From the NCBI GenBank assembly GCA_021018995.1, contig CM037588.1, positions 150,307,725 through 150,371,724 on the forward strand: 64,000 nt of DNA, written 5' to 3'. A program made the translations under genes and the position numbers. Below are positions 1-64,000 of the stretch, piece after piece; position 1 is the first letter of the stretch; every line of letters starts with the position of its first letter. The notes beneath the pieces are model-generated. The model was not told where the DNA came from. It ran no database searches and was given only the letters and a program-made list of their open reading frames with translations. The stretch comes from Chloranthus sessilifolius (lineage: Eukaryota > Streptophyta > Magnoliopsida > Chloranthales > Chloranthaceae).

Positions 1-1467
1 TACAAGCCAAGTGCAGAAAACAGCCCAAGAATTTTGAAAATAATGTCAAAACACTGTAACTTTGGGTCATCGAGAACTTGGTGCGACTTGTAGCTCAATT
101 TAGACATTCAAGACTGCTGAATTATGAAATTATTAAAACACAAAAGTTGTAGATATTTCTGTCAGATTTCCAACGGATTAAGAATCGCCTCAATCTAAGT
201 TCGAAACAGAATGTTATGGCCAAAATACCAAAGCAGTATCTGATGCAAAGTTCGGCGGGAATTCACGAAAATCTGGGAGGTCGATGCATCGACCCTATTT
301 GGTCGATTAATCGACCCTAAATTTTTGAGTTGGAACACCTCTGCGGCTGGGAAACTTTGGCTCTATTTAAAGCGGATCAAACACTTCGTGAAAAGAAAAA
401 AATTAGAAAAAAAAATTAGAGATAGGAATTAGAGATAGAAATTAGAGAGAAAAATTAGAGATAGATAATTAGAGAGTTAGTTTTGGCTTTTTTTTTTAGA
501 GTTTTTGGAGAGAATTTTTTAGAGGATTATTATTCATTATTATTATTTTTGGTTTTAGGCTCTTCTTGGCATCTTTTCAAAAGTTCTTCTTTCTCCTTCT
601 TCTAGGGTCCCATCTGGGTAGATTGTACCTAGGATTTGTATTGTTTTTTCTTTACGTTAATGAAAGCATAGATTGTATTTAGGAAAAGGCATTGTAAACA
701 AAGATCTTTGAAAGAAATAAAAAAAGGAATGGCTTTGAATGAACAAGGAGATCATACACCAAAGATGAGCGGTTAAATCAGTAGATCGGGGAAGATGCGA
801 TCCCCATATAAGTACCCCTATTTATGATTAATACCATAGTCGATTTATTGTCATCATGGAATCGTTTTGCTAAAAGTTTGTGTTATTGAAAATATATTGA
901 ATGCTTGTTATGATCGTTGATTGCACGTATCAACGGCTATAATCTCTAGATCTTGACCTGCGCAGATCGATCTAGTCATGGGTTTATATTTTTACTGTTG
1001 TGATCTAAACATCATGAGATACGTTATGCTTCTTACATGACTCATACCGCAATGATAGGCTGAGTCATAGTTTTTAGATAGGGTAGGCCGGATTGATGAT
1101 CATATTTTATCACGAATCATCTCTATAGCTGAATGATGGTGTGAATGATGCTTTAATGAAACTGTGGGTTTTAATGGTAGAAAAGGGGTACAAATCTGGG
1201 GTAGCATATTCCTTGATCTCATTTAATTATTATTTTAGATTCATTGGTAGTTAGTTGTTTAGATTAATTTATTTTTCTTGCATTTAGGAAAAGTGTGATA
1301 AATTTTGGTAAAATTGAATCTGCCCTTTGGTACTTCCTTAGGGACGTTTTTAAATCTCTGAAAGAATTAATTAAAATTCAAGATTTCCCTGTGGGTTCGA
1401 CACCTTTGTTCTTGCCATACTGCAATAGATCTTGTGCACTTGCAAGGGTTACATTTAAAATCGATCA
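1..1467 (+). repeat. Athila-like LTR, 3' portion (element E0)
   Basis: This stretch matches the two E2 LTRs (5647-7019, 10710-12100) nearly throughout, starting about 100 bases inside the LTR, so its 5' end lies before the window. It ends in ...cgatca at 1467 and then changes abruptly into the minus-strand RT gene of E1, which marks an insertion. It is either a solo LTR or the 3' LTR of an element lying mostly outside the window. The five bases after it, cctgg, should be one target-site copy. The end cgatca is shared with the E3 LTR at 35662, which supports the boundary. Confidence 0.85.
279..371 (+). promoter_or_regulatory. LTR promoter block: two CG palindromes and TATA-like box
   Basis: The perfect palindromes GGTCGATGCATCGACC (279-294) and GGTCGATTAATCGACC (301-316) lie about 50 bases upstream of a TATA-like ctatttaaa (363-371). 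The same arrangement occurs in both E2 LTRs and in the E1 LTR, so it is a conserved feature of the family. A promoter role is inferred from position only. Confidence 0.5.
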
Positions 1468-3463
1468 CCTGGGACGATATGATATGTCCCAAAACAATGC
1501 CATCTTTAACCATGAAGTGACATTTTTCCCAGTTAAGAACAAAGTTCTTCTCTTGGCATCATTCAAGCACTAGTGACAAATGATTCAAACAGTCAGCAAA
1601 ACTGTTTCCATGGATCGAAAAGTCGTCCATGAAGACCTCGAGGAATCGCTCGACCATATCCGAAAAAATACTCAGCATACATCTTTGGAATGTAGCTGGT
1701 GCATTACACAGCCCAAACGACATTCGTCGGTAGGAGAAAGTACCAAAAGGACATGTGAAAGATGTCTTCTCCTGATCCTCAGGTGCAATGACTATTTGGT
1801 TATACCCGAAATAGCCATCGAGGAAGCAATAGTACGCATGCCCGGCCAATCTTTCCAACATCTTATCGATAAACGGAAGAGGAAAGTGATCTTTCCTCGT
1901 CATCAAATTTAACTTTCTATAATCAATGCACACTCTCCACCCTGTTTGAATTTTTGTATGGACTAGTATGTTTTTCTCATTCTTCACCACTGTGACTCCC
2001 GATTTCTTAGGGACCACTTGTGTGGGGCTGACCCGTTTACTGTCAGAGATGGGGTATATAATTCCAACATCTAGAAGTTTGATTACCTCATTTCGGACCA
2101 CGTCTTGCATTATAGGGTTTAGTCTCCTCTGTGGTTCCCTAAAAGGCTTAGCATTGTCTTTCAAATGGATTCGATACATACAAACCGTGGGGCTAATACC
2201 TTTGATATCTTTTATTGACCAACCAAGGGCACTTTTGTGCTCTTTGAGTACATTCATGAGTTGGCCTTCTTGATGCGCATCCAATGTTGATGATATTATA
2301 ACGGGTTGAGTTTCATTCTCCCCCAAGTAGACATACTTGAGATTTTCCAGAAGAGGTTTAAGTTCTAAGGACACTTTCTCCTCCTCTTTCGGCTTTTCCT
2401 TGATTAATTCAATTTGACTTTCACACTCTATTTCCTTTTCTTCTCCCAGACGGGGTGTGGAGTCCAACATGTGATTCACTTCTTGGATCAGTTGATCCAC
2501 ATCAAAATTCTCTCCAAAATGTACAAGACAAGCTGCTAAAGGATCGTCAGTTTCGGATGCATGAAATATTTCCTCTATGATTTCATCGAGTATGCATGCT
2601 TCTGCATGTTCATCATCCTCCATGGGCTGCTTGACAATATTAAAAATGTTGAGTTCTACTGTCATATTCTCGAATGACAGATTCATGATCCCGTTTCGAC
2701 AATTGATCAGTGCATTGGAGGTAGCTAGGAATGGTCTTCCTAGAATCACTGGAATGTTATTTTTTAAATTTGATGCTAGTTCAGTGTCCAACACAACAAA
2801 ATCTACAAGAGAGTAAAAAGAATCCACCTTGACGAGAACATTTTCCACAATTCCTCGAGGGATCTTTCCGGACCGATCAGCTAACTGAAGGGTCATCGTA
2901 GTGGCCTTAAGCTCTCCCAATTCGAGCTCCTTGTACACAGAATAAGGCAGCAAGTTGACACTTGCTCCTAAATCCAAAAGGGCCTGATCAATACGGTTAT
3001 CGCCGATGATGATCGAGATTGTAGGACAACCTGGGTCCTTGTATTTGATCGGGAGCTTTGCTTGTAACACTGAACTAACTTGCTCGGCTAAGAAAGCCTT
3101 TTTCGGAATATTTGTCTTTCTTTTAATTGTGACCAATTCCTTCAAAAATTTAGCATAAGCCGACACTTGGCGGATGACATCTAGGAAAGGAATATTAATT
3201 TTTAATTGCTTGAAAATCTCATTTATTCCTTCCTCATTGCGATTTTTCAGTGGTGCCATCAATCTTTACGGGTACGGTGCTTTAGGAACAAAACTTCTCT
3301 TCTGTTCACTCTTTTCTTCTGATGTTTCTTTTGCTTGTACTTTATCATCAATTTCTTCTTTCTCTTCAAATTTTTTCTCTCCATCAGACTTTTCCTCCTC
3401 CTCTGGCAACACTACTTTGTTATCGACCGTCTTTCCAGATCTCAATGTTGTGATCGCCCGAAT
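1468..3463 (-). pseudogene. Athila pol fragment: aspartic protease and reverse transcriptase
   Basis: Reading leftward, the C-terminal gag spacer passes into an aspartic protease with active site ALLDLGASVNLLP and the downstream block LQLADRSG. The RT follows with WRVCIDYRKLN, FPLPFID, FLDGYFGYNQI, TCPFGTFSYRRMSFGLCNAPATF (split here: TCPFGTFSYRRM, then SFGLCNAPATF) and the catalytic FMDDFSIHG. A TGA at 1559-1561 stands where relatives have Arg, after which the frame stays recognisable (NWEKCHFMV, GIVLGH) until the E0 LTR cuts it near 1468. RNase H and integrase are missing. The protein would make cDNA from the element RNA in virus-like particles, but this copy cannot work. Confidence 0.88.
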
Positions 3464-5128
3464 TTATTGTTGATCATCCTCTTGTGTTGAAGTTGATGTT
3501 TGTTCAACAACCATTTGGCCCCTTGGATTAGGAACTGGTTGGCTCGGAAACGATCCTTTTTTTCTTTCCAAGAGAAAAGTGGCCAATTGCCCAATTTGGG
3601 TCTCTATTTTAGAGATTGAGGATGTGTGAGAATGAATGAGTTTCATTAGGTCCTCAGTAGAAGGAGTTTGTGTATGAGGACGTTGGGCAGTATTTCCCTG
3701 TGGAATGTTAAATCCAGGTGGTGGAAATGTTGGCACAAAATTTTGCTGTGGTTGGTTTTGATAACCTCCCATTGGTTGTGCAAAATGATAATTCTGGTTC
3801 ATTTGCCTTGGCTGCCCAACCTGATTCTGATTGTATTGAAATTGATTCGGGTTATTAAACCCTTGCTGCTGAAATTGCCCTTGACCGTAGTTCTGCTGCG
3901 GTCCTTGGTTGAAATTTTGTTGGGGATAAAAGTTCATCCCCTGCTTCCTGAGCTGTATTCTTTGATTCTTTTGTTTCCATGAGAAATTTGGGTGGTTTCT
4001 CCAGCTATTTGGTTTATTCTCATTGAAAACGTTTCCTTGATTCCGCCCATAATTATTCACAACATTTAGCTGTTCAGATGTGTCTTCATGATAGTTCTGC
4101 ATTGAAGGACAATCATCTGTCATATGCATTGGACTTGCACAAATTGAACATGGCTCAGGTTGTGTATTTACCATATGCACATTCTTCTTTAATTTCAATT
4201 CCTCCACTTGTTGAGTGAGGAAATCAATTTTAGCCATCAAATCCGGGGAATCCTTTACTACGTATAGTCCTCCTTTCTTGGTTGAACTCCCAGCTTGATC
4301 ATGGGCTTTGACTGGTTGTTCCCGAGTCTTTGTGAAATCCCAGTGCTAAGAATCCTCAGCAAGCTTTTCTAGGAAAGCATAAGATTCAGTTTCCTTAAGA
4401 CTCAGGAATCCTCTGCCATTCATTGACTCCACCAGATGTCTATTTGGTTGACTCAGTCCATTGTAGAAACACTGAAGCAATCTCCACTTTGAGTATCCAT
4501 GGTGTGGACATTTGAGTAAGAGATCCATGAATCTATCCCAAGCTTCATATAATCTCTCATCTTCCTCTTGCGTGAAATCCGTGATTTCACGTCTAAGGAC
4601 ATTAGTCTTCGCCATAGGGAAGAACTTTGACAAAAACTTTTTGACCATCTGATCCCAGGTGGTTATGGATCCCGATGGTAGAGAGTTTAATCAGGCTTTT
4701 GCTTTATCCTTTATAGAGAAAGGAAACAAGCGTAGCCTAACAGATTCTTCGCTGAAGTTTTGGTAAACAGATGAGCTGACTTCGACAAAGTCTTTAACGT
4801 GCTGGTATGGATCTTCTCTCTCCATGCCATGAAAGATTGGAAGGATTTGAATGACATTTGTACGAATTTCAAATCGGCCACCAGGTGTGGCGGGGTATAC
4901 AATGCATGATGGGGTATTTGTAGTGATTGGAGAGAACAGTTCTCTCAATGTTGGTTCTTCCTCTTGTTCAAGTTGCCCATTCATGTTGTCAGTCATACTG
5001 ACTTCAGTGGATGATTCCCTTGAAAATTTTTGCCTTGATCTAGCGGCCTTACGATTTGACCGACAAACACGTTCGATCTCTGAATTTAAAGGCTCTAAAG
5101 TTCTTTCTTTAGAAGACCTAGTGTGCAT
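3464..5128 (-). pseudogene. Athila gag, broken by nonsense codons
   Basis: The likely start is the ATG at 5128-5126, giving MHTRSSKERTLEPLN, which resembles other Athila gag starts; further upstream the frame runs into a (TA)n tract. A retrotransposon gag domain spans about 4950-4350 (LPIFHGMEREDPYQHVKDF, LRLFPFSIKDKAKA, EAWDRFMDLLLKCPHHG). A Gln/Asn-rich tail and a CX2CX4HX4C zinc knuckle (CSICASPMHMTDDC, around 4150-4110) follow. In-frame stops are TGA at 4691-4693 (Trp in relatives), TAG at 4346-4348 and TAA at 3464-3466. The frame is never shifted between 5128 and 1468, so gag and pol were one open frame before these point mutations. Confidence 0.85.
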
Positions 5129-5178
5129 GCAAATGACGCACAAAGCAAAGGTTTCGGGTAGGAAAACCTCAAGAAAAT

Positions 5179-5218
<40 letters not shown>

Positions 5219-5467
5219 CAAAATTTAAAAAAAAAAAAATTATTATTATTATTATTTTTTTTTTTTTTTAAAGCTCGATTGATCGAGTGGGAATCTCGAT
5301 CAATCGAGAGAGGGTCGATGAATCGACACTGGGGGTCGATGCATCGACTCTCTGCAAAAAAATTTTATTTTTTATTTTATTTTATTTTTAAAGCAGAAAT
5401 ACTATTTTAATCTCCGAAAATTTCTAAAATTTACTCTCTACCAAAAATTCAGATTTTCTTAATTTAA
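5129..5467 (-). other. E1 leader with (TA)n tract and TCGA palindromes
   Basis: This is non-coding sequence between primer site and gag. It holds a (TA)n microsatellite at 5182-5215, A/T homopolymers at 5229-5270, and four dyads between 5274 and 5350: ctcgattgatcgag, tcgatcaatcga, gtcgatgaatcgac and gtcgatgcatcgac. The last is the same palindrome found in the Athila LTR promoter region. No open frame of interest is present. Confidence 0.7.
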
Positions 5468-5485
5468 TCCCCGGCAACGGCGCCA
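5468..5485 (-). other. Primer binding site of E1 (Asp-tRNA type)
   Basis: On the minus strand this reads tggcgccgttgccgggga, the primer site typical of Athila elements and complementary to the 3' end of Asp-tRNA. It lies a few bases inside the LTR end at 5492 and fixes the element orientation. Confidence 0.85.
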
Positions 5486-5491
5486 AAAACT

Positions 5492-5646
5492 TGATGTGTA
5501 TTTTTAATTGTAATGTTTTACTCGCAAGCGCACGAGTCGGATTGCATATAGTGGGTGCGGAGTACGAGATCGTTTCCACGAGGACTAATTTTGAAAGATC
5601 TAAAAAGACAAGCAATTCCAGAAATCTACTAAGATCTAGCAGTATT
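5492..5646 (-). repeat. E1 5' LTR, inner piece
   Basis: On the minus strand the LTR ends ...tacacatca at 5492, a CA end followed by the primer site. The piece is cut at 5646 by the insertion of E2 and resumes at 12101. The sequence gtatt (5642-5646) is the left target copy of E2. Confidence 0.8.
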
Positions 5647-7019
5647 TGATGAGTAGTGAAATATGATGATATTTCACCCCTAGATACCTATATTTAGCTA
5701 TCCGATGAAGGCTATCTGATAAGAATTATTAGATTTGAAGTGTTTCAGGAAATACAAGCCAAGTGCAGAAAACAGCCCAAGAATTCTGAAAATAATGTCA
5801 AAACACTGCAACTTTGGGTCATCGAGAACTTGGTGCGACTTGTAGCTCAATTTGGACATTCAAGACGGCTGAATTATGAAATTCTTAAAACACAAAAGTT
5901 GTAGATCTTGCTATCATCTTTCCAACGGATCACAAATTGCCTCAATCCGAGTTTGGGACAGAAAGTTATCACCCAAATACTGAAACAGTGTCTGATATAA
6001 AGTTCGGCGGGAATTCACGAAAATCTGGGAGGTCGATGCATCGACCCTATTGGGTCAATTAATCGACCCTAAATTTTCGAGTTGGAACACCTCTGCGGCT
6101 GGGAAACTTCGGCTCTATTTAAAGCGGATCAAACACTTCGGAAAGGGGGGATTAGGAGCAGGAATTAAAAAAAGAAAATTAGGCAAGAATTAGAGATAGG
6201 AATTAGAGGGAGGAATTAGAGGAAATAATTAGAGATTTTTTAGAGAGAGTTTTTTTGAGAGGATTATTTATTCATTATTATTTTTGGTTTTAGACTCCTC
6301 TGAGCATCTTTTCAAGAGTTCTTCTTTCTCCTTCTTCTAGGGATTGATTTGGGTAGATTGTACTTAAGATTTGCACTGTCTTTCTTTTACATTCATAGAT
6401 TGTATTTAGGAAAATGCATTGTAACCAAAGATTTTTGGAAGAAATAAAAAGAGGAATGACTTTGAATGAACAAGGAGATCATACACCAAAGATGGCTTAA
6501 ATCGAGATCGGGAAAGATGCGATCCCCAGATAAGTACCCATATTTATGATTAATACCATAGTCTAATGTTTTTATTGTTTTGATCACATCACGAGATACA
6601 CGCTATGCTTCTTATATGACTCATACCGCAATGATAAATGAGTCATTGTTTTTAGATAGGGTATGCTTGGATTGATGATCATACTTTATTTCAAATCATT
6701 TTATGAATGAATGATGGTGATGGTGTGAATGATTCTTTAATGAAAGTACAAATCTAGCATATTTCTTGATCTTATTTAAATATTATTCTTAGATTCTTCG
6801 GTAATTAGTTATTTAGATTAATTTATTTTTCTGCATTTAGGAAAAAGTGATAAATTTTTGGTAAATCGAATCTGCCCCTTGGTACTTCCTTGGGGATGCT
6901 TTTAAATCCCTGAAAGAATTAATTAAAAATTCAGATTTCCCTGTGAGTTCGACACCTTTGTTCTTGCCATACTGCAATAGATCTTGTGCACTTGCAAGGG
7001 TTACATTTAAAATACACCA
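5647..7019 (+). repeat. E2 5' LTR
   Basis: TG...CA ends match the 3' LTR. Palindrome GGTCGATGCATCGACC is at 6031-6046 and the TATA-like ctatttaaag at 6114-6123. Compared with the 3' LTR it lacks several short words, many G-rich (for example gaaagtac against gaaaggggggtac near 6745). Confidence 0.9.
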
Positions 7020-7025
7020 AGTTTT

Positions 7026-7043
7026 TGGCACCGTTGCCGGGGA
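7026..7043 (+). other. Primer binding site of E2 (Asp-tRNA type)
   Basis: The sequence tggcaccgttgccgggga lies six bases after the LTR end and differs from the E1 site by one base. It is the start point for minus-strand DNA synthesis. Confidence 0.85.
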
Positions 7044-7733
7044 GATCGGCGAAATTTTGATTAATTCGGTTAGGGATTTTTGTGTTTTGATTAAAAAAAA
7101 AAAAAAAAAAATCAATTTTTGGATTTTTGCTTTACAAATTCTTCTTTCCCTTATTTTTCTCTTTTAGGTAAGTAATTTTTTTAGGAGTCTTTTAGGAAGT
7201 TAAGATTTTTAGGCTTTTTATTTTAGATTTTGTAGGAGTCTTTTAGGAAGTTGAAATTTTTAGACTTCTTATTTTAGTTTGTGTAGGACTCTTTTAGGAA
7301 GTTTAGGTTTTTAGGACTTATTATTTTAGTAGGATTCTTTTTCCTTATTTTCCTCTTTTAGATATTCTAGGATTTTCTAAAATTAGTTATTAATTTTTTA
7401 GGAAGTTTATAAATTTAGGATACCTTCCTTAGGAAATTTAGGAATCTTTTATTTTTTTCCCTTATTTTTCTCTTTTAGATAAGATTTTGTAGGATTGCCA
7501 TTAGGTTTAAAATTTAATTTTTTAATTTTAATTTTTGAAATTCGGATTTTTAAAAAAAAAAAAAAAAAAAAAATTGAATTTTAAATTCTAATTTTTGAAA
7601 TTCAGATTTAAAAATTAAAAAAATAAAAAAATAAAAAAAAAAATTTGAATTTTGAATTTTAATTTTTGAAATTCGGATTTAAAAAAAAAAAAAAATTTTA
7701 ATTTGAATTTTGAATTTTAATTTTTGAAATTTG

Positions 7734-7769
<36 letters not shown>

Positions 7770-8331
7770 AATTTTTAAATTTTTGCTTTGCAAAATCTTC
7801 TTTCGCTTATTTTTCTCTCTTAGGTAAGTTTTTATAGAGTTCTTTTAGGAAGTTTAGATTTTTAGGATTTCTTATTTTAAATTTTTTAGGAGTTTATTTT
7901 CTTTATTTTCCTCTTTTAGATATTTTGTAGGATTTTCTAAAATCTAGTTATTAATTTTTGTGGGACTACTTGCTTTAGGCTTTGTAGGAATCTTTCTATT
8001 CTCTCCCTTCTTTTTCTCTTTTAGGTAAGATTTTATAGGATTTTGAAGGATTGTCTTTAGGTTTGAAATTTAAATTTTATATTTTAATTTTCGAATTTAA
8101 ATTTTATTTTTGATATTTGAATTTTAATATTAAAAAAAAATAAAAAAATTTAAAAATTATTTTAAATTCGAATTTTAAATTTAAAAAAAAAAAAAAAAAA
8201 AAAATTATTTATTTTAAACTCGAATTTTAATTTCTTTATTTTATATTCACCCTTAGGCTCACTTTTCATTAACGCTTGCACACCTTTCTCATAGCCCACC
8301 GATTCTATCTTACCAGAGCTCGGTTATCAAG
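7044..8331 (+). other. E2 leader: U-rich repeats with AG|GTAAG junctions and homopolymers
   Basis: This is very T/A-rich sequence with long A runs (7094-7110, 7552-7573, 7740-7766, 8186-8204) and a degenerate internal repeat of about 300 bases. Each repeat carries a pyrimidine tract ending in ctcttttag; three of these are followed at once by gtaag (AG|GT at 7167/7168, 7823/7824 and 8024/8025), joining a 3' splice signal directly to a 5' splice signal. No coding sequence is visible before 8332. Confidence 0.6.
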
Positions 8332-8716
8332 GATGGAGGAGACTGCTAAAAAGCGGGAGCGCCGCTCTCATCGGATGGTCCCTTTTGCGCCTAGCAATGT
8401 TGAAATCATCGACCTCGATCCGATGATCCTTCCTTCCTGGGGAGAACCATCTAGAAAGAAGGTAAGACGTTCCAAATCTCCTACACTGTGCATCGATACT
8501 GATATCGAGATAATTGATGTGGTTCCGCCACCGTCCCCCCCATCTTCATCTCCTACTTTCGCCTCGCCGCCTCCATCCATACAATCGGCGATGTCTCATC
8601 AATTTTCCCTTGATATTTGGGAGAAATTGCTCCCTGTGCCTAAGAACATAAATTTAAGTGAACCTAGGTGGATGGGTCCGCCTAACAATGATAAACAGAG
8701 TTGGATTCATGTTTAG
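8332..8716 (+). CDS. Small E2-encoded protein of unknown function
   Basis: This is the only sensible frame in E2. The ATG at 8332 (MEETAKKRERRSHRM) is preferred to the one at 8276 because the charged start resembles a coding start; the longer version would be 146 residues. Visible features are basic clusters KKRERR and RKKVRRSK that could serve as nuclear signals, two acidic-hydrophobic words EIIDLD and EIIDVV resembling SUMO-interacting motifs, and a Pro/Ser-rich stretch. It is not gag-like and has no zinc knuckle. No family is recognised. It could instead be a leftover of a longer gag N-terminus. Confidence 0.45.
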
Positions 8717-10696
8717 TTTAGGATTTAGGTTTTATTTTATTTTATTTTATTATTATTATTATTTTTTTTTTTTTTATTTATTTCTAGCATATTAGTTTTT
8801 TAGTTTAGGTTGTTTTTAATACCCTAAAATAGTGTAATCATATTCCCTTCAATAAATTTTTGGTCATGTTCTAATTTTATGCATATATTCTCTGCACCTG
8901 ATCTTTGTGTTGAGGTACTTTTCAACAGGTTTGGGAGTGTGCTACTTATTTCAATCAATGAGGACATTGTCATTTTTAGGTTTGGGGGTATGATTCTCTA
9001 TCTTGCGTCACTTTCTTATTTTTCTTCATATAAAAAAATAAATTTTGAACCATCATATATGAATTATTTTTCGATAGTTTTCAAACTTTAGTTGATGATG
9101 TATGTGAATTTAATTTTTAGAATATCGATGTCAGATTTTGAATGCTTGTATCTAGGATAATGAAGCTTAATGTGATATTTTGTGGGTAATTTTGATATTC
9201 ATGCTTAGAATTTTTACACTTATACCAAGCTAAGATTTAGAAATCGATGAACTGTTTTGAACGGTGAATCTTAGGTTCTTAGTGGAGACTAAACACAGGA
9301 AGCTTTAGAGCCAAATATCCGTTGTTGATGAGTGAATACATAAACTCGGAGTTTTCTTTGAATACGAATTATCTTGCATAATCTCATATATTTTATTTTG
9401 ACTTGTGACTTTGCATGATATTAAATTCATATTATTGTGTTAGAACGTACTGTATATCTACTCAAGACAAATAGGCAAGGTTACCATCTTTTAAGGACAT
9501 GATTGAAGGCTATCTTTGGCTCGTTTGTGCTTAAATGCCCCACCTCATATAAATTTATCCTTCTAGTACCCCTTTGAGCCTATTGGAAAATTTACCTTTA
9601 TACATTCTTTGATAAGCCACGTTAACCTTTAACCCTTCACCATTTCAAAAATTCGGGTTTACCCTTCTTATTTCAGAAATTAGGAGAGAGATGAAAATGA
9701 ACAAAAAGAGTAAGTGGAGAATACCGAGTTGTGGTGTTTCGAGAGTATGGCAAAATATAAAAGAAAAAGGGGGAGAAAAAATTGTGAAAATAATGAAAAA
9801 TATGAGGTGCTTCAAAAGAAAAAGAAAGTTGAGAAAAATAGAAAATATTGAGAAAAATAGTGAGAGATTAGAAAAGAAAAGAAGAGAAATAGAAAATCAA
9901 GTTTGTTTCTTTTCCGATTTCTAAATTTTGAATCTCAATTCCCTTTCTTTCTTACCCTTTCTGAGCCCCATTACAACCCTACAAAAGACCTTCATGATCG
10001 ATCTTGCATTAGTAATGCCTTGTGGAGAGTAAATATATGATACTTATGACACTTGATATGACATGCTTAGGATATACAAGTATCTCGTTTATGAGATTTG
10101 ATTTTGTTCATTAATTACATCGTGTTTCAGTTATCATGTGAGACCTTTTATTTGTTTTTGTATTGATCTCTCACATATGTGCTAAAGCTTACCCATCATC
10201 GGAGTGATTTTATTTTGAGAGTATACCTAAAGTGAGGATTGAGTCGAGATATGCATTCGACGGTTTTCCGTTTGGACTAGTTCTGAGATGGATGAATCTT
10301 GGTTTGGGTATGCACACACTTCAAGTTTAGGCATGAATGGATGAGTTGTCTAATAATTTGAGCATTAGATTAATTTGAATGGATACTAGCATGATTGATA
10401 TGATATTAATATTTAAGATTGATGATTCACATATTGAAACAATTGATGCTTTTGTTTTTGAATAATATATATGTTATAAAAAACTCATGTTTTCAAAACT
10501 CCATTTTATCGATGGTTTGAAAAATTTATTGAAGTTTGTGGGTAACTTTACTGTAAACCCTCAGGAGACACAACTCCTCCACTAGGGATCACCTAGGGGT
10601 TTAAAGGCTTGTTGCACACGCTAAGTGCAATCGTGTTCCCTACGAAAGTGGCATTTATTTTCTTTAGTTTGCTTTGCTTGAGGACTAGCAAAGTGT
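8717..10696 (+). other. E2 3' non-coding interior
   Basis: About 2 kb without a credible gene; a 77-codon frame near 9691 is a lysine-rich product of an AG-rich tract. The last 200 bases, including the block around 10550-10610 (cctcaggagacacaactcctcc...), are shared with the interior of E5 (about 42780-42860, minus strand), so this is a conserved non-coding part of the family. Lineages of Athila often carry long non-coding stretches before the 3' LTR. Confidence 0.6.
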
Positions 10697-10709
10697 AGGT
10701 TTGGGGGTG
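10697..10709 (+). other. Polypurine tract of E2
   Basis: The sequence aggtttgggggtg abuts the 3' LTR. The same tract in reverse (cacccccaaacttatg) marks the LTR edge of E5 at 42664-42679. Confidence 0.85.
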
Positions 10710-12100
10710 TGATGAGTAGTGAAATATGATGATATTTCACCCCTAGATACCTATATTTAGCTATCCGATGAAGGCTATCTGATAAGAATTATTAGATTTG
10801 AAGTGTTTCAGGTAAATACAAGCCAAGTGCAGAAAACAGTCCAAGAATTCTGAAAATAATGTCAAAACACTGCAACTTTGGGTCATCGAGAACTTGGTGC
10901 GACTTGTAGCTCAATTTGGACATTCAAGACGGCCGAAGTATGAAATTGTTAAAACACAAAAGTTGTAGATCTTTTTATCAGCTTTCCAACGGATAAAGAA
11001 TCTCCTCAATCTGAGATCGGGACAGAAAATTATCGCCAAAATACTGAAGCAGTGTCTGATGTAAAGTTCGGCGGGAATTCACGAAAATCTGGGAGGTCGA
11101 TGCATCGACCCTATTGGGTCAATTAATCGACCCTAAATTTTCGAGTTGAAACACCTCTGCGGCTGGGAAACTTCGGCTCTATTTAAAGTGGATCAAACAC
11201 TTCAGAAAGGGGGGATTAGGAGCAGGAATTAAAAAAAGAAAATTAGGCAAGAATTAGAGATAGAAATTAGAGGGAGGAATTAGAGGAAATAATTAGAGAT
11301 TTTTTAGAGAGAGTTTTTTTGAGAGGATTATTTATTCATTATTATTTTTGGTTTTAGACTCCTCTGAGCATCTTTTCAAGAGTTCTTCTTTCTCCTTCTT
11401 CTAGGGATTGATTTGGGTAGATTGTACTTAAGATTTGCACTGTCTTTCTTTTACATTCATAGATTGTATTTAGGAAAAGGCATTGTAACCAAAGATTTTT
11501 GGAAGAAATAAAAAGAGGAATGACTTTGAATGAACAAGGAGATCATACACCAAAGATGAGCGGCTAAATCAGTAGATCGGGAAAGATGCGATCCCCAGAT
11601 AAGTACCCATATTTATGATTAATACCATAGTCTAATGTTTTTATTATTTTGATCTACACATCACGAGATACGCTATGCTTCTTACATGACTCATACCGCA
11701 ATGATAGGCTGAGTCATTGTTTTTAGATAGGGTATGCCGGATTGATGATCATACTTTATTTCAAATCATTTTTATGAATGAATGATGGTGATGGTGTGAA
11801 TGATTCTTTAATGAAAGGGGGGTACAAATCTGGGGTAGCATATTTCTTGATCTTATTTAAATATTATTCTTAGATTCTTCGGTAATTAGTTATTTAGATT
11901 AATTTATTTTTCTGCATTTAGGAAAAAGTGATAAATTTTTGGTAAATCGAATCTGCCCTTTGGTACTTCCTTGGGGATGCTTTTAAATCCCTGAAAGAAT
12001 TAATTAAAAATTCAGATTTCCCTGTGGGTTCGACACCTTTGTTCTTGCCATACTACAATAGATCTTGTGCACTTGCAAGGGTTACATTTAAAATACACCA
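10710..12100 (+). repeat. E2 3' LTR
   Basis: It pairs with the LTR at 5647-7019 and keeps the fuller version of the family sequence (ggggggtac, tctggggtagc). Palindrome GGTCGATGCATCGACC is at 11095-11110 and the TATA-like ctatttaaag at 11179-11188. Confidence 0.9.
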
Positions 12101-13739
12101 ATATTCTACCAGTCTTATGATTTAGGTGGTTTGATGAGATGATAATTACTGACTACAAACTAAAACTTAACTGATAATTCAAAAATAAAGATAAAGATGA
12201 AGATACTAAATCCTCCAATCTTTGGTCCGTTCTTCCCATAATATAAATCTACGGATTAAACTATGAGATATACCATTGAGAACAAATATCTTTTATGGAA
12301 GATAAATGGTCAAAAACCCCGATAGGTTTCACGTTGCATCCCTGCAATCAGGACTTAGATGATTTTCATATATAGATATGAGATCAAGGGCATGACTCGG
12401 CACACTTGATCTCAGGTTCAAATAAAAATCATCCCCAAAGTGGGTGAAAATTCTAACAAGAATACCACCATAGATCTGAAATCAAGGGCATAGCTCGGCA
12501 CACTTGATTTCAGATTAGAGAGTAATTAAGATAAAATTACCATTACAGATCCAAGATCTAGGGCATGGCTCGACACACTCGATCCCGGATCATAATCGTA
12601 ATTATATCCACACGATGAAAGCAAAAAGACCATAACAATAATTGGGTAAAATTACCGTCACAGATCTGAGATCCCGGGCATGGCTCGGCACACGCGATCC
12701 CCATTAGTGGCGGGGATTTCATCCGTTCATGATAGCACAATAATCATAAAATAAGATCTCATATTTTAATCCTAAATTTATATTATTAAAAGTACATCCC
12801 TCGGATGGGAATCATTAGATCCCCATCCTTATGAATTTAGCCACACATATTGCAATTAAATGACATAAATAAATAAGGAAGAGAAAATAACATTAATTTA
12901 ATAAATTAAAAATACCTCAACTTCAAAAGAAATTACTTTGATCCAAAAGTACGATGGTCTTCAGAAACGAGAATAATGCAGGAATAAACTTGAGCAAAAA
13001 TATAATAAACTGGAGGAATGAGTACTGGAAATTAAAGGAACAAAGCTCTCAATAAGGAATAAATAAAAACTCCCTATTTCTATGTCTAACTATGAAAAAG
13101 AAAAGCAAAAAACTAAAACTCTAATCTCCTATCTCCCTAATTTCTAATTCTCCCTCGAAGTGTTTGAGTCGCTTTAAATAGATTCCCGATCGCAGAAGTC
13201 TCCCCAGCCGCCAATTTAGGGTCGATTAATCGACCCAATAGGGTCGATACATCGATCCTACAAAAGAGGCTCAAAATCAGCTTTAAAGTAGTCAATTCCG
13301 TGTCAGACTCTCCTTCTCTTCGATTAATCGACCAAAAGGGTCGATGCATCGACCCCCAAAAATCCGTGAATTTTAGCACACTTTTTGTATCAGACACTGC
13401 TTCGGTATTTCAGTCATAACGTTCTGTTCCGAACTCGGATTGAGGTGATTCTTACGCCGTTGGAAAGTGGACGACAAGATCTACAACTTTTGTGTTTTGA
13501 TAATGTCATAATTCAGCCGTCGTGAAGGTCCAAATATAGGCGCAAGTCGCACCAAGTTCTCGATGACCCAAAGTTACAGTGTTTTGATATTATTTTCAGA
13601 ATTCTTGGGCTGTTTTCCACACTTGGCTTGTATTTACCTGAAACACTTCAAATCTAATAATTCTCATCAGATAGCCTTCATCGAACAGCTAAATATAGGT
13701 ATTTAGGGGTGAAATATCATCATATTTCAGTACTCATCA
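12101..13739 (-). repeat. E1 5' LTR, outer piece
   Basis: On the minus strand it starts tgatgagtactgaaatatgatg at 13739, matching the E0/E2 LTR start for roughly 600 bases, including two sets of TCGA palindromes (13219-13262 and 13320-13355). The part 12101-13130 is different from the other LTRs and longer, and contains a tandem stem-loop array. The right target copy of E2 is 12101-12105. Confidence 0.85.
12380..12700 (-). repeat. Four imperfect tandem stem-loop units inside the E1 LTR
   Basis: The core word gggcat(g/a)(g/a)ctcggcacac occurs four times (about 12388, 12486, 12560 and 12676), each flanked by complementary arms. The clearest are gagatcaa/ttgatctc (12380-12387, 12406-12413) and atctgaaatcaa/ttgatttcagat (12474-12485, 12504-12515). 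Arms differ between units while pairing is kept in at least two of them. Confidence 0.65.
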
Positions 13740-14234
13740 ATTATATAAATAATCGACATCGATTGTATAAACAATCGGTATCGATTATTTATAAAATCGA
13801 TATCGATTATTTATAAAATCGATATCGATTATTTTAAGAATCGGTATCGCTCCGTTATTATAGGGAAATTAAAAAAATATTAATTCAAAATATAGATCGT
13901 AGAAAGAAGAAGATAAAATTATACAGAAATGGAAGATAATTTGATTTCTAACTTACATATTTGGTAGCTTGAAGATTGAAGTTCTGAGCATCACCGACTT
14001 TCAAACGTCTCGCCTCCACCGACTTCGAACGAAAAGTAAAAAGTAAAAAGTAAAAAGGTAAAAACCCTAATGATTTGAATCTTTGACAATTATTTATTAC
14101 GATGGGAGTACTTTCGACATTTCATAAAGGCGGGTGACGGCTTAGCTTGCAGCTGGTCGGTTAGGTGAAAGGTTGAAATATAGGGTCTCTGGCAGAAAAG
14201 GTGTATCTGACAGGGTCGATTTGGAAAATTTTCC
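13740..14234 (-). mobile_element. Truncated MULE terminus of the same family as the large MULE
   Basis: Read on the minus strand from 14234, the sequence aligns with the left end of the 12.2-kb MULE (18845 onward): similar terminal repeat (ccctgtcagatacaccttttctgccagaga in two blocks), the block cgttcgaagtcggt, and ctaccaaat(c/a)tgtaagttag. It ends at E1, which inserted into it. Positions 13748-13856 carry the same TCG-N4-CGA array that follows this end in the large copy. Confidence 0.75.
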
Positions 14235-14609
14235 TTGAATTAACAAAGGTGAGTGCTTTGTTATGTGAAATTTATTCTCCAAGGTTATCTTCCCAGTGTG
14301 CTGCACCATAAACGGATCCTATCTACGTGCAGGTTGCATAGGCACTACATCTGAGTTGTTCTATACCATATGTCATTATAAAAAAATAAAAACGTCGATT
14401 CACTAATCATTATTCACGATTCACCCTACCTCGTGGGAAAAATCATGTGTCACATGAAATCTTTTTAGGCTTTTTTTCCCTTCAATCATTAGTCAAATAT
14501 GGTGATTTGTTACTCAAATATGGTGCATTGATATTTCTTTCACCTGATCCTTGAATTGAGCCCAGCTAGCTTAAATGTAGCACTCAATTGCTACCATAAC
14601 CTCTTGGGC

Positions 14610-14612
<3 letters not shown>
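14235..14612. other. Intergenic, nothing recognised
   Basis: Unique-looking AT-rich sequence without open frames or repeats that I can assign. Confidence 0.5.

Positions 14613-14646
<34 letters not shown>
14613..14646. repeat. (TA)n microsatellite
   Basis: An uninterrupted TA run that directly abuts the left end of the inverted-repeat element at 14647. Its partner run is at 15696-15731. Confidence 0.95.
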
Positions 14647-14649
<3 letters not shown>

Positions 14650-15692
14650 AAAGGAGAATGCGCTCGGGGTCGTAGAGATATCTCTACGCAATTGATATGA
14701 GTGAGACACGTAGCACCTTTTTGTAAAGTGATGGGTGACATTGAAACTACTTTACTAAGTAGGGTTACACTTTTAAAATATTTGAAAAGTTAAATATCTT
14801 TTCGGTCGTCATTCTTGACTTTTTTAGAAGTCTTTTTCTTTTCTCTACTCTCTCTTTTTTTAACAAAGTGTCAGATTTACTTTTTCAAGTATATTTTACT
14901 CAAAAAATATGAGCATCCAATAGCGAAGCGTAGCACCTCTGCAGAGAAACGTTGGCGCCTCGTTTTAGGGGTGTCGGTGTTTCGTTTAGAGGCGCCCGCC
15001 GCTTCGAAAAAAAAAAAAAAAAAAAAAATTTGTTTTTATAAAAGCACTAGTGCCCCAAAACAAAGCGGCGACGTTTCGTATATGGGCGTCGGAGCTTCGA
15101 TTTATTTATTTATTTTTATTTATTTTTTATTTTTTATGGAAGCGCCAGCGCCCCAAAACGGAGTGTCATCGCTTCCTTTAGGGGCGCCGGTGCTTTGGAA
15201 TTATTTTTTTTTGGAAGCGCCAGCTCCTCAAAACGAAGTGCTGGCGCTTCGATAATTTATATTTTATATGATTTTATTTTTATCAAAGCGCTGGCTCCCC
15301 AAAACGAAGTGTCAGCGCGTCGATAATTTGTATTTTATATTATTTTATTTTTTTCGAAGCAACGGCACCCCAAAACAAAGGGTCGGCGCTTCGTTTAAGG
15401 GCGCTGATGCTTCGTTTTAGGAGCATCAGCGCTTCGCTTCCGAAGTGCTAGCGTTTCGCTACTGGGCACCATATGTTTTGTGTAAAATATGTATGCAAAG
15501 TAAGTCTGGCACTTTCTTAAAAAAAATAGAGAAAAGAAAGATACTTTAAAAAAGTCAAAAATGACAATTATAAGGGTATTTAAGCGTAATCGTAGTTAGT
15601 AAAGTGGGTCCGGCCCATACCACTCATCACTTCATAAAAAGTACGCTACGTTTCGCGCTCATATCAATACGCTCGATCCCATATTCCCCAAC

Positions 15693-15695
<3 letters not shown>
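14647..15695. mobile_element. Hairpin-rich inverted-repeat element of about 1.05 kb
   Basis: The two ends are inverted copies of each other over some 300 bases each: ttgatatgag...cgtagc (14690-14718) pairs with the reverse of 15640-15675, and the blocks gactttttta and ctttcttttctcta also recur on both sides. The centre (14935-15450) repeats gaagcgccag...ctggcgcttc-type palindromes around cccaaaacgaag; the arms at 15214-15223 and 15241-15250 are perfect. It lies inside a TA microsatellite, which may represent target duplication. There is no coding capacity. A foldback or MULE-derived non-autonomous DNA transposon is likely. Confidence 0.7.

Positions 15696-15731
<36 letters not shown>
15696..15731. 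repeat. (AT)n microsatellite
   Basis: AT run abutting the right end of the element at 14647-15695. Confidence 0.9.
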
Positions 15732-15733
<2 letters not shown>

Positions 15734-15836
15734 CACTTTTTAATTGCTGTGATTATGGGCTTACTCATCCATGTGACACTTGATCAAATGATCAGTTTCC
15801 TCATGGCAGCTGGAGAGCATACACCAAATAACATCT

Positions 15837-15840
<4 letters not shown>

Positions 15841-15923
<83 letters not shown>
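15841..15923. repeat. Compound (AT)n-(AG)n microsatellite
   Basis: About 50 bases of AT followed directly by about 33 bases of AG. Confidence 0.95.
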
Positions 15924-15926
<3 letters not shown>

Positions 15927-16539
15927 GGGGGAAGTGAGGGGAACACAAGGATAGAGGAGAATGATTAGTCATTGTTGGTGTCATGGAAGATTAGATTAAT
16001 TTAATAAGTGATGAACAGTAGAAAGTTGGTATTGTGGGTGACAAGTGGGAAAGAAGACAGCTTCAACTTGTTATTATTTTAAAATACACACTACATACAA
16101 GAGAGAAATCAATATTTCATTAGTCTACGGTCAAAGGGAGGCATAGCCATCCACACATCTCTCCATGTCTCCTCTACTCCTCACACAAGCACACACATTC
16201 TCCCACCTCTGTTACATTTTACGACTAATATAATCAATTCTTATAACTTAAGAGAGAGAGAGATCATGCACTAAGCACAATGCCTACAACTCGGCATTTG
16301 GCCCCTTCCTGCATTGATGCCCTCGTTTTTTTTTGTGGACCGACAGATCATCACTGCTCCCAATGTGTTGGGATATGACTGGTCAAACGCGGCGGATTTG
16401 CCCCGTCTCGTCTAACTCGAGGTAAGTAGTAACGGGGCGGCTGCCAAGTGGTGACCCGGGAAATAGGGCTATCTTGGGAGCCGCAGCAGGTGCGCGAGGG
16501 GACCACGTGTCAACGGCCGAGAGTAGATCAACCAACTTT
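15924..16539. other. Intergenic, nothing recognised
   Basis: Apart from a short AG tract near 16253-16263 I see no feature. The GC-richer piece 16380-16500 has no convincing frame. Confidence 0.4.
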
Positions 16540-16735
16540 AATCTTTACCCAGCAGTTGCTTTTAAAGAGGGAGCGTGGTCACGTGGCAATCTGCTGCTCT
16601 TAAAACTCGCCGATTCATATGGAAGAGCAGATAAATTCTCATTTGCAGAGAGTGAGAAAAGAGAACCGAAACTAACTAAAATAAGTGAACTCTGTTCTAT
16701 CAAGAGATAGCAAAGAGCTATGTTACATGCAACCC
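16540..16735. repeat. Partial copy of the MITE at 31541-31907
   Basis: The end ...agcaaagagctatgttacatgcaacc corresponds to the right terminus of that MITE, and the preceding 190 bases (ctgctgctcttaaaactcgcc, tttgcagagagtgagaaa) align with its right half. The left terminus is not found, so the copy is truncated or strongly diverged. Confidence 0.5.
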
Positions 16736-16774
16736 CATTGACTGCATTTAATCAATTCATGATAAATATTTTTT

Positions 16775-17060
16775 ATTCAATTCTCAAGGGATTTTGAGAT
16801 TAAGGGCATTTTATTAGACTGTCAATTTTTTATTCTATAGGCAAATATTCCAAACAGTTGACGCTTAAATCACATGGTATAGGTCATGTTCCAACATGAT
16901 TTTAAGGTTGTCTTTTGTGATATGTGTCACATGGAATAAAAAATTTGACGATTTAATGACACCCCCATAGTCTCAAGATCTCTTATAGGAAAGATTGGAA
17001 TGAAAAAGTCACTATCGTCTAATTCAATATAGTCAATGTTTTTCAGTATAGGCACCATCT
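16775..17060. repeat. Inverted-repeat element, copy 1
   Basis: Arms around 16785-16850 (gattttgagattaagg... attttttattctat) and 16930-16995 (attccatgtgacac and atcttgagactatg on the reverse strand) are complementary. The outer right sequence (cactatcgtctaattcaa...tttttcag) recurs near 17895-17930 and 32945-32985. Confidence 0.5.
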
Positions 17061-17224
17061 AATAATCTGGTAGGCGCGAATAGAGGTGCCCTTATTTCTC
17101 CAAGAGGATTTTGTTTTAGGTGCGTGGTGCTAAACGCACTAAAATCGGTCCATCCATATATATGGTTAACCCTCTCTTTATGCGTGATTTTTTGAGTAAT
17201 TAATTCAAGTTAAGGTAACTCATT

Positions 17225-17445
17225 TTCACCCATGGTTCAAAATTTAGGCCGAATTGCTTCCGTGTCAATCCCCACCGAAATGATATTTTGAACTGAAATT
17301 TCGGTCCAAATATATATTGAGGGAAAATTTCGATGGAAAACTCGAAATTCAAAATTTTGGCTGAAATTTCGATTCAAATTTTCGGTTTTGGTCATGCCCG
17401 AAACTGCTATTTTGATCCTTGTTCTCACCTACCGAATTACTGAGG
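17225..17445. repeat. AAATTTCGG-rich foldback repeat
   Basis: It begins ggttcaaaattt and ends with the near-inverse tattttgatccttgttc. The inside is a series of gaaatttcgg/ccgaaatttc words. A shorter relative lies at 31128-31250. Confidence 0.4.
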
Positions 17446-17482
17446 GAAACTACACTGAAATTATTGATTGCTTTGAATTGGA

Positions 17483-17905
17483 TGATGGTGATCATTTTTC
17501 GTCTTAATTTTCTACTCAATGTATCTCGAGACTATGAGCGTACCATTAAATGATTAATTTTTTATTCCACGTGGACACATGTTCCAAAAAATGACCTGAA
17601 AATCATGTGACACACCACCACAAAAAATAAGACTATTAGCGGCAGCCAAAAACTACCGCTATTAATAAATAAAAACTATTAAGACAATTAGCTAAGAGCG
17701 TATTAGCGACAATTTTTATGTTAATAGTTGCAGTTTTGACTGCCGCTAATAGTCTTATTTTTTGTAATGTACCCTCAAACATGATTTTTATGTTACTTTT
17801 TGAGATCTGTGCCATGTGAAATAAACAACTAATCATTTGATGGTTCACACTTGGTCTCAAAATCCATTTTGTAAAAGATTGGGGCAAAAAACAATCTCCA
17901 TCATC
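17483..17905. repeat. Inverted-repeat element, copy 2, with nested CACTA-like MITE
   Basis: Arms of about 120 bases (tgatggtgatcattttt...cctgaaaatcatg against catgatttttatg...caatctccatca) flank a central insertion at 17616-17769. The family resembles the elements at 16775-17060 and 31945-32341, with shared words such as ttgagac/gtctca and ttttttattcca. Confidence 0.55.
17616..17769. mobile_element. CACTA-like MITE, 154 bp
   Basis: The ends caccacaaaaaataagac and its near-inverse gtcttattttttgtaatg resemble the CACTACAAAAA ends of CACTA elements with one or two substitutions. The inverted repeat continues through actattagcggcag. The flanks cac and tac agree at two of three target bases. There is no coding content. 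Confidence 0.6.
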
Positions 17906-18835
17906 AGATTTAAACCAATGAACTTTTTTCAGCGTAAGTTCATAATTCCGTGGGCGCGTGTGAATAGTGATATTAGTTTATATTGAGTCATCTAGGAAAT
18001 TTAAACCATCTATTTATGCACTCTAATATGGACGATTGTACATATTTTTAGATATCCGATGAGTTCAATTCTTTATGATCACATAAATCAATGAAAGTAT
18101 ACTTATGACCAAAGTGACAAATTTCGCGAAATTTGTCGAAAAGGGGGTCAAACGAAATTGTCGGGAAATTTTCAGTATTTTTCGATATTTTTTGGCGAAA
18201 TTTTGGAAATTTCGGTAAATTTCGATATTTTTTCTTTGTTTTTTTTTAAATATGTTTGTAATTTAGTATATATTATAGTAATTTTTAAAAAAAATATTAA
18301 ATATATTTTTTATATATTTTTAATCCCCGAATTGTTTTTGAAAGGTATCGAATTAAATCCAAAATGTACTGAAAGACCTCCCACCAAAAAATTACCGAAA
18401 ACGAAATTTGTGACTATGCTTATGACTTTGAACTAACATCATTTTATTAAATTTTACCATTACCCTAAACTTGAATCGATCAAATATAAATAAAGTTAGT
18501 TCGTCACCTTGTCAAAAAATAACATTTAAAAAAAAATTAAAATGCATTTTAAAATAATGTTTCAAATGAACATATAGTAATGTGTTTTGTACCTAAAAAA
18601 TGTACAAAAACAGTTTTTTCACATTTTTTTTTGTACATTTTTCTATATTTTTAATTTCAGTGTAATGTATTTAGAATTTTTATATTATTTTTCCTTTTCA
18701 GTTTTTATCTTTTTTAACAAGGGAATTATTCCCCTATCGATTCTTGTTATACTCCAAGTTTCCAACATGTTTTCCCATTTTCCCTTGTTTTCGTCTAACC
18801 CCGTACTCCCGTACAGTCAGCGGAGTTGGTCATCT
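17906..18835. other. Intergenic AT-rich sequence
   Basis: It contains cgaaattt-rich low-complexity sequence (18115-18240) and T-rich stretches. No gene recognised. Confidence 0.4.
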
Positions 18836-18844
18836 TTTATTTTC
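18836..18844. repeat. Left 9-bp target-site duplication of the MULE
   Basis: tttattttc, identical to 31084-31092. A 9-bp duplication is the hallmark length for Mutator-like elements. Confidence 0.9.
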
Positions 18845-18924
18845 GGGAAATTTACCTGACAGGCCCTATCAGATACGCCTTTTACGTCAGAAACCCTGTA
18901 GTTTCACTTTTACCCAAACAAACC
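18845..18924 (+). repeat. MULE left terminal inverted repeat
   Basis: Starts gggaaatttacctgacaggc. It matches the reverse complement of 31004-31083 at 77 of 80 positions, and all three differences are A/G. Weaker similarity continues for about another 100 bases inward. Confidence 0.93.
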
Positions 18925-19211
18925 CACTGCGCATCGAGCTTACGCACGCCTGTAGGAAATGTCCAAACTACCCCCAATGTAATAAATAGCCGTCCTCTTT
19001 TCAAATCATTTACTGTTTACTTTTTACTTTTTCGTTCGAAGTCGGTAGAAAGTCGTTGTCACTTCGTGGACGCTCGCGTTCAAATCTACAACCTTCAAGC
19101 TACCAAATCTGTAAGTTAGAATTAAAATTACCTTCCATCGCTATAGATTTTTTTTTTTCTCCTCTCTTTGGTGCACATTTTGACATAATTTTTTTAAGTT
19201 TTCCCATATGT

Positions 19212-19400
19212 AATCGATATCAATTTTATATGTAATCGATATCGATCTTATATGTAATCGTTAACAATTACATATTGAGTCGCTATCGATTATATGTAAA
19301 GTCGCTATCGATTACATTTATAGTCGATAACGATTATATATGTAGTCGTAATCGACTATATAAATAGTTGATGGCGACTCTATAACAAATCGATATCGAC
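19212..19400. repeat. TCG-N4-CGA dyad array 1 (left spacer)
   Basis: About nine units of roughly 20-23 bases, such as atcgatatcgat, gtcgctatcgat, gtcgataacgat and gtcgtaatcgac, separated by AT-rich linkers containing tatatg. It lies between the terminal repeat and the first coding frame. Confidence 0.9.
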
Positions 19401-19675
19401 TTTCTATGGATATAATTAATACCCATCATATGAATTAATTTCCCTATAGTTATTACCCTCGATGCCATAATAAATCATATGAGGTTTTATATTTATCTCA
19501 GCCGACGTTCAATTTATTGCCAACTACCCTTTTGTAAAATCATTATGGCAAGTTAGGTTGGAAGAATGAGAAAATTTAATACAACGATTCGTATTCCACC
19601 ATCTAAGAGCTTTAAATACAGGTATAGTTCGTCCTTAGCAAACCTATCATCCCTATCAGCCCATATTTTTCCCAA

Positions 19676-19964
19676 TGTCAGACGATGAAGAAAAATCTTC
19701 TACAACCCAATCAAGTTCGAGCCTGTATGGGAGGACCCACCACCACCACCAGAACCAGATCCTCTGCAGTTCCTGTGGGACGAGTACGATGAAGTAATGG
19801 AGATTTTGGCGAAGGAAGAAAGGAAGAAGAAGAAGGAAGAAAAGAAAAAGAAGAAGGAGGAAAAGAAAAAGAAAAAGAAGAAGGAAGAAAAGAAAAAGAA
19901 ACTTAAGACGGAACCACCCGCCTCTCCACCCCATCCATCACCTGTTCTTCATCCATCTTCCTAA
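19676..19964 (+). pseudogene. Small Pro/Lys-rich protein at the MULE left end
   Basis: The ATG at 19676 opens MSDDEEK and then runs out of frame; a one-base shift near 19690 leads into a frame that stays open to TAA at 19962 and reads EDPPPPPEPDPLQFLWDEYD, a long Lys/Glu tract and a Pro/Ser tail. I take it as a roughly 95-residue gene with one frameshift. The composition (acidic start, proline run, charged helix) shows no known domain. Its 3' half is duplicated at 20305-20425. It could also be the first exon of the protease gene downstream. Confidence 0.45.
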
Positions 19965-20129
19965 ATTTTCTTTTCATTTTTAATTGTAATTGAAAATTTT
20001 TGAATGTAATTAAAAAATTTTGCAAGTAAATGAAATATTTTGGTTCAATGGCGACTTCATGAAATCTTTTGAGTTAGTAAATTAAATATTTTCTATATAA
20101 ATAAACATTTTGAGATCATTGCGACTTTA

Positions 20130-20298
20130 TATTGAGTCGATGGCGATTTCATATGTAATCGATATCGATTACATCTAGACTCGATATCGATTACATATAG
20201 AATCAGTATCGATTATATATAGACTCGATATCGATTACATCTAGAGTCGGTATCGATTACATATAGGGTCGATATCGATTATATATGTAATCGATATA
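20130..20298. repeat. TCG-N4-CGA dyad array 2
   Basis: Units include gtcgatggcgat, atcgatatcgat, ctcgatatcgat, atcagtatcgat and gtcggtatcgat in 20-22-base steps. It lies in the spacer after the Lys-rich frame. Confidence 0.9.
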
Positions 20299-20654
20299 GG
20301 TAAAGAAAAAGGAAGAAAAGAAGAAGGAAGAAAAGAAAAAGAACAAAAGAAAGAAAAAGAAACTTAAGATGGAACCACCCGCCTCTCCACCCCATCCACC
20401 ACCTGCTCTTCATCCATCTTCCTAAATTTTGGTTAGAAGCGGAGGACCGCTTTTATCGAAGAATCTTCCTTAGGACGTTGCTGCAAGATTTTCTTTTCAT
20501 TTTTAATTGTAATTGAAATATAATGAATGTAATTAAAAATTTTACAAGTAAATAAAACATTTTGATTCAATGGCGACTTCATGAAATCTTGAGTCAGTAA
20601 ATTAAATATTTTCTATATAAAAAAATATTTTGAGGTCATTGCGACTTTATATTG

Positions 20655-20818
20655 AGTCGATGGCGATTTCATATGTAATCGATATCGATTACATGTAGAC
20701 TCGATATCGATTACATATAGAATCGGTATCGATTATATATAAACTCGATATCAATTACATCTAGAGTTGGTATCGATTACATATGTAATTGATAACGACT
20801 CTATATGTAATCGATACA
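20655..20818. repeat. TCG-N4-CGA dyad array 3
   Basis: Copy of array 2 within the tandem duplication, with a few substitutions and a slightly different 3' end. Confidence 0.88.
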
Positions 20819-21757
20819 GGTTTTATATATACATTTCATCAACATTTAAACTATCCTTGTTAGTATGGGGCTCAGTCATTTCTTTTTTATTACAGTTCAT
20901 TTCACAAGGCTGCTAAGATGATTGTACACCGAGCTGTTGCCAAGTGTTCGCCCAGTGCCATTTCGAATCTCTACAAAAATGCTACCCTAGCTCGGAAGAA
21001 GTTGCTGAGAGATTCTATTTTTGGTGGAATATTTCAAATGCCTAAGGGTGTGGGATTTCTTTCCGATGTGGTGGATGCGATGTTGACATTTTGGGTTGAA
21101 AATAACCACTTCTGAATTGGAAAGACTGATGTCTATCTTCGGAAGATAGACATTGCATTGATACTGGGCCTTGCCGTAGTTGGCCCAGAAAAGTATACCC
21201 CATCTGTTAAACCATCGAAAGAACAAACCATTCGATACAAATACTTTCGTGGAATGCTTCTTGAAAAAATTCTCCGGTCTCATATAGATGCTGAATTTGT
21301 AGAGCGAAAAGTGATGAGGACTTCGTAAAGTTGTCCCTTCTATTTGTGTTGTGCATATTTCTCTTCCCCGGGTCCCACCATTAGCTTTCGGAAGACCACA
21401 TCGACCTCATCGATGATGTGGAGAACTTTAACCGAACTCCGTGGGGTCTGCATGTTTACCAAGACTTGATTGAGTATATAATGAAGGGCGCGGCGAATAG
21501 AAAAACTGTCGAGATGGATAAAACCCTGAAGACGTACAACACATATGGATGCATATGTGTACTTCAATGGTGGGCTTATGAGATCCTGCCCGATATATCG
21601 CCATCCCAGCTAGGCCTCAAGGACCCTTTCCCACGGCTGCTGAAATGATCGGACAGGGCGCAGTCAAGGATGAAAGGTTACACTCGTGGACAGATGTTAG
21701 ACAACAAGGTATGAGGTCTATTGCCAATTCAAAAAGAAACTTACCGATTTATTCTAG

Positions 21758-21985
21758 AATCGATAACGATTCATTACAGAATCGATAACGACTTTTTAAG
21801 AAGTCGATAGCGACTCAGTACAGAATCGTTATCGACTACTTAGGATGTCGATAGCGATTCATTTAGGAATCGATAACGACTTACTAAGTAGTCGATAACG
21901 ATTCATTAAATAATCGATAGCGATTCAATAACGAATCGATACCGAATTTTTAAATAGTCGGTACCGATTCTTTACATAATCGAGA
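21758..21985. repeat. TCG-N4-CGA dyad array 4, in an intron
   Basis: About ten units of 21-23 bases: atcgataacgat, gtcgatagcgac, atcgttatcgac, atcgataccga, gtcggtaccgat and others. It fills most of the intron between exons 1 and 2 of the protease gene. Confidence 0.93.
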
Positions 21986-22651
21986 ATGATTTATTATATA
22001 TACGATCATTTTATTCGGTTATTCACCATGTTTCCTTTTCTTTCAAAAGATTCACGCTCCCCTCGTGTCACAGGGCTTTGAATTAGAGATACCCGTGTTA
22101 AGAGAATATCTACGGGTTCAAAAGGAGGTTGGGGGGAAGAGGAAAGAACCTGTCAAGAAAGCTGTGGAAGAGATGCGGTCGAAGAAGAAAAGAAATTACA
22201 TTCCGATTGAAAATATTGATGAGGAAGAATGGGATGACGCATCGACGTCAGAAGAAGAACCCACATCGAAAAAGGGCCCCGTCCATGTCGGAGAGGGTCG
22301 GCCAAGAACTAGGGGAGCCACCAAGGAGAGCCTGGCAGTGAAAGATAGCCCAGCTAAACCGTCCACCTCCAATGATCTTTTGATGAGGAGGGTCGATCAT
22401 TTGACGATGGAGAACTTGAAGCTCACCCAAAGAGTGAGCGATTTGGAGGGAGAGAATAAGGTCCTGGCTAAACGTTGCGCTTCTGTAGAGAAACTATACA
22501 ACTCCTTCAATGAGAGGCTGAATTCAAGGGATGCGGAGTGGCAGAAGTTAAATCACTACAACTATTTGGTCAGAAAGGGCCAGTCGAATATAAAAGAACT
22601 CCTTGAAAATTTATTGGAGGCGAGACCTAAGGTATGTGTCAACTGTATTTA

Positions 22652-22860
22652 TAGTCGATAACGATTATATACACAATCGTTATCAACTTTATATAGAGTC
22701 GATACCGATAATATATGCAATCGTTATCGACTCTATATACAGTCGATATCGATTATATTTACAATCGATAGCGACTATATATATAATCGATAACGATCAT
22801 ATATAAAATCGATAGCGACTATAAGTACAGTCGATAACGATTATATTTAAAATCGATTTG
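22652..22860. repeat. TCG-N4-CGA dyad array 5, in an intron
   Basis: About nine units, begun within 20 bases of the 5' splice site (gtatgtgtc at 22633) and ended some 60 bases before the 3' splice site at 22920. Confidence 0.93.
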
Positions 22861-23570
22861 GACTTTTTAAAATGTGGACAAAAAATTAATTCTTATTTTG
22901 CACCATTATTTCGATGTATAGGATGTGGCTATGGAGGAGCTGATATCGAAGGTGTGCGACACAGCCTTCGATAAGGAACCATCAGCTCCTGCGTATCAGG
23001 TTCCTCCTCCTCCCGTTGATGAGGTGAAGGTAGCTGCTGACGAGTAGCCTGAGACTCAAACTGATAAAGGTCCTGCTGGTGAAGAGGAAACCTCTTCCCA
23101 ATTGCCTCACCAACAAGCTAAGCCTCGCTTAAGACCTAGGCAAGCAAAACTCAGCAAAGTAATTTCCGTCAAACCTAAGGCACAGCGAAGGATAGCGGCT
23201 GAAAAGAAGCCTACCAAGAAGGCCAGCGAAGGACCAACGTTGAGCTCGACCGGCATACCATTACCGCCGTCCCGGTCTATCGGATGAAGATGCTCCTCGC
23301 CGAGCTAACTGAGCAAAAATATATGCTAGACATATGGAACAAGCCTCTGAAGGAGGATGAGTAAGTTATTCTTTCCTGAATACTTAACTTTATTATTATA
23401 TATTTATCGTGAAGATTAGTTAAGTTGGCCATTTTTTATGCAGAGAATATGTTAACACTGTCGGCAAGTATAAGCTGGTGGTGCAATCCTTCAGATGTTT
23501 GGCGGCCACGCAGTACCTGGATAACTTTGTAAGTTTAACATACTGTAGGTAAAATCAAGAATGGTTAAAG

Positions 23571-23803
23571 CTGTCGATGACTCGAAAAAGAGTCGATATC
23601 GATTCATTATAGAGTCGATAACGATGACTTACATAATTGTTATCGACTCTCAAATTAATCGATATCGATGGCATTTAGAGTCGATAACGATGGCTTATGT
23701 AATCGTTATCGACTCTTTAAATAATCGATATCGATTCATTTGAGAGTCGATAACGATGACTTAAGATATCGTCATCGATGACTTATAGAGTCGTTAACGA
23801 TTA
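23571..23803. repeat. TCG-N4-CGA dyad array 6, in an intron
   Basis: About eleven units, alternating gtcgatatcgat, gtcgataacgat and atcgttatcgac, in the intron between 23529 and 23851. The intron edges themselves are free of the repeat. Confidence 0.93.
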
Positions 23804-24855
23804 TATATTTTACTCTAACTGCATATTTAAATCTAACTGCATTGGTTTCAGGTTATGGGCGCCTACCTGAGACATTTGAAAGTAATTGATGATAAAATTC
23901 ATCCTGATAAAAATCTCAAAAACTTCCTTATAGACCCTACCGCGCTGACGTACATGAGCTATGAACTGAGAGATTTCAATAAGTTCCTGCTTGCTGAAAA
24001 ATTATACGACCAATCGATCGAGGTTCAAGTTCAACGGTGGGCTGTCTATAGACAAAAAGAGACCGGAGGGAAGAAGCTGATGGAAACTTTCTTCTTCAAT
24101 GAGCTTCGAAATCTGTGGGCTCACGAATGGAGCATAGTATGCTTTTATCCTCTTTATAATTATTCTTTTTAATTTTTCTATCATACCCTTTGAGATTATA
24201 TTACTTTTTTATAGATATTTATGTCAATATATTCAGAACAACCACTACACTGGGCGCTTACGATCGTGAAGGTAGTTGAACGATCGATAATGATCGTCGA
24301 CCCTATATTTAATAGGCCCTCTAAGGAAAGATATGTCTCCCAATTGCTGGCGCTGGTAAGATATTTTTCTTAGCATATCTTTTATCATTGTTAGCTTAGC
24401 ATATCTGACACTCCTCTCTATTATTACGAAACAAACCCAATACCTTCCCATGATTTTATATTCGTACGGTGACTCCGCTGCATTGATCAAGAAGAACTAT
24501 CCTTGGCCATCTAGTGATTGCCGGATCAAAGCCCTCCCCCGACAGACCAACTCGTGTGATTGTGGAGTGTTTGTTATGAAGTATGTCGAGTACTTCATGA
24601 TGGGGAAGAAATTTGACTTCGCGCAATCAGATATAGATAGGATCAGGACAGAAATTGGCCATATACTGACTACATACACAGGCGATGGCGGAGTACTGGC
24701 GAAGGACGACAAAAGGAGGGGGAGCAGCAGTAATGTGGTTGTATTTTAATATTTTTGTAAATGTAAATGAAATATTTTTTCTTAATGAATTATTTTGAAT
24801 ATAATTGCACTATTTTTATGTAGCTGTGGTTAAAAAGTAGAAATAGCAGCTATTA

Positions 24856-25137
24856 TCGACTATATATATAGTCGTCATCGACTATATAACTAATCGGTAA
24901 TGACTCTGTATGTAATCGCTATCGACTATATATAGAGTCGTCATCGACTATATAACTAATCGGTAACGACTCTTTATGTAATCGCTATCGACTATATATA
25001 GAGTCGTCATCGACTGTATCCATAATCGATACCGATTCTTAAATGAATCGATATCAACTTTATAAATAGTCGATGGCGACTCTATATAGAGTCGATATCG
25101 ATTATGGATACAGTCGATGACGACTCTATGATTCATC
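24856..25137. repeat. TCG-N4-CGA dyad array 7, between the two convergent genes
   Basis: About thirteen units, including an internal duplication (gtcgtcatcgac...taatcggtaa...atcgctatcgac twice). It occupies the spacer between the 3' end of the protease gene and the 3' end of the transposase gene. Confidence 0.92.
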
Positions 25138-26127
25138 GGTAAAGACAATATTACAGTAAAAAAACATAGATTCTGAATTTCTCGTTTACATTCAATCTAT
25201 CATTATTAAAAATATACACTGTCAAGCCATCGGTCCCACTGCCATGCAGCTCCTGCGGTTGTGACCATATTCACTGCACCTGCTATACTGTAGTGCCCTA
25301 ACCTCACCCTTAGACCTTATCCTTCTCTTCTTCGGACGGCCGGCTTGCTTTCGACAATAATAGGGTGGTCTCACTTTCATATTTTCAGGGAGTTGCTCTG
25401 CTTGGAACTCCCATTGACTTTTATCGAGGGTGGGAACCCATTGCTCATCGTATGTTTGTCTAAAGCAAGCGGTGAAAAACCATTTCTCACAAAAGTTATG
25501 GTAGTCATAACTTCTTCGATTGATGGCCGCCACGGCATGGGAGCAAGGCAAGCCATGAATGTAATAGCCTGAAAAATCACGCTAAACTATGACCTCGGGA
25601 TCCGTGCTCGATTGGTCACAAGTTTGACCAATCAGGAGATCAAGAGTTAGCATAGAATGTGATGAACGGACGAGATGTGATGGGTTGAATGCCTATGTGG
25701 TGTGTGTTGTGAATGTGAAGTCGCATACACCTACCGCGGTGTGTGTGCTCAACACACAAGTGAGGAAAGGGATAAAAGGGTTTAATAGCCCTAAAAGCAA
25801 GAGTTTGATGGTTGTTGAAGGAGAGTAAAGAAGAGAGAGAGAGAGAAGTAAAGAGAGGAGTAAATGCTAGTTGAGGAAGGGAGATTCGAGCAATAAACGT
25901 CGGATTCGACGCCAGGGATCCGCTAGAAGCAAAGCTGGAACCCTAGCCTTTCCAACCATAGATTTGAAATCAATTTGAGATTGATTCAAGGTAAAATTTT
26001 GTGAATAAGATGCATAGATGGTAAAGTCTAAATTGTAGTTGAAAATGGTTTAAATCATAGGATAATGGTTTAGAAAAATAGAGGAAAAAGTGTGGAAAAA
26101 GATGGGGAAGAACAAATGAAAGGGTTG

Positions 26128-26525
26128 AATCGACAATTTCGATTAATCAAATTGGGTTTCAATTAATCAAATTGGCCGTGAAGTTGAAAAGTCAAGGACG
26201 ATTTTATTAATCGAATTGGAGTTCGATTAATCGACTTTGGATTTCGATTAATCGATTTGGGTATCGATTAATCGACTGGGAACCTCTAGTGGACCCCAGG
26301 GGGCTGGAGGAAAAGACTTGGGAAAATCGACTAATCGAAATGGGATTTCGATTAATCGATTTCAATTTTCGATTAATCGATTTGGGATCGATTAATCGAT
26401 TTTAGGAACTCGATTACTCGAATTGAGAATCGACTTGGCTGAACAGAGAATTTTGATTAATCGAATTAAGATTCGATTAATCGAATGAGAATCGATTAAT
26501 CGATTTTGGAGTTCGATTAATCGAC
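26128..26525. repeat. TCGATTAATCGA array in the solo LTR
   Basis: About fifteen copies of the 12-bp palindrome or one-base variants (cgactaatcga, cgattactcga), mostly 17-23 bases apart and joined by g- and t-rich linkers such as ctttggattt and tttggg. Confidence 0.9.
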
Positions 26526-27438
26526 TGAGATAAGTTATGTTGACTTTTGAGTTTGACTTTAAGATTCTTGGAGGGTCTTAAACCTTCTTTATTGCATCCT
26601 TTGTGATGCGTTTCACCTGTTATGTGGTACCATAGGTGGTACGTGTGGACTAGTGCACAAGGAGCCACGTGGGACCTTGAGGCATTGATCAAATGAAGAC
26701 TTGAGGTAGGGAACACCTTGAACATGTACTTTATTCTACAAGAGCATGTATGTAGTGATATAGAATTCAACTCAAATGTTTAATTGCTTAAGAATTGTGA
26801 AAAGTGTGTGTGCGTGTGACATCTATAAGAGTAATTCTAATAAGCCATCCCCAGGGGATGAAGAAGTAAAGAGATGAGAGCATCAGGTGTGATGCAAGTA
26901 AATGGATACATCCCAGGGATGTATCCAATGATTGAATCATGTTTGACAGGGCCTAACTGATATAAGATAGCACACTTACACGGTGAATAACTATATGTAA
27001 GGCACCGATATTTTTGTTATTTGAGGTTTGATAGGTTACCCCACCGACGTGGCGGGATATTCACGACTGACACGGCAGGATATCCGTGACCGATACGGCG
27101 GCGAAACCGTAGGCCAGTGCGGAGGCTTATCCGTACATAGTAAGCACACCCCAGGGGTGTTGGATTGAGACAAGTGAAACCCCGCCAATCCCGGGGAAAG
27201 GGGCTTGGGTACTATATGGTATTCGGGAATACGTTAAATGCTCTATATAGATGACGATGAAGGGTATCTCATCGGGCTCGATGCTATATTGCTCGGGGAC
27301 TACTTAAGTTGAAAGTTTAAGTTTTGCTTTAGGCCTTTTCAAAGATCATTCATGAGTAAATGAAAACATAAGTAATCAACAAGAAACGAAATGCTTTTAA
27401 CTGCTTTTCATCAATAATCGTGCATAGACACATCATGC

Positions 27439-27645
27439 ATGGCATATCATGGAATATATGTGAGTTATAATTTATATGTTCAACTGTGTTTATTCCCTAT
27501 TGAGCTAGGATGTAGCTCACCCTATAGACTATACGTCGCAGGTCCACTACTAGCAGCTGCCGAGGCTTCAGGAGACGCTGACCCCGGTGAGTCGGACCTT
27601 GCGGTCGAAGACGAGTTGGAGCCACCTCCTGAGGACTTCTTCTAG
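27439..27645 (+). other. Conserved GC-rich LTR block with short open frame
   Basis: About 106 bases from tattgagctagg (27498) to ccttgcgg are identical to 57738-57843 in the other chromovirus LTR, although flanking LTR sequence differs by many indels. A frame through it ends GELEPPPEDFF-like at TAG 27643 in both copies, and the last codons differ partly by synonymous changes. A 3' splice-like tacgtcgcag lies inside. It could be an exon of the element transcript; coding is unproven. Confidence 0.4.
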
Positions 27646-30473
27646 AGGACTCCGTTGTGCCGCTTTGAGGGCTTTCTATAGAGATTTTGTACGGCTTGGT
27701 ATGTCAAGCCTTGATTTTATTTAAAACCATGTATATAAGGAGTTGGGATAATTCTTTTGGGACGAACCATCCGTGATGATTGCTGTCATCGATGGTTCGG
27801 ATCGGTTCTCCATTCATGCAGAGGCATAAGGGTAGAACTGTCTTTTGGGGAGTTGCTTAGTATAGATTTAAATTCCAAAATTTCGTTTATTATTCTATTG
27901 CATGCTTGATATACCAGTGTTCCGTGCTTAGCAAAGGGCACGGTCAAGATGATCGTGCTGATGGCACGGGTTTCGGGGTGCCGAATTCCGGGCTGTCACA
28001 ATGAATGTGCCAACGGCGGCAACTATAGGTCTTGTGCTCCAAGTCGACGTGATGAATGAAATTTCCGGAATTGACTTAGAATTGATCGCGCCCGTATGAT
28101 TGAGCTCTCTTTCTACCGGCCCATTGCAACACCTTCTTCATGTGCACGTCTGCTTTCGGGCAGAGAAGGGTGGTCCATTTCTCAGATATCTCTCTGCATT
28201 TTTGAAAATGATCGGCGACTTTCTCTCTAGTAGTTCTGATTAAGTCGATAATTAGTCTCTCTCGAGCTATCTTTAGCACGCTGTTTAAACTTTCGATAAT
28301 ATTCGTAGTTAGGGAATCGTACTGCCTTCCTTCCATATGTGTGCGTACCCAATACTTCGGATTTATTTTCAAAATATATTCTACGGCCTGAGAATCAGCA
28401 GGATCTTTCTTCATTTCATTAATAAAATAATCAAATTTCTCTTTCGAATATGCACGCACGGTGCACCACCATAGACCCTTCACATTGTTCCTGGGATACT
28501 TGTGCTATAAATTTTGTGTCATATGTCACATGCAGTAGTTGTGATATGCGTTAGGGAAGATACATTTCACCGCATTTATTAAACCCTTCAACCTGTCCGC
28601 GATAAATATGAAATCTTCGTTAAACCCACCGATCACGAACGCACCTACCTGTTCAAGAAACCACATCCACGTATCCTCTTCTTCTAACTCGACCACGACA
28701 AATGCTAATGGTAATATATGACCATTATCATCTTGCACAGAGGCGATAAGTAGGATCCCTTCGAAACGTCCTCATAGGTGTGTACCGTCTACAAGCAATA
28801 TGCGACGAAATGTATTGCGGTAGCTTCCGATGCATGGGCCAAAACTCCAAAAAAATCTTTGAAACTTACCGTCAAGAGTAAGTTGAAAGGATGTTCGTAT
28901 ATTAGGATCTACCCTCTTCATCTCCTTCACGTAGGCCGGTAGATCAACAAATTGTCCTTCCCAACTGCTTCTAATATCATTAAGGGCAAATTCTTTTCCC
29001 CTCCAAGCCTTTGCATATGAGATTTACACATTATAAGCTTTTGCAATATCAAACATTATCAATGTCGGTGTGTAGTCGAATCCTTCCATAAGTTTATCCC
29101 GTACATAGTTCGCTACGAAGGAGATTGTTGTATTACGGTGACCGTGCGGTCCAATCTTAGCGGCTCCGCATGTGTGAGTACTATTGAATGTCTTGATTTG
29201 GAAAGAATCGAGCCCAGTCAATTTAGAAGCATGTATTCGCCACGAACAATCGGGTTCGTAGCATCCGGCTGTCACTCGATAACTAGCGGTCCTCAAAGAC
29301 CGAATTTGAAAGTTTTTCTCCACCGCGTGCTCTTTGAAATGTTTGTTTGTCTCGGAAGATCTCTCCAATTTTAAATGTCCAATTCCGATATTCAGTTTCC
29401 ACCTCTTCATCGGAGGAGTCGCCCGATGTCTCTGACATTTCGTAATCTCTGTCTACTAGGGGATTATTAATGTCTCTCATAAAAATTTTCGGATCCTCTT
29501 TGATAAACCCATTCGGTTCGCCTTCATATTCTTCTTCTAAGGTATCTTCATTCATGGCTTGAGGATGACTACGCCATTCACTAGCGGTGTTCTCGGGTGG
29601 TTGACTAGATCCTTCACCGAAGGGGTTCACCGAATGGATAATGGCGTGGTTGGCTAGGTCCTTCACCGAAGGGGTGCTCATGTATATGGACATGGGGTTG
29701 AGTTACTTCGGTAATTCCCATCGATGGCATGGTAGAATATAAGTCTTGAGTAAACCAAGTTGTCCATCCACCGGGGAAGATATGACTGAAATCGTCGGTA
29801 TCCACCACCCTTTCTGAAGTATAGTCTAACCATTGACTACATTGTTGTGACCCAGGCATGTATTTTACTGGGTCATCATACGATTCAATCGGAGCATCGT
29901 TTAAATCAAATGTTGCTTTCCCTCTGCCATCGTTCGCCGCAATATAATCGTCATCGTCTAACGGGACGGTATCGTATACAGTTTCATCCTCAAACTTACA
30001 TGGCTGAAATGAATGAGTCACAAAATCAGTCCCGCCGAGATTTACTTGTTCAACTTCAACTGGGAAGGATGACGGTTCCTTAATGATGAATACTTTTATA
30101 ACATCCACCGCGGATTTATAAAACGTAAATAATGTAGCCAAATCATCATAGTCCAAAATGTCGGCAACCACAAGCGTATTCACTATCTTCATATGAAACT
30201 TTGTGGAAACTATTTCATCCGCCTTCGCAAAACTGACAGTAGACATTCACCTTATGAATTGTTCATAAAAAATTTCAGTTGAAATGTTAATAAGCCTCCG
30301 CCGGCCACCTTGATACAAGCCATCATCGTTTAGAAGAAGGCCATCATAGTGACAAAGAAGAGGAATTATCACGTCTGTCATCGTCTGTTTAAGAATGAGA
30401 AGGAAGGAGTCATAAGACTGATGAAACAAAAGAGAAAAGACGATTATAAATCTTAGCCGATTGTGTATACAAT

Positions 30474-30590
30474 CGATATCGATTGCAAATACAATCGTCA
30501 TTGACTCCATATAGAGTCGATATCGATTGTGTATACAATCGATATCGACTCTATAAGGAGTCGATGACGATTGTATTTGCAATCGATATA
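30474..30590. repeat. TCG-N4-CGA dyad array 8 (right spacer)
   Basis: About five units (atcgatatcgat, gtcgatatcgat, gtcgatgacgat) upstream of the transposase start, between it and the right terminal repeat. Linkers here are tgtatac- or tgcaaat-like. Confidence 0.88.
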
Positions 30591-31003
30591 TATTTTAAAA
30601 AAAACGGATCGAAGGATACAAAGACCTTTCTTATACTACATAAATAGGAGATACTGCATCATTAAGAGACACTAATAAATTGAAAATGAGGTTTAAGTAG
30701 GATACCTCGCGTCGCAAGGACAAACTTCAGGGTCTTTTTGCCACAATGAAGAAATGCAGGGGCTGCTTCTCCCAAGCCTCTGTTTTCTTCTTCGAAATAG
30801 CAGATCGGAGAAATAGCAGAGTGGAGAAATAGCAGATCGGAGCAGATCAGACTAAGTAAGGAGACGTCGTCTAGGGTTTTGCACCTCTAACTTTTTTGTA
30901 GGATAAAATGAGGAAGAAGAGGATGCTTTGTGGGTTAAAGAAGGTCATATAAGGGGGTAATTTGGACCTTTTACTCTCCTTAGGGTCGGCTAGGCTTGGA
31001 GCT

Positions 31004-31083
31004 GGTTTGTTTGGGTAAAAGTGAAACTACAGGGCTTCTGACGTAAAAGGCGCATCTGACAGGGCCTGTCAGGTAAATTTCCC
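31004..31083 (-). repeat. MULE right terminal inverted repeat
   Basis: Reverse complement of the left repeat with three A/G differences, ending ggtaaatttccc at 31083. The duplication tttattttc follows (31084-31092). Confidence 0.93.
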
Positions 31084-31127
31084 TTTATTTTCTCGTCTCA
31101 CGAAAGGGAAGAAAAACAGATTCCCCT

Positions 31128-31250
31128 TCACAAGCAAGGTTCAAAATTTCCGCTGAAATTTCAGTCTAAAATTTCGGATTTTGGTTTCGGTTTCAGTACT
31201 GCTGGAAACTGAAATTTAACCCTAAATTTTGATCCTTGTTCACAAGTACA
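31128..31250. repeat. AAATTTCGG-rich foldback repeat, short copy
   Basis: caaggttcaaaattt at the left is the near-inverse of aaattttgatccttg at the right. The inside has gaaatttcag and aaaatttcgg words as in 17225-17445. Confidence 0.5.
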
Positions 31251-31540
31251 TTAATAATAGGGTTATAAAGAAAAGAAATATTTTAAGCGGTAGATAGATT
31301 TTGATAGACAATTTTGCAGACAGCTTCTGTCCTGCGGGATAACTGACTGTAGTGCTTGGGCCCCACTATGTGTGCAGCTGGTCATGTTGCTCCACATAAG
31401 CTGCTTGTAAAATTATCTGAAAGATTATCCACTATATAACATTGTCCTAAATAAAAAGTGGACGGGCAAAGATGCAAAGCACGTCCATCTATCCAGTGAA
31501 ATGCGCTCCAACATGTGTTGGCCAGTTTGGTGGACTCTTT

Positions 31541-31907
31541 GGCTGCGTATGGCATAGCTCTCTTCTAACCCTTTCCATAGCAGAGCCCACCTACTTTAGC
31601 AAGTTCCCATCTCCTTTTTAACATCCTGCTACCTGCTTTAGCAGGTATCCCTTCTCCTTGATAACTCTTTGCATAGCAAGATTTTATGCATGATTTACTT
31701 GTTCAACAGTTCTACTCTCCTCTCTACTCACTCCTTGTTAGAGCTGATTTTATTTGCTCTGATAGGGAGATAGTAGAGAGCAGGGAGGTTGCTGCTAGAG
31801 CGGGTAAATCTTCCTTTGCAGGGAGTTAGAAAGGAGAATGAGACTCAACTAAAGTAGTTAAACTCTACCATGACAAGGGCTAGCAAAGAGCTATGCCATA
31901 AGCAACC
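31541..31907. mobile_element. MITE, 367 bp, with long terminal inverted repeats
   Basis: The left end ggctgcgtatggcatagctc and the reverse of the right end (ggttgcttatggcatagctc) match, and similarity continues for about 70 bases (tagagtttaactactttag against cccacctactttag). The flanks are ttt on both sides, too simple to prove a 3-bp duplication. It is non-coding; the superfamily is uncertain. Confidence 0.65.
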
Positions 31908-31944
31908 TTTGCCTCCATCCGGATGAGCATAGAATATCACAAAT

Positions 31945-32341
31945 GATACCATTATTTACACCCCTCTGAAATTGTGACATCATCTCATCTTTCTAGTTGG
32001 CATGCAATGATCCCTTTGAATCAGACAACGTAGATCGTTGTTCCTCTCAAACCGTCATACAAATGATCTTGTGATCTTGAGATTATCATCAGGCGGGCAG
32101 TTTTTTCCCACATAGCTTACATCTCAAAGAGTGGCCATAAAATCATGATTGAGTGTGAGTTTAGAGTCACTTTTTGGGCATGTGTTCCTAATGGAATAAA
32201 AAAATGACCCTATGATGGTATGCTCATGATCTCAAGATCAACTATCCGAAATATAGGGACAAAAAATTATTAATTTCATGCATGCTGACTGGAGGAGATG
32301 GGGGTGATGGCACAATTTCACAGGTGTAAATAATGGCACTC
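31945..32341. mobile_element. MITE, 397 bp, flanked by tcacaaat
   Basis: The ends carry ccattatttacacc...tgaaattgtg in inverted orientation, and the inverted repeat extends through gatctcatct/cttgagatca words over about 150 bases. The flank tcacaaat is present at 31937-31944 and 32342-32349, an 8-bp target duplication. The interior resembles the elements at 16775-17060 and 17483-17905. Confidence 0.7.
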
Positions 32342-33374
32342 TCACAAATCCTACCAAACAAACAATGGTAGGATGAAAGTACGCGTTTGACCTTATATTA
32401 ATCTAGTGCTCAAAATTATTTGTACATCTCTAAATATACTGGTGGAGGTAAATTGACCCGACCATTACAAGTGGCAGTGGTACTTAGTCAATCCTTCGCT
32501 CTTAGGACTGCTCATCCATATCTTAGTGAATTGCGCTAGCGGTTGACTTAGTGCTTTGTGAATGTTGTTTTCAGGTTCAAACCTTGTTATGCGTAATAAA
32601 TTATTTTCTTCGAAAATAAGTCCGTGCAACACTTAAATAGATGGAGGGGAGCTTAAAAATAGGCCAAAATGGTGGGTTTTAGTTTTAAAAAATCAAAGAA
32701 GAAATATTTGTTATGAAAACAAATACCATAAAAAAAATTGTTTGATGATTTTTGATAATTTTGGGTGGTCAAGATAATTTTGGATGGATGAGAATCCATT
32801 AATATAAATTAGGACCCCTAAAGCTTAGTAACAATTTTTTTGAAAGTTTGGGTGATCAATTAGCCACCCAAGTCATAATGTGGCTCTGCCTCTAATTTTT
32901 GGGGATGTGTGCCCTATCATGAGAAAGATTATAAAAAAAAATAATCTCCATCGTCTGATTCAAATCAGTAAAATTATTTCTGTCTGTGAAAAAATTGTGT
33001 GGTATTACTAAATGGGTCAGAAGAGTCGAGCGAGTGAGAAGAGCCGTACGGATGAGAAGTCCGAAGAGTTGGAAGATAGAAAATCGAGGGAACCCCCTCG
33101 GCATTTGTTCTCGAATTTTGACCGAAAATGCGAAGATAATTTCCGACACTTCGAATGTCATCAAAACAACGGAAATCTCGGTAATTCATTTGTCCCATAT
33201 GAGTTTTCCCTTATTTCCCCGTGTTTCCTTTAAAATCAAACAGGCCCTAAAATCTTAGGATTAGGAGCAAAAATGGGTCAACGTGCCAATCTAGGACATC
33301 AAAATCAAAAGCCGGCTATGAGTGGCACTAGATAAGGGATTAACAAGTTGAGCTCTAATCCAATCTGTGCATCT

Positions 33375-33419
<45 letters not shown>

Positions 33420-34208
33420 GATACATTTGAACACAAGGTTCCAAAATCCGAACTAGCTAGGCTGCACAATACACATGACACATGGAACCCAACCCGAGCA
33501 TTGGTTGCCATGACAACCAGCCCGAAGTTACTGGGTACCATCTACGAAAAATAAAAAAGGGTATCTATTTATTGTTGAGTCTTTAGTTAAAGATGTAAAA
33601 TTTCAATGCACTATAATCAGGCAATAAATCATAACTTTGATATGTTATTTGAAGGGAAAAAAGTTTCAAAAGTTTTTTTTTTTTTTTAAACCTAAGGAGT
33701 TAGAAAAACTATTAGAGGTATGGTGTAACTTCCAATCGTACTTACAATTCACGTTGTGGTGTCAAACTTATTATCCCATTATATACATAAATTATTAAAT
33801 AACTTAGATTCACTGAACGAATACTTGTAAGATATTTTGGTAATTTAATATTTTAAAGAGATATTTTCGGGTTTACTTTTCCCATAATAGAGATACCATT
33901 CTCTAACTTAAAAAAAAAAGAAAAAAAAGAAAGGAAAATCTAGTTTAACGATTTAAACCAGAAATACCACCCAAACCTGCCTAGCCTAGCACCAGGGTTG
34001 GGCTTATAAAAGCACTCTTGACCTTTTACTTTTTTACCGCTTGGATTTCTATTGTTGGTTTTGAGAGATCGACATGAGAACAGTCATTGGCACTGGGCCT
34101 ATAGGTTGTCAATAGGCCAAGCTAGCACACAATCAGGCCTATACCGCCTCGTAAAAGTTTGGCTTTTTGCCTTACCGACCTAGAGCAAAACGATTTTGGA
34201 TTAGAAAT
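32342..34208. other. Intergenic; (TA)n tract, no gene
   Basis: A fragment at about 32890-32990 resembles the outer right part of the inverted-repeat elements at 17 kb. A (TA)n run lies at 33378-33417. Nothing else is recognised. Confidence 0.45.
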
Positions 34209-35662
34209 TGGTTAGTATTAAAATATGATCATATTTCACACCCAAAGATATAAATTTAGTCATCCGATAAAAACAATCTAACAACTTTTGTGGTGATTCT
34301 GACCGTTGGATTATTCAATAGCATAAAAGAGTGAACAAGATGACAAACTTGGGAATACTGAACCATGAAACCCTCAGACATATAAATCCGTGAAGAATCG
34401 ATTGATCTAACCTCAGATCAATCGACCGATGTTGAAAAGACCAAATTCTGCAAAAGATCATGTCCAAAATCGATCGATCGATTAATAAGAATTGATCGAT
34501 CTACTGAAAAAATTTTCAAAGTGCCAGAACATCCTGCTCCTAATCGATTGATCGATAATTTTAAATCGATTGATTGATTTAAAGAGTTTTTTATCATGAA
34601 ATTCCTTATTTAAAGTTGATCGATCGAAAATTTGAATTCGATCGATTCTAAAATAGTAGGATTCCGAGCCGAGGCCTATAAAAAGATAAAGAAGAATTAG
34701 GGTCGAGGGCTTCTTTTGCATTTTCCATTAGTTAGGGTTTCTTCATTTTTACCTTGTAATCTTTCAATTTAGTCTGTAATCTCTTCCATTAATATTTTAA
34801 CTTCTTCATTAGGCTTAGTTTTCTCTTCTCTGTAAGCATTTTTCCTTCAAAACTTATGAGGTTTCGAATATTTTTCCAAAAAGATTCAACAATTGATAAT
34901 CAAAGCGTTATGTTGATAGCATCGGATTTGTGCATTGTGCATAGATAAATAATGAGAGGCTAAACCTCTTATTGAAGGAGGAGGCAAATCCCTAGATGAG
35001 TAATTAATTTCTTTTAATTTATTCATTCATTATTGCATATGTTGAATCACTTGACTAGATTATTTTGATGTATTGTGCAATTATTGTGTGCTCATATATA
35101 GTAGTAGATCTTGTAGATCAATGATTGTAAATGAGATTTTTCTTAACCTAGATCAATCTTGTAGATCGATTTAGGGAGCCATCTGATTTGTTTCTACTGT
35201 TGTGATTATCAATTCTAATATGTTATACCTAATACGTGACTCATTTCAACGTGAATGCATCATAGTGATAGGATATTATATGCAGAAATCCATAATCATT
35301 TTCTTTCTAATTATTTTTCTTGTAGTAAAATAAGGGTGAACATTTATGCGTAAGTGTTTTATTAAACTGATTAGAAGAAATTACAAATCTAGAGTACAGT
35401 ACAGTCGAGTCCTTGAATCTCACCACCATTTTCATTTTAATCATCAATTGTGCCTTGCGTGATTATTTCTTAAAATTTTATTAGATTTATTTGATCAGTT
35501 ATTAAATCATGACCAAAAACCTCCTACCTTTGGTAAAAATTTAGGCTTGACACTCGTTTGAATTAATTAAATTACTTGCTTCCATGTAGTTCGACATCCG
35601 TAATACTTGCTCAAGTGCCACGATCTTGTGCACTTGCAAGATTACATACTGTGAAACGATCA
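34209..35662 (+). repeat. E3 5' LTR
   Basis: It starts tggttagtattaaaatatgatc and ends gtgaaacgatca, followed by the primer site tggcctattgccgggga (35669-35685). A TATA-like ctataaaaa is at 34676-34684. In the 300 bases upstream of it are several gatcgatcga/tcgattgatcga dyads. Confidence 0.82.
34384..34660 (+). promoter_or_regulatory. Cluster of GATCGATCGA dyads upstream of the E3 TATA-like box
   Basis: Examples are cagatcaatcgaccgatg (34416), aatcgatcgatcgatt (34469), attgatcgatct (34490), atcgattgatcgat (34541), gttgatcgatcg (34616) and attcgatcgatt (34635). These differ from the E0-E2 palindromes in sequence but occupy the same place relative to the TATA-like box. Confidence 0.55.
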
Positions 35663-35805
35663 AGTTTTTGGCCTATTGCCGGGGAGGCAACATAATTTTG
35701 TAAATTTTTAGGAGTGTTTAGTATCTTTCCCTTCTTCTCTTTTTCTTTAAAAAAAAATAAAAATTATTAGGTTTAGGTGTATCCTTGTTACGATTTGCTT
35801 AGTGT

Positions 35806-37648
35806 ATGGGCTTTACTCGTTCTCATAGACCTGAATTGCAATCTTTGAATCTTGAGACCGAAAGGATGTGTAAAGTCAACTGTAGAAATCGTAGGAATCT
35901 GGGTGATAATTCTGAAATTATGGCCGATAGCGGAGAAGGAGGAGGAGGTGGACACGATGAAAGAAGAGGAAATCACAATATTGTTCCACCAAATGGCCAT
36001 AGAACTTTGTATAATTATAACGATCCTGGACCATGCGAGGATCAATACTGCATTAATCACCCACCAATTCCAGGAAATCATTTTGAGTTCAAATCGGCCA
36101 TGATCCAAATGTTGCCAATATTCAACGGGTTGAGTAATGAAAACACATGTGCTCATCTGACTAACCTCATTGGAGTTTGCAAAATGTTTAGAGTGAATAA
36201 TGTTTCTGACGAAATCTCTAGGTTGAAACTGTTTCCCTTTTCCCTTGGAGATAAGGCGAAATTCTTGTTTCTTTCATTAGAAAGGGGTCTATCGCAAATT
36301 GGAATGAGTTACAACAAGAGTTTCTAAAGAAATATTTTCCGATCAGCAAGACCAATGAGTTGCATCAGAAAATTCTTACATTCGCTCAGCAACCCGGGGA
36401 GACATTCCACGAATGTTGGGATAGATTCAAGGAATTACTTCAAAAATGCCCCCATCATCAAATTCTCAGGTGGCAACAAGTCCAAAGCTTTTACAATGGA
36501 CTAATACCTGAAAAAGATGCATGGTAGATGCATCTTATGGAGGATCTTATATTGTGAAGGAGGAAAGAGAAATTTAGGCTTTGCTTGAGAAATTGAGTCA
36601 AAATTCAATGCAAAGTGAAACACAGGGTCATGCGACCGTCAATATATCATCCAAAACCCACAAAATCGCAAAAGGAGGACTGTATAAGGTTAATAATTCT
36701 TCTAATTTATCGAACAAGGTGGATGTGCTAGTAAGACAAATGAACATATTGTTGGCAGCTTCGCAGAGATCTCAAACCTTGGTTACACCCAACGTATGTT
36801 CAATTTGTCATCACAAGGACCACGGTGCTAATGAATGCCCTACCACTCAATTCTTTTCTGATGATTATAATTCTCAGGAACAGGTAAACATCTCTCAATC
36901 CTATCAAAGGCAAGATAGGAACCCACACTCCAACACCTACAATCCGAGTTGGAGGAACCACTCTAATCTAGGATGGGGTGGATCCAATCATGTTGGACCC
37001 TTGAATTAGCACTCCCGACCTAATACTTAGAATGGTCCACCAGGGTTTCGTCAACCCCATAATTCTGACTTTCGTCAAAGTCAGAATTCTTATCAAATAG
37101 ATGTTCCTATTTCACGTGGTCATGATTTTGAGGACAAGGTTTTGAGCGCCTTACAAACTCTCCAGTCCCAAGTGCAGTCAATAGATAAACTGGAAGACCA
37201 GATTGATCAGTTAGCTAACTCTCTAAGTCAAAGGGCAGAGGAAAGACTTCCCAACCAACTATAAAAAGCCCACGAACTCAAGGACCTTCGGGCAAAGGTC
37301 CATCTACTAGTCACCACCTTAAAGCTATGACAGTCTTGAGAAGTGGTCGCACCATCGATAATCATGTGGGAGCACCTTTTGAACCCGATGACTTAGTGGG
37401 GGGACAGGAATCAGAAAAAGGTGATGAGAATGGTAGTCAACGAGTTAGTAAAAGTTCCATCATCTGAAAACAGCCCGTATGTGCCAAAGGCACCCTTTTC
37501 CGAATGCCTTAACTCACCTTCGAAGCGGGGAAAAGGACATTCTAAGATGGATGATATCATGGACATGTTTAAACAAGTCAAAATCAACCTGCCCCTTTTG
37601 GAAGCAATATATCAGGTTCCTGCCTATGCCAAATTCATAAAAAAATTG
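35806..37648 (+). pseudogene. E3 gag and start of protease, broken
   Basis: The start MGFTRSHRPELQSLN resembles the E1 gag start. The gag domain shows LPIFNGLSNENTCAHLTNL and LKLFPFSLGDKAKF; a frameshift near 36280 moves to the frame of KKYFPISKTNELHQK and CWDRFKELLQKCPHHQ, then stops at 36526 and 36556. The zinc knuckle CSICHHKDHGANEC lies about 36800-36841 (CX2CX4HX4C). Further stops at 37008 and 37262 and several after 37327 precede PSKRGKGHSKMDDIMDMF and the protease N-terminus. It would form virus-like particles with the element RNA if intact. Confidence 0.8.
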
Positions 37649-37652
37649 TGTA

Positions 37653-39047
37653 TGATCAGTCACATATTTTATCATTTTAGTACCCTCAACTGAGTGTTGT
37701 TAGTTCATAGTTTGTGACTAATGATTTCTTGATAGTGGATATTTAGAACAACAAACGGAAGAAGAAGAAAGTACAAATCTGAGCCGAAAAGAGCTTCAAA
37801 AGCACAGAAGAGAAGATCGCAAGTAAAGAAGAGTAAAATCGTACCTAAGATGCCAGTTTACAAGAAAACGGGAAGAAATCGTAAGTTCTATGAAGTCCTA
37901 TGGTCCAAACAAAGTAAAGAAGAACACAACTGAGAGCTAGAACCAGAGAAAGCATAAAATCATAGCCTTGCGATTGAGTAGAAATGAAGAATCGTAATTA
38001 TAGATTGGTGTACAAGAGTGTGCAAATCCCAGAGAAGACTGAGAGAGATCGAGGAAGCCTACTAGCGATCGAACAAGGAATAGTACGAAGAATAACAGAG
38101 AAAGATACAAAATCGTAGCCACGATTTTGTCACATAAAACTATATGATTGACTTTTGAAAACTCACATGAGAAGTGCACATTCATGCAAAATCGTAAATC
38201 AAAAGAAGAATCATTGCACTCCACGAATCTAGGGAAGCTTGGCGAGATTCGTTGCTGCTGATTACCAGGAAAGAAGATTCTCCACGACTTTAAAAGTTCT
38301 AAACAAGGAGGGTACGTATTAGGTAGTTTAGTTTTAGGAAGTTCGCATAGAATAGATTCCTAAGTAACTGACCTCTTATGAATCTATAAATAAGAGAGCC
38401 TACGTCCAAGAATAATCATCCAAGGAGTTATCAGTCGTAGCTGATAACTAAGATTGAGGAGGCCGGAAGATCATTGTAGCTTAGATTTATTTTAGCAATT
38501 TAATTTCCTATCTTTAATTTCATGTCTGTTTCAATTTCAGCAATTTAATTCAAGTCTTTTAATTTTATGCACATAATTCATTTGAGGACTTCTAGATTTT
38601 AATTGATGACTAAAACTGAAGATTAGTTTTAGTTTAAATTTAATTTCTATCTTTTATATTCAGCACTTAGGGTATCAAAGAATTCTAGATTTTAATTGAC
38701 AACTAAGATCTGGGAGACTGGAGATTTAGTCTAAATTTAATTTAGTTTAAATTAATTTCTGTCTTTTATATTCAGCACTTAAGGTATCAAAGGAATTCTA
38801 GATTTTAATTTGATGACTAAGATATGTGAGACTAGAGATTTAGTGTAACTATTTTTCAAATTAGTAGATAATCAATTTAAGTTAAGCACTTAGTTTAAAC
38901 AACCCAAAACCATTTTTTATTCTTTAAAGGCAAATAGAAGTTTTCAGGTTAACAACCTTCCTTGGGGGATCGATATCTATACTCGTACTACAATACCGTT
39001 GTGCGCTTGCAATAGGTTAAGACAATGTATAGTTTAAAGAGCTGTCA
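37653..39047 (+). repeat. LTR of retrotransposon E4
   Basis: It starts tgatcagtcacatatttta where E3 coding sequence stops and ends agagctgtca, followed by a primer site tggcgccgctaccgagga (39054-39071), a variant of the Athila Asp-tRNA site. It shares its start and the ...gtgcgcttgcaatag end block with the LTR at 41869-42663. The rest of E4 is replaced by E6 within about 20 bases of the primer site. Confidence 0.75.
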
Positions 39048-39071
39048 TGCTTTTGGCGCCGCTACCGAGGA

Positions 39072-40888
39072 AGCTTTCGGGTCTCAAAATAAGTGGCCCA
39101 ATTCGGTCTGAGTGAACTCTATTTGCGATGGGGGATATACTAGAATACTAAAAGAACAATATTTAAATGCAGAAAAATAAAAGGAGATAAATTTTAAATA
39201 GAGAATACTTGGGTTGATCCGATCACCAGTTATAGATATTTATCGACATAGTAACACGTCACTGATCACGCTTTGCGGGATGCGGCTAACTCCTTTACTG
39301 AACGTCGGCCGACCAATTTTCACAGCTATGGATTGCCTAAAGTCTATCTAGTTTGGTTTTCTATTCCTACTGGGATCTATATAAAAAAGGGGTGGTGGCC
39401 CCCTATGCTAAGGAGGATTGGGCCCATTCCTAAGTACCCTCCGTAAGCTCCCTTGGGCAAATCGGCAAGGCTAATGCTATTTTAGAAATACCGAGAAAGG
39501 TTAGGGACCTAATTGGCTCTAGGGGAGAAATTTGGGAAGGGATTTCCTAAAGGGTGGATCTAAGGCTAAGGGAAAGGGTTGCTCCTTTGGTAATCCTTCA
39601 AGAGCCAAGGCTAGTGGGCCAATACTACTAGTTTGACTACCCTGAGGCTTCTAGAGAAGAGTCTGTACCTAGAGTGCACACCGAGAGTGCATTTCAACCC
39701 TTCCTTTGGAAACATCAGAGAGAACCTCAAATTTTCAGAAAGAACAAGCTTGAGAGAGGAGATTCGTAGAAGAAAATTGGTGAGTTTGGTTGTCGAGTAG
39801 GGACCTATTTATAGGTATACGGATAATTACGCGCATAGAGGCATGTGTAAAATTGGGCAATTACACACATGTAACCATGCGCATAATTGAATTGTGCACA
39901 TGGAACCATGCGCTTAATTGCCTAGAAGTCGGTCACTAACTTCAGAATGACCGGCTGACTGGCTCAGTCGGGTGCCCCAGTTCCAGTCTACTTGGAATTG
40001 ATTACGCTCATGTAACCATGCACATAATCCAATTATGCGCATGGAACCATGCGCATAATCGAGGTGTACGGACAATCTTAGGATTCAATGACCTGGTCTA
40101 AGTTGAGATCAAATGTGCGCACCCAGTGGTGTGCGTAATCGAATTGCGCGCCTGAAATCAGGTGCGCAATTGCGAGCAAGGGGTAGTGCACAAAAGGGGA
40201 AACCTGGTCTATGGGTAGTGCACAAAAGGGGAAACCTGGTTCAATTTTGACCAATTGCGAGCAAGGGGTCATGCATGTAATCAATTACGCGTGTGGGTTC
40301 ATGCACGTAATTGGGGATCCTCCTGAGCCGGGTTGGGTATGAGTCAATGGGTTGAGATTGCAACCCAGAACTCCCCCATACAATGTTTGTGCAGTGTATG
40401 AGTCCCGAGTGTGGGTTTTAAGAGGTTCTAAGACTTTTGGAGAGGATTGGTTCCTTTTCGAAAGTCATGGGCAAGGTCGAAGGTTGACCTTGAGACCAAT
40501 TGCGTGCACCCAGTAGTGTGCGTAATTGAATTACGTGCCTAGAATCAGGTGCGCAATTGGGGTCTATGGGCAGTGCACAGAAGGGGAAACCTAGTCCAAT
40601 TTGGACCAATTGAGCGTAAGGGGTCATGCGTGTAATCAATTACACGTGTGGGTTCAGGCACATAATTGGGGCTCCTCTCGGGCCAAGTCGGGTCTGAGTC
40701 AATGGGCTGAGATTGTAACCCAGAACTCCCCCATACACCGTTTGTGCAGTGTATGAGTCCCGAGTGTGGGGTTTTAAGAGGTTCTAAGACTTTTGGAGAG
40801 GATCAATTCCTTTTCGAAGTCATGGGCAAGGTCGAAGGTTGACCGAACAGGTTTGTATACTTCGAGAGGCGAAAATGGGGTGTCTACA
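39072..40888 (-). repeat. Ogre/Tat-like LTR (E6), minus strand, with internal tandem repeats
   Basis: On the minus strand it begins tgtagacacccc at 40888, preceded by a purine tract (ccgaagaggggcatc, 40889-40903). The far end is near 39072 but not exactly defined. It holds two tandem units of about 350-390 bases (from 40119 and 40508) and repeated acgcgcat...catgcgcataatt words, including the perfect palindrome attatgcgcatgg-aa-ccatgcgcataat at 40032-40059. Assignment to Ogre/Tat rests on the tgtagacaccc start shared with 45273 and 54016. Confidence 0.5.
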
Positions 40889-41868
40889 GATGCCCCTCTT
40901 CGGTGCATTCTTGTAGAGAAAGAGTGCGTCGAAGAAGTAGACACCCCCCTTCAGGGTGGCTTCTCATTTTTTTGAGAGATCACAAGTGTGAACCGGGGAG
41001 CTGACATGAAATGCTTGGCTTTCTTATCTGTCAGTGCAAGCTAAACGAAGGATATTTGTGGGCCTCTTGATAGCAGTCGAGAGGTATATCCACAGTCGTG
41101 GGTGTATATCGCATCCCGTCGCATATCAGGACTTGCAGCATATCACAGTCAAACCAGGGAAATTGACACAATCGAGGTATTGATAGCGTCATACGAATAT
41201 AAAGAAACAAGGTCAAGTGACCAGATAATATGATGTAATATAATGGTAAATGCATTCACAGATCATGTCAGACCGGGCGCATCATTGCTCACAGTAACGA
41301 CGCGTTGGGCATCCCTTTTCTAGTGGACATTTGTGATTTCTCAAAGTTGAGTATAATCGGTGTTCAGTTTTCCAGGGGAAAGAACATATTTGGGTGATAA
41401 GAGAGAAAATTTGATGGATAGGGGGTTTTGAAAATTGGGTTTTAACTTAAGATCAATTCGATAAAAAAATTTCAAAAAAAATTACTCTCAAGATGCCACT
41501 GAGTAGATCCATCGATACAGGATTTGGGGACCCGACCTTTGTTTGGTTGTCAAAACGATGCTCGATATGCAGGATACACCTTCTAACCTTCTCGTTGATG
41601 CTGATGATTGTCTCTTATGAGAGGACTATAGTGACTCGCAAATCAGGAAAGTCGGGTTTTTAAAACATTTGACTTAATATTAGAATAATTATATTTACAG
41701 ATAGTATTGAGTGAAGAGAGGGTGATACTTACTTGATTTGGGTAGAATGGCATTCTGAACGGGATAGCTAGGTGGTATCTTCACTATTCTATTTCGCTTA
41801 CAATTGAGCGATGGGACATTAGGTGAGCCTCCCCTCTGGCCTGTGCTGTAGTGAATTGTGATGGGACC
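40889..41868 (-). other. E6 interior, 3' non-coding part
   Basis: The purine tract at 40889-40903 is followed by about 970 bases without a gene. Its right edge is the LTR of E5. Confidence 0.4.
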
Positions 41869-42663
41869 TGATGGTTATTAATTCGCTGGTTATATGTATC
41901 TAATTAAGTCTTAAACTATTGCAAGCGCACAATGAAAATTGTAGAGCTAGTATAGGATCGTTCCCATGAATATATATATATATATATATTAATTTTCTGA
42001 AAACTTATATTTAATCTTTTAAGATCCTAAACTACATGAGAAATATGAATAAAAAATGATTTCTTAAACTAAATTGTAGAAAATAAATTCTAAATCCTCC
42101 TTCTTCAGATTGTGGTCGTCAATCACAATCTTTAGCTATCGGGTTTTTACAAATTTAAAATACGGTTATACTACATCTCAGTCTTCTAGCATTGGTTGCC
42201 AATCAAAAATTAGTATCATTCAATATATATTTATACTAATCTTTAATCTACTAGAAATTTGGGCATCAATCAAATTCTAAAAAATCAAAGATGAAAAATA
42301 AAAACCATTACACTAATTTGCAAACCTCAACCTGAGTCGTCAATTCAAATTAAAATCTGAAGATGTTTACAAAGCAGAAAATTGCAATAAAATAAATTTA
42401 AACTAGAAAGTATTGAAATTATATCTTTCACCCCTCAGCCGCAGTCGTTAATTGCTTCTAAGAAACTACAGATATCTACTCTAATCTTCTAGCTCTCAAT
42501 CCCAGTCATTAATAGTGATCGAGGAACCTTGGATATCTAAACTAAACTACTCTAATGATCGGAAGAAAACACATAGATTTTCCTAAGTAACTTATTAGTA
42601 ACAAATTAACTCCTAGCATCACTAAGTTAAGGATGGTAAAATAGTATATTCTATGACTGATCA
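41869..42663 (-). repeat. 3' LTR of minus-strand element E5 (E4 family)
   Basis: Read on the minus strand it begins tgatcagtcatagaatatac at 42663, directly after the purine tract cataagtttgggggtg (42679-42664), and ends aaccatca at 41869. It shares the start and the gtgcgcttgcaatag block with the E4 LTR but is about 600 bases shorter. Confidence 0.7.
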
Positions 42664-42896
42664 CACCCCCAAACTTATGCTTTGCTGGTCCCTAGCAAAC
42701 AAGAAAATATAAACATTATAAACTAAAAATTTAAATGTCACTTTCATATTGAGCATGAATGCATTTAGCAGATGCAACAAACCTTTAAAACCCCTAGGTG
42801 ATCCCTAGTGGAGGAGTTGTAGTCTCCTGAAGGTTTTCAGTGAAGTTACCTACAAACTTCAAATATTTTTGAAATTTTCAAAAATAAAATAAAATT

Positions 42897-42935
<39 letters not shown>

Positions 42936-43587
42936 TTACAAGAAAACTAAAAGTTGAAAATCTACACTAATTTAACTAAGTTAATTAAGTTGATCATCAC
43001 ATGGTTGTTATGATTTTATAAAATTATCAATCTTTTATCCTTGCTTTCCATTATAATAGTTATCCTTGATTAGAACTCCAACAATTTAAATTCATAATAA
43101 GTAGGGAGTGTATGCATTAGTGAATAGTTTATTCTTCACAAGTTTTTATAAACGATAGATTTAGAAAATATTTTTATTCAAAAACTCACTATTGACATAC
43201 TCTAAAAAAAATATATCGAATTTTTTGGGTTCTCACAGTAATATTTTAGAAGAATTCAGTCAAAGGATAATTGCAAAAAATTTTAATCTCATGGAAAAGA
43301 TAATCGATTCTATTCATATGATTCCCTATATAATCCATAGTATCTATTATTCATATATCTACTAAGCTTATGCTTTCGCAAATCGTAAATCAGAAAGGTC
43401 TTTCCTTTGGCTTGTAATTGGACCTTGGGTTTCAGAAGGTGTTAAAGAAAGGTAGAAAAGGATTCAAAATATTTATGGGAATTTTGTTCTTCTTTCTCCT
43501 ATCTTTTTCTCTTCTTTTTTATTTCTACTTCAGTAAGTATCAGTAAGTATCCACTAAGTTAGATAACTTCTTACCATTTACTAGTTC

Positions 43588-43618
<31 letters not shown>

Positions 43619-43705
43619 TATATTGGTAAATCCCATTTCTTCAATTGATTTGTAAAATTGTGTTTCACAAATTTTCTTTCTTTTCTTTCTAAATCGTTGT
43701 GCAAC
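42664..43705 (-). other. E5 interior, 3' non-coding part
   Basis: The blocks cctaggtgatccctagtgg and ttggcttgtaattggacc match the E2 interior in reverse, showing that E5 and E2 share their 3' non-coding region. (TA)n tracts lie at 42898-42931 and 43593-43622. The element is cut at 43705 by E8. Confidence 0.6.
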
Positions 43706-45273
43706 TGTGGGATTTTTGACGATTCTGTCGCGACGATGCGCTCACTAATGATATTATAGAGTCGCCACCCAGAGCTTTTGGTGTCTCGAAAAACCTAGAT
43801 TATTTTTATAAGAACCAAAGTACTACAAATATGACTCTGAATCCGTTCTACGCCAAAGGCTCTTCGGTTATCGATTGGGAAGGTGTTAGGCACCCAATCA
43901 ACCCGCTTAATGCGGTCTATAATAATGGCTAAAATAAAAATAATATAAAATAAATAAAAAATGCTTCCTCTTGCCCAAATAGGTCTTAAAATCATATTTG
44001 TGCCCCTCCGTTCCTACCAAAAATTTGGTGGCATAATAACACAAATGGGGGGATGGAGGAATAATCGAGAAGGTAGAAGAATAGAGGGGAGAGCCGGAGC
44101 TCTCGGGCCCTTGTTGTACCGCTGTAGAGCCTTACATTGGCTTGCTTCGGTAAGCTTTTGAAGGTTTATATGGTATGGAATGAGGTTCTAACTCCTAGGG
44201 CTTAATAGCTATGAGGAGAGGGAAGGCTAAGGAGTAACACACACCTAACCTAGAGCTTTTTAGTAAAATGCTAAGGTCTAAAGGAGTTTTTTGAATTCTG
44301 AAATTTGTATAGGAATGGTGCACTAGAGGAGAGAGAGAAGGGATTCCTTAATCTCTTAATTGCAAAAAAAATTTCAAGCTATTTGCAAGGGGGGGTGCCT
44401 CTCTATTTATAAGAAAAAGAGGGGTTAGGAGGGTGCTTAGAGGCTAAGTGGGATTAGCAATTAGGTAATGAGCCATCTAAGGTTTCCTAGGGTTTTTGGA
44501 GCCTTGAAAAATGTGAGAAGGTGCTCTAATGGTGGATGATAGGGTGAGGCTTTAAACCACTTAAGGGGTTGCACATAGGTAGTAAATGAGTGCAACAGAA
44601 CTAACAAAATACACTCGAAAGGTCAAGATGGTCAACAAGTCAAACCCCAATCTTGATTTTTGAGGTAAAAATATATAGTTATTATTCATATGTCTGGCAC
44701 AACTATTGGTTACGCCAAGCATATTCACAGTAAAATAGTGCTTGAATAGTACTTGGGAAGTTGGCTACCCGCGAGGGGACCCACCTATAGCTGGCACAAT
44801 TATTAGTTGTGCTAAGTTATTTCTGAGAAGAAATGGCTTGGCGCAACTATTAGTTGCACCAAATTCCTAAGGGGGATCGCATGAATTTACCATTCTGCCC
44901 TTCGAGTTCAGGATGTGATATCTTTTTGTACACAGCTCCGATTGGGGTGATTCTTAGCCCGTTGGAAAGCTAAGGATTTCTACTTTTTAATGGTGTGAGA
45001 TTCAATTATAGTAGAAGGTAACAGCTAGTACTAGTGCACCACTCTTTATCCATTGCTCGGGAAAGCTAGGTTTAGATCTGGGATGGGTTCTACGGGTCAG
45101 GATTGGTTTCTAAGGGTTCGGGAAGGTTCTTATGGAATCTAGAGTAATTTCTAAGGGTTTGGGATGGCTCCTAAGGTCTTGTAAGGGTTTCATACATGCC
45201 ATCAAAAGCTCGAAGATGCGCCTCTCTCGAAATGTGTTTCAATCGGGTCTTAGGCCAAATCTGGGTGTCTATA
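43706..45273 (-). repeat. Ogre/Tat-like LTR (E8), minus strand
   Basis: On the minus strand it runs from a degenerate tatagacaccc (45273), preceded by the purine tract ccaaagaggggcatc, to ...aaaatcccaca at 43706. Near its end it has the tggcgactc words seen around Arg-tRNA primer sites of Ogre/Tat elements. The stretch 44930-45270 is the inverse of 54016-54342. It contains three tggc(a/g)caact-hairpins at 44695, 44792 and 44839. Confidence 0.6.
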
Positions 45274-47276
45274 GATGCCCCTCTTTGGTATCCGATCACT
45301 AATGATCAAATGCCAAAGATAAGAGACATCCAAAGAGGCCCAAGGTATTACTGATGGGTCCGCTATATTCAGAACGAACTTCAAACATCAGATGAGTATC
45401 ATTGTGAGAAAATGAAAGCCCTGTATGTCGGAAAAAATGGTCATTTCTCAAGGTAATAAGTTTTCAAGTGCTTAGCGACATTACTGGGCATAACCGAGGT
45501 GAAAAATGAGTTATAAAATCCCAATAGCTGGGAAAAATGGTCGCTTCTCAAGATATTTTGAATGATTTTTGATGTTCAAGATTCATTTTAAATATAATAG
45601 CTTCATAAGTAAGGAGGGTGATCGACCCACATTCAAAGATAGGTGCAACGCAAGTATGCAAGGTTCCACAGTTTGTGTCCAATCAGGTGAGGCATTGACC
45701 ACCTCATCTAACTAGTTACGAGTGTCCCTGCTCGAAGCAAGGTTCAAGGTCTTTGAGTGAACCCATTGATCCTGAAATTTATTTAGAACGACTAGCCGAA
45801 CGAAGCAAATAAATGTCGCAATATTTTTTGGGAGGGTGTGGTATTTTTCCAACTTGCCCCGGGATCATCGTGACCCAGAGTATCCAACCTTAAGTGACAC
45901 AAAATAGATTCGGCCCAAAATTGGGTGTCCCCTGAGGGGGCATCCAATCCCGGCCTCTGCCAATAATGATCTTACAAATCAATTAACTATGCATAAATAT
46001 GCACCCATTAGGGGCGATAAGCAATAAAGGCGATGGAAATCTCAACCTAGATCTCTTCCGGGTATAATTTATGAGAACAAATGACCATCCTACAAATATC
46101 CAGACGCAAGGCGTACACTTTACAGGGATACCGTACCAATGCAGATTTTAAGCCTACGAAAATAAAGGGAAATGAACCCTTCTGCATGCATGTTTATACA
46201 TAGTTTGGTTGACATGTAGTTTCATTTTTAACAGGTGGTTTCAACCAACAATTGATCTTTTCATAACGGAGTTTCCCGAACCTCAAAATCCGTAGGGCGC
46301 ACGCCCAGATTGCGCAGACCGAGAGTCCACACCTCCGAAATAGCTTTTGATGAATCTCGAGTTAAACACTCACTTTCATATGCATCCGCCAATTGAGTGC
46401 TCGTCGTAAAGTTTTAACAGTGGAGTCAACTCGATTGAAACATTGACTGTTTGACCAAGATTAACACCGTTGCTCCTTCTTTGAAGTAGGATCCAAAAAT
46501 CCAAGGTGAACCTTTAGACTTAGGACATTAATATGGCACAGCTGCATTATAGATAAAATATTGACATTTTACTGCATTGGTACACGCGTGTGTGTTCAAT
46601 CACATGAGGCATAGACCGCCTCATTTAATTGGTCACGGGTGTCCCTGCTTGAAGCAGGGTTCGAGGTCTTTGGGCGAACCTATTGATCCTGAAGTTTATT
46701 TAGCACGACTACCAGAGCAGAGCGAATAGATGTCACAATACTTTTTGGGGGGGTGTGTTGTCTTCTAAAAACAAATATCTTTGTTATTTTATGTGGGGAA
46801 TTTTTGACATTCTTTGTTTTTATCATTTTATGTGATTTTTAGATTTTTGAGTTATCATTTTATGTGATTTTTTAATGATTTTTTTATTATTTTTAAGTTA
46901 TCATTTCATCTGATTTTATTACTTTATTACTTCTATTATTTTATGCAAATTGTTTTTGGGATTTTCTTTATCTTTTTTATTGATTTTTAGATTTTCAAGT
47001 TTTTATTTGATGTGATTTTTGGTCTTTTAAAGCTATCATTTTATGAGATTTTTCTAATTTTTTAGAACTATTATTTTATGTGAATTATTCTATCATTTTA
47101 TGTGAGTTATTATATTATTTTTGGCTTTTTCTGTGGAGATTTTTTCATCAATTTTTAGACTTTTTCACGTTTTTCTATATAGGATCGGGACGCTTATTGC
47201 TCTCGATCTATTTTATTCTTAGCACGGCTTCCTAGGTAAGTCCAATGAGGATCGACACACCGTTTGGGAGGCGAGT
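45274..47276. other. Retrotransposon non-coding debris with a 190-bp direct repeat
   Basis: The block from tgaggcat(t/a)gacc to ttttttgggagggtgtg occurs at about 45685-45845 and again at 46606-46757, each time ending in a purine-rich tttttggg(a/g)gggtg that could be a polypurine tract before an LTR start. A T-rich stretch with repeated tatcattttatgtgattttt follows (46780-47140). No gene. Confidence 0.45.
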
Positions 47277-47299
47277 GCATCTGCTGGGGGAAACAAAAC
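47277..47299 (+). other. Possible Arg-tRNA-type primer site
   Basis: tgcatctgctgggggaaac resembles the tggcgactctgctgggga primer site of Ogre/Tat elements with substitutions in the first half. It lies upstream of the plus-strand genes, so those may have belonged to such an element. Weak. Confidence 0.3.
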
Positions 47300-47368
47300 A
47301 ATGAGAGGGGGGGGACCGGGTTATGTATCTAATCCGCGCTAGGCCTAAAGACCCGACCTGCGAGTGGT

Positions 47369-47439
47369 TGGCACAACTATTAGTTGCGCCAAGCCAAAAA
47401 GAGGCTCAAAATGGCCTGGCACAACTAATAGTTGTGCCA
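47369..47439. repeat. Two perfect or near-perfect hairpins
   Basis: The first (47369-47391) has arms tggcacaact/agttgcgcca with a 3-base loop. The second (47417-47439) has arms tggcacaact/agttgtgcca, a perfect pair. They are relatives of the hairpins at 44.7 and 51.5 kb. Confidence 0.75.
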
Positions 47440-48599
47440 GGTATGCATGGGTTTCGAATTTAAACAACCCGAGTCTCTCTTCCCCCTCTTTAAACCGAAA
47501 CCGGATCTTCCCTATGGTTCCTTTAATTACATTGCCTCTACGCGTGCCCCATTGTCAGCATTTGCTCATGCCGTTTGATCGTCCAAATCACGCTAGATCA
47601 AAGACCTCATCTTCTTCACAAGGTAACCATGTAAAACTTATTTTTCTTGATTTTTCTTGCTTTTTCTTACAAATATGATCATGATCTGCATTCTTTGATG
47701 AGTAATGGTTTATTTTTATGGTATGTATGGTTATTGATGATGTGTGGATGATTTCTTATGAACAATGCCCTATTTTTATTATTTTATGGATTTATTGGTG
47801 CCTAATATACATATTTTTTGTTGTATATATAGAAGGGATTTCATTTTTGTTGTTTTTTGTTTGTTTTTTTTTTTTTTTTTATGTTGCATATAAAGCAATG
47901 GATTTTTTATTTTTATTTTTTGAACACTAATTTAGGGAAAAAGGGATTTTCGGTTTCTTTTTTTTTTTTTTTAATTTTAATTAAGGAAATTGATTTTTGG
48001 CTTCTCTTAAAATTAAGAAAACAAGGGATTTTATATTTTTGTTGTTTTGAAAACTAACTAAGGCATTGACTTACTGTTATTTATTATTTTTGTGTTGTTT
48101 TTTTTTTTTTGATTTTATGGGCTTAAACTACGATTTTTTAGTAGTTTTTGTTTTTATAAAAGAAAGGCTCTTCTATTTTTGGTTTTTGATTTTAGGAGCA
48201 TAAGGAAGCAATTCTTTTTTTTATTTTCCTAAACATAAAAGGACCTAAAAAGAGGAGACTTCCCCTTTTTTTTTTTTTTTTTTTGCTCTTCTAATCATAA
48301 AAGAAAGACTTTTTCTTTGGTTTTTGATTTTTAAAAACGTAAAGAAATGATGATATTTTTTTTGTTTTAGCTTGCTTTATTTTTAAACATAGAAATAGGG
48401 AAGTTTGTTTTATTTTTCATTTACTTTGGAAATAAAAGGGAAGTGATTTTTTTTGTATTTTCAATCTAAAAGAGATTTTTTTTTTTATGTATCTTCATTT
48501 TCTTACAATGAACAGAAAGAGGGTGAGCATATTTACCTTCCCTTGGCGTATACCATAAAAAATAGTTCTTTATCACTGATCTGCTCTGATGTAATTGTT
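47440..48599. other. T-rich stretch without gene
   Basis: Long T runs with ttggtttttgattttnn-type repeats (47850-48480). Small Phe-rich frames here are artefacts of composition. Confidence 0.5.
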
Positions 48600-51076
48600 T
48601 CCTATTGCCCCAGAATATCCGGTGACGAAGAATATGTGCCTGAGGAGGGGCCCGAGGTAGTCTATGGTCCGCGAGGGGAGCCATTTTTTGTGGTGGATCG
48701 TAAGGCAGGTCCCTGGCTCGAGATGTAGGGTGAGGTCGCTTGAGTTGGCCTCCTCCACCAATAGTACATTCACATCTCAAATTTCGGCATAGTGGGCAAG
48801 GTAAAAGATAGGTTCAGTTCTTCTTTTCTTTGTGCAACTTTTCTTTATTTCCAAGATCTGATGCATTTCCTTTTTTGGATGCAGGACCTGCCCCCTATTG
48901 TATTTCGTGGGGGTGGTTGGATTTCAATAATTTCTACCTCTATGTCCCCCCGGTGGTGAAGTTCTTGCTGGCGCAGGTGGGCTTTGGGGAGTTTCTGTCT
49001 TGCTCCCCTATGAGGGCCGATGTTGGGTATTTGAAGGCACTGATAGAGCTAGTTCGTCCCGAGACCATGACCTTCCACATGCCTTATGCCGAGATGGCGC
49101 TGACGCCCATAGATTAGGCGATGATTACTGGCCTTAGGGTAGGGGGGCATACCGATAGCCAGTCTCTCGGTGCCGAGCAAAGAGGACATCATCCGATTGA
49201 TAGGGGCGTATCCCCCTCGTGGGCAGATGCATGACATTGAGGTCAAGATGGGCTGGCTATGTAGCCTCTTTGTGGCTAATGAGTTGGTGGATCTGGGCCA
49301 TTCAAATAGGGTGCTTTACATTACGCCTAAGTGGGTGATCATCCTGGCCCACATCACTCTCCTGCTCCAGCTGGGAAAGACCCTCTTTACTAATGCAAGG
49401 GGCGGTCGAGTCAGCTTAGCGTTGCTGAGCATTATGGATAATTGGAGTGACATCCATAAGTACAACTGAGACGGGGCCAGATACGCGTGGTTGATGTATG
49501 GCGTAGCTCGGGTTACCACCGGGGATTCCAAATCTATTATCGGCTTTTGGGTGGCATTGGAGGTAAGCCCTAACTCTTTTGCTTTCGTCAGTTTTATTTG
49601 AATAGTCTTTTATGCTACTGACTTATTCTTTTGTGCACTGCTTTTCTTAGGTATGGGGGTACCACCACTTTGATCTTGGGCGCCCGCTTCTCCACTTGGA
49701 TGCATTCACCTACCCACTTCTCAGCAACTGAAATCAAGCTCGGTGCCACGACGTGGGCATGAAGCACCTAGAGATGGGCTTGAGGTCCCAACTCGACTTG
49801 ATGGCCCATGAGCAGGTAAAGGCCTTTTCAACTCATTTATTCAAGTTTGGAAATTCTCCCTGATTTATTATACTGTATGTCTAATTGATTGGCCACCTCT
49901 TGAGTTAGACAGATCCTCCACGACCCATTCCTCATGTCCATTTTCTGGGACCGGGCAGCCGTAGGCCCATCACGACTATTCAACAACAGCCGCGTTGTTT
50001 TCTTTTATGGGGCGTGGGCTAGGGCTTACTACCTAGGGGAGCGGGTGGTGCACCAGTACCAGGGCTATCATGCCATACCCATGGACCCTCCCGTAGAGGT
50101 TTTGGATCCTGTTGGTAGCATTGAGGATTTCACTGCGACCTTCCTTCATAATGGGTTCCCTACCAATGCCCTTCTCGTGCCCGGAGATTATCATATATGG
50201 TACGAGTGTCTGCCGTATTGGTTCATCTTGTTGCACTTCATCCCTAGTGCCAACTTCCTTGCATTCGACGGCCCGCGGGGTCAGGTAATTCTCCTTTTCT
50301 TTTTTAGATTAGTCCCCCTTTTGTTTTAATTCAGCCTTTGTTCCTTCTGAGAGGATTTCTAGTTTGTTCACAGTTTGCTCAAGGGGATGACTCGGATAAT
50401 GGAGGTGGAGCGGTGGAGGGTACCACTGATACTTCAGGGGTAGGTCCTTTAGGTGCTGGCCCTTCTGACCCAAGTCCCTCGGGTGAGAGTTCTTCGGGAG
50501 CTGGTCTGTCGGGTATCTCTCATGCTGGTGCCCTTGGTGGTGATCCGACTGTAGTTTATGGGACCTTCTGATGCCTTGATGATAGCTTCTCTCGGACCTG
50601 TGTGCCTATATGGACAAGCAGACGCGTATCTCGGCTGAAGTGGCCCGGGCCCCTCCTCCTGAGGTGATTCCAGGGGTAAGCCTTCTTATGATCATTCTTC
50701 CTTTGTCTTGGCTTCTTTTGTAAATGCATGTGTCTTGTAATTGCCCCGGTAACTAACATCCTATCCCTCTGAATGTAGAAATTTGACTCGGCTATGGAGT
50801 ATGTGGCGTATTATCGTAACATCTCAGAGCTTTGGGATGTGGAGGTGGTGAATATCCTACTGCTCAACTTTTCTTAATGGTTCTACTATCCTTGGTTCTT
50901 CAATTGATCCTGATCTCTGATTTTGACTATGACTTGCAGTGTGCTTGCTACGTGCAAGGAGTCGCGATCTTTGCTTAGCAGGATTTCCTAGGCATGGTCA
51001 TGGGTGGGAGATATGCGGACTTACCAGGGATCCTCACGTCGGCGGAAGAAGTCAAAGGGTGCCAACAAAGATTAGG
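48600..51076 (+). pseudogene. Plant-mobile-domain (PMD) gene, multi-exon, decayed
   Basis: Recognisable exons are about 48608-48727, 48882-49563, 49652-49815, 49916-50284, 50370-50680, 50780-50848 and 50940-51076, many with GT/AG borders. The diagnostic PMD block is GYLKALIELVRPETMTFHMP followed by YAEMALTPID and ITGLRVGG (48980-49150); then RYAWLMYGVARVTTGDS and an exon WGYHHFDLGRPLLHLDA. A Gly/Ser-rich tail and a basic SSRRKKSKGANKD end (stop at 51074) follow. In-frame stops at 49116 and 49467 and a frameshift near 49165 indicate decay. PMD proteins occur both as silencing factors of the MAIN/MAIL1 type and inside TEs; the surroundings favour a TE-carried copy. Confidence 0.6.
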
Positions 51077-51498
51077 CCCTAGTTTCTACATTTTGCACAA
51101 TTCAAATATTTTGGCCCTTTTTTGGGATAATTTTGGGATGTTTTAAACAGATTGTGATGGATGATTGTGGCATTTTTGATGATTTTTCTGCTTAGAAATA
51201 TTTAGTGATATTCCTTTGATTGCATGTTATCCCTTTTCTTGTATATATCCGACTGTCTGCAGGATGATCCTGGTGATTGCTCATGAAAGTAGCCCTTGAG
51301 GTCGCCTGCCTGGGTGCTGGTTTCTCCTGCACAAAAGGGTCAAACTTTTTTAGTGTTGGGTGCCCTTTTAATCATTTCATGTTTGAATGCCTTCGTAGCA
51401 TAACTCAGGTGAATCAATTTAAAGGACCAAGGGGACCATCAAAGGCCCACAAAATCCCCAAATCAGCTCAAAAAGGCATAAGGGGGGCAGTTTTGTGC
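51077..51498. other. Spacer, no gene
   Basis: No credible coding sequence; a short Cys-rich frame near 51280 has no family resemblance. Confidence 0.4.
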
Positions 51499-51621
51499 TG
51501 GCGCAACTATTAGTTGCGCTAGGCATAAATTGAGGACAATTTGTATTTGCGCAACTAATAGTTGGTTGTGCCAGGCTTAAATTGGGGACAATTTGTATTG
51601 GCACAACTAATAGTTGCGCCA
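51499..51621 (+). repeat. Three 50-bp tandem units, each with a hairpin
   Basis: Units start at 51499, 51549 and 51599. Each has arms (t)ggcgcaact/agttgcgcca around a 3-base loop (the middle one with a 4-base insertion), followed by taaattg(a/g)ggacaatttgtatt. The strict period and the shared spacer show tandem duplication. Confidence 0.8.
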
Positions 51622-51989
51622 GCTTTAGCCTGGGGAGCTGTGGGGCCTTATATGCCCGAGACATCCCAAATTCTCTCTTTTCTTTTTGACTTGGCCTTTT
51701 TGACTAATTTTTTCTCTCCTTGCTTTCCCAAGGGCGGGTTCATCAACATACATTGAATTTTATATTCTTGAAAGATCTTTGTACGTCTATGGACCCGCTT
51801 TTCAATCCTCCCTTACATGGAGGGCTTGGGACCAATTTACTCAATTTTTTTGGGCTTGGGGCCCAATTTTCTTAAAAGTTGGCATTGGAGCTTGAATGAG
51901 AGTGAGCTCGTCAAACTTGAGCGGCTTGGGATATCACATCTTCCCCTCTTCCTTGAGGTTCCTCTACAGTGAGACCTACTTCACGCGGT

Positions 51990-53269
51990 AGCCCCTGTTT
52001 TGAATACAAGTGCTCATGTGTTCCGTTTTGGGAAGCAGGAGCTAACTCCAATCCTTGAGGAGCTATCCAACTTATCCGGTTTGAAGCTTCACAGAGGCCT
52101 CGCACGAGTCATGTCGAAGTCAGGCTACTCCAAATTTGTTCACCTTACCCTCGGTTTGAAGAAATTCGAGTACGAAAAAATTTTCATTGGGGGGCCCATG
52201 AGGTGTTCAATAAAATTCCTCAAAAAACTTTTCAGGGATGAAAGTCTTCGAAAATTGCTAGTTAGGAATATCTTCAATGTGAAAGCCTTTGCTCTCAGTC
52301 TCATTTCAGAGGTCATTTTCTTTACTGGGGGAGAGAGCTTCTCTCTAGCTCTTTGTGATGTTTTGACCGAGTTAGTAGAGGGCCGATTAGTGATGCACCT
52401 GGTCCTTGTTGAATTATATCGGTGCCTTGATTCGTTTGCTCTGGGTAAGGTGGAGAGCCTCAGGGGATGTCCATTACTGCGAGCATCTTGTTGTCTTGGG
52501 ACCCATGCCACGCTTTTACATTGCCTGAGGTGAGGCCGCTCGATGCTTTTCGGGTAGGTGTCACTTGCTTTCATAGGGCAACTCGTCAGCTCTGAAGCTT
52601 TGGTTGATCGATGCCGAGCTGACATGGAGGCTTCCTTGGTTGGACCGAACCTTTCCCATAGTTCGTTCGAGAGACCATGAGGGCATCACCCTCCTAGGAT
52701 TGACTGGCAGCACCTTTTATTTCCCATTTCGGGTGTTGCATTAGTTCGGCTGTTCTCAGCAGGTGCCTTGTGAGACAAATCCCCCTCTATGTGACTTGAT
52801 CTTTTCTAGGGGGTCCTCTGGAGACATAGATTGGATTGCTGCTCTTTGGGAGATGCATCAATCGACGCTGATGTGTGATATGGAGTAGGGATATTCGGTT
52901 CAGTCTCCCCCTGAGTACGAGGCTTGGCTATTAGCTGAGTAGCCTGTTGCTGATCGTCTGGATCAGACAGAGAGGATTGACATGGGAGGCCCCTGGCCGA
53001 AGGAAGAGACGACGCTCCGAGCCCGTATTGAGTTGTTGACTGATGAGAAGAGGGTCCTGCACAAACTTTTGGCACAAGAGAAAGTTAGAGCAGGAGCAGA
53101 GAGTGAGGTCCTTCATCTGAAAGGATCTTTGAGTGTTGCCCTTGGAGCCACAGATGCTTCTCAAAAGAGGTACAAGAGTTTGCATGGTCATTGGTTGACC
53201 GAGCGAAATGTCCGGGAGGATGATTTTCGCGCTGAGATTAGTGTCTTGAAGCGCGAACTGAGCCGTTGA
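51990..53269 (+). pseudogene. DUF7745-like protein with C-terminal coiled coil
   Basis: The long frame 52000-52533 begins FRFGKQELTPILEELSNLSG and continues to KAFALSLISEVIFFTGGESF and YRCLDSFALG, which match the pattern of DUF7745-type proteins found in plant Ty3/gypsy-associated open frames. The family continues in other frames: LTWRLPWLDRTFPIV (about 52620) and GITLLGLTGSTFYFP (about 52685). A charged coiled-coil end, ARIELLTDEKRVLHKLLAQE to ISVLKRELSR, occupies 52982-53269 with stop TGA. Several stops and frameshifts between 52533 and 52980 break it. Function unknown. Confidence 0.55.
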
Positions 53270-54015
53270 TTCCTTCTTGCACATATCAGATACACAGAAA
53301 ATGGGCGTAAGAAACTCCTTTACAGATACACACTTTTTTATATATATATTTTCTTTATGTTTTTGTTTTTTTTCTGCTTTTTATAAAAGGAAATAAAGAA
53401 AGAAAGCTAGGCATCACACAGACTATTTTTTGGGATGTGATGTAAGCGGTGTATTTGTAAATGGAAAAGGAGAATCTATCATATTTACAAAGGCTTTTAT
53501 TTTTTTTTCTTTTTGATTAATGAGTCCCTTTTACAAAAAAGGGCTTTTCACCTTGCTCTTTATTCTCTTTTTATTTGGTTTGATGCCTCAATCACCGGTG
53601 AGGTCTCGGGTCCCCTTTTGAGCATGGTCGAACCACCTTTAAATGGTTGGATCTCGGTGAACTTCAGTGGTTTTACCAAGACTGGAACGTCAAACCCTTT
53701 GGATTGAGTCAAACCTTTCTCCTTTCCTTGAGTCATATGTTTGACAAAGTAGTTTTATTAAGACAATCCTGGTCAGGGCTCGATTTGAACTAACATGAGT
53801 GGCCTAGCCAGAAAAAAGGGGATTAGGGAGAGTAACCAAGAGGGTTCCTCCAACATCAATGTTATCAATCAATTCAAACCTTTTTTTTTTTAATTTTTTC
53901 TTTTAAAAATATTTTACTCACAACGCCCAAGGTGGGTTCGTTGTACCCATTTTTATCCTCTTTTTACCCGTGGTGCCCTTTCGAGTTTTCACCACATTCA
54001 TGGGTTTAGCTCTCT
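53270..54015. other. Spacer, no gene
   Basis: AT-rich; its end (cgagttttcaccacattcatgg) abuts the LTR start at 54016. Nothing else recognised. Confidence 0.4.
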
Positions 54016-54342
54016 GTAGACACCCAAAATTGGCCCAATGCCCGATCGAGACACATTTCTAGAGAGGCGTACCTCCGAGCTTTTGATGGCATGTACAGAA
54101 CCCTTTCAAACCATTAGAAACCTTTCCAAACCCTTAGGAATTTCCTTAGATCTCTTAGGAACCTTCTCGAACCCTTAGAAACCAATCCCAACCCTTAGAA
54201 CCCATTACGGACTTGAACGTAGTCTTCCCGAGCCACGGATGAAGGATGGTGCACCGAGACTAGCTATGACCTTCTAGAGGTCCTCAGCTTTCCAACGGGC
54301 TAAGAATCACCCCAATCGGAGCTGTGTGTAAAGAGTATGGGT
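54016..54342 (+). repeat. Ogre/Tat-like LTR fragment (E9)
   Basis: It starts tgtagacacccaaaattgg and matches the inverse of 44930-45273 (E8) for about 330 bases (gcttttgatggcatgta, aagaatcaccccaatcggagc), then diverges. The rest of the LTR is not found before the chromovirus, so it is a fragment. Confidence 0.65.
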
Positions 54343-55675
54343 AAAAAAATCATCCGACACTAATACGTATCGCCCGATACGTATCGGTTTTGAACCTGGG
54401 CGGTACGATACATTGCCTATGTATTGTACCCCCTAAAACATAGGGTGATTATCGTCCGATATGGGCAATGTATCGCCCGTATCGGACGATACGACGATAA
54501 TTTGAAATTATCGAACGATAATTTCAAATTATCGCCCGATAAATTTTTTTTTTTTTTTAATTTGCAAAAATGAAATTATCGGACGATTCAAGCAAATTAT
54601 CGCTCGTATCATCCGATACGTCCGATAATTTGAAATTATCGTCCGATAATTTCAAATTATCGGCCAGGCCCCACCTCCTTTCTTTTTTTCTTTGGTTGTT
54701 TGTCCTTTTCTATTTTTATTTTTATTTTTTATAATCGTTACAATAGCCGTAAAAGATGCAACGGATATAATTTTATATCCGTTGTATAGTTTTTTTAAAT
54801 TATTTTATTAATTAAAATGTTGCAAAAGCAACCGATGTAATTTTATATCCGTTGCATTTGCTTTTTGCAATGGATATTAGTGGCAAGCTGGCAACGGATA
54901 AAACCCACCCGCTATAAAACCCACCCGAGAGGGATTCTTCATTTGCAAACCATCCTCTTCTTCTTCAGTTGCAAACCACCCGAGAATATCTTCTTGTTCT
55001 TCACTTGTAAATCACCCGAGGATCTCTTCTTCTTCTTTACTTGCAAACCACCTGAGAATCCCTTCTTCTACGCCACTATACTTCTTCTTTCTCCACTTGT
55101 AATTCACTATACTTCTTATTTCTTAGCCATCGGAGACCGAAATCGTAGACACCGGATTATCACACTTATATTTTCGTCAGATATTTAAGAGAAGGTATGA
55201 TTTTCCATCATCTAACTTGTATTTTAAATTATTTTTTCATTAGATCTATTATATTTATTATTATTTTTTTTTAAATTAATTTTTATTTAGTACTAATTTT
55301 ATCATTAGATCTACCATACTGCCTAGATGATGCTCATACTCATACTGCCTGGATGATGCTTATTCATCCTACGAAGTACTTTCAAGCTCAGCCATATAAA
55401 ATTGAGTGGACTTTAGTGGAGGGCATGGGTCAAAAAATCTCTTTTTTTTAGAACTAAACTTTTTTTTTACTAATTTGATTTTAAACTAAATTTTTTTATT
55501 TTGTATTACTAATTTTGTGCTACTAATTTTTTGACCCATGCATGTGACACATATCACGTGTGATGTGTCGCGACACATGTGACACGTATCACACATGATG
55601 TGTTGCGACACATGTGACACAGTGACACAGGTATCGCGGCACATGTAATTGATGTGTCACACATGTGACACATAA
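54343..55675. repeat. Palindrome-rich and tandem-repeat region
   Basis: There are three sub-arrays. Positions 54370-54665 repeat cgtatcggacgata and cgataatttgaaattatcg palindromes. Positions 54920-55065 are about four 36-base units of the cttcacttgcaaaccacccgag type. Positions 55545-55670 repeat tgtgacaca and tgtcgcgaca words. The first array resembles sequence seen near hAT-type transposon ends, but no transposase is present. A 107-codon frame at 54865 derives from the 36-base units and is probably not a gene. Confidence 0.5.
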
Positions 55676-58235
55676 TGTAATAGCCCGAAAAATCACACAA
55701 ACTATGACCTCGAGATCCGTGCCCGATCGGTCATAGGTTTGACCAAAGGGAAGCCCAACAGTCAGTATGTAGTGTGATGAACGTATGAGATGTGAAAAAT
55801 AGAATGCCTATGTGATGTGTGTTGTAAATGTGAAGTCGCATACACCTACCGCGGTGTATGTGCTCAACACACAAGAGAGAAAAAGGGGATAAAAGGGTTT
55901 AATAACCCTAGATGTGTATTGTTGGTTGTTGAAGGAGAGTAAAGAAGAGAGAGAGAGAGAGAAGTAAGAGAGGAGTTATTGCAACCGATTGGAGGAGGGG
56001 GATTCAAGAGATAAAAGCCGGATTCAACGCGACTTGGATCCGTTAGAAACCAAAGCTGGAACCCTAGCCTTCCAACCCTAGATTTGAAATCAACTTAAGA
56101 TCTATTCAAGGTAAAATTTTTGTAAATAAGGTGCATAGATTATAGGGTTAAGTTGCGAAAATGTGGGATAAATCATAGGATAATGGCTTAGAAAAATAGA
56201 AGAAAAAGTATGGAAAAAGATTGGGAAGAACAGCTCGAAAGGGACTGAATCTGACAATTTCGATTAATCGAAATTGGGTTTCGATTAATCGAAATTGGCC
56301 AGGAAGTTGAAGAGTCAGAGGACCCCGATTTCGACTAATCGAATTCGGATTTCGATTAATCGACTTTGGATTTCGATTAATCGATTTGGGAATCGATTAA
56401 TCGACTGAGAACCTCCAGTGGACCCCAGGGGTTGGAGGAAATAACAGGAAAAATCGACTAATCGAAATGGGATTTGATTAATCGATTTGGTTTCGATGTC
56501 GATTTGGAATCGATTAATCAACTTGTGAAACTTCGACTATTGAACTAAGAGCGCTGCGAAAAGAAGGATTTGATTAATCGAAATTGGATTCGATTAATCG
56601 AATGAAAACTTCATCGTCGATGAATTTACTTTGCGAAAAGAAGAATTTCGATTAATCGAAATTGGATTCGATTAATCGAATGACAATTCGACTGTTCGAA
56701 CTGAGAATGGACTTTGCGAAAAGGAGAATTTCGATTAATCGATTTTGGAAATCGATTAATCGAATCAGATTCGATTAATCGATTTTGGAGTTCGATTAAT
56801 CGACTGTAGTAAACTATGTTGACTTTTGGTTTGACTTTAAGATTCTTGGGGGATCTTATACCTTCTTTATGGCATCCTTTGTGATGTGTTTCACCTGTGA
56901 TGTGGTACCATAGGTGATACGTGTGGACTGGTGCACAAGGAGTCACGTGGGACCTTGATGCATTGATCAAGTGAAGACTTGAGGTAGGGAACACCCTGAA
57001 CATGTACTTTATTTTACAAGAGCATGTATGTAGTGATATCAATTCAATTCAAATGTTTTTACTACTCAATGATTATGAAAAGTGTGCGTGTGACATTGAA
57101 GAGAACTTAAATGAACCATCCCGGGGATGATGAAGTGAAGAAGTAAAGGCATCAGTGTGATGCAAGTGAATGGATACATCCTGTGGATGTATCCATGATT
57201 GAATCATGCTTGATGAGGCCTAAGCGATATAAGATAGCACAATTACACGGTGAATAACTATATGTAAGGCAATCGATATTTTTGTTATTTGAGGTTTGAT
57301 CGTGGCGGGATAACCACATTGACGCGGATATCCGTGACCGTCACGGCTAATCCGTAGGCGATGCGGAGGCTTATCCGTCTGACAGTAAGCACACCCGGGG
57401 GTGTTGATGAGATGTGAAACCCCGCCACCAATCCCTGTGGGAAAGGGGCTTGGTACTATTGGTATTCTGGAATACATTTAAAGCTATCTATATAGATGAC
57501 GATGAAGGGTATCTCGTGGGGCTCGATGCTATATTGCTCGGGATTACTTAAGTTGAAGTTTAAGTTTTGCTTTAGGCCTTCTCAACATCATTCATGATTA
57601 ACTAAAAGACATGAGTAATCTACCAGTAATTAAAGTGTTGTAACCTGTTTTTCATCAATAAATGCATAGACATATCATGCATGCATATCATAGAATACAT
57701 GTGAGTTATATTTTATATGTTCAATTGTGTTCGCTCCTATTGAGCTAGGATGTAGCTCACCCTATAGACTATACGTCGCAGGTCCACTACTAGCAGCTGC
57801 CGAGGCTTCAGGAGACGCTGACCCCGGTGAGTCGGACCTTGCGGCCGGCGAGGAGTTAGAGCCACCTCCAGAGGACTTCTTCTAGAGGACTCTGCTGTGC
57901 GACCTTGAGGAGTTTTAGTTGGAGATTGTACGGCTTGGTATGTCAAGCCTGGTTTTTGATTAAACCTTGTGTATATGGATATCAGTGTATTCTTTTGGGC
58001 GAACCATCCATGATGATGGTTATCATCGATGGTTCGGATCGGTTCTCCCTTCATGCAGAGGCATGAGGGTAGAACTGTCTTTTGAGAAGTATTTCTATGT
58101 AGATTTAAATTCCGCAAGTGGTTCTTATTTATTTTATGCTTGATATACCAGTGTTCCGTGCATAGTTGAGGGGCACGGTCAAGATGATCGTGCTGATGGC
58201 ACGGGTTTCGGGGTGCCGAAGTCCGGGCTGTCACA
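55676..58235 (+). repeat. 5' LTR of chromovirus E7
   Basis: tgtaatagcccgaaaaatcac to gggctgtcaca, 2560 bases, homologous over its length to the solo LTR at 25560-28000. The TCGATTAATCGA array lies at 56255-56805 and the 106-base block identical to the solo LTR at 57738-57843. Confidence 0.92.
56255..56805. repeat. TCGATTAATCGA array in the E7 LTR
   Basis: Some eighteen copies or variants of the palindrome in 17-25-base steps, with an added duplication (tgcgaaaagaag(g/a)att(t) near 56555, 56634 and 56716) not seen in the solo LTR. Confidence 0.9.
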
Positions 58236-58237
58236 GT

Positions 58238-58251
58238 TGGTATCAAAGCCA
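58238..58251 (+). other. Primer binding site of E7 (initiator Met-tRNA)
   Basis: tggtatcaaagcca begins two bases after the LTR end and fits the complement of the initiator Met-tRNA 3' end with one change. Confidence 0.88.
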
Positions 58252-58337
58252 TTTTCTTTTAGCAATTCTGACAAGGGTTCTTTCGTCAGAACATAGGGGC
58301 TTCTGCTAACGAAACTTTAGTTTCAAATGCAGCCGCA

Positions 58338-59749
58338 ATGTCAGCTAGAGGGAGAGGCCGACCAAGGGGAGGCCATCAAAGGAGTTTGCGTAGTGGAGAT
58401 GATTTCATCTCTCCTACCAATAGAGTGCCTTTAGGAGGTAACGAGGAATGTAGCGATAAAGATGAGGAAGAGGATCGAGATCATCGTGATCAAGATCTAA
58501 GAGAGCAAGAAAGATTGAGAGAAAGACAAGAAGATAGAGAGGAGCCAAAGGATGATGCACACTATGGAGACTATGGCTGCCATGGCACAACAAGCAAGAT
58601 CCTTGCAGCTCATCGTCAAGAGAACAAAGCAGCCCACCTACACCACTCAGAGGACTGCTGCTGTGTGCCCTCATCTTTTACAGAGTTTAGAAGGATGAGA
58701 CCTCCTTCATTTTCTGGGCAGGCAGACACAATGGCCGCTGAGAATTGGCTGATGGAGATGGAGAAAGTCTTTAGCGTGCTAACTTGCACGGAAGACGAGA
58801 GTGTAAGATGGGCAGCTTACATGTTGGATGGAGAGGCTGGGCCTTGGTGGAAGTCCGTGATACGGACTCGGGCTCAGGAGACCCCAGAGTTGCCATGGAC
58901 TTGGGAGGAGTTTGTTGAGGAGTTCAACAAACAATATTTTCCGGAAGTGGTGAGGAACCAACTAGAAATACAATTCCTACAGTTAGTACAAGGGAGGATG
59001 ACAGTGAGAGAATACGGGGTAGAGTTTCTACGACTTGCCCGTTTTGCTCCGGATTACGTCGCTTCTGAAGTGATGAAGTCCAAGAGGTTTCAGCAAGGTT
59101 TGAAGCCTGAGGTTAGAGGAGTAGCTCCATTTCAGCTAAGGACCTATGAAGAGGTCATGAGCAAGGCATTGGTCGAGAAGAGGAGAACAATAATAGATAC
59201 CGACAGAGGGGGCAGCAGAGAGGAGGAAATGGACAAGGAAGAACGGCGCACTATGAACCGGTGAACAAAAAGCCGAGGTTCATGGGCCAAAATCAGAAAC
59301 CACAGTTCCAAGGGGGTTTTGGAAGACCGGCGCAACAACAGCAACAACAACACCAACAGAGGTTTCCATTACTTGCGTCAGGGAGACCTATTCGCTATGA
59401 GAGCCCTGCCATGTCTACTGGTGCCACTATCACACAGGGTTCTCGTACTGTTTCTTCCGCACCTCGGGAGACTTGCGCAAAGTGTGGCAAGCCTCATAGA
59501 ACGATGGGTATCAGATTGGGAACTAGGGGCTATTTCCGATGTGGCAAGGTGGGCCACTTGATCAAGGATTGCCCCGAGACGGATAAGAGAAAGACGGTTT
59601 CAGTTGCAGCACCACGACCAATTCAAGCAAGGAAACCGATCGTCCAGGGGAGAGCTTATGCAGTCACTGCTCAGGAAGCAGGGAACGTGCATGACGTCAT
59701 CCAAGGTGAGATTCCTTTTAAAATTAAAGGAGAATTTTCTTTTCGTTAA
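58338..59749 (+). pseudogene. Chromovirus gag with frameshifts
   Basis: The start ATG at 58338 gives MSARGRGRPRGG. The gag domain follows at 58690-59170 (FRRMRPPSFSGQADTMAAEN, WWKSVIRTRAQE, VEEFNKQYFPEVVRN, MTVREYGVEFLRLARF). The frame ends at TGA 59262, and a shifted frame carries the Gln-rich linker and zinc knuckle CGKVGHLIKDC preceded by CAKCGKPH. Between about 58565 and 58670 a different frame reads METMAAMAQQARSLQLIVKR, more gag-like than the one in use, implying two compensating indels. Gag packages element RNA in the cytoplasm. Confidence 0.82.
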
Positions 59750-60272
59750 AACTTTAGATAGAGAAGAAGCATGCATTAGGGAATTATATAGATTTATCTC
59801 AATACCAAAAGCGATGTAAATTGAGGTGTAAATTAATGTGTAAATTATTGTATGTGTGTATGTATACTATAGGTACTCTAAATATATATGAAAAGGATGC
59901 TTGGTGGATATGGCGCCGAGTGTAGATAGACCCGGGTCTACCCACTCATTAAATCACTCCACGTTCGCTAAGAAGATGAAGATCGTCCAGACGTTGGATT
60001 TCGCCCTATCGTGTCTATTCAGGGGTTAGTAGACACGGAGTTAGCTTGCAAATCCATCATCGTAGCGAGTTCAAGACTTAGAAGTGCATGAATTGGAAGC
60101 AAAGTTGATTAGATATGCAAGGGTTTGATGTGATCCTTGGCATGGGGGTTGGCGTGCATTGTGCGATTGATTGCAAGAACAAGGTAGTCATTTTCGGACT
60201 CCAACACAAGAAGATCATTTCGGTTTCAAGGAGTGAGGTGGCTAATCGATCTCAGCAGTAAGGGCCGAGAAA
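59750..60272 (+). pseudogene. Degraded chromovirus protease region
   Basis: Only traces remain, chiefly GFDVILGMGVGVHCAIDCKN (about 60122-60180), the block after the protease in Tekay elements. The active-site DTG cannot be found. Sequence at 59726-59925 (ttaaaggagaattttcttttc to tatatatgaaaagg) looks foreign to the element and may be an insertion with deletion. Confidence 0.55.
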
Positions 60273-61576
60273 ATGATCAGAAAGGGATGCAGTGGATACT
60301 TAGCTTTCTTAAAGGAGGACAAGGAGGAAAAGAACGTCATTTCTGAGATAGCAATTGTGCGAGACTTCGCTGACGTGTTTCCAGAAGAATTGCCTGGATT
60401 ACCTCCAGAAAGAGAAGTAGAATTCGCCATTGACTTAGCACCAGGAACGGAGCCTATTTCAAAAGCACCTTATAGAATGGCTCCCGCTGAGTTAAAGGAG
60501 TTGAAGGAACAACTACGAGAGCTTATGGACAAGGGGTTTGTTAGACCGAGCGTGTCTCCATGGGGAGCACCGGTCTTGTTTGTCAAGAAGAAAGATGGGT
60601 CAATGCGGCTATGCATTGACTATCGGCAATTGAACAAACTCACTGTGAAGAACCGCTACCCTTTGCCTAGAATAGACGATCTATTCGACCAACTGCAAGG
60701 AGCAAGGTATTTTTCTAAGATTGACCTGAGATCTGGGTATCATCAGTTGCGAGTTAAAGCTGAGGACATACAGAAGACAGCTTTCCGGACACGGTATGGA
60801 CACTATGAATTCCTTGTGATGCCGTTTGGATTAACGAATGCTCAGTCATTTATGGATCTGATGAACCGAGTGTTTAAACCACACTTGGACTCCTGCGTGG
60901 TAGTGTTCGTTGATGATATACTAATATACTCCAAATCCAAGACAGAACACGAAGAACACTTGAGGATTGCTCTACAGACGCTACGTGAACACCAATTGTA
61001 CGCCAAACTCAGTAAGTGTGAGTTTTGGTTGGAAGAAGTTAGCTTTTTAGGACATGTCGTCTCGAAGCACGGCGTCACGGTAGATCCAGCAAAGATAGAA
61101 GCAGTAGTTAAATGGGAGCAGCCAAAGACAGTGACAGATATCCGAAGTTTTCTGGGCTTAGCAGGCTATTATCGATGTTTCGTGGAGGGGTTTTCAAAGA
61201 TATCGGGACCTCTCACAAAGCTGACACGTAAAGATTCAAGGTTTGAGTGGAGTGAGGCATGCGAGAAGAGTTTTCAAGAACTCAAAACGAGACTCACTTC
61301 GGCTCCAGTGTTGGCAATTCCTTCAGGCAGTGGAGGATACGCAGTGTACAGCGACGCGTCATACAATGGCCTTGGTTGTGTGCTCAACCAACACAAGAAG
61401 GTGATAGCTTACGGATCAAGACAGTTGAAAGAACACGAGAAAAATTACCCGACTCATGACTTGAACTGGCGATCATTTTTTGAAAATTTGGAGACACTAC
61501 TTGTATGGTGAGACATTTGAAATTTTCACCGATCATAAGAGCCTCCGATATGTCTGTTTAACGTAAAGAGCTCAAT
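60273..61576 (+). pseudogene. Chromovirus reverse transcriptase and RNase H
   Basis: RT motifs occur in order: [86 protein letters not shown], catalytic FVDDILIYS (Asp codons 60912-60917), [17 protein letters not shown]. RNase H begins [12 protein letters not shown] (61350-61385). The open frame runs 60273-61511; near 61465 a G-rich stretch is lost and the frame shifts to [17 protein letters not shown] (61508-61557), then shifts again near 61560. RT domain complete by motif; RNase H broken. Confidence 0.9.
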
Positions 61577-62131
61577 ATGAGACAGCGCAGATGGATGGAA
61601 TTCCTCAAGGACTACGATTGCTCTATACAATACCATCCAAGCAAGGCGAATGCAGTAGCCGATGCATTGAGTCGAAAAGGTTCAGCTCAGTTAGCTTCTT
61701 TGATTTTGGGTATGCACCGATGGAAATTATTGGAAGACCTGGCAATCTATGATGCGAACATTGAGTCAAAGGACACTGGATCCTTTTTGGCTAACATATC
61801 AGTAAAGCCAGTGATATTTGAGCATATCCACGATCTACAGATGAAAGATCCGACATTAACAAGGATTCATCAAGACGTGAATGAAGGCATCAGGTCGGAC
61901 TTCTCAGAAAAAGAAGATGGTTCTTTGTTGTTTAAAGGCCGTCTCTGCATCCCGGACAATGCCGATCTAAGACGAACAATTCTTGATGAAGCTCATAAGT
62001 CAAATTATGCTATCCACCCTGGTAGCACCAAAATGTACCAAGATTTGAAAAAGAATTACTGGTGGAGAGGACTGAAACAAGACGTGGCCGAGTATGTGTC
62101 ACGATGTTTGACTTGTCGAAGTGAAGGTTGA
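61577..62131 (+). pseudogene. RNase H C-terminus and integrase zinc-binding domain
   Basis: MRQRRWMEFLKDYDCSIQYH and ADALSRK end the RNase H. The integrase zinc domain follows: HKSNYAIHPGSTKMYQDLKK then RCLTC, giving the HHCC set. The frame ends at TGA 62129, just where the integrase core should begin. Confidence 0.85.
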
Positions 62132-63237
62132 TCATAGACATCCCGGGACTATTGCAACCTTTACCAATACCGTAATGGAAGTGGAATCGATCTCAATGGA
62201 TTTCATTGTTGGATTACCCCGTCTCGCCAAGAGACACAATGCCATTTGGGTCGTCAGAGATCGATTGACCAAATCAAGCGACTTTTTGCCGTACAATACC
62301 ACATATACAAAGGGAAGTGGCGGTTTATACATGAAGGAGATTGTAAGATTACACGGATTCCAAGCGACATCGTTTGGATCGTGATCCACTATATACGTCC
62401 AAGTTTTGGAAGAAATTTCAAGAAGGAATGGGAACACGACTAGACTTTAGTTCAGCTTTCCATCCTCAAACTGATGGGCAGACAGAGCGAGTGAATCAAG
62501 TGATAGAAGACATGCTCAGAGCGTGCATGCTTGATATGCAAGGATACTGGGATGAGTATCTACCGATGCTCGAGTTCGCATATAACAACAGTTTTCAAAC
62601 GAGCATTGGCATGGCACCGTATGAAGCTCTGTATGGACGACGATGCAAGTCACCCCTCAATTGGGAGGAAACAGGTGAAAAATTTGTATTAGGACCGAAA
62701 CTACTTGAAGACAACGCCACCGTTGTCCGAATTATCAGAGAAAGGTTGAAGACAGCACAGAGTAGACAGAAAAGTTACGCCGATATGAAGCGGACTAGTG
62801 TTGACTACAAAGTGGGCGAGCATGTGTTTGTGAAGGTGTCACCTATGAAAGGTGTAATGAGATTTGGCAAGAGGGGGAAGTTAAGTCCACGTTATGTTGG
62901 ACCATTTGAAATTTTGGGACGAATAGGTGAAGTTGCATATCGCATTGGTTTACCACCGCTATTTGATCGAGTACATAATGTCTTCCACATATCGATGCTC
63001 AGAAAGTACGTGAATGATCCGTCTCATGTGTTAGGAAAGCAACCTATAGAGATGTGTGAGGACATGAGCATGGTAGAGGAACCAGTGGAGATTCTGGATC
63101 GAAAAGAGCAAGTACTGCGCACTAAAGTGATTCCCTTAGTGCTTGTTCGGTGGAACAATCATCCAAAAGAAGAGGCTACTTGGGAACGAGAGGCCGATGT
63201 GAGAGCACAATATCCGGCCTTGTTTCCAACGACGTGA
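62132..63237 (+). pseudogene. Integrase core and chromodomain-like C-terminus
   Basis: The core is split in two frames. The first has ISMDFIVGLPRLAKRHNAIW (first Asp, about 62198) up to about 62370. The second, open 62374-63237, has DRDPLYTSKFWKKFQ (second Asp), HPQTDGQTERVNQ (Glu), then GPFEILGRIGEVAYRIGLPP and a chromodomain-like end PVEILDRKEQVLR to PLVLVRWNNHPKEEATWERE. Stop TGA at 63235. The chromodomain probably steers insertion to marked chromatin, as known for the family. Confidence 0.88.
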
Positions 63238-64000
63238 GAAGTCAATGTAAACCACAAATATGTTGTAAAATCTCCACTATGCTTGAAATTCAATGGAAAT
63301 TTGATCCAATCTGTCATAAATTGTCAAATGTAGTAAAAGAACCAAAGAAATTGACAATCTACACAATTTGGGCAAAACCGATTAATCGAATTTCAAATCG
63401 ACTAATCGATTTGGAATTTCGATTAATCGATTTTGTTCGATTAGTCGACTGGCATGTGCCAGTGACTGGAAATGAAAAATTTGAGTTAGAATATACATAG
63501 AATGAAATTTCGATTGATCGAATTATAATTTCGATTAATCGATTTTGTAATTCGATTAATCGAATTGGATTTTCGATTAATCGAGTTACTTAAAGGACTT
63601 GAGAGATATTAAAGTCAAATGGGCAATTTCGATTAATCGAAGTGATTTCGATTAATCGATTTTGAAATTTCGATTAATCGAAATGGATTTCGATTAATCG
63701 AATACTTAAGAAAGTTTAGAAAAATTTGAAGTTATAGCCCGATTTCGATTAATCGAAACTAAATTCGATTAATCGATTTTGGAATTCGATTAATCGAAAT
63801 GGATTGATGTCGGCAAGCGGCGCGATGAGCTCAAAAATTTGAAATTTTAAACAGACACGATTTCGATTAATCGAAATATTTTCGATTAATCGAATTTGAC
63901 TTTCGATTAATCGATTTGGGAAATCGATTAATCGATTTTACGCGGCTTAACCTAGTTTTAAATTTCGATTAATCGAGCCGGAGCCTATATATATGAAATT
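63238..64000 (+). repeat. E7 3' tail with TCGATTAATCGA array
   Basis: After about 140 bases of plain sequence, 63379-63975 holds some 25 gattaatcga words, denser than in the LTR and often paired as tttcgattaatcgaaat. The window ends with cctatatatatgaaatt, which resembles a TATA region. No polypurine tract or LTR start is visible before the end. Confidence 0.85.

Follow-up and report, generated by a model that had tools for sequence, protein, structure and literature searches.

Palindromic arrays with a 22-bp step in the non-coding regions of a VANDAL-like MULE of Chloranthus sessilifolius: candidate targets of an element-encoded VANC-like protein

The non-coding regions of a VANDAL-like MULE of Chloranthus sessilifolius carry arrays of a palindrome, ARTCG-NTAN-CGAYT, in which the flanking A/R and Y/T bases stretch the dyad to 14 bp. 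The arrays appear to be a more rigid form of the arrangement known from VANDAL elements and their VANC proteins, from which they differ by the dyad, the 22-bp register and the sharing of one core across families. Based on the analyses described below, we propose, with a probability of roughly 0.6, that these arrays serve as cis targets in a VANDAL/VANC-type system of sequence-specific anti-silencing, which would be run by the element's own VANC-like protein.

Anatomy of the element and its predicted proteins

The window, i.e., the whole stretch of 64,000 bp that was analysed, contains the entire MULE at positions 18845–31083 (12,239 bp, including a solo LTR of 2,441 bp). Its ends were fixed by comparison with other copies and are marked by 80-bp terminal inverted repeats with 96% identity (18845–18924, forward strand; 31004–31083, reverse strand) and by a perfect 9-bp target-site duplication, TTTATTTTC, at 18836–18844 and 31084–31092. 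The duplication is exact in three and has one mismatch in two of the five copies in which both flanks are visible. MULEs are defined by MURA-type transposase domains, terminal inverted repeats and a target duplication of 8–11 bp. With its MURA-type domains, 80-bp inverted repeats and 9-bp duplication, the window element is a MULE.

The transposase gene (25222–30246, reverse strand), which was delimited by domain matches and reading frames, is broken and is split by the solo LTR at 25560–28000. Its product matches the MULE domain (8e-14) and DBD_Tnp_Mut (3.9e-10), matches SWIM weakly and under the cut-off (0.009–0.013) and has, as judged by eye, a CCHC-like and partly degenerate pattern at the C-terminus. 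Convergent with it is a VANC-like gene (20918–24749, forward strand), which is damaged in the window by one stop and by frame shifts. Exon 1 is predicted to encode a PMD/DUF1985-type domain, exon 2 a probable coiled coil and the C-terminus an Ulp1 domain (Peptidase_C48, 2.1e-11). The identity of the exon 1 domain was taken from copies: PMD is matched in all four copies scanned (3.2e-10 to 2.3e-8), in three of them above the curated cut-off, and DUF1985 is also matched in all four (3.2e-5 to 1.8e-4), each time under the cut-off. In at least one copy, L013, exon 1 has an open frame. The hallmark of VANC proteins is DUF1985 (and DUF287). DUF287 is absent among the domain matches of the VANC-like gene in the window and the copies scanned. 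A small third ORF (19675–19964, forward strand) is frame-shifted in the window copy, and a related ORF is found in L030 and in most copies.

Members of the VANDAL clade are listed as having a transposase with SWIM and CCHC fingers and a partner with PMD and/or DUF domains (PMC6446971), and the partner gene of the window MULE has PMD. Absent or degenerate inverted repeats, the strict VANDAL trait, are described in the cited part of PMC10398659 (as degenerate) and are not seen in the window MULE, given its 80-bp, 96% identical repeats; terminal inverted repeats of 46–174 bp are known from some members of the clade (PMC6446971).

None of the 508 candidates in a homologue search with the PMD exon 1 reached E <= 0.001, the transposase gave two matches, the better of which is 25% identical (Nicotiana sylvestris), and neither of the two proteins had a match in an NCBIfam scan. 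Judged from sequence comparison, the PMD exon is under coding constraint between families, with 71, 50 and 127 differences at codon positions 1, 2 and 3, respectively. Within the family the counts at positions 1/2/3 give no clear sign of coding constraint, the third-position excess being modest or absent: 98/65/98 singletons and 17/17/25 shared differences in exon 1, 111/93/107 and 7/13/13 in the 500-aa ORF of the transposase and 64/65/45 and 6/4/5 in the 390-aa ORF.

Register, core and location of the arrays

The original prediction placed eight arrays in the MULE, all of which were found. A1 (19214–19399; nine positions with a 22-bp step) lies in the left spacer, while A2 (20137–20278; seven positions) and A3 (20657–20798; seven positions) lie in the first and second copies, respectively, of a duplicated spacer. 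Three arrays are found in introns of this gene: A4 (21760–21989; 11 positions) in intron 1, A5 (22655–22862; 10 positions) in the intron following exon 2 and A6 (23593–23800; 10 positions) in the third long intron. A7 (24872–25123; 12 positions) occupies the gap separating the convergent genes and A8 (30473–30570; five positions) is upstream of the transposase gene. An additional array, A0 (13753–13828), belongs to a related inverted element fragment that ends at 14234.

The predicted step of 21–23 bp has to be narrowed to exactly 22 bp in the window, since 44 motif pairs are spaced at 22 bp and none at any other spacing between 10 and 34 bp. The outer TCG and CGA are nearly constant as predicted, but the inner four bases are not uniformly variable, because the central TA is almost invariant as well (of the 71 units of the eight arrays, 64 have the T and 64 have the A). 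Chance was rejected as an explanation: 100 first-order Markov sequences contained a mean of 7.3 and a maximum of 16 motifs, against 72 observed, and no 22-bp pair.

The repeat had also been said to occupy non-coding parts only. With exon limits drawn by eye from frames and splice sites, this holds for 57 of the 58 perfect motifs in the element minus its solo LTR, which comprises 4,337 bp of non-coding and 5,461 bp of exon sequence, and fails for a single isolated motif at 28689, located in an exon. Such short motifs, tandemly repeated and concentrated in non-coding regions, are a trait of the VANC system that the window MULE has in common with its copies and relatives.

The CpG observed/expected ratio is 3.12 in the arrays versus 0.88 in the remainder of the element. 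This ratio, the loss of sites through CpG transitions (see below) and the naming of tandem repeats as siRNA sources in the cited part of PMC10398659 would agree with arrays that are small-RNA sources or methylation traps for host silencing, or recombination substrates. However, an element would have no reason to maintain a dyad and a fixed step at so many places if these were a silencing target alone, and we consider such a role very unlikely.

Recurrence of the arrays in copies, relatives and the genome

Arrays recur at the corresponding positions in related copies, contrary to one of the outcomes that would have spoken against the original prediction, and the intergenic array A7 is present in all ten copies selected by transposase only. 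The same core and 22-bp step are common to families whose PMD domains share only 57–69% identity, and the core and spacing are kept while the linkers differ between arrays. These results support the view that the arrays bind a protein and exceed what drift would leave. Arrays are also carried by non-autonomous relatives with the ends of the MULE, in which only the ends and the arrays are recognisable. Both the joint occurrence with the transposase gene in the ten copies and the presence in the non-autonomous relatives would be consistent with arrays that bind the element's transposase and aid the assembly of the transposition complex. Because no TCGN4CGA is found in the terminal 361 and 483 bp of the MULE, inverted repeats included, the transposase is disfavoured as the binder; the arrays in the introns and the central gap are also distant from the ends, and we regard this as the least probable of the alternatives.

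Genome-wide, 39,345 doublets have the 22-bp step, whereas those with a 21-bp step number 702 and those with a 23-bp step 242. A scatter of arrays irrespective of MULEs, the other outcome that would have spoken against the original prediction, is seen in part: arrays do occur genome-wide, but among the seven consecutive clusters within the initial 3.01 Mb of contig C1, six are inside relatives of the window MULE. The seventh, L035, is an array-bearing element without the ends or proteins of the window MULE.

Of 1,001 steps, 960 are multiples of 22. Of the 118 array intervals that were mapped in 20 copies, unmappable ones excluded, 75 either match the length in the window or deviate from it by multiples of 22, while the other 43 deviate by other amounts. 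A comparison of linkers and deviations, from which intervals longer than 420 or shorter than 20 bp and units with at least two deviations were excluded, shows that the linkers are free to vary between arrays while the core is kept and that sites decay mostly via CpG transitions (174 of 236 single deviations from the core). Neutral minisatellites, produced by slippage where the sequence is unconstrained, would also gain and lose units, as the interval differences show, and would decay through CpG transitions. Nevertheless, independent arrays with unlike linkers have a common core and register, nearly all steps keep to that register and the core is maintained in distant families; a neutral origin is thus improbable. 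Copying of arrays between compartments inside one element was also considered and rejected, as arrays taken from one copy resemble each other no more than arrays taken from different copies do.

A host DNA-binding protein could also bind the dyad, with its sites collected by the elements as promoters, enhancers or insulators. One core despite the diverged proteins of the families, and its presence in L035, are what this explanation would predict. The sites, however, are not restricted to upstream regions: introns are full of them, as is the stretch in which the two genes converge, and the element has a VANC-like gene of its own. We know of no plant factor with an ARTCG-NTAN-CGAYT site, and consider a host factor rather unlikely.

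Known systems and a proposed anti-silencing mechanism

Transposon-encoded and sequence-specific anti-silencing has been demonstrated in Arabidopsis, where VANDAL MULEs both encode the anti-silencing protein VANC and hold its target motifs as tandem repeats in comparable compartments (Hosaka et al., 2017; PMC5735166), and the original prediction was wrong to state that the arrays had no described counterpart. According to the sections of that paper used here, the target motifs of VANDAL21 are tandem repeats in the introns of VANC and VANB, upstream of the transposase gene and elsewhere in non-coding DNA. Like VANDAL21 (Hiun) and VANDAL6 with VANC21 and VANC6, the Chloranthus element is a MULE with a transposase and a putative DUF1985-type protein and has tandem motifs in introns, intergenic and terminal non-coding parts, with units gained and lost (PMC5735166). 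The array of L035, outside the MULE group, parallels the VANC6 motifs found in AT9TSD1, a non-VANDAL element (PMC5735166). The VANC21 and VANC6 motifs (YAGTATTAY; AGTTGTCC/AGTTGTAC) are of 8–9 bp, have a single orientation, differ between VANC21 and VANC6 and are not described as palindromic in these sections (PMC5735166), whereas the Chloranthus motif is a 14-bp dyad with an exact 22-bp step and a core common to distant families.

In the non-TIR MULEs KAONASHI/KIU, Ulp1 is joined to a VANC-type gene that is convergent with the transposase gene, and in the window MULE, too, the Ulp1-bearing gene and the transposase gene lie on opposite strands; for KIU, the cited part of a review reports family-specific target motifs in non-coding DNA (PMC13317346). 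Unlike these non-TIR elements, the window MULE has clear inverted repeats. PMD is also carried by the MULEs of Ikeda et al. (2017; PMC5418596), who in the part cited speculate on an anti-silencing use of MULE-borne PMD; there, it is described as part of a fusion with the transposase in several grasses and in Amborella, whereas here it is in a separate Ulp1 gene. The titles and abstract openings of the literature searched, which did not extend to the full text of Sasaki et al. (2022), make no mention of a TCGN4CGA array or a 22-bp array in a MULE.

Based on the VANDAL/VANC model, we propose that the VANC-like protein is the product of the second gene of the MULE and combines a PMD/DUF1985-type domain and a probable coiled coil with an Ulp1-type C-terminus. 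As a dimer or higher multimer, it would recognise ARTCG-NTAN-CGAYT wherever the motif occurs in spacers, in introns and between the genes. It is the putative binder and would probably act as a dimer; ARTCGNTANCGAYT is a candidate array target. As the fixed 22-bp step approximates two helical turns, neighbouring dimers would face almost the same side of the DNA helix and might load cooperatively. Binding may then strip methylation or silencing marks, upon which both genes would be expressed and the element would be mobile. Arrays would be excluded from exons by coding constraint.

More tentatively, and less likely than not, this may be a VANC-type system with a conserved DNA code in place of a fast-changing one: a palindromic operator, phased at exactly 22 bp, would be common to distant MULE families, to the non-autonomous elements derived from them and to one or more elements that look unrelated. 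A dimer would coat the non-coding DNA of a very large set of elements, and one anti-silencing protein could serve a whole transposon community. A palindromic operator in strict register, with tens of thousands of units, predicts one dimer per site and regular stacking, and the array system tests the need for fast evolution of the target code against sharing between families. The pair of array and protein could become a compact tool for the removal of DNA methylation at chosen sites in plants.

A second palindromic array family, CGATTAATCG, was found to belong to an LTR retrotransposon family and not to the window MULE.

Motif, register and placement of the arrays

In the window, TCG-N4-CGA occurs 72 times, against a mean of 7.3 and a maximum of 16 in 100 first-order Markov sequences, and all 44 motif pairs spaced by 10–34 bp are exactly 22 bp apart. 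The eight arrays of the original prediction (A1–A8) were all recovered at their predicted positions; its step of 21–23 bp, however, narrows to 22 bp, as no window pair is spaced by 21 or 23 bp. The 71 aligned units of these arrays yield the consensus A-R-TCG-N-T-A-N-CGA-Y-T, followed by eight AT-rich linker bases, where the motif's outermost T and A are invariant (71/71 units each) and the central T and the central A are each found in 64/71 units. The CpG observed/expected ratio is 3.12 in the window arrays vs. 0.88 in the remainder of the MULE.

The MULE occupies window 18845–31083, with ends fixed by comparison with other copies in this genome (2.17 Gb in 32 contigs; the window lies at C5:150307725-150371724). 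Its terminal inverted repeats are 80 bp long and 96% identical, and its 9-bp target duplication, TTTATTTTC, is perfect; among the five copies with both flanks visible, 9-bp duplications are exact in three and carry one mismatch in two. The plus-strand gene combines an exon of plant mobile domain (PMD)/DUF1985 type, a second that probably encodes a coiled coil (its matches, to coiled-coil families only, are weak) and an Ulp1 C-terminus, while the minus-strand gene is a MURA transposase. Domain search of the exon 1 pieces of the window element gave no PMD match above the cut-off, and the PMD of exon 1 was read in four copies instead. The window MULE is damaged: both genes carry stops and frame shifts, and a 2,441-bp solo LTR (25560–28000) with its own 5-bp duplication, ATGAA, interrupts the transposase gene in its SWIM-encoding part. 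Copies spanning this site continue without the LTR.

A4, A5 and A6 occupy three long introns, A7 the gap separating the convergent genes, and A1–A3 and A8 the spacers; no arrays were found in the shorter introns, whose limits were set by eye. Of the 58 motifs in the MULE, 57 lie outside coding sequence. A2 and A3 lie in a duplicated spacer (19965–20301 and 20488–20821, 91% identical). Between A1 and A2 sits a small third ORF (19675–19964; 936–1409 in L030, a related element), relatives of which, some not intact, are present in 17 of 21 sequences (L030 and 20 copies). Its conserved acidic, proline-rich start and lysine-rich tail are related in the window family and L030, and the tail is duplicated together with the adjoining spacer.

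A ninth array, A0 (13753–13828), lies beyond the span originally described, in an inverted fragment (about 12000–14234) related to the left end of the MULE. Parts of this fragment also match sequence in copies L017 and L019, and its counterpart there may represent a non-autonomous insertion into other copies.

Persistence in copies and relatives

Twenty copies were obtained with a 25-base array sequence, from the first 100 of 197 exact genome matches. Of their 118 mapped array intervals, 117 contain at least three units (at least 5/6 fixed bases each), the exception being A8 of L010 with a single unit. Because these copies were selected through the array, ten further stretches were picked by transposase alone, in approximately even steps down 150 scored MULE-domain matches (4,280 candidates). 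Arrays recur at matching positions in these copies: A7 is found in 10/10, and of the nine copies in which A8 could be judged, eight have at least four perfect units and L037 has a single one; for L045, the match stops short of A8. Across all 30 copies, 960 of 1,001 steps of at most 100 bp between perfect motifs are divisible by 22.

Genome-wide, exact doublets (two motifs one step apart) number 39,345 at 22 bp, 702 at 21 bp and 242 at 23 bp, vs. 144, 212 and 102, respectively, for the reversed pattern. The 22-bp matches listed form seven clusters in the first 3.01 Mb of contig C1, with 1.960–1.968 Mb taken as one cluster; all seven were examined, short of the last two doublets of that cluster near 1.968 Mb. 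The link between arrays and this MULE group is upheld by six clusters (L029–L034). L029, L030 and L033 are protein-coding relatives, with identities of 57–69% in the PMD (L029, L030), 53–85% in Ulp1 (L030, L033) and 41–80% in transposase pieces; L031, L032 and L034 match the ends of the group and have no protein matches. The link fails for L035 (C1:2422200-2424499), which matches neither the ends nor the proteins of the group, yet carries 22-bp arrays; by eye, it resembles a MITE that has inverted repeats of its own. The core and 22-bp step are identical in L029, L030 and L033, with off-register steps in L030 (7/32) and L033 (4/23). L030 arrays fill six of the compartments of the window MULE (A2 and A3 counted as one), and an extra array (5150–5238) sits within an intron of the Ulp1-encoding region, a position that is free of arrays in the window element.

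Among the 1,094 units scored in window and copies together, 858 show no deviation and 236 deviate once, by CpG C-to-T or G-to-A changes in 174 cases and by other changes in 62; this CpG-transition excess is the expected trace of methylated-cytosine decay. Agreement between units of different arrays is 0.756 in the core and 0.472 in the linker, and linker agreement inside one copy (0.473) reveals no added similarity. Therefore, the arrays seem to have grown locally, each on its own, while core and spacing held. Over 286 codons of exon 1, L030 and copy L013 differ at codon positions 1/2/3 by 71/50/127, a between-family pattern showing that the PMD-Ulp1 gene has been under coding constraint; inside the family, the position-3 excess is modest or absent.

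Likeness to VANC systems

The anatomy of the window MULE closely matches the published VANDAL21/VANC system, where VANC21 binds YAGTATTAY, a motif dense in VANDAL21 introns, intergenic and terminal non-coding regions and often in tandem repeats (VANC and VANB introns, upstream of VANA), and triggers loss of DNA methylation (Hosaka et al., 2017, PMC5735166). The same source describes VANC6 motifs that differ from those of VANC21 and occur too in the unrelated AT9TSD1, and a 2026 review mentions an Ulp1-bearing VANC in some Vandals (PMC13317346). From this close match, we infer that the PMD/Ulp1 protein of the element probably binds the arrays and counteracts silencing; the dyad would suit dimeric binding and the 22-bp step, about two turns, regular stacking. 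Judged by this analogy, the window MULE presumably operates like a VANC system.

The evidence does not establish that the element belongs to the VANDAL family: it has long inverted repeats, a DUF1985 match that falls below the cut-off and no DUF287 match. The MULE nevertheless broadly fits the VANDAL clade as outlined in one survey (PMC6446971), which lists 9-bp duplications, inverted repeats of 46–174 bp, SWIM and CCHC motifs, and a PMD and/or DUF in half of the members; its own SWIM match is below the cut-off. Relative to the published systems compared, insofar as their accounts cover these features, the palindromic operator and the rigid 22-bp register are new, as is the persistence of this register across distant families and non-autonomous elements. 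For a specialist, this is a clear and useful variant of a system type already known.

Other elements in the window

A second palindromic array family, CGATTAATCG, has steps of ~19–22 bp, and 38 of its 41 window copies are in three clusters (26224–26523, 56261–56802 and 63379–63975). The first cluster lies inside the solo LTR and the second inside an LTR-like stretch (55676–58235) that is 83–85% identical to it; by eye, the frames adjoining this stretch resemble a Ty3/Gypsy element with a chromodomain. That an LTR element has a dyad array of its own makes an interesting parallel to the MULE arrays. On the minus strand, large retrotransposon-like frames in three pieces, protease- and reverse-transcriptase-like by eye, occupy 1559–5224.
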